In this document: one piece after another, positions 1 through 35,935 of the stretch | How positions within the stretch are numbered: position 1 is the first letter of the stretch | Layout of the letters: the number at the start of each line of letters is the position of its first letter | From: a virus | DNA length: 35,935 bases | Strand: one strand, 5' to 3' | IMG/VR virus record: IMGVR_UViG_3300017727_000056 | Location: 1-35,935 of that record | The notes under the pieces: generated by a model | Seen by the model: only the letters and a program-made list of their open reading frames with translations | The model's database searches: none | Told to the model about the DNA's origin: nothing | Made by a program: the position numbers and the translations under genes

Positions 1-367
1 ATACAAATTCTACATTAGGCATATCACCATATGTAGCATACTCCGGTGTTGTTGTGTTAGTTCTATCTCCACCGTTAGCAAAGATTACTTTGATGTCTCC
101 ATGTGTACTTAGCGTATGAAAAATTGCATGACAAGCACTATCGTCGCTGTCGTCAAATCCAATTACTTTATCTACAATTTCCATTTCTTGTATAAGTGCA
201 ATACGTTCTGTAAAGGGCATAAAGGGCCTACCTTTTTTACGTGTTAACCATTCGTCACTATTCACGCCGACAATAAGTTTGTCGCCGAGCTTCTTTGCTT
301 CTTTGAAATAGGCTAGATGCCCTGAGTGTAGTGGATCAAAGCCACCTGTTACTAATACAACGTTCAT
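1..367 (-). CDS. Cytidylyltransferase-like nucleotidyltransferase (C-terminus cut off by window edge)
   Basis: The reading frame starts at the ATG at 367 and runs off the left edge, so 122 residues are visible. The N-terminus carries GGFDPLHSGH (residues 8-17), the HxGH nucleotide-binding signature of the cytidylyltransferase-like superfamily (TagD, RfaE C-domain, CoaD relatives). These enzymes join a nucleotide to a phosphorylated small molecule, often activating a sugar or alcohol phosphate for glycan synthesis. The C-terminal signature lies outside the window, so the substrate cannot be judged. It is divergent to the sulfotransferase at 392 and shares a palindromic late-promoter region with it. 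No Shine-Dalgarno is present; ATTAAATA lies exactly 5 nt before the ATG. Family is secure, substrate unknown. Confidence 0.85.
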   Translation of the reverse strand, partial: MNVVLVTGGFDPLHSGHLAYFKEAKKLGDKLIVGVNSDEWLTRKKGRPFMPFTERIALIQEMEIVDKVIGFDDSDDSACHAIFHTLSTHGDIKVIFANGGDRTNTTTPEYATYGDMPNVEFV

Positions 368-372
368 AAGTA

Positions 373-380
373 TATTTAAT
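373..380 (-). promoter_or_regulatory. Late promoter core ATTAAATA for the nucleotidyltransferase
   Basis: On the minus strand ATTAAATA lies 5 nt before the ATG at 367. It forms one half of the perfect 14-bp palindrome TATTTAATTAAATA (373-386). It fits the T4-like late motif in its last six bases. No ribosome site follows, so the predicted transcript would be leaderless. Confidence 0.5.
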
Positions 381-386
381 TAAATA
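379..386 (+). promoter_or_regulatory. Late promoter core ATTAAATA for the sulfotransferase
   Basis: The plus-strand half of the 373-386 palindrome. The core ends 5 nt (GCAGT) before the ATG at 392. There is no Shine-Dalgarno. With T4 late spacing the start site would fall on the A of the ATG. Confidence 0.5.
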
Positions 387-391
387 GCAGT

Positions 392-973
392 ATGGCTATA
401 CATATTCCTGAGCATAACTTGACCTTTATTCATATTCCAAAGACAGGCGGCTCTAGTATACAAGATTGGTTATTAAAAAATAACAAATGCGTATATCCTA
501 AAAAATCAGTACATTGGAACGTTAGTCAGACTAAGGAACACTTTGTTAATGTTGGCAAAACATTTTGTGTAGTACGCAATCCATATGATTGGATGGTTAG
601 TTGGTTTGAATACGAACGTAAACTTACACCAAGATACATAGCAAAGTTAGGCAGTATACATAAACTTAATCTTGAGAAAGAGACTCACAACAAAGAACTT
701 CTTATTAAAAAACAGTCTATACTAGATAAAGGATTTAAATGTTATTTGTTAGAATATGGAATTAACATAACGTCACAATACAGTTGGGCAAATGATGTTG
801 ATATTGTATTACGTTTTCACAATTTAAATAATGATTTTAAACAACTGTTTAAAACTAACACTAACTTGCCTACAGTGAACACTACAGAACGTCAAGCCTG
901 GCCTAGTTATTACGATAAAGAATGTAAACAAATTATGTTAGATTATTTTAGTAAAGATTTTACCCTTTTATAA
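392..973 (+). CDS. Sulfotransferase-family protein
   Basis: A 193-residue protein with FIHIPKTGGSS at residues 12-22, the 5'-phosphosulfate-binding loop of PAPS-dependent sulfotransferases, and VVRNPYDWMVSWF around residue 60, the 3'-phosphate-binding motif. Such enzymes move sulfate from PAPS to a hydroxyl, commonly on a carbohydrate. It lies among sugar- and glycan-modifying genes, so sulfation of a surface glycan is a reasonable inference; the acceptor is unknown. Its last 31 bases overlap the 3' end of the opposite-strand gene at 943. A second, diverged member of the family is at 12441-13088. Confidence 0.85.
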   Translation: MAIHIPEHNLTFIHIPKTGGSSIQDWLLKNNKCVYPKKSVHWNVSQTKEHFVNVGKTFCVVRNPYDWMVSWFEYERKLTPRYIAKLGSIHKLNLEKETHNKELLIKKQSILDKGFKCYLLEYGINITSQYSWANDVDIVLRFHNLNNDFKQLFKTNTNLPTVNTTERQAWPSYYDKECKQIMLDYFSKDFTLL

Positions 974-1713
974 AACTCTCTATTTAAAGATCTACAATCT
1001 TCTAAATATCCACTAACATGCCGATCACCTTTATAATTTTTCCAGTTATCAACAGAATCAATAATAGTAGGTTTATTTTTAAAGTTTTGAAACTTAGTAG
1101 TCCAACTAACTACACGAACATCTCTGTTTAATAACAATCCCCAATAAGCGCCATGATAACTGTCTGTTACAATAGTCTTACCAGATCCTAAAAATTCTAT
1201 AACTTCGTCAAAGTTTGTATTAGTATTATGCATAACAGTATCACTTTCAGGATAAGTATCAGCCGACCGCGTTCTGTGTAAGAAAAATACAGTGTCTTTA
1301 GTTGCCGTATACGTTTTATCAAATGCAGGGTGCATACAACTAACACATGGCAAATATTCAGCTGTCCTATTACTAAAGTAATCTCTAACTCCGTACAGTG
1401 TAGATTGCGTTAACCAATCCGGCCACCAAAAGTTTTCTTTAAAACTAAAGTTATGTCCAATGCCCCAAACTATTAAATTTTTATAATTTTGTTTATCTAT
1501 GTGTGCTGTGTATTTGTTAAAGTATTTTCTAATAAGTCCGCCACCACCTATAATAATAGTTTTATTATTTAGGTCATACTTTGTACATTTAGAAATACAA
1601 TCACTAGTAACGTTTGCAAAGTTAAAATAACGACTAGGATTACAATACATATCCCCTACATTATTATCGCCTTTTTTATAGTGAAATTCTAAGATCTTCT
1701 CTTGTGGAACCAT
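943..1713 (-). CDS. Polysaccharide pyruvyl transferase-like protein
   Basis: A 256-residue protein. The N-terminus has KKGDNNVGD, the middle has IIIGGGGLIRKYF, and the C-terminal half has VTDSYHGAYWGLLL. This Gly-rich strand plus the S-x-HG-A-x-WG motif is typical of the polysaccharide pyruvyl transferase family (CsaB/WcaK/AmsJ type), which adds ketal pyruvate to sugars. The ATG at 1713 lies inside the 3' end of the upstream methyltransferase (25-nt overlap), so the two are probably translationally coupled. Together with the neighbouring sulfotransferase and FkbM genes it suggests decoration of a glycan with charged or capped groups. Family fairly secure; donor and acceptor unknown. Confidence 0.75.
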   Translation of the reverse strand: MVPQEKILEFHYKKGDNNVGDMYCNPSRYFNFANVTSDCISKCTKYDLNNKTIIIGGGGLIRKYFNKYTAHIDKQNYKNLIVWGIGHNFSFKENFWWPDWLTQSTLYGVRDYFSNRTAEYLPCVSCMHPAFDKTYTATKDTVFFLHRTRSADTYPESDTVMHNTNTNFDEVIEFLGSGKTIVTDSYHGAYWGLLLNRDVRVVSWTTKFQNFKNKPTIIDSVDNWKNYKGDRHVSGYLEDCRSLNREFYKRVKSLLK

Positions 1714-2279
1714 GTGTCGTAGTCTACCTCAGCAAAGGGAATGTCTTCTTTTACAAACCAAGTTTCAAATATTCTAGTTGGCACTTTATGCCATACATCT
1801 CTAACAGCTACTTTGTAGCCTAATGGAATCAAGTAATTGCAAGCAATAGTATGATAGTCTTCTTCACACTGATATCTATCATGCTCAAATGTAATTACAT
1901 CAAATGTAATGCCATCACCAATTACTTTTTGTAATGCTTTAAATGTATTTTCAGGAGGCTCAATATCTATTGACAAATAATTAATATGTTTAGGCAAATT
2001 TAAATCTTCAAGGGCATTTTTGTAATTAAACTTTATAGCATCGCCCCAGTATATAGGATTTGTTCTTTGTGGACAATTATCCCATTCTGACTTATATTGC
2101 ATATCAAATTCAATACTAAATCCCTTCCAGTTTTGTAACACTTCTAAGTTGTATGTGTTACTGCGCTTTCTTGGAAGGTGACCTCCTATTTCAATATAAG
2201 TACCGCCCATACCAATGCAATCAGAAGCAAACATATCCTGTCCTGCTTGACTACATTTTCTCCATTTCTCTCGTTTCAT
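1689..2279 (-). CDS. FkbM-like SAM-dependent methyltransferase
   Basis: A 196-residue protein. SQAGQDMF at residues 10-17, then YIEIGGHLPRKRSNTY and WKGFSIEFD, match the start of the FkbM-type fold (motif I with the acidic end of strand 2). YLSIDIEPPE and FDVITFEHD fit the later strands. FkbM enzymes usually O-methylate sugars or hydroxyls. The motif-I loop reads EIGGH instead of the usual D-G-G/A-N, so the family call is good but activity is less certain than for the gene at 2981. AAAGGATC precedes the ATG at 2279. Its 3' end overlaps the pyruvyl-transferase-like start. Confidence 0.7.
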   Translation of the reverse strand: MKREKWRKCSQAGQDMFASDCIGMGGTYIEIGGHLPRKRSNTYNLEVLQNWKGFSIEFDMQYKSEWDNCPQRTNPIYWGDAIKFNYKNALEDLNLPKHINYLSIDIEPPENTFKALQKVIGDGITFDVITFEHDRYQCEEDYHTIACNYLIPLGYKVAVRDVWHKVPTRIFETWFVKEDIPFAEVDYDTWFHKRRS

Positions 2280-2300
2280 CGTGATCCTTTAAACTACGTA

Positions 2301-2308
2301 TATAAATA
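2301..2308 (+). promoter_or_regulatory. Consensus T4-type late promoter TATAAATA
   Basis: An exact match to the T4 late promoter TATAAATA. It ends 5 nt (TATTT) before the ATG at 2314. No ribosome site lies between, which predicts a leaderless late mRNA. Confidence 0.65.
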
Positions 2309-2313
2309 TATTT

Positions 2314-2997
2314 ATGAGAATACTTTATGCCACCGGCACAAGCAGATCCTACTTTTCAACAATAACTGGTTATACACTGCCTTCTTGGAAGTATTTAATC
2401 GGAGATAAAATTGTATACCTTGATGAAGATTTTAAAATTCCTTCATTTAAAACAAGGTCAATAATGTTTGAAAAATGGAAAAAACCAAGTCTGTTTAGTG
2501 CATCAGAAGAAAAGTTTTATAGAAAAAGTAGATGCATTGTACAAGCATTAGAAGACGGTTGGAAATACGACTATGTTATCTGGATAGATGGTGATGTTGA
2601 AGTTACTAAACAACCTAATTTGTTAGAAATTTTACCAAATAGTAATGAGCTAGTAAGTGCAGTACGGAAGCCTGGTAAAGACGGAACAGGACTTGATAGT
2701 GGGTTTGTTGCATTCAATATGAAACACAAATCACTTGGTGTATTTTTATCAGAGTATACATCATTCTGGCTTGACAAAGAACGGCTTAGAGCATTGCCTT
2801 ACAGATATGATGCACCTGTGTTGGAAGAAATATTAAAAAAGTATACTTGGCGTAATTTACTTAATGATGATTATGATGGTGATAATCCGGAAAAGAAACA
2901 TCATTGTGGGTTTGATGGTAGTGTATTAGAAAAGTATTTTTTACACTATTGGGGCAAAAAACTTAAACAACAAAGATTTTCTAACAAGAAAAGATAG
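2314..2997 (+). CDS. Glycosyltransferase-like protein with DxD motif
   Basis: A 227-residue protein. The segment YDYVIWIDGDVEV (roughly residues 85-97) has the hydrophobic strand followed by DGD, the metal- and nucleotide-sugar-binding DxD of GT-A glycosyltransferases. Further on come DSGFVAFNM and a C-terminal H-H-C-G-F-D-G-S stretch that may complete the active site. I infer transfer of a sugar to a glycan or protein. The fold match is by motif only, so the exact GT family is open. It is flanked on the opposite strand by two FkbM-like methyltransferases; the 3' ends overlap by 17 bases with the gene at 2981. Confidence 0.6.
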   Translation: MRILYATGTSRSYFSTITGYTLPSWKYLIGDKIVYLDEDFKIPSFKTRSIMFEKWKKPSLFSASEEKFYRKSRCIVQALEDGWKYDYVIWIDGDVEVTKQPNLLEILPNSNELVSAVRKPGKDGTGLDSGFVAFNMKHKSLGVFLSEYTSFWLDKERLRALPYRYDAPVLEEILKKYTWRNLLNDDYDGDNPEKKHHCGFDGSVLEKYFLHYWGKKLKQQRFSNKKR

Positions 2998-3649
2998 CAT
3001 CATTGTGTCCTTGCCAAATCATTTTATAACCGTGTGTCTTTAAAATTTTATTAGTTCTATCGTGGACACTTTGATCTCCACCTTTGTCAATAGGCATAAA
3101 CTCAATACATAATAACGGTTTGTATTTTCTAATAGTGTTTCTTGCACCTTCTAATACATCTGCTTCATATCCTTCACAGTCTATTTTAATACAAGAAATA
3201 TTTTTAAATCTAAAATCGTCTAACGGTTTAACTGGTATATTAGTGCAAATCTCGTTACCTTTTCTTGGTTTAGGTTTGTCTGCAATTTTAAATGTTCCGG
3301 TATTGTTCAAACGACCAATCATTTCTACTTCGCCTGACTTGCTACCTAATGCACAGTCATACAGCTCTATATTATCGTAACCGTGAACATTACGTACTAA
3401 GCATTCATTGTTTAATGGAACAGGCTCAAATGCAAAAACTTTATTAAAGTTCTTGGCAAACGCTACAGCAAATAATCCTACATTAGCACCAGCATCAATT
3501 ACATTGCCTGTCGTCTCAGATAGTTTAACAATTTTAGCTATGTACTTTGTTTGAAAATTATGACCGTATGGTGTGTGTTCTTTATTAATACAATGTTTTG
3601 TAAAAAGTATATCGCTGGTTGGTAAATGAAATCTGCCAATTCTTTTCAT
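2981..3649 (-). CDS. FkbM family methyltransferase
   Basis: A 222-residue protein with a clear Rossmann methyltransferase pattern: VIDAGANVGLFAVAFA (SAM motif I, about residues 51-66), VFAFEPVPLN (acidic residue for the ribose), CIKIDCEGYEADVLEGA (the D-x-E-G-x-E FkbM hallmark) and KPLLCIEF. Likely an O-methyltransferase acting on a sugar or small metabolite. GGAGA lies 7 nt before the ATG, and a consensus TATAAATA late promoter overlaps the stop codon of uvsY just upstream, so this gene can be expressed independently of the recombination block. Confidence 0.85.
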   Translation of the reverse strand: MKRIGRFHLPTSDILFTKHCINKEHTPYGHNFQTKYIAKIVKLSETTGNVIDAGANVGLFAVAFAKNFNKVFAFEPVPLNNECLVRNVHGYDNIELYDCALGSKSGEVEMIGRLNNTGTFKIADKPKPRKGNEICTNIPVKPLDDFRFKNISCIKIDCEGYEADVLEGARNTIRKYKPLLCIEFMPIDKGGDQSVHDRTNKILKTHGYKMIWQGHNDAIFSC

Positions 3650-3665
3650 AATAAGTCTCCGTTAT

Positions 3666-3673
3666 TATTTATA
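3666..3673 (-). promoter_or_regulatory. Consensus late promoter TATAAATA upstream of the FkbM gene
   Basis: An exact TATAAATA on the minus strand, 16 nt before the ATG at 3649, with GGAGA between them. It overlaps the uvsY stop codon (TAA ATA). This is the class with a normal ribosome site, unlike the 5-nt class. Confidence 0.7.
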
Positions 3674-4124
3674 AACTAGCATCTTCCATACCTGCAACAC
3701 GCAATTTAACTACGTTAGTAATTTGCCATTGCTTTTGGTCAAGTGCTTTGAGAACTCCTAACCATTTGTTACGCATTAGCGCAAACTCATTAATAATCTT
3801 TTCGTAGTCAACGACATCTGCCTCGCCGTCGACGTATTTTTCTACATCGCGACTAGACAGAGCTCGTTGATAATTTTCAAGATATTTCTTAAAGTATGAA
3901 CTACGCAACCTGCGTAGCTCAATATTTAGATAGTGTAATATTGCTTCAATTTCTTGAAGTTGATTAAATCGGTGTTCAACAATGCCTGGCATACTAGCGG
4001 CCGCTCTTTCAACGTTACCTACCAATTTACATTCTGCACGAGCATCAGTTAATTCATGCTCATAGTGTGCAACTGCATCTGGTATTTTACTTACGTCTCT
4101 TGATACTTCGCTATACCAACCCAT
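3669..4124 (-). CDS. uvsY: UvsY recombination mediator
   Basis: A 151-residue protein close in length to T4 UvsY (137). The core LRRLRSSYFKKYLENYQRALSSRDVEKYVDGEAD region (about residues 70-105) matches the conserved UvsY block of marine T4-like phages, followed by EFALMRNKWLGVL. UvsY helps load UvsX recombinase onto gp32-coated single-stranded DNA. It lies 3 nt downstream of the 75-residue gene, in the order 32-uvsX-small gene-uvsY, the arrangement I associate with marine T4-like phages. Expression is probably from the gene 32/uvsX transcripts. Confidence 0.88.
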   Translation of the reverse strand: MGWYSEVSRDVSKIPDAVAHYEHELTDARAECKLVGNVERAAASMPGIVEHRFNQLQEIEAILHYLNIELRRLRSSYFKKYLENYQRALSSRDVEKYVDGEADVVDYEKIINEFALMRNKWLGVLKALDQKQWQITNVVKLRVAGMEDASL

Positions 4125-4127
4125 TAT

Positions 4128-4355
4128 TTAATCCCAATCATCATCTTGTTCACTATCTGTTTCGTCTATTTCTAGATAATACCGGATGGCATCATCTAAT
4201 TTATTGTCTACCCCAAAGGTGCTTTGGAATACGTGATCTGATACTCCGTAATCTGCAAGTAAGTCAACATAACGTTCCGCGGCCATCTCAACATGCTTCT
4301 TGTCAAGATATTCCTTAAAAAGTGTCCATATATCAGCAATCTGTTCTTCAGTCAT
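4128..4355 (-). CDS. Conserved hypothetical small acidic protein between uvsX and uvsY
   Basis: A 75-residue acidic protein with a mostly helical look and an Asp/Glu-rich tail (DETDSEQDDDWD). No enzyme motif is visible. It starts inside the 3' end of uvsX (8-nt overlap) with GAGGAA upstream, and stops 3 nt before uvsY, so it is almost certainly co-translated with both recombination proteins. Small genes of this kind sit between uvsX and uvsY in related marine phages. A role tied to recombination is guessed from position only. Confidence 0.75.
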   Translation of the reverse strand: MTEEQIADIWTLFKEYLDKKHVEMAAERYVDLLADYGVSDHVFQSTFGVDNKLDDAIRYYLEIDETDSEQDDDWD

Positions 4356-5448
4356 TAGTAGCTAGTTCCTCGATAGGTTGTATTTCGTCTTCGCTGTCTG
4401 CGTCGAGTGTTTCAGAGGTATTTACCATAGTTGTTTCTTTTACTAGGTAATCTGACATAACCTTATCGAGATTTTCGCCAATCCACTTTTTACGATAGTC
4501 AAGAATTTCTTCACCATCTAGTGTAGTGTATGCAAGTCTATTGCCTTGCTTTTTAATAATGCCTTTTGCTTCAAACAATTCAAGCAAACCACTATAAGGG
4601 TTCATGCCTGTTTCATAAGGAATCTTCACTTGCACACCTTCAAAAGGTTTTGCATAACGAGTCTTCATTACTTTACAACCTGCTCTAATACCCATTACTT
4701 GACTGATTTTATTGCCGTCTTCGTCTTCTTTTAGTTTCAACTTCTTCATTGCAACAACAATACTTGATGCATAGATAAAGCCTTGACCGCCACTAATCTT
4801 ATCATCTGGATCAAACATATCCTGTGATGCATAAGTGTGGTTAGTACATACTAAGCCTACATTGTGTGAGCCAATCATGTTAACAGTATTACGGACTAAT
4901 GAAGTTAGTGCTTTAGGCTTACGACCCATATCACCTTTCATATCACCTTTGTTAAATTGATCAACGTCTGTAGGTGTTAGTAACATACCTAAACTATCAA
5001 TAACAAACAACACCTTAGGACGTTCTTCTTCGTCCATTGCTTTGTAGTCAATCATAAACGTACTAATAGTTTTAGCAACGTCATCAATCATACTCATGTT
5101 TAGTTTTAATAGTTTTTCTTCTGAGGTATCAACATCAAGAGCATGTAACCAGCTTTCGTCAAGTGCATTCTCTGAGTCAATTAGTACTACAAAGATGCCT
5201 TGATCTTGTGCCGCTTTTACAATGTTACCTGCACAGATATATGATTTACCTGCACCAGACTCTCCTGCAAAAACTGTAACCTTACCCATTGGAACACCTC
5301 TATGGAAGTCACCGCTGATAAGATAGTTGAGTGCAAAGTTGCCTGTACTAATCCAGTCAGTAGGATCATTAAAACCACTACTCATACCTGAAATAGATTT
5401 TGTTAGACTGTTCCGAAACTTACTCGGATCAAACGATTTATTAGCCAT
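4348..5448 (-). CDS. uvsX: UvsX RecA-like recombinase
   Basis: A 366-residue protein with the RecA core. Walker A GESGAGKSY is at residues 62-70 and Walker B VLFVIDSLG has Asp151. TNHTYASQDMFDPDDKISGGQG covers the L2/DNA-binding region. UvsX forms filaments on single-stranded DNA and performs strand exchange for repair and recombination-dependent replication. TAGGAGAAA lies just before the ATG at 5448. It is downstream of gene 32 across a 98-base spacer with a large inverted repeat. Length is typical (T4 UvsX is about 390). Confidence 0.95.
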   Translation of the reverse strand: MANKSFDPSKFRNSLTKSISGMSSGFNDPTDWISTGNFALNYLISGDFHRGVPMGKVTVFAGESGAGKSYICAGNIVKAAQDQGIFVVLIDSENALDESWLHALDVDTSEEKLLKLNMSMIDDVAKTISTFMIDYKAMDEEERPKVLFVIDSLGMLLTPTDVDQFNKGDMKGDMGRKPKALTSLVRNTVNMIGSHNVGLVCTNHTYASQDMFDPDDKISGGQGFIYASSIVVAMKKLKLKEDEDGNKISQVMGIRAGCKVMKTRYAKPFEGVQVKIPYETGMNPYSGLLELFEAKGIIKKQGNRLAYTTLDGEEILDYRKKWIGENLDKVMSDYLVKETTMVNTSETLDADSEDEIQPIEELATND

Positions 5449-5470
5449 ATTTTTCTCCTATCTAAAAAGT

Positions 5471-5539
5471 GCCGTTACTAGCGTTTGGAGTGTTGACAGG
5501 TAAACCATGAATCTCTGCTCCGGTTTTGCTAGTAACGGT
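5471..5539 (-). terminator. Large stem-loop between gene 32 and uvsX, possible terminator/attenuator
   Basis: The 12-base arms 5471-5482 (GCCGTTACTAGC) and 5528-5539 (GCTAGTAACGGT) are inverted complements except for one G-T pair position. An inner AAACC/GGTTT pair is at 5502-5506 and 5522-5526. On the transcribed minus strand the second arm is followed by CACTTTTTAG, a short U run. This could reduce read-through from gene 32 into uvsX, or stabilise the gene 32 mRNA 3' end. The loop is long (about 45 nt) for a simple terminator. Confidence 0.45.
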
Positions 5540-5546
5540 AATTGTT

Positions 5547-6554
5547 TTATTGTCCTTGACGTGCTCTAATCATTTGTAAAATGTCTTGAGCGTTGCCGCT
5601 TTCTGCAGGGGCTGCCGCTGGTGCCGCTTCTGCTACTGGAGCAGTTGCCGCTGGTGCCGCCTCTGGAGTTGGAGCAGGTGTTGCTACTGGTGCTACTGGA
5701 GCACTTTGGCTAACTGCTGTCGCGTTTGGGCTTGCCGCTCTCTGCGGATCACCTGTACGTTGCGCCATTCCTGCTGGACGGAAATATTGTCCCCAACGAT
5801 CCATATCAAATGCTTCACCGTCTACTGACGCTTCAAACATTTCTGACATGACCTTTAGTTCTACATCTCCTGGCTTTTTAGGAAGGAAGTCACTTAGATT
5901 ATATAATCCGTGTGCATTAACTGCCGCCATTTGCGCATCGTCTAATGGACGCTCTCTACGTGCCCAATTACTTGTGCTATAGTCTGCGTATCCACCTTTT
6001 GATGTTTTGTTTAGACGGAAGTCTACACCAGCAGTATAATCTGTTGGCAATTCTTCCATATCTGGGTCCATAAGGGCCTGCTTAATGATATTGAAGATTT
6101 GTGGACCAATAATAAAGCGTCTGATTGGATTCTCAGGTGCTTGATCATCGGCAATTGGATTGTCTACTACAAACCCTTGGAAGATATAACTACGTTTCTT
6201 CCAGTATTTACGACCCATGTCTTCTAGACTTGGATCTTTAAACCAACCACGTACCTCTTGTAGAATGTTACAGCTTTCGCCATACATTTCCATACATGGT
6301 ACTTGTACCTGTACTGGACGTGAATCAGTTTGACCTTTTACACCAGCAAATGGAAGTTTGATTACCAAACGTTCAGCCCAGAAAAAAGTATTATCTGTGT
6401 TGCCGTCTGGAAGGAAACGTAGAGTTGAACTCTCGCCTTCTTTCATATTCCAAAATGGGTAAATTGCGTTATCACCACCGCCTGACTGACGGTTACCTGA
6501 AGCGCCTGCTTCTTGCTCTTTGAGCTTTGCTCGGATTTCTGCTAATGATGCCAT
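5547..6554 (-). CDS. 32: gp32 single-stranded DNA-binding protein
   Basis: A 335-residue protein. The N-terminal MASLAEIRAKLKEQEAG resembles the basic cooperativity segment, and FWNMKEGESSTLRFLPDG begins the OB-fold core, with many aromatic residues on the DNA-binding face. Only Cys87 and Cys95 are visible where T4 gp32 has its His/three-Cys zinc site, so the zinc site is probably incomplete. Residues about 275-317 form a long Ala/Pro/Val-rich low-complexity linker, followed by NAQDILQMIRARQGQ. T4 gp32 is 301 residues. It coats ssDNA in replication, repair and recombination. TATAGGAGGC precedes the ATG. A consensus sigma-70 promoter and a leader hairpin lie upstream. Confidence 0.93.
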   Translation of the reverse strand: MASLAEIRAKLKEQEAGASGNRQSGGGDNAIYPFWNMKEGESSTLRFLPDGNTDNTFFWAERLVIKLPFAGVKGQTDSRPVQVQVPCMEMYGESCNILQEVRGWFKDPSLEDMGRKYWKKRSYIFQGFVVDNPIADDQAPENPIRRFIIGPQIFNIIKQALMDPDMEELPTDYTAGVDFRLNKTSKGGYADYSTSNWARRERPLDDAQMAAVNAHGLYNLSDFLPKKPGDVELKVMSEMFEASVDGEAFDMDRWGQYFRPAGMAQRTGDPQRAASPNATAVSQSAPVAPVATPAPTPEAAPAATAPVAEAAPAAAPAESGNAQDILQMIRARQGQ

Positions 6555-6586
6555 AGTTATGCCTCCTATAAATGTTGCCTATGTGC

Positions 6587-6604
6587 AGTAGCTATATTGC
6601 TACT
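6587..6604 (-). promoter_or_regulatory. Hairpin in gene 32 leader, candidate autoregulatory site
   Basis: On the minus strand AGTAGC-AATATA-GCTACT forms a perfect 6-bp stem with a 6-nt loop. It sits between the sigma-70 promoter and the gene 32 ribosome site, about 32 nt before the ATG. T4 gp32 represses its own mRNA through a structured leader; this hairpin is placed to play a similar role. That function is inferred from position only. Confidence 0.45.
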
Positions 6605-6633
6605 AGTGCCTTTTAGTTTGTAGCACAGTTCTT

Positions 6634-6662
6634 ATTATATGCTATTCTACAAACTTTGTCAA
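6634..6662 (-). promoter_or_regulatory. Consensus sigma-70 promoter for gene 32
   Basis: Minus strand TTGACA (6657-6662), 17-nt spacer, TATAAT (6634-6639): an exact match in both boxes with ideal spacing. It lies about 80 nt before the gene 32 ATG. This would be read by host RNA polymerase without phage factors, fitting early or middle expression of the 32-uvsX-uvsY block. Confidence 0.9.
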
Positions 6663-6686
6663 GTCTTTTTTGAAGAAAAACTAAAA

Positions 6687-6702
6687 AAACTTATAAAAGT
6701 TT
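6687..6702 (-). terminator. Weak A/T hairpin after the 668-residue gene
   Basis: On the minus strand AAACTT-TTAT-AAGTTT is followed by more T residues, 7 nt after the stop codon of the large unknown gene. The stem has only A-T pairs apart from one G-C pair, so it would be a weak terminator. It lies at the boundary between the late array and the gene 32 promoter, where a terminator would be expected. Confidence 0.35.
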
Positions 6703-6708
6703 AGCCAA

Positions 6709-8715
6709 TTATATACCAGCTAAACTCCTAATGCTGTCTAATTCTGTATTATCTTGTACTACAGGCTCTTCTCTGTAGCCCATTACTTCTGATACACGGT
6801 TATTAATCTTTTCTAAAAACTGCTTTGCAGGCTCAATATATTGTTCACCGTAATCTTTTTCTACCATAGTAAGTATTGCTGTTTCACCTTTTGGAAACTG
6901 TCCTGTTGTGTAATCAAAGTAACTTAGTATGAACTCTCCTAATGGAGTCTTTTCGTCCTTTTCTAATTTAATCTTATCACCGTCTGGTCCGTCAATCTCA
7001 TCGCCTTTTTTCTTGCCATTCATTTTGGCTTTCTTTACAGCGTGTGCGTATGCATTGCCTTCGTCGGTATCGTCATCAGTTAACACTGATACCATATCGT
7101 CGCCGTTGTTTAGACCACCTTTTTTGATTTTTACATTTTCTTTACCAAACTTTAGTATTGCGTCTTTAGGATCCATTGAAGTTTGTTTCCAACGCATTTC
7201 ACCTTCGTTCTTTTTACAACTACCTGGTTCTCCGGCTTTTTTGCCTGGAACTTTAGAGTAGCCTTTCCAACACTTATCATAGATTTTGCTATTGCCGTGT
7301 CTTTCACCTTCTTCAATTTCTTCTTCAGTCATGCCTAGTGTAGTCCAACTTTGGTTACCGCAGTCTTCACATGCAGTTTCTGAGAACTGACCCATTGCAT
7401 CTTCTAATGCTTGTTCAATTTCTGACTCATCAGTTGTGCCTGAACGTGTAGTAAATCCACTGTTTAATTCTTTACCAATGCGTTTTACTTCCATGTCCAT
7501 ATCGCCGGCATTAATTTTATTTTTTCTAACCGTGTTGTACAAACACACACGTGGATCATTTAAACAACCATTTTCAATTTTAGCAATAGTTGCATCATCA
7601 TATCCATGTGTTTTTAACAATGTTCTTAGTATATGTAAATCTTGTTTATACTGTTTCATACTGTCAGCACGACCTTTTTTAAAGTCAGCAATCTTACCTT
7701 TAGCCCAATCAATAGGACCTTCTTCTAAATCTTCTGGACCTAGTTCAACTGTCTTAGTGCCTTCTTTAACTAAGTTGTATATGTAAGGAAACACGTCTGA
7801 TAGTTCTTCGTTAAACTGTTTGATAGTTAGCTCGTCTATCCAGTTCTCTGCAACGTCACTTGGTACGTCTTCCATCATAGGTGTTTCAAATGCTTCAAAT
7901 GTTTCTTTGTAATATGCTGGCTTTTGTAATGACTCTACAGTCTTTTTAACTGTTGACATACGCTCTTTAACAATGTCCATATATCCTGCTAGGCTTTCTG
8001 CCATTACTGCTGAACGACCCATGTAAGTTTTAAACTTACGTAACTTTGCTAATTCTTCACTTAGACTTGTAATATGTTTGCCAAAGTCATCATGTGGAGC
8101 TCCGCCTTCTGCTACGTGACGAGCCATTGCTCTTGCACCACTTAGGTGTTTAAATGGATACTTGAATCTTTCACCATCTGCATTTTCAACATATATTGCA
8201 CCAACCTTTTGTGTACGTCCTGTTGCACTTGCTTGGTTAATACTTTCTGTATGTTTTATCATTAGTCTAGCACTATCAAAGTTTTGATAACTTATTCTTG
8301 ATGTGCCATAAAGTTTTGATTCGTTCATTTGATCATCCTCAACGCGGTTTTGAGCTAAAAATTTGTAATCTCGTTTATCTAGATTGCTTTTTGTTATGTT
8401 ACGTGTATCAAAATTTAGCAATCTCATTTTACTAAATTGACGTAATTCTTTTAGAAAACTGTACCAATTATCTCGTGTCATTGAATCTTCGTTTGCTACA
8501 AAATCGTTTGTATACATAACTGCTAATGCATCTTCGTCTAAGGAAATACTAACTTTGCCTAATACACGATCTGCCTCTTTATACTGAAAGTCGAAAAAAC
8601 GTGCTTCAGATGCTACGTTAGTTACATTGCCTTCAGAATCACCAATAGTAACAGTGGGAAAACGTCCACGTATTTTATCGAAAAGGTCTTTTGATATATT
8701 CTCTAAGTTCTTCAT
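6709..8715 (-). CDS. Large conserved protein of unknown function downstream of gp17
   Basis: A 668-residue protein using the ATG at 8715. No enzyme domain recognised. Visible features are long charged helical stretches, a Cys pair in ACEDCGNQSWTT about two thirds along, then KCWKGYSKVPGKK and GEPGSCKKNE, a Cys/Lys-rich motif I have seen in marine phage proteins, a Lys/Gly/Asp-rich low-complexity part, and a helical C-terminus. A TTG 15 nt upstream would extend the frame by 5 residues but lies in the promoter. GATAAATA ends 5 nt before this ATG and overlaps the gp17 stop codon. Position after gp17 suggests a virion or head-assembly role, which is inference. Confidence 0.75.
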   Translation of the reverse strand: MKNLENISKDLFDKIRGRFPTVTIGDSEGNVTNVASEARFFDFQYKEADRVLGKVSISLDEDALAVMYTNDFVANEDSMTRDNWYSFLKELRQFSKMRLLNFDTRNITKSNLDKRDYKFLAQNRVEDDQMNESKLYGTSRISYQNFDSARLMIKHTESINQASATGRTQKVGAIYVENADGERFKYPFKHLSGARAMARHVAEGGAPHDDFGKHITSLSEELAKLRKFKTYMGRSAVMAESLAGYMDIVKERMSTVKKTVESLQKPAYYKETFEAFETPMMEDVPSDVAENWIDELTIKQFNEELSDVFPYIYNLVKEGTKTVELGPEDLEEGPIDWAKGKIADFKKGRADSMKQYKQDLHILRTLLKTHGYDDATIAKIENGCLNDPRVCLYNTVRKNKINAGDMDMEVKRIGKELNSGFTTRSGTTDESEIEQALEDAMGQFSETACEDCGNQSWTTLGMTEEEIEEGERHGNSKIYDKCWKGYSKVPGKKAGEPGSCKKNEGEMRWKQTSMDPKDAILKFGKENVKIKKGGLNNGDDMVSVLTDDDTDEGNAYAHAVKKAKMNGKKKGDEIDGPDGDKIKLEKDEKTPLGEFILSYFDYTTGQFPKGETAILTMVEKDYGEQYIEPAKQFLEKINNRVSEVMGYREEPVVQDNTELDSIRSLAGI

Positions 8716-8720
8716 GTTAA

Positions 8721-8728
8721 TATTTATC
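8721..8728 (-). promoter_or_regulatory. Late promoter core GATAAATA, 5 nt before ATG 8715
   Basis: Minus strand GATAAATA followed by TTAAC and the ATG. The TGA stop of gp17 is embedded in the core. No Shine-Dalgarno. Same 5-nt spacing as six other genes in the window. Confidence 0.6.
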
Positions 8729-10307
8729 AATAATTGCTACTAACGAAGATCGGCATGGGTGCATCATAATCTTCCATACTTTCCGCCTGGGTAAATGTAT
8801 TATACACTCTTGGATCCCAGTCTTTTAATACATCCATCATTCTAAGTGCAAGTAATGTTGCACTTACTAGATCATCGCTTATTCCTGATTTAGCTTGGAA
8901 GCTACTTCCTGTAGCAACAAAGCCTTTTAATTCTGACAATAGAGGCTTACTGCGTATAAGCATTTTGTCATTTTCTACCATTGTTTTTAATCGACTACAT
9001 GCTGTAATCTTAGTACCGTGTGTAGTATTAAAGCCTTTACGGAACTTGCGCACATGTCCTTTTCGAATAGGTTCAGACACAAATAGTCCTGGTATATTCT
9101 CTTCCCCGAAATCGTTTATAACGATTAGTGCCGCTTCGCCGATGCCATTGTTTTCTACACTCCAATACACGCCATTGCTATTGCCTGTTTCTTTTGTTAT
9201 ATAATTACAGATATCCGACAGTACACGTATTTGTCCTGGTATAGCAGTTTGATTGTGTTGCCACTCTGCTACTTGTTCATAACTAGGTAATTCAAATACT
9301 TGTATAGCCGCATTATCTCCGCCTGTGCCCATACTAGGATCAAGTGCAATACAATATGTATATTGCGAAGTTGGCTTTTTATACCAACGTGTTTGACCCA
9401 TATTTAATGTAGGGTTAGTGCCTTCCATGGCCGCAAGTTTAATTGAGTTGATAAGTGTTTCATCAAATACCAAAAACTCACATCCGTATTCACGTCTAAA
9501 CTTTTCTTCGCCAATACGTCCAATTTCTGCTACTTTCCATTCTTCATCACGATCAGGATGTTCTTCCCATTGTGCAACAAAACTATGAAATCCGTTTATG
9601 CCTAATTCTTGTTCATTGCCATGTTCGTCAAACTTTTGTTCTGCTTGTTTCCAAATAGTAGCAAATGTATCTTCATCACTGTTAGGTGTTGATGTAATAA
9701 TAGCACGACCACCTGTTGCTAGTGTAGGTGATATTGATGTCCAAAATTCTTCTGCAATGTTAGGTTGCACAAATGCAAACTCGTCACAGTATAGTAATGA
9801 TATGGACATACCACGTCCAGTGTTTCCAGTAGTTGTTTGACTTACGATTCTACTACCGTTTTCAAACTCAATACTACCTTTGTTGTAACTTGTAACACCT
9901 GCTCTAATATGGTCTTCACATGTTTCATATATGTAACGTATACGTGACATAATTTCTTGTGCGCCTGTATACTTGTGCGCCGCAATTAGAATAGTTTGAT
10001 CTGGATTAAACATTGCATACCACGCTAGGTATATTGCCGCACAGGTAGTCTTACCTGTTTGCCTTGGCATCATGTTTATATTAAAACGATAACTGTGGTA
10101 TGAATGCATCAAACGTATTTGATACTCATAAGGATCAAACAACAACTTACCTTGTACAGGATGTTGTATAAAAGCAAACTTACGTGCAAAGTACATATAC
10201 CCAGTATCAGGATCAGTACATGCTAATAAGTCAGCAATTTGTTCTTCATTAAATGTTTCTTTGGTATTGGCTTTTTTAGTTAATACGCCATCTAAACTTT
10301 TGCTCAT
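8727..10307 (-). CDS. 17: Terminase large subunit gp17
   Basis: A 526-residue protein with both terminase domains. Walker A MPRQTGKTT is at residues 80-88, Walker B LLYCDEFAF has Asp175/Glu176, and TSTPNS is the coupling motif. The nuclease domain begins at YCIALDPSMGTGGDNA with catalytic Asp323, and GISDDLVSATLLA near the C-terminus carries the later acidic residues. It pumps DNA into the prohead and cuts concatemers. Length is near marine T4-like gp17 (T4: 610). The upstream gene stops 8 nt before; GTTAAATA, overlapping that stop, lies 5 nt before the ATG with no ribosome site. Confidence 0.97.
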   Translation of the reverse strand: MSKSLDGVLTKKANTKETFNEEQIADLLACTDPDTGYMYFARKFAFIQHPVQGKLLFDPYEYQIRLMHSYHSYRFNINMMPRQTGKTTCAAIYLAWYAMFNPDQTILIAAHKYTGAQEIMSRIRYIYETCEDHIRAGVTSYNKGSIEFENGSRIVSQTTTGNTGRGMSISLLYCDEFAFVQPNIAEEFWTSISPTLATGGRAIITSTPNSDEDTFATIWKQAEQKFDEHGNEQELGINGFHSFVAQWEEHPDRDEEWKVAEIGRIGEEKFRREYGCEFLVFDETLINSIKLAAMEGTNPTLNMGQTRWYKKPTSQYTYCIALDPSMGTGGDNAAIQVFELPSYEQVAEWQHNQTAIPGQIRVLSDICNYITKETGNSNGVYWSVENNGIGEAALIVINDFGEENIPGLFVSEPIRKGHVRKFRKGFNTTHGTKITACSRLKTMVENDKMLIRSKPLLSELKGFVATGSSFQAKSGISDDLVSATLLALRMMDVLKDWDPRVYNTFTQAESMEDYDAPMPIFVSSNY

Positions 10308-10312
10308 GTTAG

Positions 10313-10320
10313 TATTTAAC
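10313..10320 (-). promoter_or_regulatory. Late promoter core GTTAAATA, 5 nt before gp17 ATG
   Basis: Minus strand GTTAAATA, then CTAAC, then the gp17 ATG at 10307. The TAA stop of the preceding gene is inside the core. There is no Shine-Dalgarno; predicted leaderless start. Confidence 0.5.
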
Positions 10321-10714
10321 CAATATAATCGTCATAGTATCCCGTATCGAACCTAAGATCAAACAGTTTACGTTTGTCTTGCTGTATTAGTACGGGTACT
10401 GGGGAAGCATTAGGACCGTTTGTTGGTTCGCTCCATAACCATTCATATTCGCCGTTGTCAATCTTTTTGTGTAATTTTTTTAGTCGTCTACGATTGTAGT
10501 TAGGACAAATATAAACAATGGCTTGATTGTTGCCTAGTGGCTCAACTTCTCCAGACCATTGTGTAATTTTTAATTCGCCTTTTTTGAGAGCGGCTCCGCT
10601 CCAAGGACATACAGGTTTAATGTGTTGGAAGTATTCTTCCCAATTAACCTCTTGACTTTTTCTTCCCTCGGCCTTTTCCTCGGCCCTCGGTTGTCTTGAT
10701 GTCTTCGTTACCAC
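10316..10714 (-). CDS. Conserved hypothetical protein, probable GTG start inside the upstream gene
   Basis: A 132-residue protein. The core NWEEYFQHIKPVCPWSGAAL, then VYICPNYNRRRLKKL and EYEWLWSEP, resembles a small conserved protein found near terminase genes of marine T4-like phages; its role is not known to me. No ATG or TTG lies in frame before the conserved core, so the GTG at 10714 is the best start, giving a charged, Arg/Lys/Glu-rich N-tail. That start lies 71 nt inside the 3' end of the upstream gene in the +1 frame. A frameshifted fusion to that gene is the alternative. Confidence 0.7.
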   Translation of the reverse strand: MVTKTSRQPRAEEKAEGRKSQEVNWEEYFQHIKPVCPWSGAALKKGELKITQWSGEVEPLGNNQAIVYICPNYNRRRLKKLHKKIDNGEYEWLWSEPTNGPNASPVPVLIQQDKRKLFDLRFDTGYYDDYIG

Positions 10715-11357
10715 GTGATGCTTTTAACTTCTTTTTACCACGTCCTCTGCCAGCCATTATAGCGCCTCTACCCTCGGCAGTTTTCTTTTCGCTTAGTGCG
10801 GCCCAAAGTTGATCTCTAATTGACTCAACAGCTGGATCTTTTACACGGATTGCTTTTCTATCTTTTGGTCTGTGTAAATCATCGCCTGTTGCAATAACAT
10901 CATCTTCACTGCCATACTCTTCGTCTGGTGAGTTAGCCCAATTTTCAGATGCTTCTTCTTCTGCAGGAGCCTCATCATCTTCACCAGCTGACATAATAGA
11001 ACGCATAGTTGCCATATCCATTTCTTGTCCTTTTGCTGGTAGTTCCATTTCTGGTTCATGATCATGTACTACTGGTAACTGCGGAGCATTGTCAATTCCT
11101 GCCGCTTGTTGCATCATTGAAATAAGATCTGCAACATTTTCTTTACCTGATGCTGTAATATTTACTGTTACTTCACCTTGTCCAGCGCCGGGCATCATTG
11201 GTGCCTCAGTTGCTGTTGCTGGCATGTCGCCACATTCTTCTACTGATTGTATTGATTCTAAAATAGCTTTCATGCTACCTTTATCTGCGGAATTAGCTGG
11301 CTTCTTGCCTGCTCCTGCATCATCAAAGTTTTTTAAAATATCTAGCATATTGCTCAT
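10644..11357 (-). CDS. Conserved acidic/basic structural-type protein upstream of gp17
   Basis: A 237-residue protein with strong charge asymmetry: MSNMLDILKNFDDAG at the start, an acidic middle (AGEDDEAPAEEEASENWANSPDEEYGSEDD region), and a very basic Gly/Arg/Lys C-terminus containing ASRGNEDIKTTEGRG. The basic tail with ASRGNEDIKTTEG is a pattern I recognise from marine T4-like phages near genes 16/17; function unknown. TAGGGAG precedes the ATG, which is 3 nt after the stop of the upstream gene. A head-scaffold or DNA-contact role would fit the composition but is a guess. Confidence 0.75.
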   Translation of the reverse strand: MSNMLDILKNFDDAGAGKKPANSADKGSMKAILESIQSVEECGDMPATATEAPMMPGAGQGEVTVNITASGKENVADLISMMQQAAGIDNAPQLPVVHDHEPEMELPAKGQEMDMATMRSIMSAGEDDEAPAEEEASENWANSPDEEYGSEDDVIATGDDLHRPKDRKAIRVKDPAVESIRDQLWAALSEKKTAEGRGAIMAGRGRGKKKLKASRGNEDIKTTEGRGKGRGKKKSRG

Positions 11358-11359
11358 AA

Positions 11360-11917
11360 TTAACTCCCTATTGGACTTTTGCTATTTGTTTCAGATGTTA
11401 TGTCTTTGCTCTCTCCAGCTGTTACACCAGCTACAGGATCAACTTCTCTTTCCTTACGAGCAACTTCTAATTCTTTTAACAGGTCCATAACACGATTTTC
11501 ACCTACGCTATCTTGGCCGCTTTCGCCGCCCATGTCTTCTGTATTCAACACTGATTCGTATGGTTCTTCATTTTTTGGTTCTTGTTGTAATTCTAGTACT
11601 TCACCTGGAACTCTAACTACTATATGTGCCGCTGGTATATTACAATTTGCGGCAATATAATTTTCTAATACTTGTTTTGTTGTAGGATAGTTAACAGCTA
11701 TTTCCCAAGTCTGTACTTCCATATTTTTTAATGTTGGAAAATCTAAAGGTGATTCTTGTATTGGAGTCTTCTTCATAGATGAAATACTTTCAATACTAAA
11801 TCTTTCTAAAGACGTTTTTAATTGTGCTTCGCAATTTTCAGGAAGCTCACCTGCAACTTTAATTAAAAAGCTATAAGTTTTCTTTGATTCTATTAATATA
11901 TCGCTAAATGATTTCAT
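11360..11917 (-). CDS. Conserved hypothetical protein downstream of gp16
   Basis: A 185-residue protein beginning MKSFSDILIESKKTYSFLIK. The N-terminal two thirds (VAGELPENCEAQLKTSLERF, then TPIQESPLDFP and VNYPTTKQVLE) look like a ferredoxin-like alpha/beta domain that is common in marine T4-like phages beside gp16; the last third is polar and Glu/Ser-rich. No catalytic motif seen. AGGAAA lies 9 nt before the ATG, and GATAAATA overlaps the gp16 stop codon, giving this gene and those below it a separate late start. Confidence 0.75.
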   Translation of the reverse strand: MKSFSDILIESKKTYSFLIKVAGELPENCEAQLKTSLERFSIESISSMKKTPIQESPLDFPTLKNMEVQTWEIAVNYPTTKQVLENYIAANCNIPAAHIVVRVPGEVLELQQEPKNEEPYESVLNTEDMGGESGQDSVGENRVMDLLKELEVARKEREVDPVAGVTAGESKDITSETNSKSPIGS

Positions 11918-11937
11918 CGTTAATTTCCTATTATATG

Positions 11938-12444
11938 TTATTTATCTTTATCTAAGCCTTTTAGGCGTTCCAATAGACTGTTGCGATCTGTAACAACATA
12001 TCCTTCTCCAGATACTAGCCCGTCATTTCCGTTATTAGTGTCTGAATCCATCTTTTGTTTTTTGAGTTGAAGCTCAATCATCTTTAATTTTTTGTCCATT
12101 TTTGCTGTTTTTGCATCAAGACTTGTTTTTAACATATTACCTGCAACTTCAAAAACCCTACCACTATAACGACTTTCTACATTCATGCCTAGAGTCATTA
12201 AATCATCATAAGCATCTAATGCACGTTGAGCAATATCTTCTAGTTCGTTATCTGCTTTATCACCTAATCCTTTTACAGCTGGTAATGCAGAGGCGATCTT
12301 ATCAAAATCAGCCATGGTATTAAATGTATCTTGTTGTTCAACTATTGCGGCTTGCTTTTTTGACTCGTTATCTTTTGACTTAGCGTCATTAATGATATCT
12401 TTAGAATCAGGCAAATCTAATAGTTCTTCTAGTTTCTTTGTCAT
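11938..12444 (-). CDS. 16: Terminase small subunit gp16
   Basis: A 168-residue protein matching T4 gp16 in length (164) and in style: MTKKLEELLDLPDS at the start, DIAQRALDAYDDLMTLGMNVESRYSGRVFEVAGNML as the central helical hairpin, then the Lys-rich DAKTAKMDKKLKMIELQLKKQK helix. gp16 forms rings that recognise DNA and regulate gp17. The ATG overlaps the stop of the sulfotransferase gene (ATGA), so translation is coupled to it. Confidence 0.9.
   Translation of the reverse strand: MTKKLEELLDLPDSKDIINDAKSKDNESKKQAAIVEQQDTFNTMADFDKIASALPAVKGLGDKADNELEDIAQRALDAYDDLMTLGMNVESRYSGRVFEVAGNMLKTSLDAKTAKMDKKLKMIELQLKKQKMDSDTNNGNDGLVSGEGYVVTDRNSLLERLKGLDKDK
11939..11946 (-). promoter_or_regulatory. Late promoter core GATAAATA at the gp16 stop
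   Basis: Minus strand GATAAATA 21 nt before the ATG at 11917, with a TAGGAAA ribosome site between. The gp16 stop (GAT AAA TAA) contains the core. Belongs to the class with a normal leader. Confidence 0.55.
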
Positions 12445-13088
12445 AGTAATACACCGTTATTATACATGATATTTATATCTTTAGAATACCCTAGTAAATT
12501 AAAATCTTGTTCGTATGCGTTATATACTGTTTCTACAATACTGTATTTTGTATAATACTTCTTATATTGATTATTACCAGTTTTATTTAAATGCGTTATA
12601 TCTTCTGTTGTCCCTAATATACGCTTTAAATAATCGTTCACTTGATCCATTTGTTCAAAGTTAAAAAGACGATCTACATTTTTGTAAGGGTGCTGTAAAC
12701 TACCTAACGGAACATACGGTAATAAATTACAAAACTGCTTAAACGTTTTAATGTTATTTTCTTTATTCCATCTAGAATACCAATCTAAATTAGATTGTTT
12801 GCCAAAGTGCTTGTCAGATTGTTTTGCAAGTTTTTTTATATCTACTTCATGCAAATATCTATATAAACTAACTGCTCTTGAATACGGATTTCTAGTAACT
12901 GCAAAAGTTTCTCCTAATGGTACATTTAGTGATTCTAAGTCACTCGGTGTTGCATGTGATAACTCATGTGGTGACCAAATTTCTTTTCCATGTTTAAAGA
13001 TATATGCACTAATACTTTTGCCAGCTGTTTTTGGAATGTGTACAAATGTATAACGCTCACCTTTATGGTTTACAAACGATATATTCAT
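12441..13088 (-). CDS. Sulfotransferase-family protein inserted between gp4 and gp16
   Basis: A 215-residue protein. FVHIPKTAGKSIS (residues 15-27) is the PAPS 5'-phosphosulfate loop and FAVTRNPYSRAVSLYRYL is the 3'-phosphate motif. It resembles the family of the gene at 392 but is clearly diverged from it. It overlaps gp4 and gp16 by ATGA at both ends, so it is locked into the late packaging operon with no separate promoter visible. This implies late synthesis, when virion parts or the cell surface could be sulfated; the acceptor is unknown. AAAGGA lies 12 nt before the ATG. Confidence 0.85.
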   Translation of the reverse strand: MNISFVNHKGERYTFVHIPKTAGKSISAYIFKHGKEIWSPHELSHATPSDLESLNVPLGETFAVTRNPYSRAVSLYRYLHEVDIKKLAKQSDKHFGKQSNLDWYSRWNKENNIKTFKQFCNLLPYVPLGSLQHPYKNVDRLFNFEQMDQVNDYLKRILGTTEDITHLNKTGNNQYKKYYTKYSIVETVYNAYEQDFNLLGYSKDINIMYNNGVLL

Positions 13089-13522
13089 CTACGGCGTCCT
13101 TTATGAAATATGTCGCCCTCGTTAACTACTCTAAAAAATATTTTCTTTTGCTTACACCATATTCTTGCGGCTTCCCACTTAGCCTGATTAATAACATAGT
13201 GTGCTTGGTTAGCTCTAGACTTTCCAAGTTTTTCTTTAACTGTTTGATTTTCTGGTTTGACTTCGATAAGCTCTACACGTTGCTTACCATCTTTACCACC
13301 GTAAGCAATAAAGAAGTCAGGTACATAAACTGTGTACTTACCTGTAAATGGATGTCTATATGGAATTTGTACTGCTTCACTAGCCCATTGTTGAACACTA
13401 GGATGTTCGTCACAAAACTTCATAAAAGCAAATTCCCAACTTGATCTATATGTTGGAGTTCTTGATCCTATATATTTGTCTGGATTTTTTGGACTAAATT
13501 TTCCTTGTGCAAATCTACCCAT
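13085..13522 (-). CDS. 4: Head completion protein gp4
   Basis: A 145-residue protein (T4 gp4/50 is about 150). It opens MGRFAQGKFSPKNPDKYIG, then YRSSWEFAFMKFCDEHP, YVPDFFIAYGGKDGKQRVELIEVKPENQ and a helical basic C-terminus. The PDF...E-x-K spacing gives a nuclease-like PD-(D/E)xK pattern, known for this family. gp4 acts at the head portal before tail joining. It starts 1 nt after the subtilase gene stops and overlaps the sulfotransferase by ATGA. No clear Shine-Dalgarno. Confidence 0.88.
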   Translation of the reverse strand: MGRFAQGKFSPKNPDKYIGSRTPTYRSSWEFAFMKFCDEHPSVQQWASEAVQIPYRHPFTGKYTVYVPDFFIAYGGKDGKQRVELIEVKPENQTVKEKLGKSRANQAHYVINQAKWEAARIWCKQKKIFFRVVNEGDIFHKGRRR

Positions 13523-13523
13523 A

Positions 13524-15566
13524 TCATTTGCTAAATCTTATTGATAGGCCGCCTTTGAAATTTAAAGGACCTCTAATTTCTGATGGCCCTTGATTACTAG
13601 ATGTATAAGGACCTTCGTATAAAATTATTGGAGCAGAACCTGCTAAACTTTTAGTCTGTAGCCATCCTGAATCAAAAGGGTCTGAATAGTCGTCACCAAT
13701 AAACATAGTAGTAGCGTCTTGCTCTTCTAAAGTATTACTAACATAATCTTTTATATTTTCCCAATCCCAGCCTCTGTTGTGTTCTAATACAGTTGCTAAG
13801 AATCCACATGCAACTGGACATGCGGCTGAAGTACCGTTAAAATAAGTATCTTCTGCTGTTCCGCCATCTGCTGTTAAACCTGAGTAAGTATTATCAAATC
13901 TAGGTACAATACTAGAAGTATCGCTAGGTGAAGCCGCGCCTAATGTACCATCTGCTGGTGCATAAAAATCCACTGCTGGACCACAATCACTATAATATGC
14001 CTTGTTGTCAATACTACCTATAGCAGTACCTTCACTCCAGTCATCATCTAGTGCGCCAACATTAATTGCTTTAAATCTATTATCAGCTGTTGGTCCAACA
14101 CATTGTGGCCAACCAGGTCTGTTTACAGATGCATATGCATTGTAATAGTTTCCTAATTCAATTTGATTAGTGTCGTCTATAGTTGCACCACTTGAACTCC
14201 AGTGAAAGTTATCCCAATTAGGATGATCTGGTAACACCTGTTGTTGGCTGTCATTACCTGCGGCCATAACTAATATTACACCTGCGTCTGCGCATTCATT
14301 TGATGCTGTAAATAAACTATTTGGTTTAGGATAATGTTTTACACGGCCATCGCCATTAGTTCTTATAACACGATAATTGTTAGTTGCATTAGTATTAGTA
14401 GTAAATTGATAGTCAGTACCTCTAAAATTAGAATAACCACTAGTCCTAGTTGATACACGAAATCCCCAACTATTAGAACTAATAGTAGGATCTTGTTGTC
14501 CGTAAGTAGGATTAATAGGCTTGTGTAAGTGGAATATTTTCATTACATCAAAGTATTGTTCGGATCCTAAAAACGAAGAACCATATGCATCAACAACCCA
14601 CTTGTTAGCATTATATGCCCAACCATGTGTTTTACCAAATGTTAAACTTGCACATTGTGTTCCGTGTGTTCCGTCGCCTGGTCCTACAGTATTTGAACCA
14701 TGAGCTCTGTTTCTAGTATAATTGCTTGGTATAGTTACAGTACCAATACTTGCAAACTTTGCTGAACGATTAGAACTATTTGCCCACCAACTTCTTGATA
14801 CACTTTCTCCAGGAACAACAGTACCGTCCCAACGTGTAATTAATCTATTACTTGCATCTGCATTAAAATAATCAGGGTCAATATAGTATGGACTATCTAA
14901 TACTAAATCTAATACGTTACATAACGGAGAAGTAGCATTGCCTGCATCTCTGCCGTCTCTAATACTTAATGGATTGCCTGGTATAAAATCTTGTGGAACT
15001 ATGCCAGCTTCACTTCCGGCACCTGAATTAACTGTGTCATTTATAAATTCTGGATGTCCTATCCAGCTTCCGTTATCGCCTACAATAACATCAACATCTT
15101 TGCCTGTACCTCTTTGTGCAGGAATGTCTTCTACTACTGCTGACCTATCTCCGCCTGCCCAAGGATTTGCTTTTTGTCTCATACGCAACAGTTGACTTGT
15201 TACTGCGCCATTGTCGACATTTGTTGTTCCGCTATAGTTTTGACCATAAGCAAGATAATTTCTTACATTGCTAGTGTATCTATTTTTCTGTGGAAGATCA
15301 CAACGTAATTGATCTGCAGGAATTTGCATCTCTGGATAACGTGCAACATCAAGATTTATGTATTCAACTTCTGGTAGTTGCTCAACTTCTGCTTTTTCAG
15401 CATCAGTAAGCATGTATGTACCTCTTGTTGAACTTTGTAATGTATAATTTTCACAAATAACTTCTCTGTCAGGCACATTACTAATTGATGTGCTAGTAGT
15501 AAGATATTCGTGTACTTTATCAAATGCATCTTTAGATACTGCATTTATAACATAATATTTTTCCAT
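13524..15566 (-). CDS. Subtilisin-like serine protease (peptidase S8), first copy
   Basis: A 680-residue protein. A prodomain-like N-terminus (residues 1-75, with TYMLTDAEKAEVEQLP) precedes the protease. Catalytic residues visible: Asp164 in VIVGDNGSWIGHPEF, His301 in GDGTHGTQCAS, oxyanion Asn438 in MAAGNDS, Ser580 in NGTSAACP. The Asp-His interval is long, with extra loops. No signal peptide. It sits directly downstream of a fibre gene (9-nt gap) and upstream of gp4, and AAAGGTAA precedes the ATG. It may be a virion enzyme that processes fibres or digests host surface protein; this is inference. The second copy is at 30787. Confidence 0.93.
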   Translation of the reverse strand: MEKYYVINAVSKDAFDKVHEYLTTSTSISNVPDREVICENYTLQSSTRGTYMLTDAEKAEVEQLPEVEYINLDVARYPEMQIPADQLRCDLPQKNRYTSNVRNYLAYGQNYSGTTNVDNGAVTSQLLRMRQKANPWAGGDRSAVVEDIPAQRGTGKDVDVIVGDNGSWIGHPEFINDTVNSGAGSEAGIVPQDFIPGNPLSIRDGRDAGNATSPLCNVLDLVLDSPYYIDPDYFNADASNRLITRWDGTVVPGESVSRSWWANSSNRSAKFASIGTVTIPSNYTRNRAHGSNTVGPGDGTHGTQCASLTFGKTHGWAYNANKWVVDAYGSSFLGSEQYFDVMKIFHLHKPINPTYGQQDPTISSNSWGFRVSTRTSGYSNFRGTDYQFTTNTNATNNYRVIRTNGDGRVKHYPKPNSLFTASNECADAGVILVMAAGNDSQQQVLPDHPNWDNFHWSSSGATIDDTNQIELGNYYNAYASVNRPGWPQCVGPTADNRFKAINVGALDDDWSEGTAIGSIDNKAYYSDCGPAVDFYAPADGTLGAASPSDTSSIVPRFDNTYSGLTADGGTAEDTYFNGTSAACPVACGFLATVLEHNRGWDWENIKDYVSNTLEEQDATTMFIGDDYSDPFDSGWLQTKSLAGSAPIILYEGPYTSSNQGPSEIRGPLNFKGGLSIRFSK

Positions 15567-15575
15567 GCTTTACCT

Positions 15576-17024
15576 TTAATGTAAATCTACCCAACCAGTG
15601 GTACTGTCTCCTGTGTCGGCTACATATGCTTGAACCTTGCCTGTTTCGGAGTTATAAATTGTGTCTCCAAGTGCAGGTGTTAGTCCATCTCTTTGTGCAT
15701 TTGTAAAACTAGCTAATCTAAATGGACTTTGTGTTACTTCTACTCTTGTTGCGGCAGTAAGTTTAATATTAGCTTCTGAGTATAATTCTGGATCACCTGG
15801 AGCAGTTGCTATAATGTTACCTGCAACAGTTAAATCGTTGTTAACTGTAAGGTCATTTTCTACAGCAAGATCACTGCTTATTGTTACTGCTGGAGTAATT
15901 GTAATACCGCTTGAATCGTCTGTATCAATTACACTAGATGCTAGTGTAAAGTTTCCTATTTGATCACCTGGATCTTGGAATGAAAATGTACCAGCGCCGT
16001 CAGTAGTTAATACTTGTCCATTGGTACCTTCAGCAATGCCTAAGTTTAATAATGTTCTTCCTGCTAGTTGATTTGATACATGAGTTTTAACTGCACGTTC
16101 AGTAACCAATGCACTTGCACTGTTATCAGCCATAGTCTCATCGTTACTAAATTCGTCAACGTTTACACCTAGTGCCATACTAATAGCCGTCAATGAACCA
16201 AACGATGTTGGAATATTAACTAGGTCTGAGTATTGTCTTGAAAATAGTAAGTTACTAGTGTCTGTTAAATCATTTATATCTAAAGGTATTGTTGGTGTAT
16301 TAGTTAGACTACTATATGAGCCATCAAATAATGCACTGCCAGTATCAGTTAGATCACTTACATCTACTGGTATTGTTGGTTTACCTGTTAAATCTGCATA
16401 TGCTCCACTAAACAATTCAGGGGCGCCAGTAAGTGCCGCATATTGTCCATTGAATGCATCATTAATACCATATCCTGCAATAGTTGTAGGTTTGTTTGTA
16501 ACATTTATAAAATCAATACTAGTAGCTTCAACATTTCTAAATATAAAATTACCAGTACCGTCTGTGCTTAGTACTTGTCCTGCACTGCCGTCTGTAATTC
16601 CTAAATCTGTAATTGCTGATGGCAATGTTGGTCTGCCTGTTAAATCTGCATAATTACCTGAGTAAGCAACAGCGTTCAATGGATCAGTATAATTAGAAAT
16701 ATTGCCTGCTGGATCTGATGTTAATAATCTACGCCATACGTTTGCATGTGAATAATATAATGCACCAGTTTCGTGTACGTGTGCAACCATGCCGTGATAT
16801 GTAGAAGCACTAATTGCATTTAGATCTGCTTCTGTAGCAAAAACATTACTATAAAATATCTTATTTGGACCAAAGTCTATATCGGTGTTTAGTAAATTAC
16901 TGCCGTCGCCTAATATTGAATATACTTCATTGAAATTATCGTTTACTTTGTCGCCGCCGTCACGTAAGCTATCGCCTGCTCCATCATTAGGTGATACACC
17001 TATGTTAATAAGTTGTTTTGCCAT
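15576..17024 (-). CDS. Tail-fibre-like structural protein
   Basis: A 482-residue protein built of low-complexity beta modules. It starts MAKQLINIGVSPNDGAGDSL, then carries YADLTGRPTLP-type repeats (at least four variants), ITDLGITDG followed by GQVLSTDGTGNF, and a run of LAVENDLTVNNDLTVAGN. The C-terminus ATRVEVTQSPFRL with a QRDGLTP segment and GWVDLH resembles ends of marine phage fibres. Such proteins form elongated trimers for host contact. Its ATG abuts the stop of the 156-residue gene (no gap), and GGGGAC serves as a possible ribosome site. It shares modules with the fibres at 29028 and 32730. Confidence 0.8.
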   Translation of the reverse strand: MAKQLINIGVSPNDGAGDSLRDGGDKVNDNFNEVYSILGDGSNLLNTDIDFGPNKIFYSNVFATEADLNAISASTYHGMVAHVHETGALYYSHANVWRRLLTSDPAGNISNYTDPLNAVAYSGNYADLTGRPTLPSAITDLGITDGSAGQVLSTDGTGNFIFRNVEATSIDFINVTNKPTTIAGYGINDAFNGQYAALTGAPELFSGAYADLTGKPTIPVDVSDLTDTGSALFDGSYSSLTNTPTIPLDINDLTDTSNLLFSRQYSDLVNIPTSFGSLTAISMALGVNVDEFSNDETMADNSASALVTERAVKTHVSNQLAGRTLLNLGIAEGTNGQVLTTDGAGTFSFQDPGDQIGNFTLASSVIDTDDSSGITITPAVTISSDLAVENDLTVNNDLTVAGNIIATAPGDPELYSEANIKLTAATRVEVTQSPFRLASFTNAQRDGLTPALGDTIYNSETGKVQAYVADTGDSTTGWVDLH

Positions 17025-17495
17025 TTATTCGTCCCCGTCAAAGGTAATTGTTCCTGAGTCTAACGTAAATCCAGTTGCACTGAAATTTGTTGCTACGTTT
17101 GTATTTATGAATATTTGCTCTGGGGTACCTTCAATTATGTTTCTCTTTTCATATTTTATAATTGTTTGATCTCTTTTAAATCCAACAGCACTTGTTTTCT
17201 TTCTGTTGTAATTTAATATCTCTGCAATAACTGCACTAAGTTTTAATTCATCAAGTCCTTTTAATGTTTGTAACAATGTATATACATCAACGTTATCTGA
17301 TTTTGCTTGTTTTACAAGAACTGTACTTACAGCTAATGATGCTGTTTTGTCAAAGCCTCTTGATTCAAAAAAGCCAAGTACTGTAGTTAATTCATTATCT
17401 GTTAAACTAATAGGCTTAGAATAATATTTGTCAAAGAATAATGTAACATCTCTGTCAGATTGTTTAGAAATATTTCTTATAGGTAATCCGCTCAT
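17025..17495 (-). CDS. Conserved virion structural protein (156 residues)
   Basis: A 156-residue protein. The helical part SLTDNELTTVLGFFESRGFDKTASLAV followed by LLQTLKGLDELKLSAVIAEILNYNR matches a small structural protein I recognise from marine T4-like phages; the C-terminal third is beta-like (FINTNVATNFSATGF). Exact role not known to me. It overlaps the upstream 433-residue gene by 4 nt and abuts the fibre gene downstream, so the three are co-translated, suggesting they act in one tail or baseplate part. Confidence 0.7.
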   Translation of the reverse strand: MSGLPIRNISKQSDRDVTLFFDKYYSKPISLTDNELTTVLGFFESRGFDKTASLAVSTVLVKQAKSDNVDVYTLLQTLKGLDELKLSAVIAEILNYNRKKTSAVGFKRDQTIIKYEKRNIIEGTPEQIFINTNVATNFSATGFTLDSGTITFDGDE

Positions 17496-18793
17496 GTTGT
17501 TTGATCCAATGCTTTATCTTTATATAGTTGTTGACTACCTGCGGGTAATGCTTTCCAGGCCGCGTTTGCACCATTAATGCCATCGGCGCCTCCATCGTTT
17601 AAATAATCATTTAGAAAAATATTTCTTGCTGTGTCATCTAACTGTGCTGGATTAGCAAGTAGATTTTGTCGTTGAGAATTTTCACTTTGGGGTGCTGAGA
17701 TAGTAGAAGGTTGTGTTTGTGTTGTATTATTATTTCCACCCGGACCTTGCGACTTTGGAACAACAGTATTTTGTAAACCACTAGTTATGTTTACTGATGT
17801 TCCTGTTGCATCTTGTATTACATCTCCAGCAAGTCCTGTTAAATCATCTACTACACCTTCTGGAGTTAAATTTGAAATATTTCTTATTAATTGGAATGCA
17901 CCTAATGCCGCTTCTAATGGGCTACCAAAGTTTTCACCTTGTGAAATATAATCATATAAGTCAGCGCCTGCGCCAAATATTCCATCAATACCTAATTGTC
18001 CACCACCTAATAAACTAATTGGTGATGGTTGTCTATCGTAATGTGAAGCGTCACCAAATCCTGTTGGTTCACCCTCAGAACCTGCTGATACTCGTCCTCT
18101 AGAATAATGTACTGCTTCATATGCAACTGTAATATTATTTTGCATTGTTCCTGACGCATCTGCATTATCTACAGTATCATGTGCCCAGTTTGTAATTATT
18201 GGATTAACAATAGTATACGTTGTGTATGATTTTTTTGCTAATTGCGATATTTGAATATTCTTAAAAAATGGTACACTAATAGCATTGTCTAAACCATATT
18301 TGTATTGGTTTCTGCCACTACCCATATATGTGTTGTCGCCTGCTCCTGCTTTGTTATAAGCACCAGGGTTTCTGCCATAGCTTGCATCTGCAAAATAATA
18401 TCTATAGTATGCTTCTAATAATGCAGTAGTTACACCAAAGTTATCGTCATGGAATGAAATATTAATTGGTTCGTATTGTATGCCTGTTTGTACATTCTTT
18501 TTTCTATTGTATTTGTTTCTAGTTTCTACAATAGCAGTAAATTTAGGAAGGTCTGCTGATTTAACAAGCATACCTATTTCTAAATTATGCTTATCCTTTA
18601 ATGAAGGTAGAATAGATCTTACAACAGGATCTAATTGAAAATATACATGATATAGAAACTTTTGTTTGGGAGCAAATCGTAAATCGTTATCAACATACAA
18701 TCTACTTGCATGTTGCCAATCCGCTACTGTACCTTTAGGACCTAATAATCCTGAAAGTAAGTTATCTAAAAATCCGTTCGATGTTAGTGCCAT
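17492..18793 (-). CDS. Virion structural protein, tail-tube-like
   Basis: A 433-residue protein. The first half (KQKFLYHVYFQLDP, then LVKSADLPKFTAIVETRNKYNRK and ISFHDDNFGVTTALLEAYYRYYF) resembles the tail-tube fold of gp19 and its baseplate-cap relatives. The second half is Gly/Ala/Asn/Gln-rich and low in complexity (LLGGGQLGIDGIFGAGADLY, NNNTTQTQPSTISAPQ). I infer a tail-tube or tube-end protein; gp48/54-type cap proteins are alternatives. Late core GATAAATA ends 5 nt before the ATG, with no ribosome site, and a terminator separates it from gp19 upstream. Confidence 0.72.
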   Translation of the reverse strand: MALTSNGFLDNLLSGLLGPKGTVADWQHASRLYVDNDLRFAPKQKFLYHVYFQLDPVVRSILPSLKDKHNLEIGMLVKSADLPKFTAIVETRNKYNRKKNVQTGIQYEPINISFHDDNFGVTTALLEAYYRYYFADASYGRNPGAYNKAGAGDNTYMGSGRNQYKYGLDNAISVPFFKNIQISQLAKKSYTTYTIVNPIITNWAHDTVDNADASGTMQNNITVAYEAVHYSRGRVSAGSEGEPTGFGDASHYDRQPSPISLLGGGQLGIDGIFGAGADLYDYISQGENFGSPLEAALGAFQLIRNISNLTPEGVVDDLTGLAGDVIQDATGTSVNITSGLQNTVVPKSQGPGGNNNTTQTQPSTISAPQSENSQRQNLLANPAQLDDTARNIFLNDYLNDGGADGINGANAAWKALPAGSQQLYKDKALDQTT

Positions 18794-18798
18794 ACTAA

Positions 18799-18806
18799 TA
18801 TTTATC
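18799..18806 (-). promoter_or_regulatory. Late promoter core GATAAATA, 5 nt before ATG 18793
   Basis: Minus strand GATAAATA-TTAGT-ATG. No Shine-Dalgarno. It lies just after the gp19 terminator and heads the long late array down to 6709. Confidence 0.65.
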
Positions 18807-18831
18807 CAGATGAATTATATGCGTAGATAAT

Positions 18832-18865
18832 AAAAAAGGGTAACAATTTCTTGCTACCCTTTTTA
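18832..18865 (-). terminator. Rho-independent terminator after gp19
   Basis: Arms 18833-18842 and 18855-18864 pair perfectly (AAAAAGGGTA with TACCCTTTTT), an A/C mismatch follows, then CAA/TTG closes a TTTC loop. On the minus strand the stem is followed by TTTTTTA. It sits 28 nt beyond the gp19 stop. The A and T runs on both sides mean it could work in either direction, but only minus-strand genes flank it. Confidence 0.85.
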
Positions 18866-18892
18866 ATATTGTAGATTTTAATTAAATCTTGT

Positions 18893-19519
18893 TTATGCGC
18901 CGCCGCCTGTAATTAGCGATCCTAGTGTACGTCCAACTTGCGTTCCAATACCTGTGTCTGAAGGTGTTTGGATTGCGTTATCGTATTGGATTTCTAATGT
19001 AACTGTTACTGGTTCGTTGTTACTATATGCTAATGTATTGTAGTTAGCATTTGTTACAAAACAACCGTATAGTTCAAAAGTTTCTAATACGTTTGGAGTG
19101 TTAGCACCGTTACCACCGTCCAAGATCTCAATACGTGTTGTAAATTTATAATCTTGTCCACTTGCCGCACTTGACTGCTCGTAAAAGTCGAATTGCTTCT
19201 GCAACTGTTCGCCTACTAGTTTTTGTACTGCATTGTTTACATCTTCACGTAAGTTTAATGTAATTGGTGACCATGTGTGCTTACCAGCTAAGTATGCTTT
19301 TGAGTTGTAAGCATGTATTTCCATTGGCTCAAATGCCACTGTTGGTCGAGTTACATCAATTACTTGTTTAGTAAGTTCTGTAGTCGGTGTGCTTACACCA
19401 AAGTTTTCCAGCGACACTCTAAAGCGGTACTGGAGCTTTGGCATCAACAAGCCTTGGGTACTAGCGGAGTCACCGCTCGCTAAAGGCACTGTAATTTTTG
19501 AAAGTGTTGAAATTGCCAT
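18893..19519 (-). CDS. 19: Tail tube protein gp19
   Basis: A 208-residue protein. MPKLQYRFRVSLENFG (from residue 26) opens the tube fold, followed by VTRPTVAFEPMEIHAYNSKAYLAGKHTW and ITLNLREDVNNAV, typical of T4-like gp19 (163 residues in T4; marine versions are longer). It polymerises as the inner tail tube. AGGAG lies 8 nt before the ATG, with GATAAATAC further up. It follows gp18 by 34 nt and ends at a strong terminator, so gp18-gp19 make one late unit with an extra promoter for the abundant tube protein. Confidence 0.92.
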   Translation of the reverse strand: MAISTLSKITVPLASGDSASTQGLLMPKLQYRFRVSLENFGVSTPTTELTKQVIDVTRPTVAFEPMEIHAYNSKAYLAGKHTWSPITLNLREDVNNAVQKLVGEQLQKQFDFYEQSSAASGQDYKFTTRIEILDGGNGANTPNVLETFELYGCFVTNANYNTLAYSNNEPVTVTLEIQYDNAIQTPSDTGIGTQVGRTLGSLITGGGA

Positions 19520-19542
19520 TTAATATGCTCCTAAGTTAAAAG

Positions 19543-19550
19543 TATTTATC
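19543..19550 (-). promoter_or_regulatory. Late promoter core GATAAATA for gp19
   Basis: Minus strand GATAAATA 23 nt before the gp19 ATG, with TTAGGAG between. It lies in the 34-nt gp18-gp19 gap. Confidence 0.65.
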
Positions 19551-19553
19551 ATC

Positions 19554-22500
19554 TTATAGTCCTGATATCTCGCCTGTATTTTTCAATCTAAGCGGAATGT
19601 AAATAAACTCAATTGCTTTAACAGGTTCAATAGCAACATCTACATATAGTTCGTTTCTATCAATTCTGCTTGGAGTATTGTTTGTTTCGTCACATACAAC
19701 TAAGAAGTCATACAAGGCTCTTTGACCAACAAGCTCAAGAAGTAAACTTTCAACTTGCTGTTTAATCTCATCACGTGTGATTTTATCATTTGGTTCAAAG
19801 ATATATGGTTTAGCAAGTGTGTTTAGCTGACTACGTAAGTAGATAACCAAACGTGCTACGTTGATTCTATCTAATGCACTATTACCTCTTGCTCTAGTTT
19901 TCTGTCCAAAGTTAACAAGTCCTGCACCTGTAATAAACGTAATTGGGTTAACGCCTTGTGCATATAATGTATCTCTTTGTCCTTCGTTTAGTGCAACAGT
20001 TGTAAATTCGCCTTCGCTATTAATATAACCAGTTGCTGATGCGTTTGTAATTCCGCCACGTCTTGTACCTGCTGGTGCAAACCATGGGTAAGAAACTTGA
20101 TCACTTAGTGCAATAGTTCTTAGCATCATGTGTGAAGCTGGAACTACAACGTTGTTACCAAAGTTGTCACTTGTAAATCCTGCTGGATAAAATATTGCAA
20201 AATAATCATCTTTACTTACAAGTCCATCATCATTATCTTCTGCTGATAACTTAGCGTTAGTTGCCCATTCATTTAATGAAGTTGCATCTGGTTTTAGTCT
20301 CATTGGAGCATCTCCAACTACAAAGCCTGTTAAACCTCTATCGTAGTTTAGACTAATCATTTCACCAATTAGTTCTGGATATCCTGGTGATGCAATCAAG
20401 TTAAAGATACGTGCTTCGTCATCTCTAATCTCATCGTTATTATTAACAATACCTTGTAACGATTGTACAACAACTTTACGCTGTGCATTACGTCCAAAGC
20501 TACCTGAACCATCAATTTGGTTAGCTGATTCAGTTACCCAACGATCTTTATTGTAATTTGTCATTTGTTCATCTTTATGACGTAAATTCTTATCGCCAGT
20601 TGTGATGTAGTTTTTAACAAATTTCTTAACATTGAATCCGCTTCTACGTGTGTTAACAAGTATCATACCTTGTGGATATAGTGCTGGATCTGGAGCATCT
20701 GGGTCTAAGTAGTTGCTAGTTAGCAAGTCTTTAATTGACCCTGCTGTTGAACCAAGCGCACCACTTGTACCATATCTTGCATCTGCAAATAGTACACCAT
20801 TTTCTGTAGTTTGATCTGATTTATCTAATAATTCCCAAACATCAGTTGCTTTTCTGTATTTGTAAATCATTGGAAAGTTTTCTAAATCACTTGTGTCAAT
20901 CCAAAGATCGCCATTTGCTAGTAAAGAACCATCTGACTGTTTAGTTGGTTGTGTTGCACTAACAAGTGGTCCTAATGGATCAGTTTTGTCTGAAGTTACT
21001 GCTGAGTAGTAAGGAGCCGCGTCACCAAAGTTAATAGCTTCGTCTCCGCTGTACTGGTAACCTACCCAAGTTGTACCATTGTGGATCATAATGTCCATTT
21101 GATCAACAATTGAGTTGTACCATAACTGACCATCTGCCGCTGTAGCAGTTGGCGCACTAGCACTTGCTGTGTAATTCAATGCTGACCAATTACTTGCTCT
21201 GTACACTGAAGGAGTTGTGCCGGAATCTGTTCCTGGCTCGTAACTTACATAGTCAGTACCTGTGTTTGCATCTACGTATGGTGAAATACCTAATAGTGTT
21301 AATGAAGCTGCCGCGCCACTACCATCTGTTAGTTTAATTTCTCCACCTTTTGAGTGCTTAATAATAACTTTGTTTTCTGCGTCAACTTCTGCACTTACGT
21401 TTGCAATACCTGCACTTGTAATTGCTGTTGCCCAAGCAATCGCTTGTTCTGCCGCTGTTTCACTACCTGACATTGTTACAGCAATAGTACTTGCCGCAAA
21501 GTTACTAAAGTCTGCACTACCTGGTGCTGTTGACTGAAGTGTCAAGTTGTATGTTCCTGCTGAAAAAGAACTTGCTTCAAACACGCTTGTTTTAATTACT
21601 GTTGCGCCTGATGCACTACGTCTGTACAATCTAAATGTTGCAATTGGTAATGTATCTCCTGCAACGTTTGTTAATACAAACATATTGCCAAGTTGCAAGT
21701 TTTCACCGCCACCTGTTCTGTCTAATTCTAAAATTGCATTTTGTGCAGAACTAAACATTGGTGCTTCAATACCGTCCCAAAGTCTTGTTTCAGTGTTCCA
21801 CTGTTTTACTCTCCAACGAGCACCTAAGTTTGGCTCAGTTGTTTTTAACCAAACACTACCAGTTGGTCTACCAGTTGCGCCTGAAGTAACTTTAAAGTCT
21901 GTTGGAATTTGTGTATGCTTACTAATTTGTAATGCTGGTGGATAATAACTACCAGCTGTTAAACCTAATGCTGTTAATACACTTTCGTCATTTGCACTAC
22001 CTGGTGCTAAAACTACTGGACCAGCTTGTGTACTATCTGCACCACTTACTGAACCATCACTGTATAATGCTAGTCTATTATCTACTGCCGCGGCACGTAT
22101 TCCTGAAATACCTAATCCGTTAATTGCTACGACTATTTCAGCTAATGTTTGTCCGTTTGTTACAGTAACAATAGTTTCATTTAATGTTAATGTACCTGCA
22201 CTTACGCTTGGATTTGCTGTTGCACCAGTAACTGCTGGCCAACTATCTTTCCAATCATCGCTACCAACTTCAACCCAATCGCCGTCGGCTGCTCTGTACC
22301 AAATTGTTACTAGCTTACTAATTGCAACTACTGCGTAGTCGCCTATTTGTCCTACTGATGCTAAAGGTGCACCTGGAGCGTTTAATGACCCAGTTACTTG
22401 GTTAACATTTGTTAATACTAATGGTGTTTTATTAGTAAAGCTCTGTCCGCCTGTAACTGTAATTGCCGCATTGTTCCATTCTTGGATACCATACAATGAA

Positions 22501-22922
22501 GTAGTAGTATCTAACCAATATGTGCCTGCGGTTGGATCAGCAGTTGGAACACTTGCTCTTGGCTCTAACTGTGCCAAGTCAATTGGTGCTCTTACTACCC
22601 ATGCTCTGTTGCTTACACCTAAGAATGAATATGCCGCTTGTAAGCCGTATTCGTTTAATTCTGATCCGTGTACTGGATTGTTGTTTGCGTCAACTCTAAA
22701 AGTTGGATCGCCAAATGTTTCAGCTAAGTCACGTTGTGAAGTCATTAAATATGGCTTACCAGCGTTTGCCGCTAGTGTACCTAATGCTGTGCCTGTCCCT
22801 GAAGCATTTTTTTTGTCTTGTGCTGTTGCACAAAATATTACTGGAACTGTACCTGGTTCAGCGGGTGTGTAAAAACTCTCGTTTACTACGCTAACCTGTA
22901 CTCCGGGTGATGATAATGCCAT
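19554..22922 (-). CDS. 18: Tail sheath protein gp18, expanded
   Basis: A 1122-residue protein, far longer than T4 gp18 (659). The N-terminus MALSSPGVQVSVVNESF and the C-terminal half (RTIALSDQVSYPWFAPAGTRRG, then NPITFITGAGLVNFGQKT and RLVIYLRSQLNTLAKPYIFEPND) are clear sheath sequence. The extra length is an insertion of roughly residues 120-690, rich in Thr/Ala/Gly, with at least four Trp-containing modules of the kind GTYWLDTTT...EWN. The insertion is likely exposed on the sheath surface. It forms the contractile sheath. TAGGAGAA precedes the ATG, and GGTAAATA lies upstream. Confidence 0.94.
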   Translation of the reverse strand: MALSSPGVQVSVVNESFYTPAEPGTVPVIFCATAQDKKNASGTGTALGTLAANAGKPYLMTSQRDLAETFGDPTFRVDANNNPVHGSELNEYGLQAAYSFLGVSNRAWVVRAPIDLAQLEPRASVPTADPTAGTYWLDTTTSLYGIQEWNNAAITVTGGQSFTNKTPLVLTNVNQVTGSLNAPGAPLASVGQIGDYAVVAISKLVTIWYRAADGDWVEVGSDDWKDSWPAVTGATANPSVSAGTLTLNETIVTVTNGQTLAEIVVAINGLGISGIRAAAVDNRLALYSDGSVSGADSTQAGPVVLAPGSANDESVLTALGLTAGSYYPPALQISKHTQIPTDFKVTSGATGRPTGSVWLKTTEPNLGARWRVKQWNTETRLWDGIEAPMFSSAQNAILELDRTGGGENLQLGNMFVLTNVAGDTLPIATFRLYRRSASGATVIKTSVFEASSFSAGTYNLTLQSTAPGSADFSNFAASTIAVTMSGSETAAEQAIAWATAITSAGIANVSAEVDAENKVIIKHSKGGEIKLTDGSGAAASLTLLGISPYVDANTGTDYVSYEPGTDSGTTPSVYRASNWSALNYTASASAPTATAADGQLWYNSIVDQMDIMIHNGTTWVGYQYSGDEAINFGDAAPYYSAVTSDKTDPLGPLVSATQPTKQSDGSLLANGDLWIDTSDLENFPMIYKYRKATDVWELLDKSDQTTENGVLFADARYGTSGALGSTAGSIKDLLTSNYLDPDAPDPALYPQGMILVNTRRSGFNVKKFVKNYITTGDKNLRHKDEQMTNYNKDRWVTESANQIDGSGSFGRNAQRKVVVQSLQGIVNNNDEIRDDEARIFNLIASPGYPELIGEMISLNYDRGLTGFVVGDAPMRLKPDATSLNEWATNAKLSAEDNDDGLVSKDDYFAIFYPAGFTSDNFGNNVVVPASHMMLRTIALSDQVSYPWFAPAGTRRGGITNASATGYINSEGEFTTVALNEGQRDTLYAQGVNPITFITGAGLVNFGQKTRARGNSALDRINVARLVIYLRSQLNTLAKPYIFEPNDKITRDEIKQQVESLLLELVGQRALYDFLVVCDETNNTPSRIDRNELYVDVAIEPVKAIEFIYIPLRLKNTGEISGL

Positions 22923-22959
22923 TCTAATTCTCCTATGGATTGGGTCAATTTATTACTTG

Positions 22960-22967
22960 TATTTACC
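22960..22967 (-). promoter_or_regulatory. Late promoter core GGTAAATA for gp18
   Basis: Minus strand GGTAAATAC, 37 nt before the gp18 ATG, with TAGGAGAA between. Also in this spacer is the small inverted repeat GGTAT-GTATA-ATACC at 22983-22997, function unknown. Confidence 0.55.
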
Positions 22968-23023
22968 ATCAAAGAAAGAAAAGGTATGTATAATACCATA
23001 GAAAAAGGCACCAAAAAGGCTAG

Positions 23024-23031
23024 GCTAAATA
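23024..23031 (+). promoter_or_regulatory. Late-like core GCTAAATA before the HNH gene
   Basis: Plus strand GCTAAATA ends 4 nt (CAGT) before the ATG at 23036. It is one base off the 5-nt spacing seen elsewhere. No Shine-Dalgarno. Confidence 0.4.
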
Positions 23032-23035
23032 CAGT

Positions 23036-23371
23036 ATGCGACCATTATGCAAATGCGGCCAACGTCCAGCGGCAATAAATTATAAAAAGGACGGAAAAAC
23101 CTATTACAGAAAAATGTGTGGGCGATGTTTGCGCAATGGAGCCAATCACGGAATACCTAAATGGAAACAAGCCGGCTATATAAAGAAACCAGTTTGTCAA
23201 AAATGCGGATTTAAATCTAAGTACTTGGCACAGTTTAATGTGTTCCATATAGACGGTGATTTAAATAACTGTCGTCCAAGTAATTTAAAAACTATTTGTG
23301 CTAACTGCCAGCGTATTATGCAAAAAGATGGAGTTGTTTGGAAGCAGGGAGACTTAATCCCCGATTTTTAA
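23036..23371 (+). CDS. HNH-like zinc-binding protein
   Basis: A 111-residue protein. Cysteine pairs at Cys5/Cys7, Cys28/Cys31, Cys54/Cys57 and Cys88/Cys91 suggest two zinc sites. The segment FHIDGDLNNCRPSNLKTIC around His71-Asn83 fits the beta-beta-alpha metal core of HNH nucleases (H...N...), framed by the Cys54-57/Cys88-91 ribbon. A similar gene lies beside gp18 in marine T4-like phages, so it is probably conserved cargo rather than a recent homing insertion. Nuclease activity is not certain. Its 3' end overlaps the dNMP kinase on the other strand by 56 bases. Confidence 0.75.
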   Translation: MRPLCKCGQRPAAINYKKDGKTYYRKMCGRCLRNGANHGIPKWKQAGYIKKPVCQKCGFKSKYLAQFNVFHIDGDLNNCRPSNLKTICANCQRIMQKDGVVWKQGDLIPDF

Positions 23372-23861
23372 ATATTGTTTTGATTAGTGTATCAACATTC
23401 TTTTCTAAGCGATCAATTGTAGCATTGTTATCAATAGTGTAATCACACATCCATTGTTCAATACTCATAGACTTATAACTTTCTAAAGGCAACTGATCTG
23501 AACGGTCAACCCATATAGCACAATCAAAAATTTCTTCATTTTGCATTGCAAAAAACTCACGTTTGTTGCGTAGCCCGCAATAGATATCATGCTTGTCAAA
23601 TAGGTTACGTCCTAAACGTGCTAGATCATCTTTACAATAATCGTGTATCATATTATACCATTCAGTACGATGATTATGCCGATCTGCATAACACTCATCT
23701 TCGTCAGCGTACCCGTATTTGTCTTTTAGGTCGTTAAAGATAAAAAGTTCTGAACAAAATTTGCTTGATGACTGAAATGTATAACCATATGCTTCTAGCA
23801 TCTCACATACAGTATCTTTGCCGTGTCGTCCATGTCCAACGACTAATAGTTTTGGTAGCAC
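23316..23861 (-). CDS. Deoxynucleoside monophosphate kinase (T4 gp1-like)
   Basis: A 181-residue protein with P-loop GHGRHGKDT at residues 9-17 and a helical lid region rich in Arg/His/Asp (ECYADRHNHRTEWYNMIHDYC), typical of phage dNMP kinases. It phosphorylates dNMPs released by host DNA breakdown for phage DNA synthesis. T4 gp1 is 241 residues, so this is shorter. The start is a GTG at 23861 with AAGGAG 6 nt upstream; an ATG nearby is out of frame. It has its own sigma-70-type promoter overlapped by a perfect palindrome. Confidence 0.8.
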   Translation of the reverse strand: MLPKLLVVGHGRHGKDTVCEMLEAYGYTFQSSSKFCSELFIFNDLKDKYGYADEDECYADRHNHRTEWYNMIHDYCKDDLARLGRNLFDKHDIYCGLRNKREFFAMQNEEIFDCAIWVDRSDQLPLESYKSMSIEQWMCDYTIDNNATIDRLEKNVDTLIKTIFKNRGLSLPASKQLHLFA

Positions 23862-23879
23862 ACATAACTCCTTATTGAA

Positions 23880-23895
23880 TATACTTTAAAGTATA
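23880..23895. repeat. Perfect 16-bp palindrome overlapping the dNMP kinase promoter
   Basis: TATACTTTAAAGTATA reads the same on both strands. It covers the -10 box (23890-23895) and the likely start region of the dNMP kinase promoter. This is the size and place of an operator for a dimeric repressor. A/T palindromes are commoner by chance here, so function is open. Confidence 0.5.
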
Positions 23896-23918
23896 TACTA
23901 TATAAACAAATATGTCAA
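23890..23918 (-). promoter_or_regulatory. Sigma-70-type early promoter for dNMP kinase
   Basis: Minus strand TTGACA (23913-23918), 17-nt spacer, TATACT (23890-23895): one mismatch from consensus. It lies about 30 nt before the GTG start. It matches the expected early timing for nucleotide metabolism. Confidence 0.85.
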
Positions 23919-23921
23919 CCT

Positions 23922-24074
23922 TTATCTACGCCTTGATTGCTTTGCTTCTAATCGTTCACGTTTACGGATTGTATGTTTCATTGGTCCTGCATTTAGTTCT
24001 TCAATGTGACGCCTTGCGTCTTCGGATGCCCTTTTAATGATAGCATCACGTTCTGATTTAGTCTGTGTTGTCAT
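23922..24074 (-). CDS. Small basic protein (50 residues)
   Basis: ATG at 24074 to TAA at 23922. The product begins MTTQTKSERDAIIKRASEDA and ends with a Lys/Arg-rich helix (KHTIRKRERLEAKQSRRR). It is likely a single charged helix; no family recognised. AAAGGA lies 8 nt before the ATG and is buried in a 5-bp hairpin (24082-24097). A late core AATAAATA lies at 24100-24107. The strong ribosome site and regulatory layout support a real gene despite its size. Confidence 0.65.
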   Translation of the reverse strand: MTTQTKSERDAIIKRASEDARRHIEELNAGPMKHTIRKRERLEAKQSRRR

Positions 24075-24081
24075 ATCTAAT

Positions 24082-24107
24082 GTCCTTTGTTTAGGACGAT
24101 ATTTATT
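24082..24107 (-). promoter_or_regulatory. Late promoter plus ribosome-site hairpin for the 50-residue gene
   Basis: On the minus strand AATAAATA (24100-24107) is followed by GTCCT-AAACAA-AGGAC (24097 to 24082), a hairpin whose 3' arm contains the AGGA ribosome site. A late start 6 nt after the core would be at about 24094, inside the 5' arm, so late mRNA could not form the full stem. Read-through mRNA would. This is the arrangement known for T4 e and soc. Confidence 0.55.
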
Positions 24108-24118
24108 GGAGTATTATT

Positions 24119-24364
24119 CTAATCATACCCTAAATTGGCAACTGTTTCTAATTCTTCAGATAATATTTCAGCTTCACGGGCCTTGTATGCGGCTTCAAAA
24201 CCTACAGCACCGTATTCCATTCTCTCGTTATTACCCCAAAGTCTTTTGAAATATGAATCGTAAGTTTTTTCAACTGATTCATCGCTCCAGGATCTATCAA
24301 TAAGTTTACCTTTGATTAACCAGTTGAGTCGGTTGGCTTCTTTACGTACAAATGGACTGCACAT
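24119..24364 (-). CDS. Conserved hypothetical protein (81 residues)
   Basis: An 81-residue protein, MCSPFVRKEANRLNWLIKGK at the start, then RSWSDESVEKTYDSYFKRLWG and a Glu-rich helical end. No domain recognised; it appears mostly helical. AAGGAGGT, a near-perfect Shine-Dalgarno, lies 6 nt before the ATG but pairs with an upstream CCTTGT arm. It lies between the 50-residue gene and gp13 on the same strand. Confidence 0.7.
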   Translation of the reverse strand: MCSPFVRKEANRLNWLIKGKLIDRSWSDESVEKTYDSYFKRLWGNNERMEYGAVGFEAAYKAREAEILSEELETVANLGYD

Positions 24365-24371
24365 GATGGGA

Positions 24372-24398
24372 CCTCCTTGTTATATTGTATTTACAAGG
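24372..24398 (-). promoter_or_regulatory. Late promoter embedded in a ribosome-site hairpin for the 81-residue gene
   Basis: Arms 24393-24398 and 24375-24380 (CCTTGT/ACAAGG on the minus strand) pair perfectly, and the second arm includes the AAGG of the Shine-Dalgarno. Late core TGTAAATA (24388-24395) overlaps the first arm. A late start at about 24382 would leave out the first arm entirely and free the ribosome site. Confidence 0.55.
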
Positions 24399-24431
24399 AA
24401 CTAAAATCGTTAGCGTTAACTTCGGGGGTTT

Positions 24432-25190
24432 TTAACCTATTGTAAATCCGTAACCTACACCGCCTGGAACAGCCATGGATACTTCTAATTCTAATTTTTC
24501 CATTTCTTGTGCGGCTTCTGCTTTGAGTGAATCACCATTTAGTGTTGAGCCACCTTGTGGACCTGCAATGGTTGCAAACTTGCTACGTGCTTCGCCTAAC
24601 ATATACTTACATGCGGCTAATGTGTAGTCTTTGATCCATTGGATTGCTAGATAGTCTGTAAGCAGTTCACTATCTGGACGATAGTTATAGCAATACAGAA
24701 GTAGGTCTTCTTCTGCTCTCGGACGTTGTAGTAATGTTAAACGCTTGTTAGATGAATTCCATTTGAATTCAATAAAGCTACCAAACATTCTACCTACTAA
24801 TTCTTGGTACTGACTAAACATATCGTATGTTGCTAGTCCGCCCATGTTAGAACTTGATAACAAGTACGTATTTGTGTATGCCATGTTGAATGGTTCAAAT
24901 AGTGTTCCGCCGTCTCCGCCGCCAGTACGTGAGCCAATACTTCTACGAAATAACTTACGTACTTCCATTACTTCAGTTGGAAGTGTGTATTCGTTCTGAT
25001 CTTTTACTGTAGGCAAAAACATATATGATTCTTCTACACCATTATCGCTACGCTGTCTGAATTTAGTCAGAGCTTTTGTTAATGCTGTTTCGTAATGTAC
25101 AGGATCAAGCTCGACATCAATCATACCTCCGCCAAGCATTGCGTGTACATAGTCATATATTTCTTGTTTTTGTGTTGCTAAGTTAGACAT
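24432..25190 (-). CDS. 13: Neck protein gp13
   Basis: A 252-residue protein strongly resembling marine T4-like gp13: MLGGGMIDVELDPVHYETAL, then FRRSIGSRTGGGDGGTLFEP, NTYLLSSSNMGGLATYDMF, MLGEARSKFATIAGPQGG and TLNGDSLKAEAAQEMEKLE. T4 gp13 is 309 residues. It forms the head-tail neck with gp14. CGGAGAAA lies 9 nt before the ATG. Unlike T4, it is divergent from gp14 and shares a palindromic promoter region with it. Confidence 0.93.
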   Translation of the reverse strand: MSNLATQKQEIYDYVHAMLGGGMIDVELDPVHYETALTKALTKFRQRSDNGVEESYMFLPTVKDQNEYTLPTEVMEVRKLFRRSIGSRTGGGDGGTLFEPFNMAYTNTYLLSSSNMGGLATYDMFSQYQELVGRMFGSFIEFKWNSSNKRLTLLQRPRAEEDLLLYCYNYRPDSELLTDYLAIQWIKDYTLAACKYMLGEARSKFATIAGPQGGSTLNGDSLKAEAAQEMEKLELEVSMAVPGGVGYGFTIG

Positions 25191-25211
25191 ATAATTATTT
25201 CTCCGTCATAG

Positions 25212-25219
25212 TATTTATC
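25212..25219 (-). promoter_or_regulatory. Late promoter core GATAAATA for gp13
   Basis: Minus strand GATAAATAC, 21 nt before the gp13 ATG, with CGGAGAAA between. It forms one arm of the near-perfect palindrome 25212-25232. Confidence 0.65.
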
Positions 25220-25224
25220 GTTAC

Positions 25225-25232
25225 GATAAATA
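25225..25232 (+). promoter_or_regulatory. Late promoter core GATAAATA for gp14, 5 nt before ATG
   Basis: Plus strand GATAAATA-TACAT-ATG. No Shine-Dalgarno. It is the other arm of the palindrome, centred 10 bp from the gp13 promoter, so the two late complexes would overlap. Confidence 0.65.
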
Positions 25233-25237
25233 TACAT

Positions 25238-26335
25238 ATGCCGAGACTTAGCTTATATAAACCCGAACGTGGTAATGACTTCGAATTTTTAGACAAACAG
25301 ATTCTAGAAATGTTCACTGTTGGTGGAACAGACCTACATGTATACAAATATACAGGTACAGATGACGGAAAAACAGTAAAAGATCATACACAAATACAAG
25401 ATATGGTTTTCTTAGAAAATCGTGATAGAAAATACGAACCAGACATATACAAAATTAGAGCAATATACAATGTACAAGATATTGATTTTGATCTAAGTCA
25501 GTTTGGATTGTTCCTATCCAATGATACATTGTTTATGACAGTACATATTAGAAGTAGTGTAGAAACAATTGGTAGAAAATTAATGCCCGGAGATGTTATT
25601 GAACTTCCGCATTTGATAGACGAATATGCAGAGAATGATGCAAGTATTGCACTTAAACGCTTCTATGTTATTGAAGATATTAATAGAGCGGCAGAAGGCT
25701 TTAGTCAAACTTGGTATCCGCATTTATACAGATTAAAACTAAAACAAATTTACGATGGTCAAGAATACAAAGATATACTTGACTTACCAGCAGAAGAAGG
25801 TAGTGACGATACATTACGTGATTTACTGTCTACATACGAAAAAGAAATGCAAATTTCAAAGGCTGTAAAGGATGAAGCTGTAGCAGAAGTACAACAAAGT
25901 GGATATGACACTAGTCATTTTTATACACTACAAACTAATGAAAGTGGTGAAACAGAACTTACTGAGACTGAAGGTACTGATAATTTAAAAGAAATGGCAC
26001 CGCCAGACAGACCAGGTTACAAAGGGTACATTATTGGTGGAAATATTGCTCCTAACGGTGAACCATTTGGACATGGCATAGCATTTCCGTCAAATCCACA
26101 AGACGGTGATTACTTTATGAGGACAGACTTTATGCCTAATAGACTATTTAAATATAAAGCTAATAGATGGAATAAAGTACAAGATGTTAAACGTGCTGAC
26201 CTTTACGGAGCAGACACTGCTAATAACCAAAAAGGTACATTTGTTAATAATAGTAATACAACAACAGTTGCCGGTGAAACATTTAACGAGAAGCAAGGTC
26301 TTTCACAAGTACTTAAACCTAAGGCAGATAATTAA
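25238..26335 (+). CDS. 14: Neck protein gp14
   Basis: A 365-residue protein. MPRLSLYKPERGNDFEFLDK, then VFLENRDRKYEPDIYKIRAIYNVQDIDFDLSQFGLFLSND and SQTWYPHLYRLKL, match marine T4-like gp14. The C-terminal third has extra material, including a GDYFMRTDFMPNRLFKYKAN module like those in gp18. It joins gp13 at the neck. The late core lies 5 nt before the ATG. The stop overlaps the gp15 start (TAATG). Confidence 0.9.
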   Translation: MPRLSLYKPERGNDFEFLDKQILEMFTVGGTDLHVYKYTGTDDGKTVKDHTQIQDMVFLENRDRKYEPDIYKIRAIYNVQDIDFDLSQFGLFLSNDTLFMTVHIRSSVETIGRKLMPGDVIELPHLIDEYAENDASIALKRFYVIEDINRAAEGFSQTWYPHLYRLKLKQIYDGQEYKDILDLPAEEGSDDTLRDLLSTYEKEMQISKAVKDEAVAEVQQSGYDTSHFYTLQTNESGETELTETEGTDNLKEMAPPDRPGYKGYIIGGNIAPNGEPFGHGIAFPSNPQDGDYFMRTDFMPNRLFKYKANRWNKVQDVKRADLYGADTANNQKGTFVNNSNTTTVAGETFNEKQGLSQVLKPKADN

Positions 26336-27963
26336 TGCAACACTTTTATGACAAACAAATTAGACGATATATTACGCAAGTAATTCGTTTACTCAGCGAA
26401 TTTGGATACAAGGATGGTAAAGACAATCTTGTAAAGATTCCAGTAATGTATGGTGATTTGACTAGACAAGTTGGTAGTATTATACGTGATAATAGTGAAA
26501 ACAAAATACCTAGTGCTCCAAGGATGGCAGTATACATAACTGGTCTAGCAATGGATACAAATAGACTTGCTGATTCAAGTTACATTAACAAACTTAATAT
26601 TCGAGAAAGAGCTTATGATAACAACGGTGATGAGTATTTAAAGGCTGAAGGCAAGAATTATACTGTTGAAAGACTAATGCCTACTCCTTATACACTTACA
26701 GTTAATGTTGATGTATGGACTACTAACACTGATCAAAAATTACAATTACTAGAACAAATACTAATGTTGTTTAATCCTAGTTTAGAAATACAAAGTACAG
26801 ACAACTATATTGATTGGACTAGTTTGAGTGTTATCAATATGACTGATATTAACTTTAGTTCGAGATCAATACCCACAGGAACAGAAACTGAAATTGATAT
26901 TGCAACACTTACTTTTGAAATGCCAATCTATATTAGCCCACCTGCAAAGGTTAAAAAGCTAGGAGTTATTACAAATATTATTACAGCAATGTTTGCCGAT
27001 GATGGTTTAGAAATTAACATAGATGACACTGCATATGCACAAAGTCTAGTTAAAGAAGCACACATTGTTGATGAAACAAAAACTAATAAACTAACAGGCA
27101 AGCGTGAAGCACTTACAACAGAAACCACGCTAATCACAACTAGTCATAACAATTACGACTTATTGTTTATGAATAATGTTGCAAGACTAATTGGCAAGAA
27201 CGCTGTCGTTGGAAGCGAAACTTGGACTGGTTATTTAAACTCTTTACCGTTTGAATTTGAATCTGGCATTACTGAATTGCGTTTACAGCGATCAAACGGA
27301 TTTGAAATTATTGGTACTGTTGCAATAAACACAACTGACGAAACAGAGTTAATGGTAAACATTGATGCAGACACACTACCTGACGATACGTATATTGAAG
27401 GTAGAACATCAATTGACTATATTATTGACCCTGCTAAGAAAAATCCAATAGATTTTGGTCTAAGTAACAATCCTAGAGTATTATTACTAGGTAATATAGG
27501 ACATGTTCAAAGAGGCAGGTTCACAACAACTACTAAAATTTTAACTTATGATACTAAGCATTTATTCTATGACGTAACTAGATTAAAGGTATTTGTAAAC
27601 GGTACCGAAGTATCAGCATCAGCTATGGACGGCGACTCATCAGTGTCGTCAACTGACACTTATATTATTAAATTTAATAGTATGTTAGATATAGGTGATG
27701 TAGTTGAGTATGAACTATACTTAGACGTAGACGGACCTGATGCATGGAAAAATGCAGATGGTACAGACTTTTCAGCAAGTGCAAACGATATTGTAGAATG
27801 GGACGGCAATAGATGGGTCAAAGTGTTTGATGCCGCAACTGCTTCTGCAGATACGTACACTACCAATCTTAACACAGGTATACAATACAAGTGGACAGGC
27901 ACTGAATGGATAATGAGCTATGAAGGTGAATATCCAGACGGCACCTGGAGAATCAATTACTAG
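26335..27963 (+). CDS. 15: Tail sheath stabiliser gp15, extended
   Basis: A 542-residue protein, twice the length of T4 gp15 (272). The first 220 residues match the family: FYDKQIRRYITQVIRLL, VKIPVMYGDLTRQ, ERLMPTPYTLTVNVDVWT, LEQILMLFNPSLEIQSTDNY, SSRSIPTGTETEIDIATLTF and ISPPAKVKKLG. The rest is a beta-rich extension ending in Trp-containing repeats (VEWDGNRWVKV, YKWTGTEWIMSY). It caps the sheath at the head end. Its start overlaps the gp14 stop by one base, so translation is coupled. Confidence 0.85.
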   Translation: MQHFYDKQIRRYITQVIRLLSEFGYKDGKDNLVKIPVMYGDLTRQVGSIIRDNSENKIPSAPRMAVYITGLAMDTNRLADSSYINKLNIRERAYDNNGDEYLKAEGKNYTVERLMPTPYTLTVNVDVWTTNTDQKLQLLEQILMLFNPSLEIQSTDNYIDWTSLSVINMTDINFSSRSIPTGTETEIDIATLTFEMPIYISPPAKVKKLGVITNIITAMFADDGLEINIDDTAYAQSLVKEAHIVDETKTNKLTGKREALTTETTLITTSHNNYDLLFMNNVARLIGKNAVVGSETWTGYLNSLPFEFESGITELRLQRSNGFEIIGTVAINTTDETELMVNIDADTLPDDTYIEGRTSIDYIIDPAKKNPIDFGLSNNPRVLLLGNIGHVQRGRFTTTTKILTYDTKHLFYDVTRLKVFVNGTEVSASAMDGDSSVSSTDTYIIKFNSMLDIGDVVEYELYLDVDGPDAWKNADGTDFSASANDIVEWDGNRWVKVFDAATASADTYTTNLNTGIQYKWTGTEWIMSYEGEYPDGTWRINY

Positions 27964-27975
27964 AATAATTACTAG
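27955..27975 (+). repeat. 9-bp direct repeat at the gp15/NUDIX junction
   Basis: AATTACTAG occurs at 27955-27963 and again at 27967-27975, 3 nt apart. The first copy contains the gp15 stop. This could be a junction scar or simple slippage; short and A/T-rich, so weak. Confidence 0.5.
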
Positions 27976-27976
27976 T

Positions 27977-28408
27977 ATGAAAGAGATTGTTTGTAGTGGT
28001 GCCCTATTTTACGCACTAAACACCAAAAGATTTTTATTTTTGCATCGTGCTAATAACAAGCGTAATAATGTTTGGGGATTAGTTGGAGGCACTAATGAAG
28101 GTGTCGAGACTCCATGGGAAGGACTTCGCAGAGAAATATCTGAAGAGATTGGTGACGTTGATATAAAGAAAACCATTCCGTTAGAAACTTTTGTAAGTAA
28201 TGATGAATACTTCCATTTTCATACATATTTGTGTGTTATTAGCGAAGAATTTATTCCTACATTAAACAAAGAACACGATGGATATGCATGGTGTAGCTTT
28301 ACAAAATGGCCTCGTCCGCTACACAATGGATTACAAAATACATTAAACAAAAGAAGTAATATTACTAAACTGAAAACAGTATTTCAAGTAATAGATCTGA
28401 TTAAATAG
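27977..28408 (+). CDS. NUDIX hydrolase
   Basis: A 143-residue protein from the ATG at 27977. The full NUDIX box Gx5Ex7REUxEExG is at residues 38-59 (G38, E44, R52-E53, E56-E57, G59). NUDIX enzymes hydrolyse nucleoside diphosphates linked to another group, including GDP-sugars, ADP-ribose and oxidised nucleotides; the GDP-mannose type is one option next to sugar genes, but no specificity residue is clear. An earlier ATG at 27920 would overlap gp15 and add residues not typical of the fold. It lies 13 nt after gp15, in the same direction. No strong ribosome site is seen. Confidence 0.88.
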   Translation: MKEIVCSGALFYALNTKRFLFLHRANNKRNNVWGLVGGTNEGVETPWEGLRREISEEIGDVDIKKTIPLETFVSNDEYFHFHTYLCVISEEFIPTLNKEHDGYAWCSFTKWPRPLHNGLQNTLNKRSNITKLKTVFQVIDLIK

Positions 28409-28416
28409 GAAAAAAT

Positions 28417-28791
28417 ATGGCAAAAGATAATGTTAAACAAACTAATTATGGATATGAAATTGTCTGGGCTTTAACAAAAGATTACTGTTCTAAAATTTTA
28501 GCATTTGAAAATCCATCAGTAAAGACTCCTTTACAGTTTCAAAAAGAAACTGAAAAAAGTTTATTTGTAAATAACGGAATGTTTCGTATTCGCTGGATTG
28601 ATACATCAGATGGCAAGCTATATGAAAAAGAGTGTGGAGAAGGAAATGTATTTCATGTCCCACCAATGATGCCTGTTAGTATTGAAAGTCTTAGTGCTGG
28701 TGCTAGTATTACACAAACAAGTAATGGTGAACGACCAGATGATAATTTTATAGTTATTCCTGCCGAGAATATTGGTAATTCTAATGTTTGA
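28417..28791 (+). CDS. Cupin-like protein
   Basis: A 124-residue protein. GYEIVWALTKDYCSKILAFE, then TEKSLFVNNGMFRIRWID and EGNVFHVPPMMPVSIESLSAGASITQTS, follow the two-motif pattern of a small cupin barrel, closest in style to the cupin of type II mannose-6-phosphate isomerases. The usual metal-binding His residues are largely missing in motif 1, so catalysis is doubtful; binding is possible. It follows the NUDIX gene by 8 nt with AGGAAAAA before the ATG, and may form a sugar-nucleotide pair with it (inference). Confidence 0.65.
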   Translation: MAKDNVKQTNYGYEIVWALTKDYCSKILAFENPSVKTPLQFQKETEKSLFVNNGMFRIRWIDTSDGKLYEKECGEGNVFHVPPMMPVSIESLSAGASITQTSNGERPDDNFIVIPAENIGNSNV

Positions 28792-29038
28792 TATTAAAAA
28801 AATAGAATTGTATCAAAAAGAAATGACAGACTTTAAAACTAAAGCCTCTAAGATAAAGATACCTGCAACACGTAAAGAAGTTGACGAACTACTTTTTAAT
28901 CTTGAAAAACAAATTAAACTTATTAATGATGCACATAGTCCTAATATGACATCAAAAGCCAATCCAAAATCAGTTCATGAAAATATTGCAACTACTGCTA
29001 ATATTCGCTGGAAGTTAAAAACTCTACTTAGAGACTAG
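28784..29038 (+). CDS. Small helical hypothetical protein (84 residues)
   Basis: The start is the ATG at 28784, overlapping the cupin gene by 8 nt. The product is Lys/Glu-rich and helical (IELYQKEMTDFKTKASKIK, VDELLFNLEKQIKLINDAH), likely a coiled coil, with no family recognised. A TTG 12 nt upstream is less likely. Its end overlaps the opposite-strand fibre by 11 nt. Coupling to the cupin gene supports expression. Confidence 0.65.
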   Translation: MFDIKKIELYQKEMTDFKTKASKIKIPATRKEVDELLFNLEKQIKLINDAHSPNMTSKANPKSVHENIATTANIRWKLKTLLRD

Positions 29039-30761
29039 ATAGATCTTTAATAGTAATAGCACCAACCATTGCCGAGTGTGATGTACACTGATATCTATAA
29101 TTAGGTGGACTATTTACTGCTTCAGGTACTGTCCAGTATAAAACACCACTTGATTGATTTTGTGCATTAGATCCAGTTGTTACTGCACCTGCACTAGTAA
29201 CATGTGTTAATCCTGTGTTGTATGCACTACCGGTACTATCTTGTATTTCAAAAGGATGTCCGCCGATATCATCTAAATCAAACGCATATGTGTGTCCACT
29301 TATAAGATAAATTGTTGGATTATTGCCACTGTAGTGTGGAGCAAACAGATATGCACTTGCCGCATCGTTATCAACTTTAAACATAGTTATTGCTGGCATG
29401 TATATTTGAGCAAAGTTAAATCCTGATGAGTTGGATGCTGTTACTACTTCACCTAATTGACTAAAGTTAGAAATACCTGACGATATTGTACTAAATTGTA
29501 ATGTTCCTGAACCGTTAGTAGTAAGTACTTGACCGTTATTACCATCAGTGTTTGGAAAGGTATATGTACTAGTTGTTCCTACTTGTAGAGTTGAAATGTT
29601 AGCCTGATTAATTGCAGTTGTTCCTGAAGATTGTAATACTAAGTTGCCACTAGCATTATTAATTGAATTACCGTTAGTATCTAAGTTTCCGCCAAGTTGC
29701 GGAGATGTATCTTCAATAAGACTGGTAATGCCACCGCCGCCACCGCCACCAGTTACTGTAGTAAAACTAAAGTTTCCACTGCCGTCAGTTGTTAGTACTT
29801 GTCCATTAGTACCGTCAGTAATTCCTAAGTCTGTTATTGCTGTAGGTGAATCAGTGATTCCGTAACCTGACAATGAACTTGGTGTTGCTGTTAAATCACT
29901 AAATGCAACACTAGTAAGATATGAACTTAGATCTGGTGGAGTATATCTAAACACACCAGATGTATTATCGTATGTTATTGAACCATCACCGTCAGCACTA
30001 AGTTCAATGCCAATACTTAAACTTGCTAGTGTAAGTGTGCTTGGTGTGTTGTTAAAGTTTGTATAATCTAAATAGTATGATCCATCAAATCCATCTAATG
30101 TGTCTGCGTCTGTGCCTGCGCCACCTGTTGTTGCGTCAATACCTGGTGCCCATTTATTACCGTCCCATTTTAACACACTGCCTGTAGAAGGACTACTAGA
30201 AGTAGTATCAACATCTGATAAAAAGTTAATACTAAAAGCGTCCATATTAATTTGAACGTTACTTGTACCACTAGCAATGTTAGTTGAGATATTTGCACCA
30301 CCTAATAAGTTTAGTTGGCTTTCACCAGATGCTTCTACTGATCCATCATCACTTATAATAGTTTTAAAAGTATCACCTGATCCACCGCCTGCACTATCAA
30401 ATGTTAGTGTATTTGTTAATGTATCAACAGTAATATTCATACCATTGCCAGCAACTAGTATCAAGTCATCTGCCGCCTGGTCTGCTGATGCAGTACCTTC
30501 TCCTTGGACAATTACATTTCCAAAACTCATTGCAGACATATTTACAAAAGAAAGGCCATCTGCTACTGTGTTTACTGCAAGAAACTTATTAGCACTTCCT
30601 GTATAAGAACTTGGAGTATCTGTAAGATTTAAAAACGTAGGAGTAGCACTATCAGATATATTACTGATTACTATCCATGCGGTCCCGTCCCAGCGCCAAG
30701 TTGTGCCGCCTTGTGTAAACTCGTCATTTAATGACGGATTTATTGGATAATTAATTGCCAT
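29028..30761 (-). CDS. Tail-fibre-like protein with C-terminal cupredoxin-like domain
   Basis: A 577-residue protein. It opens MAINYPINPSLNDEFTQGG with TWRWDGTAWIVI, then low-complexity beta modules (SSYLTSVAFSDL, ITDLGITDG with GQVLTTDGSGNFSF). About the last 110 residues are different: HTYAFDLDDIGGHPFEIQD then YRYQCTSHSAMVGAITIKD. His502, Cys559, His562 and Met565 reproduce the type-1 copper ligand order, with the C-x2-H-x2-M spacing of amicyanin. AAAGGATT precedes the ATG and GGTAAATA lies upstream. Virion location is inferred from the fibre repeats; copper binding is untested. Confidence 0.78.
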   Translation of the reverse strand: MAINYPINPSLNDEFTQGGTTWRWDGTAWIVISNISDSATPTFLNLTDTPSSYTGSANKFLAVNTVADGLSFVNMSAMSFGNVIVQGEGTASADQAADDLILVAGNGMNITVDTLTNTLTFDSAGGGSGDTFKTIISDDGSVEASGESQLNLLGGANISTNIASGTSNVQINMDAFSINFLSDVDTTSSSPSTGSVLKWDGNKWAPGIDATTGGAGTDADTLDGFDGSYYLDYTNFNNTPSTLTLASLSIGIELSADGDGSITYDNTSGVFRYTPPDLSSYLTSVAFSDLTATPSSLSGYGITDSPTAITDLGITDGTNGQVLTTDGSGNFSFTTVTGGGGGGGITSLIEDTSPQLGGNLDTNGNSINNASGNLVLQSSGTTAINQANISTLQVGTTSTYTFPNTDGNNGQVLTTNGSGTLQFSTISSGISNFSQLGEVVTASNSSGFNFAQIYMPAITMFKVDNDAASAYLFAPHYSGNNPTIYLISGHTYAFDLDDIGGHPFEIQDSTGSAYNTGLTHVTSAGAVTTGSNAQNQSSGVLYWTVPEAVNSPPNYRYQCTSHSAMVGAITIKDLSSL

Positions 30762-30778
30762 AGTCTAATCCTTTGTTA

Positions 30779-30786
30779 TATTTACC
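30779..30786 (-). promoter_or_regulatory. Late promoter core GGTAAATA for the cupredoxin fibre
   Basis: Minus strand GGTAAATA 17 nt before the ATG at 30761, with AAAGGATT between. It directly follows the stop of the subtilase gene. Confidence 0.5.
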
Positions 30787-32730
30787 TTATGTTGTGTTTG
30801 CTTCAATTGTTACTTCAACATGCGCTCGCTGACTGTCTAAAGTAAGTTTAAAAATTTCGTCGTCTTCTACTACTGTATCTTGTAAAAACGTAAATGTTTG
30901 TGATGCTGTGCCGCCAACTATATTAAAATTGCCAACTAAAGAGGCTCCTTGAATATCTGCGGCTTGTACTCCAGTAATTGTATACGGTACTAATGTACCA
31001 TCATCAATGCCTACTGTAGTTAACGTAACAATAATAGTTGCGCCTTCAATATCTGTCGATGTACTTGCATCTAAATGATAATGCTGGTAAGCCATACCGT
31101 TCTGTGAAACAATAAATCCATTTAATGTGTTATCAGGTACGCCGCCATAACGTAGCGGCTGTTTTCCGTATCTGCAAACAGTGTGTGAATTTGTTCCGCC
31201 CATTAAACTTGTAGTACTGTTAGTATAATCATCTGCTAGTCCAGTATCTGATATTACACTAGTTGAATCGCCAAGCAATACTGCTTTTAATTGTGCAGGA
31301 GTCATCCACGGTTTATTTCCTAAGTGGAGTGCCGCAATGCCTGCAATTTGTGGACTTGCCATACTAGTTCCACTAATGCTCATTATTTTAAAACTGTCAT
31401 TGTCTGGATAATCATACTGTGTATAATTAAATGTGTTATTAAAATTACTAGCAGTACTCATAATATTTGTACCTGGTGCCCAAATATCAACAGCTGGACC
31501 TCGCACACTAGAAGCCGCAGGCCTGTCGTGGTATACTGTTACGCCATCAACAACTTCTAATTGTACAGCTGAATCTATATTACCAACATACAATGCTGTG
31601 TCTGCATACGGAGACCCTGGACGATGATAAAATCTTGTCCCATTAGACATTGTTACTTGATTGTCAAAGTCTGGTCCTGTAGCAATGTCTGACTTGTAAT
31701 AACTGTTGCCTGAAGCAATACATACTACTATTCCATCACTAACCATATCTTCTATTTCTGCATCAACTGATGCTACTTGGCTTGTAAATCTTCTAAACTG
31801 TCCTAATGGAGGAACAACTCCGCTAGTGGCCCATACTTCGTTATCTGTAGTGTAGCCAGCATCGCCAAAGTTCCATGCTGATCCTCTGTAAACTCCACTT
31901 ACTGGATTACCGGAAGCAGTACCTTGATATCCCCAACTCATGTTAACAACTGTAGGCCTTTTGTATCCTGTTGCAGTATCACCTTTTTGATTATGCCATA
32001 ATCTAATAGTATCAAATGCATCAGTAATTGGAATGCCACCGTCATCGCCGGCGCCTTCTAATCCACCTAGCTTCTGTGAATATACTTTAGCACGTTTAGC
32101 CCAACCATATGTTTTGCCACATGCAATACCTGCACAGTGAGTACCGTGGCCATCATAATCTCTATAATGATTTACACTTTGTGTTCCTGGTAATCCACTT
32201 GCCGCATACCAATCTATTTGTTCAACTCTTGATACACCGTCTTGGATAAATTCAGGATGATCAACTTGTAGTCCACTATCTTGTGTAACAACATCAACAC
32301 CTAGTCCATCTAATCCGTATTCAAAAAATCCTGTATTAGGTGCTACGTTTTTTACAAAGTTCCAGTCTTGTGTGTTTCCAAAAGAGTTTAAATCTTGTAT
32401 ACATCTTGGTAGTGCCCAGTTAACTTCATTGTTTAAACTTTGCGAACCTCTATAAAAATTAGCATCTTGATATGCATTGAGTACTAGTTCTATATCATCT
32501 CTTTGATCTGGTGGTATTTCAACTGCACGTATTCTGTCGTCTGCTTCTAATGCAACTGCTTCTTCGTCAGTAAGCATAAAATGTGTTTGAACTTTTGATC
32601 CAAGTCTTGGATTAGCAACATCAACTGTTCGATTAGGAATAGGACCTGCGCCAGAACTAGCAGTAATCTCTGCTTCAATTGTTGGCAAGTCTTCTCTGTT
32701 ATGAACTATAACTGTATATTCTTTTTCCAT
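30787..32730 (-). CDS. Subtilisin-like serine protease (peptidase S8), second copy
   Basis: A 647-residue protein. N-terminal prodomain-like part (residues 1-75, with FMLTDEEAVALEADDRIRAV) resembles that of the protease at 13524. Catalytic set: Asp151 in VVTQDSGLQVDHPEF, His198 in GHGTHCAG, Asn342 in ASGNS, Ser456 in SGTSMASP; closer to standard subtilases than the first copy. After the protease, about residues 530-647 form a beta-sandwich-like end (VVEDDEIFKLTLDSQ), similar to Calx-beta style modules. Its ATG overlaps the upstream fibre stop (TAATG). No signal peptide. Role inferred: fibre maturation or host-surface digestion. Confidence 0.94.
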   Translation of the reverse strand: MEKEYTVIVHNREDLPTIEAEITASSGAGPIPNRTVDVANPRLGSKVQTHFMLTDEEAVALEADDRIRAVEIPPDQRDDIELVLNAYQDANFYRGSQSLNNEVNWALPRCIQDLNSFGNTQDWNFVKNVAPNTGFFEYGLDGLGVDVVTQDSGLQVDHPEFIQDGVSRVEQIDWYAASGLPGTQSVNHYRDYDGHGTHCAGIACGKTYGWAKRAKVYSQKLGGLEGAGDDGGIPITDAFDTIRLWHNQKGDTATGYKRPTVVNMSWGYQGTASGNPVSGVYRGSAWNFGDAGYTTDNEVWATSGVVPPLGQFRRFTSQVASVDAEIEDMVSDGIVVCIASGNSYYKSDIATGPDFDNQVTMSNGTRFYHRPGSPYADTALYVGNIDSAVQLEVVDGVTVYHDRPAASSVRGPAVDIWAPGTNIMSTASNFNNTFNYTQYDYPDNDSFKIMSISGTSMASPQIAGIAALHLGNKPWMTPAQLKAVLLGDSTSVISDTGLADDYTNSTTSLMGGTNSHTVCRYGKQPLRYGGVPDNTLNGFIVSQNGMAYQHYHLDASTSTDIEGATIIVTLTTVGIDDGTLVPYTITGVQAADIQGASLVGNFNIVGGTASQTFTFLQDTVVEDDEIFKLTLDSQRAHVEVTIEANTT

Positions 32731-34181
32731 TACCCTGCGGTTCCGTCATCTAAGTTTATCCAGGCACCGTTCTGTCTGCCTTGGAATCTATTGACGGTAG
32801 TGTTATATACAACATCACCATCAAGTGCGGCGACTGTGTTTCTTTCGTTAGTTGTTAATCTTGGAAATCTAAAAGCGCCTGTGCCTTCAACTATTAGTCC
32901 ATCAGTAGTTGTAATAGTTAAAGTTGACGAAGTATCAATTGTTGGCGCACTAGTGCCTGCTGTTATAAAATCTCCTGAAGTTACTGTAGCAAAAGTAACT
33001 GCGTTTGTTGTATTCAAATCTTGGTTAAATGATGATCCGCCTGAGCCTGCTGGCGGAGTATATTGAAAGTTTCCTGTTGTATTATCATAAAGTAAGTCAC
33101 CATCGCCTGATGCGGAATTAACTGTTACACTAAATGCTGTTAGGTCAACGCCTGAATCTGCAAAACTAAAATTGCCTGCGCCATCAGTTGTAAGAACTTG
33201 ATCAGCAGTGCCGTCTGTAATACCTAAGTCTGTAAGTGTTGTGGGAATGTTTATTGCTGGAGTGTTGATTAAATCAGCATAGTCACCTGTAGTAGCAACT
33301 GTAGCAAATGTTGGCTTGTTTATAACATCAGCATAGTCAACTACAATGTCTGGTGCGTCCGGTGTAACAGCCGCAGGTTGTACCCATTGTCCTGTATCCT
33401 CGTCAACAATGTATACTAATAATCTACCTGTAGTACTTTGAAACCAAAGGTCGCCACTTGTAGGACTAACTGGTGCAGTGTCTGAAACTTCTATTGAAGC
33501 ACCATCTGGGCTTGGAGCAACTCCGCCACCGCCACCACTTCCTGGATAAGCTCTAGTACCACTATTGCCCATACCAAGATGATTAATACAATAATAGTAA
33601 AGCGTTTCTGGTGTTGAAGATGTAATTGTTATTTGTATTGCACGGTGAGTACTACTTGCAAAATTAGCAATATAATAAGTTCTTGTTACTGGTTCGTGTT
33701 CTAGCAAATAAATTACACCGTCTGTGTAAGTTATATGATCTGAACCAGCGTGATCAACATGTTCAACTGGATCTATTGCTGAGAATTCTAAGGGATGTTG
33801 ATTAAATACTGCGCCGCCAATTGGATTTGGAAAATATAAATTTGTAGGATCAGTTTGATCAAAGTAATAAGTGTAACCTACAATCCAATCAATTGTTGGA
33901 CGCTTTGATCCATTTAAATTATAAACGTTAGCAGTATCTTCATCGTTTCTTGATACTGTTACAGGATATTTAACTGTAGCAATTTGTTGGCTTGCGGCAT
34001 TTCTTCTAATATTATTTTCAGTTACAACTTCAAATCCACTACGTATTGTTCCATCGTACACACGTAACGTTTTAGCTGATTTACTATAATATAACTCACC
34101 GCTAGAACCGATATTTCTGTTTAGAAAGTCCTCTGGTCTAGGTATAAGTCTAATTCTATCTACAATTGGGCTTTGGCTCAT
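32730..34181 (-). CDS. Fibre-like structural protein with internal cupredoxin-like segment
   Basis: A 483-residue protein. N-terminal IPRPEDFLNRNIGSSGELYY with LRVYDG is followed by a segment (about 95-205) with His129 in NQHPLEF and Cys198, His201, Met204 in YYYCINHLGMG, again a type-1 copper ligand set with C-x2-H-x2-M spacing. A Gly-rich linker (GSGGGGG) and SGDLWFQSTTGRLLVYI module lead to fibre repeats (LTDLGITDG, QVLTTDGAGNFSF) and an end typical of marine phage fibres (GDVVYNTTVNRFQGRQNG). CGGAGAT precedes the ATG. The next gene is the second subtilase. Confidence 0.76.
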   Translation of the reverse strand: MSQSPIVDRIRLIPRPEDFLNRNIGSSGELYYSKSAKTLRVYDGTIRSGFEVVTENNIRRNAASQQIATVKYPVTVSRNDEDTANVYNLNGSKRPTIDWIVGYTYYFDQTDPTNLYFPNPIGGAVFNQHPLEFSAIDPVEHVDHAGSDHITYTDGVIYLLEHEPVTRTYYIANFASSTHRAIQITITSSTPETLYYYCINHLGMGNSGTRAYPGSGGGGGVAPSPDGASIEVSDTAPVSPTSGDLWFQSTTGRLLVYIVDEDTGQWVQPAAVTPDAPDIVVDYADVINKPTFATVATTGDYADLINTPAINIPTTLTDLGITDGTADQVLTTDGAGNFSFADSGVDLTAFSVTVNSASGDGDLLYDNTTGNFQYTPPAGSGGSSFNQDLNTTNAVTFATVTSGDFITAGTSAPTIDTSSTLTITTTDGLIVEGTGAFRFPRLTTNERNTVAALDGDVVYNTTVNRFQGRQNGAWINLDDGTAG

Positions 34182-34199
34182 ATTTAATCTCCGACGTAG

Positions 34200-34207
34200 T
34201 ATTTATT
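34200..34207 (-). promoter_or_regulatory. Late promoter core AATAAATA for the fibre/protease group
   Basis: Minus strand AATAAATAC 18 nt before the ATG at 34181, with CGGAGAT between. It lies in the divergent gap to the oxygenase gene. On the plus strand only the imperfect GATAAAATA (34232-34240) is seen for the oxygenase. Confidence 0.55.
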
Positions 34208-34249
34208 CAATTAGTAGAAGTAACATCAACAGATAAAATAAGTATATAT

Positions 34250-34879
34250 ATGTCGAACAATAAATTTAATAAAATACCAGTATTCCCAATAGAGTTTTAT
34301 GAATTTAATAACACAACTATTGATAATGCTGACTTAATTGAGCGTTTAAAAAGTAAACGCAATCCGGCGCACGGAATTACATCTTCAAATGATGTACACG
34401 ACGACCCGTTATTTGATGACTTATTTGACTGGATTAAAAGTTGTTTAGCTGATATTGTCGAAGATAAAAGATACGACTGTAAAGAATTATCAGTAACTAG
34501 CAGTTGGAGCAACTGTGCTGAAAGTAATGCAGGGTTAGCTAGTCATCCCCACAAACACAGTATGAGCATGTTTAGTGGTGTGTACTATTGTACTCCAGGT
34601 GCTCCTATAAACTTTGAAGACCCTGTTCAACAAAGACTACATGCACAAATTGATGTGCTTCAACATGACTACGAACCATTAGTAACTTTTCCAGTACAAC
34701 CAGGTAAGTTATTAATTTTTCCAAGTTGGATGTATCACTCAACTGATCCTCATTATGAAAATTATGACAGATGGGTTGTAGCGTTTAATACATTACCAAG
34801 TGGCGATATAAACATAAACCTTGCAAGAGATTCAATAGCAAATATAACTATAGGAAAAACTAACAAATGCAATCTGTAA
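34250..34879 (+). CDS. 2OG-Fe(II) oxygenase-like protein
   Basis: A 209-residue protein from the ATG at 34250. LASHPHKHSMSMFSGVYYC (His99/His101 region) and LLIFPSWMYHSTDP (His163) with Arg174 in RWVVAFN follow the double-stranded beta-helix pattern of the 2OG-Fe(II) oxygenase family common in marine phages. It would hydroxylate or otherwise oxidise a substrate using 2-oxoglutarate. A longer frame from a non-ATG codon at 34166 would run through the divergent promoter and is unlikely. It overlaps the halogenase by 13 nt, so the two are coupled and may act on one substrate (inference). Confidence 0.85.
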   Translation: MSNNKFNKIPVFPIEFYEFNNTTIDNADLIERLKSKRNPAHGITSSNDVHDDPLFDDLFDWIKSCLADIVEDKRYDCKELSVTSSWSNCAESNAGLASHPHKHSMSMFSGVYYCTPGAPINFEDPVQQRLHAQIDVLQHDYEPLVTFPVQPGKLLIFPSWMYHSTDPHYENYDRWVVAFNTLPSGDININLARDSIANITIGKTNKCNL

Positions 34880-35935
34880 TAGTACTAGGTGGTGGATCAA
34901 GCGGTCTACTATCGGCCTTAATGGTCAAACAAGCATTTCCTAATTTTGATGTTACTGTTATTAAAAGTGACTCAATAGGAATTATTGGAGTTGGAGAAGG
35001 TAGCACTGAACATTGGAAAACACTATGTCAGTTTTTAAACATTGATGTTAATGATGCTGTAAGACATTGTGGTGCAACAATGAAAGTCGGAATACATTTT
35101 AAAGATTGGGGTGTACCTGATTACTATCATAGTGTAATTGACGACTACTTAGAAACTAATGGCGAGTCATTTCCGTTTTATCAAAAATTAATTTCTGATG
35201 AAGTTGATATGTTGTCAGTAACAGGTATAGGGTTTGATAAACCAAGTGTGTCAGAAGCATGGACTCAAAATTTAGTTGAGCCGGAAGCCGCACAGTTTCA
35301 TTTTAACGCACTACTACTAAATGAATACTTGTTAAAACTTTGTGCTGAAAGAAATATTGTTATCAAAGAAGATAAGATTGTTGGCGTAAACGTAGAGCAA
35401 GGTCAAATTAAAAATATAAACGGTAAAGAAATACACAAAGCTGATTTCTTTATAGACGCATCGGGCATGGCAAGAGTATTAATGAAAGAGCTAGGAGCTA
35501 AATGGAATAGCTATGGAGATCACTTGATAACAAATAGTGCTATTGCATTTCCAACTGAAGATACAGACGAGTATCCAATTTATACTTCTGCTACTGGTAT
35601 GGACTACGGATGGATGTGGAACACTCCAGTGCAAGGAAGATGGGGCAACGGTTATGTATTCTGCGACAAGTATATAGACTTTGATCAAGCACAAGCTGAA
35701 GTAGAAAAGAAACTTGGGCATCCAATTAAAATATTTAAAAAAATTAAATTCGATCCAGGATCACTTGATCAAAACTGGATAGGTAATTGTTGTGCTGTTG
35801 GACTTAGTAGTGGTTTTGTAGAGCCGTTAGAAAGTTCTGCTATTAGTCAAGGACTATTGCAAACATGGCTACTTATAAACTTATTACCTGCGTGGGCTAA
35901 TGATACCAATAACAGCGATGCTAGTAAAATTTATA
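34867..35935 (+). CDS. Flavin-dependent (tryptophan-type) halogenase, C-terminus cut off
   Basis: 356 residues are visible before the right edge. FAD loop VLGGGSSG at residues 6-13, VGEGSTEHW at 42-50, Lys73 in GATMKVGIHF aligned with the catalytic lysine of PrnA, DYGWMWNTPVQGRWGNGYVF matching the WxWxIP halogenase signature (Ile replaced by Thr), and GLSSGFVEPLESSAI with the conserved Glu. These enzymes chlorinate or brominate an aromatic substrate via HOX made at a reduced flavin. Substrate unknown; a protein or small molecule is possible. No flavin reductase is in the window. Confidence 0.9.
   Translation, partial: MQSVIVLGGGSSGLLSALMVKQAFPNFDVTVIKSDSIGIIGVGEGSTEHWKTLCQFLNIDVNDAVRHCGATMKVGIHFKDWGVPDYYHSVIDDYLETNGESFPFYQKLISDEVDMLSVTGIGFDKPSVSEAWTQNLVEPEAAQFHFNALLLNEYLLKLCAERNIVIKEDKIVGVNVEQGQIKNINGKEIHKADFFIDASGMARVLMKELGAKWNSYGDHLITNSAIAFPTEDTDEYPIYTSATGMDYGWMWNTPVQGRWGNGYVFCDKYIDFDQAQAEVEKKLGHPIKIFKKIKFDPGSLDQNWIGNCCAVGLSSGFVEPLESSAISQGLLQTWLLINLLPAWANDTNNSDASKIY

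What the first reader, a model, noticed from the sequence alone, without database searches (positions are those of the whole stretch)
29028..29370. Fibre C-terminal domain with a complete type-1 copper ligand set
His502, Cys559, His562 and Met565 follow the cupredoxin order, and YRYQCTSHSAMVGAITIKD closely resembles the C-terminal copper loop of amicyanin (C-x2-H-x2-M then G and a beta strand). A copper or redox protein domain at the tip of a phage fibre would be unusual: it might bind metal, use copper for folding, or exploit a metal-rich host receptor.
Basis: partly seen in the sequence, partly recalled or inferred. Interest (0 to 1): 0.7.

Follow-up and report, generated by a model that had tools for sequence, protein, structure and literature searches.

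The report
Blue-copper-type domain on phage fibre
The end of this marine phage's tail-fibre protein is a cupredoxin, the fold of "blue copper" electron-carrier proteins, with all four metal-holding residues kept intact in hundreds of marine phage relatives, so these virus particles probably carry copper (or a similar metal) in their tails, although no one has yet measured it.

Summary
ORF 29028-30761(-) encodes a 577-aa fibre-like protein. Its residues 454-577 form a confidently predicted domain (pLDDT 93) whose PDB matches are overwhelmingly cupredoxins. His502, Cys559, His562 and Met565 are present. They are kept in all 80 close relatives. In 25 divergent homologues at 26-68% identity to the window, the only invariant columns are these four plus one Pro and one Tyr. 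With the ligand columns masked in the search profile, 156 of 157 domains still carry the copper loop. A relative aligns to amicyanin at 3.6e-6 with all four copper ligands in register.

The domain is not unusual among marine phages: it is the C-terminal part of PHROG 677, with 318 cyanophage records matching. "Tip" is not shown, because the domain sits at the start, middle or end of different fibre and baseplate proteins, and it is also fused to a subtilase. A second copy lies in the window at 33561-33944(-) (H129, C198, H201, M204).

I found no paper describing a cupredoxin in a phage virion. Metal identity and function are untested; a rigid metal-locked docking module is my best guess.

The parts
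29028..30761 (-). 577-aa tail-fibre-like protein carrying the domain at its C-terminus
   Evidence: ORF; PHROG 677 C-terminal part, 6.9e-32, and PHROG 9729 tail fibre
29031..29402 (-). cupredoxin domain, residues 454-577
   Evidence: AlphaFold2 pLDDT 93.3; PDB fold matches mostly cupredoxins
29256..29258 (-). His502, N-terminal type-1 ligand (motif GHPFEI)
   Evidence: invariant in A2; the equivalent His of relative L273 aligns to the His of amicyanin
29067..29087 (-). copper loop C559-x2-H562-x2-M565
   Evidence: invariant in A2; 156 of 157 domains in the masked control; spacing x2/x2 in 179 of 181
32730..34181 (-). 483-aa fibre/baseplate protein carrying the second cupredoxin-like domain
   Evidence: PHROG 708 baseplate wedge and PHROG 9729 tail fibre
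33561..33944 (-). second domain with H129, C198, H201, M204
   Evidence: family HMM 4.4e-15; not recognised by Pfam; not folded
30787..32730 (-). subtilase (S8) gene between the two cupredoxin genes
   Evidence: PF00082 2.7e-27; PHROG 9158, whose profile carries the cupredoxin domain at 590-695

Best explanation
Residues 454-577 are a true cupredoxin domain with an intact mononuclear type-1 metal site (His502, Cys559, His562, Met565, amicyanin loop spacing). It was presumably taken from a cellular cupredoxin and is used as a mobile building block in the fibres and baseplates of marine tailed phages. Most likely the site is filled by copper, or by Zn or Cu(I) in the host cytoplasm, and the metal locks the beta-sandwich into a rigid, stable module that docks to a partner in the tail or on the cell. 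Shown here: fold prediction, homology, conservation of the ligands, modular spread. Inferred: metal occupancy, copper as the metal, virion location, structural/docking role.
For: Fold: pLDDT 93.3. Foldseek top hits are almost all cupredoxins. VIA Z 9.6, rmsd 2.6 over 97 residues, to residues 24-136 of 2dv6, and Z 11.3 to NirK 3wi9. Sequence: the A2 profile hits Cu nitrite reductase 3e-8, plastocyanin 1.7e-6, amicyanin 2e-5 and rusticyanin 3e-5. Single member L273 hits amicyanin at 3.6e-6 with four ligands aligned and passes the PF00127 cut-off (27.8 over 21.2 bits), as does the P-SSM2 fibre. Ligands are the most conserved columns and survive the masked control. The ligand Cys is the only Cys in 23 of 26 full-length fibres, which argues against a disulfide. 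Modularity: the domain is C-terminal in gp9-like proteins but N-terminal or internal in P-SCSP2, P-SSM2, Sf-CH8 and P-HM2. In the window family the domain is the most conserved region (with ascertainment bias).
Against: The best VIA match (NirK residues 162-312) is to a second domain that, from my own knowledge, carries no type-1 site, so the fold match alone does not prove the site. The window sequence itself scores below the Pfam cut-off (13.9 of 21.2 bits). One relative lost Cys and His (L275) and one ends before the loop (L290; possibly an assembly break). Loci were found partly with patterns that include ligand residues, so residual bias remains. When the profile was widened once more, ligand conservation fell to 72-78% of clusters (iteration 2), probably because unrelated beta-sandwich repeats were drawn in. 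A docking role is inferred only from domain position and conservation.
Confidence: 0.6

Rival explanations
1. Copper Trojan horse: copper carried on the fibre is recognised by, or shuttled to, a host copper-uptake receptor, as proposed for iron on HxH fibres.
For: Marine fibres with HxH iron sites have been proposed to exploit siderophore receptors (PMC11705849). The ligands here are strictly conserved.
Against: The domain is conserved rather than variable, and it is found in gp9-like baseplate connectors and internal fibre positions, where it need not face the cell. Type-1 sites bury their metal (own knowledge).
Confidence: 0.12
2. Redox function: the domain passes electrons to or from a host surface protein or senses redox/oxygen on contact.
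For: Complete type-1 set identical in spacing to amicyanin; invariant Met axial ligand.
Against: No redox partner or second redox centre was seen among the proteins scanned. Redox activity was not testable.
Confidence: 0.08
3. The site is a structural zinc or other metal site, or is filled by whatever thiophilic metal is at hand; copper is incidental.
For: Phage structural proteins fold in the cytoplasm, where free copper is scarce (own knowledge). Recombinant cupredoxins are known to pick up zinc (own knowledge).
Against: Cys-His2-Met is the classic copper set, and an axial Met is unusual for structural zinc (own knowledge).
Confidence: 0.17
4. Fossil ligands: the residues are kept for packing, not for metal.
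For: A single natural loss (L275) shows the fold can survive without Cys and His.
Against: Four chemically distinct metal-binding residues are the most conserved columns at 26-68% identity.
Confidence: 0.03

Closest known systems
Amicyanin / plastocyanin / rusticyanin (cupredoxins, PF00127)
   Same: Fold; order and identity of the four ligands; C-x2-H-x2-M loop as in amicyanin; GHxFxI around the first His as in rusticyanin
   Different: Part of a 577-aa phage fibre rather than a free electron carrier; HP instead of HN after the first ligand; longer insert between ligand 1 and the loop
PHROG 677, 'baseplate wedge tail fiber protein connector' of cyanophages (gp9-like)
   Same: The C-terminal domain is homologous, 1.4e-28, with the same ligands
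   Different: The window protein lacks the PHROG 677 N-terminus, which sits in another gene, 15576-17024(-)
Iron-binding HxH phage fibres (T4 gp37, alterophage R22Y)
   Same: Metal ligands within a tail fibre of a phage
   Different: Those use HxH pairs (PMC11705849); here one Cys, two His and one Met in a globular domain, and no HxH motif

Membership tests
Cupredoxin superfamily, type-1 copper | Greek-key cupredoxin beta-sandwich | tested here: met
   AlphaFold2 pLDDT 93.3; PDB matches mostly cupredoxins
Cupredoxin superfamily, type-1 copper | His ... Cys-x2-4-His-x2-4-Met in order, His before a strand, Cys at the end of the penultimate strand | tested here: met
   Sequence and DSSP of the model; ligands aligned to amicyanin through relative L273
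Cupredoxin superfamily, type-1 copper | Ligand conservation across homologues | tested here: met
   80 of 80 close relatives, A2 invariant columns, 156 of 157 in the masked control
Cupredoxin superfamily, type-1 copper | Four ligands within bonding distance of one metal | tested here: inconclusive
Cupredoxin superfamily, type-1 copper | Binds copper, blue absorbance near 600 nm | not testable with these tools
   Needs purified protein
Pfam PF00127 Copper-bind (curated model) | Score above the gathering cut-off, 21.2 bits | tested here: not met
   Window domain 13.9 bits. Homologues L273 (27.8) and the P-SSM2 fibre (23.3) pass
PHROG 677 | Match to the C-terminal part of the profile | tested here: met
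   1.4e-28 over profile positions 303-410
PHROG 677 | Match over the whole profile including the N-terminal 45 positions | tested here: not met
   The N-terminus matches ORF 15576-17024(-) instead
HxH iron-binding fibres | HxH motifs in the fibre | tested here: not met
   The five His of the protein are at 476, 490, 502, 520 and 562

The most novel reading that the evidence does not exclude
Marine T4-like and related phages build true blue-copper centres into their tails, several per fibre and many per particle, so that copper gates or powers a step of infection and phage particles form part of the ocean's copper-binding pool.
Probability: 0.2. Interest if true: 0.85.

Novelty: new variant of a known kind. 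Interest (0 to 1): 0.62.

Why it matters
Metal sites in phage tails known to me are mainly HxH iron sites and zinc sites. A complete type-1 copper set kept in the fibre and baseplate proteins of abundant ocean phages would be a different metal chemistry in a virion. It would be testable at once in cultured cyanophages such as Syn9, P-SSM2 and P-SSM4, and it would matter for phage stability, adsorption and ocean trace-metal budgets. It also gives a name to the C-terminal domain of a large 'connector' family.

Tried and rejected
Disulfide use of Cys559: rejected, because it is the only Cys in the protein and in 23 of 26 full-length relatives. Chance motif: rejected by conservation and the masked control. 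Receptor-binding tip: not supported, since the domain's position in the chain varies and it is the most conserved rather than the most variable part (biased because relatives were found through this domain). Single-sequence PDB search with the window domain gave nothing useful; family profiles were needed. Widening the profile a third time drew in other repeats and was not used (iteration 2). Full-length fibre model: mean pLDDT 55, only the C-terminal domain is reliable. Paper searches for cupredoxin or plastocyanin-like domains in phage virions found no such report in the open library; subscription papers are not held, so this is weak evidence of novelty. The cryo-EM paper on podovirus P-SCSP1u reports the distal fibres unresolved and does not mention cupredoxin or plastocyanin. 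Genome scan: nine hits in cellular assemblies, several of them probably phage contigs in MAGs; not resolved.

Full report
What is there. The window is a 35,935-base virus record with myovirus tail genes: sheath, tube, sheath stabiliser and baseplate proteins. Its terminase is closest, at 53% identity, to Pseudomonas jumbo phages of the PA5oct group, while its fibres resemble those of marine cyanophages. ORF 29028-30761(-) encodes 577 residues. The four residues named in the finding are at the stated positions, and Cys559 is the only cysteine of the protein.

Is it more than chance? The bare pattern is rare in shuffles (45 of 100,000), but conservation is the real test. In 80 IMG/VR relatives at 57-99% identity all four residues are kept. 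Divergent cyanophage proteins (Syn9, P-SSM4, P-SSM2, S-RIM14, S-N03, S-H9-1, P-HM2, and the podovirus P-SCSP2) keep the same pattern. In an alignment of 25 sequences that are 26-68% identical to the window, the only invariant columns are His502, Pro503, Tyr557, Cys559, His562 and Met565. Among 30 clusters below 60% mutual identity the four ligands are among the five most conserved columns. To guard against circularity I masked the ligand regions in the profile and searched again: 156 of 157 unique domains still carried C-x2-H-x2..5-M. Some bias remains because two of the six peptide patterns that fetched the first loci contained ligand residues. The single exception, L275, has lost the Cys and His; a further relative found through the N-terminus, L290, ends before the loop.

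Fold. AlphaFold2 on the 46-sequence alignment gives pLDDT 93.3. In the PDB the best matches are almost all cupredoxins: amicyanin, Cu nitrite reductases, laccases, a Nitrosopumilus cupredoxin. VIA-align gives Z 11.3 (rmsd 2.4, 108 residues) to NirK 3wi9 and Z 9.6 (rmsd 2.6, 97 residues) to residues 24-136 of 2dv6. The NirK match is to its second domain, which to my knowledge has no type-1 site, so the fold alone does not prove the site. In the model His502 lies just before a strand, Cys559 ends the next-to-last strand, and His562 and Met565 lie in the loop before the last strand, as in amicyanin. I had no coordinates with which to measure distances.

Homology. A profile of 25 divergent members finds Cu nitrite reductase (3e-8), plastocyanin (1.7e-6), amicyanin (2e-5) and rusticyanin (3e-5) in the PDB. 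The single relative L273 finds amicyanin at 3.6e-6, and in the alignment with 2gb2 the His, Cys, His and Met fall on the corresponding residues of amicyanin. L273 and the P-SSM2 fibre pass the curated PF00127 cut-off; the window sequence itself does not (13.9 of 21.2 bits). So it is a divergent cupredoxin whose membership is shown through intermediates.

Where it occurs. The domain is the C-terminal part of PHROG 677, the gp9-like 'baseplate wedge tail fiber protein connector' of cyanophages, and 318 cyanophage and marine virus records match it. It is mobile. It is C-terminal in gp9-like proteins, N-terminal in P-SCSP2, internal or repeated in P-SSM2 and P-HM2 fibres, and fused to the C-terminus of a subtilase in phage ACG-2014e. 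In the window the subtilase gene 30787-32730(-) lies between two cupredoxin-bearing fibre genes. The second, ORF 32730-34181(-), has a more divergent copy with H129, C198, H201 and M204. Its relatives carry the C-x2-H-x2-M loop in 62 of 66 unique matches, and the four without it look like unrelated repeats. In locus L289 both copies sit on one 732-residue protein. Fibres sharing the middle of this protein but lacking the domain also exist (L291, L292).

How it probably works. The four ligands are under the strongest constraint in the domain, there is no second cysteine for a disulfide in most relatives, and the domain is used in many positions along tail proteins. A metal-locked rigid module fits best. 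Copper is the natural guess from the ligand set, but zinc or Cu(I) loading in the cytoplasm is possible. The domain is the best conserved part of the window family's fibre (biased because relatives were found through it), which fits docking to a constant partner better than variable receptor recognition. A copper version of the iron Trojan-horse idea (PMC11705849) and a redox role are possible but have no direct support.

Novelty. The fold and the ligand set are known; their use as a recurrent module of phage tail proteins does not appear in the open-access papers I could search. Because PF00127 recognises the P-SSM2 fibre, domain databases probably already mark some members. I therefore call it a new variant of a known kind.

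Noticed in passing
30787-32730(-): Subtilase (S8) with an intact-looking His (GHGTHCAG) and Ser (GTSMASP) motif in a tail gene cluster, directly upstream of the cupredoxin fibre. Phage ACG-2014e fuses an S8 protease to the cupredoxin domain, and in S-H9-1 a protein annotated as a subtilisin-like protease matches it.
   Followed up: partly
13524-15566(-): A second PHROG 9158 protein (680 aa, 3.2e-76), a relative of the subtilase-bearing ORF 30787-32730 by profile; not scanned for a protease domain.
   Followed up: no
15576-17024(-): Carries the N-terminal 45 positions of PHROG 677 that the cupredoxin fibre lacks, so the gp9-like anchor and the cupredoxin domain are on separate genes here.
   Followed up: partly
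28417-28791(+): Cupin matched by PHROG 7851 'cysteine dioxygenase' (5.4e-10) next to a short ORF (27920-28408) that looks like a NUDIX hydrolase by eye.
   Followed up: no
8727-10307(-): Terminase closest to PA5oct-type Pseudomonas jumbo phages and a Sinorhizobium jumbo phage (48-53%), although the fibres resemble those of cyanophages.
   Followed up: no
L275 frame 1, and L290 near position 4600: The only two relatives found without the copper loop: L275 by substitution (GNQGSM), L290 by early termination of the reading frame.
   Followed up: partly
BFVD hits: 'Beta-sandwich proteins' of Pithovirus and Marseillevirus-like metagenomic viruses match the same fold at 1e-5 to 5e-4; their ligands were not examined.
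   Followed up: no

Follow-up and report, generated by a model that had tools for sequence, protein, structure and literature searches.

Phage gene clusters that combine a flavin-dependent halogenase (FDH) with oxygenase genes are already known, and it is the function that would be categorically new if an adhesin substrate is confirmed. The marine phage halogenase VirX1 is described as having an active site that is large and open, in a review that leaves its biosynthetic context blank and lists no cluster for it (PMC8407142). The S-SSM6a-type cluster of jumbo cyanophages has been predicted to make a metabolite or to decorate the capsule (Iyer et al. 2021, PMC7824862). For each cyanophage, prnA genes (up to two) and 2OG oxygenases (up to five) were tabulated separately, and a role in 2OG level or in DNA repair was proposed (Sullivan et al. 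2010, PMC3037559), the 24 2OG oxygenases of S-SCSM1 were read as metabolic reprogramming genes (PMC9602691), and the FDH of S-CREM1 was read as supplying chlorotryptophan for pyrrolnitrin (PMC9964418). A link between such genes and tail adhesins was not found in the open-access literature, as far as its accessible text goes; the original VirX1 paper lies outside that scope, and an earlier mention of the VirX1 neighbourhood is possible.

The DNA analysed here, the window, is the whole of IMG/VR record IMGVR_UViG_3300017727_000056 (35,935 bp), and its last gene is consequently cut by the record end. This gene, FDH1 (34867..35935, plus strand; PF04820, 9.7e-74), supplies the first 356 of 491 amino acids of a variant-A FDH. 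It is preceded by an oxygenase-family gene of 209 aa on the same strand (34250..34879; PF13759, 2OG-FeII_Oxy_5 or phrog_81; Pfam 1.1e-14, phrog_81 1.5e-33). An initial sequence-only reading had claimed that the two genes overlap by 13 nt, and this is borne out by the gene boundaries and the family matches: the oxygenase starts with ATG at 34250 and stops at 34877-34879, FDH1 starts with ATG at 34867, and the overlap occupies 34867..34879 of the plus strand. The ATG at 34250 aligns with the starts of relatives, and a TTG 84 nt upstream would give a longer frame. The same 13-nt overlap is present in L002-L007, and an upstream PF13759 gene commonly overlaps the FDH gene by 1-13 nt in other viral loci. 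The coupled expression and fibre-gene neighbourhood proposed in that reading are likewise supported.

Divergent from the cassette, with a start 68 bp from that of the oxygenase, is a fibre-like gene (32730..34181, minus strand) that had no match in a Pfam search and forms the left border of the island, as it does in L002-L007. The bordering fibre operon also encodes a subtilase (Peptidase_S8) protein (30787..32730, minus strand; PF00082, 2.7e-27), a relative of which adjoins the island in L199; a second subtilase is found among the fibre genes at 13524-15566 (minus strand; PF00082, 1.7e-17). A tail sheath or sheath-stabiliser-like gene (26335..27963, plus strand; phrog_11196 4.5e-80, phrog_227 3.3e-22) recurs as a homologue on 16 of 25 contigs that carry an island or an FDH cluster and is a syntenic anchor of the island in related phages. 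The 1122-aa tail sheath protein encoded at 19554-22922 (minus strand) finds its best isolate matches in the jumbo phages Phosso, Atu_ph07 and PA5oct, which makes the window a probable jumbo-myovirus fragment. The other end of the window carries genes of surface-modification type, namely a nucleotidyltransferase-like start (2-367), sulfotransferase-like genes (392-973; 12441-13088, by motif), a polysaccharide pyruvyl transferase (943-1713) and an FkbM methyltransferase (2981-3649).

The oxygenase and FDH1 are the first two genes of a block of about 20 halogenase and oxygenase genes beside Gly-rich tail-tip proteins, and the window itself carries only these outermost two. That the pair is the island edge is seen in L002, which is 99.84% identical to the window over 7,069 bp. 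Beyond the window end, the same species encodes FDH2, two more PF13759 proteins, FDH3 and a DUF6445-like protein; then follows a convergent run of P4H-like (phrog_2954), phrog_2696, PF13640-like, two DUF6445, PF13640-like (phrog_274), JmjC_2 and two PF13759 genes, and finally DUF6065 and, where the contig ends, another FDH (family labels were taken from the G004 relative). Full-length FDH1 of G002 is 98.2% identical to that of the window species, and FDH1 of G004 83%. In both G002 and G004 the island comprises five FDHs, a DUF6065 protein and about 13 oxygenase-family genes, with fibre genes flanking it at one end and three paralogous Gly-rich tail-fibre proteins at the other; the G002 island extends from its three adhesin genes (24485-27071) to the window-type oxygenase at about 44.7 kb. 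The 270-kb contig G008 has four tandem FDHs and a similar oxygenase set adjoining the same sheath-stabiliser/NUDIX genes and Gly-rich proteins, and many of 80 more viral loci combine 3-5 FDHs with 9-14 oxygenase-family genes in an order that recurs.

The families that recur inside the islands are FDHs, oxygenase-like families and DUF6065, and genes for baseplate or tail, NUDIX and fibre proteins are among those recurring elsewhere on island loci. None of the recurrent island families is a scaffold-making enzyme. A PF01613 flavin reductase had no match on 16 contigs, one of them of 270 kb, and a host reductase is therefore assumed. Sequence searches of the PDB with DUF6445 and the P4H-like family gave no significant match. 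The DUF6065-like proteins present in most cassettes (for example, L008 9054-9785, L037 428-1207 and L425 12090-12878) have a C-terminal stretch that weakly matches dUTPase (wsv112, E 0.004). At L036 14602-18283, oxygenase-like cassette proteins bear the PHROG names "DNA endonuclease V" (phrog_274), "ferrochelatase" (phrog_2954) and "minor coat protein" (phrog_1644), which look misleading. DNA modification by base halogenation or oxidation was also considered and set aside, there being no TET/JBP-like family among the island genes scanned.

FDH1 matches PF04820 with 249 bits against a curated cut-off of 21. The FAD loop, Lys73, WxWxIP-like motif and PLES glutamate that the sequence-only reading had listed are all present, as GGGSSG (8-13, GxGxxG), K73, W249-M-W251-N-T-P254 (WMWNTP) and E322; no aligned FDH departs from K73 (20 of 20 and 35 of 35), and E322 varies little or not at all. 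The Ile-to-Thr change flagged in the WxWxIP signature is real, but it is a mark of the FDH1 lineage, found also in L005, L006 and L011, and no sign of decay. Recovery of the full gene, which had been recommended, was achieved from L002, where FDH1 is an open frame of 491 aa (6001-7476), and the broken C-terminus that might have lain beyond the window was not found there. FDH1 and the oxygenase are under purifying selection in relatives (dN/dS 0.04-0.13 and 0.05-0.18, respectively). An AF2 model of the L002 copy (pLDDT 91.7) resembles PyrH with a Z score of 42 (471 residues aligned) and VirX1 with a Z score of 35. By profile, motifs and predicted fold, FDH1 is a variant-A flavin-dependent (tryptophan-type) halogenase of putative activity. 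The earlier step from intact motifs to activity can reasonably be taken for the halogenase, less so for the oxygenase with its HxH motif. A quick tree of 174 FDHs, with several weak forks, groups FDH1 with one FDH each from L011 and L129, assigns FDH2 to a separate viral clade represented on many contigs, and puts FDH3-FDH5 in another viral clade nearer to bacterial FDHs. The long retention of these paralogues suggests that they differ in target site or regiochemistry.

The oxygenase matches PF13759 with 55 bits (cut-off 27), and an alignment of 23 homologues reveals conserved H101-x-H103, H163 and R174. In place of the HxD/E...H metal triad, all 23 have H101-x-H103...H163, as do the structures 3bvc and 2rg4 with their HxH, and the gene is for this reason filed as a PF13759 member rather than as a proven 2OG dioxygenase; the 2OG-binding Arg after the distal His, R174, is invariant in 23 of 23. 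The AF2 model (pLDDT 86) is nearest to the PF13759 structures 3bvc (Z 18.5) and 2rg4 (Z 18.2), followed by the protein prolyl hydroxylases OGFOD1, P4H bound to EF-Tu and PHD2. Likeness of a predicted fold to prolyl hydroxylases is no proof of function, and with an HxH motif the metal chemistry is putative.

A full-length match identifies VirX1 (PDB 6QGM) as AGH56623 of cyanophage Syn10, annotated as hypothetical. The Syn10 locus begins with two PF21722 Gly-rich adhesins (phrog_863 tail fibre), a small phrog_1787 protein, an FDH and VirX1, continues with DUF6065, a 73-aa protein, PF13759, DUF6445, phrog_2696, PF13759 and JmjC_2, and ends with a 201-aa protein, PF13640-like, DUF6445, PF13640-like and P4H-like proteins. 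Most G004 island genes have Syn10 counterparts, mostly of 35-55% identity: FDH5, DUF6065, an 84-aa gene, two PF13759, JmjC_2, two PF13640-like, two DUF6445, phrog_2696, the P4H-like gene and the small phrog_1787 gene. We define a VirX1-type cassette as FDH, DUF6065, PF13759, DUF6445, JmjC_2, phrog_2696 and P4H-like genes in conserved order adjoining Gly-rich tail-fibre proteins, and such a cassette is present in G004 and G002 as in Syn10, S-CREM1 and S-RIM44. Equivalent loci, some of them reduced, are found in S-RIM44, P-TIM40, S-CREM1, P-RSM6, S-SZBM1, S-WAM1 and the Sf phages, where the genes are mostly annotated as hypothetical or as single metabolic genes.

In 10 of the 13 isolate genomes that contain both, PF21722 lies within 1.5 kb of an FDH, where random rotation predicts 0.76, although the resulting p of ~4e-11 overstates independence because the isolates are mostly related cyanophages. 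The 1,051 kb around FDHs contain 32 Gly-rich ORFs, against none in the 1,842 kb surrounding RecA or terminase genes of related phages; these controls are core-gene regions rather than FDH-free fibre regions, and so they indicate rarity and not a fibre-matched background. The Syn10 adhesin occurs in 20 of 50,697 phage records, with a VirX1-type FDH adjoining it in all 20 and a JmjC_2 gene in 19. A reverse search of viral_contigs with single adhesin genes retrieved close relatives only and is therefore no measure of how often adhesins occur without FDHs. Island-linked Gly-rich domains are richer than others in His (4.2% versus 1.7%) and Tyr (4.6% versus 3.1%), which is only suggestive since they are largely one homologous family. 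In other phage types (L144, L049 and L060), one or two FDHs and several oxygenases shortly follow a Gly-rich protein, and in S-SRM01 an FDH adjoins the gp37-gp38 adhesin tip. The contigs L049, L054 (Maricaulis) and L060 (Verrucomicrobia TMED56) are binned into bacterial MAGs; L049 and L060 look like phage DNA, with FDH and oxygenases within phage tail genes, and L054 perhaps. FDH relatives also occur in four Campylobacter phage records and in the human-faeces phage contigs MT835646 and MT837902.

The S-RIM44 isolates differ by adhesins and cassette jointly, as one block next to the neck gene gp13. Cassette-bearing isolates such as ES_42_0910 and Np_42_0711 have, between the giant fibre protein and gp13, three Gly-rich adhesins, two FDHs and about six oxygenase-family genes; in the others, among them Np_05_0604 and W2_10_0709, this stretch is free of FDHs and encodes a tip-like protein of another kind (294 aa), a small protein and one PF13759 protein. 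The two types are 94.7% identical from just before gp13 onward, and 65-70% identical or unaligned on the fibre side. The alternative fibre end in L453 (S-RIM44 Np_05_0604, 16395-18275) comprises a tip protein, a small phrog_2504 protein and one PF13759 oxygenase, so that a minimal unit of tip, small protein and oxygenase may exist without halogenases.

We consider it somewhat probable that the pair belongs to a conserved virion-adhesin tailoring cassette for halogenation and hydroxylation of tail-tip proteins. In a wider proposition, a dedicated cassette (1-5 halogenases, up to about 14 oxygenases) would serve marine phages in general for halogenating and hydroxylating the receptor-binding adhesins of their own tails, and would be exchanged along with the genes for these adhesins; this appears to us evenly balanced. 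The findings suggest, and do not yet prove, that phages chemically decorate the protein with which they grip the host. The gene content and order of the cassette, its linkage to adhesins, their joint presence or absence, purifying selection and intact FDH catalytic residues are observed features, and we infer the adhesin substrate, the residues changed, the timing of expression and the benefit. Electron-rich aromatics are the substrates that variant-A FDHs halogenate, while hydroxylation is directed at His or Arg of ribosomal proteins by JmjC_2/ROX enzymes and at Pro in proteins by P4H/PHD/OGFOD1 enzymes. Late in infection, the FDHs, supplied with FADH2 by a host reductase, would halogenate exposed aromatics (Trp, Tyr, perhaps His) of the Gly-rich tail-tip proteins at the island edge, and the DSBH-fold oxygenases (PF13759, PF13640-like, DUF6445, JmjC_2) would hydroxylate other tail-tip residues. 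The receptor-binding tip would thereby gain non-genetic chemical diversity, possibly of benefit for receptor affinity or for resistance to host proteases or to receptor change.

The evidence counted for adhesin tailoring comprises the G002 island, its Syn10 counterparts, the 20 of 20 adhesin records, the S-RIM44 block, PF21722 proximity, the Gly-rich ORF counts, the same adjacency in other phage types, the lack of recurring scaffold-making enzymes, the prolyl-hydroxylase fold likeness, the absence of a listed biosynthetic cluster for VirX1 and the open active site of VirX1, a pocket that fits a bulky substrate (PMC8407142). Against it are counted the FDHs far from adhesins (P-SSM2, S-B64 and S-MbCM6; 8 kb in HTVC008M), the PyrH-like fold, by which the FDHs resemble small-molecule halogenases, the HxH of the PF13759 proteins, the kinship of the isolate genomes, the core-gene controls and the fact that no modified virion peptide is known. 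The sequence-only reading had proposed tailoring of one molecule, perhaps an aromatic residue or a host metabolite. Its direction was right, but the pair is no isolated two-gene unit; it is the edge of an island with 4-5 halogenases and about 13 oxygenase-family genes. Since VirX1 sits in this cassette in Syn10 and the cassette goes with Gly-rich tail adhesins, a virion protein is the more likely target than a host metabolite.

It is conceivable, if unlikely, that the enzymes act on host molecules or the envelope and sit at the fibre module only through a recombination hot spot whose cargo is exchanged with fibre tips. The S-RIM44 swap covers the whole fibre end, and other FDHs are located elsewhere in phage genomes, as such passengers might be; yet one specific adhesin family goes with the cassette in all 20 records, gene order is kept at roughly 35-55% identity across phage groups, and the adjacency recurs in other phage types. 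More doubtful is a small-molecule pathway whose product would be an amino-acid metabolite bearing halogen and hydroxyl groups, in line with the prediction for the S-SSM6a cluster, where Iyer et al. (PMC7824862) place the one jumbo cyanophage halogenase and 2OG oxygenases with carbamoyltransferase and methylase genes; in L147-type loci, judged by sequence only, a single FDH stands together with a carbamoyltransferase-like and a HAD-like gene. In the window-type island, however, carbamoyltransferase, glycosyltransferase, methylase, ligase and carrier genes do not recur, and the cassette enzymes only decorate and track the adhesin. Halogenation of free Trp for a pyrrolnitrin-like antibiotic, with unrelated 2OG oxygenases as metabolic genes, is the reading its authors give for S-CREM1 ORF69 (PMC9964418), but it is very improbable here, as no pyrrolnitrin-pathway gene recurs in the islands and the S-CREM1 FDH and oxygenase run share the conserved cassette adjoining its Gly-rich proteins.

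If adhesin tailoring is correct, VirX1, which gains a genomic context and a testable native substrate, would act on a virion protein. The halogenase and the numerous "2OG oxygenase" genes, each tallied on its own as an auxiliary metabolic gene, are joined into one virion-linked module, and post-translational chemistry on receptor-binding tips is proposed as a source of host-range variation. Cultured isolates exist with and without the cassette, and so a direct test of the idea is possible.

Several known systems resemble the window locus. Bacterial FDH loci (Alteromonadales and others) are similar in that the FDH adjoins DUF6445 (L069, L079 and L091) near genes that look like outer-membrane receptors; they differ in having 1-5 FDHs, mostly of other tree clades, and no multi-oxygenase array. 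In Pelagibacter phage HTVC008M, a gene annotated as phytanoyl-CoA dioxygenase overlaps the FDH gene, but the pair lies between terminase genes, with one FDH and the Gly-rich gene 8 kb off. The S-SSM6a-type cluster of Iyer et al. 2021 (PMC7824862) shares an FDH and several 2OG oxygenase/cupin genes, and differs by its one FDH and by carbamoyltransferase, HemK-like methylase and HAD genes that are non-recurrent in the islands here; no carbamoyltransferase or HemK-like methylase was seen among the island genes scanned. Unlike VirX1 with its WxWxIP, FDH1 is a distinct paralogue with WMWNTP, paired with a PF13759 gene; the FDHs most like it in the islands of Syn10, S-RIM44 and S-CREM1 share about 25-27% identity with it. 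VirX1 is, like the island enzymes, a marine-phage variant-A FDH, 55% identical to FDH5 and 49% to FDH4 of G004, and it is encoded in the same cassette.
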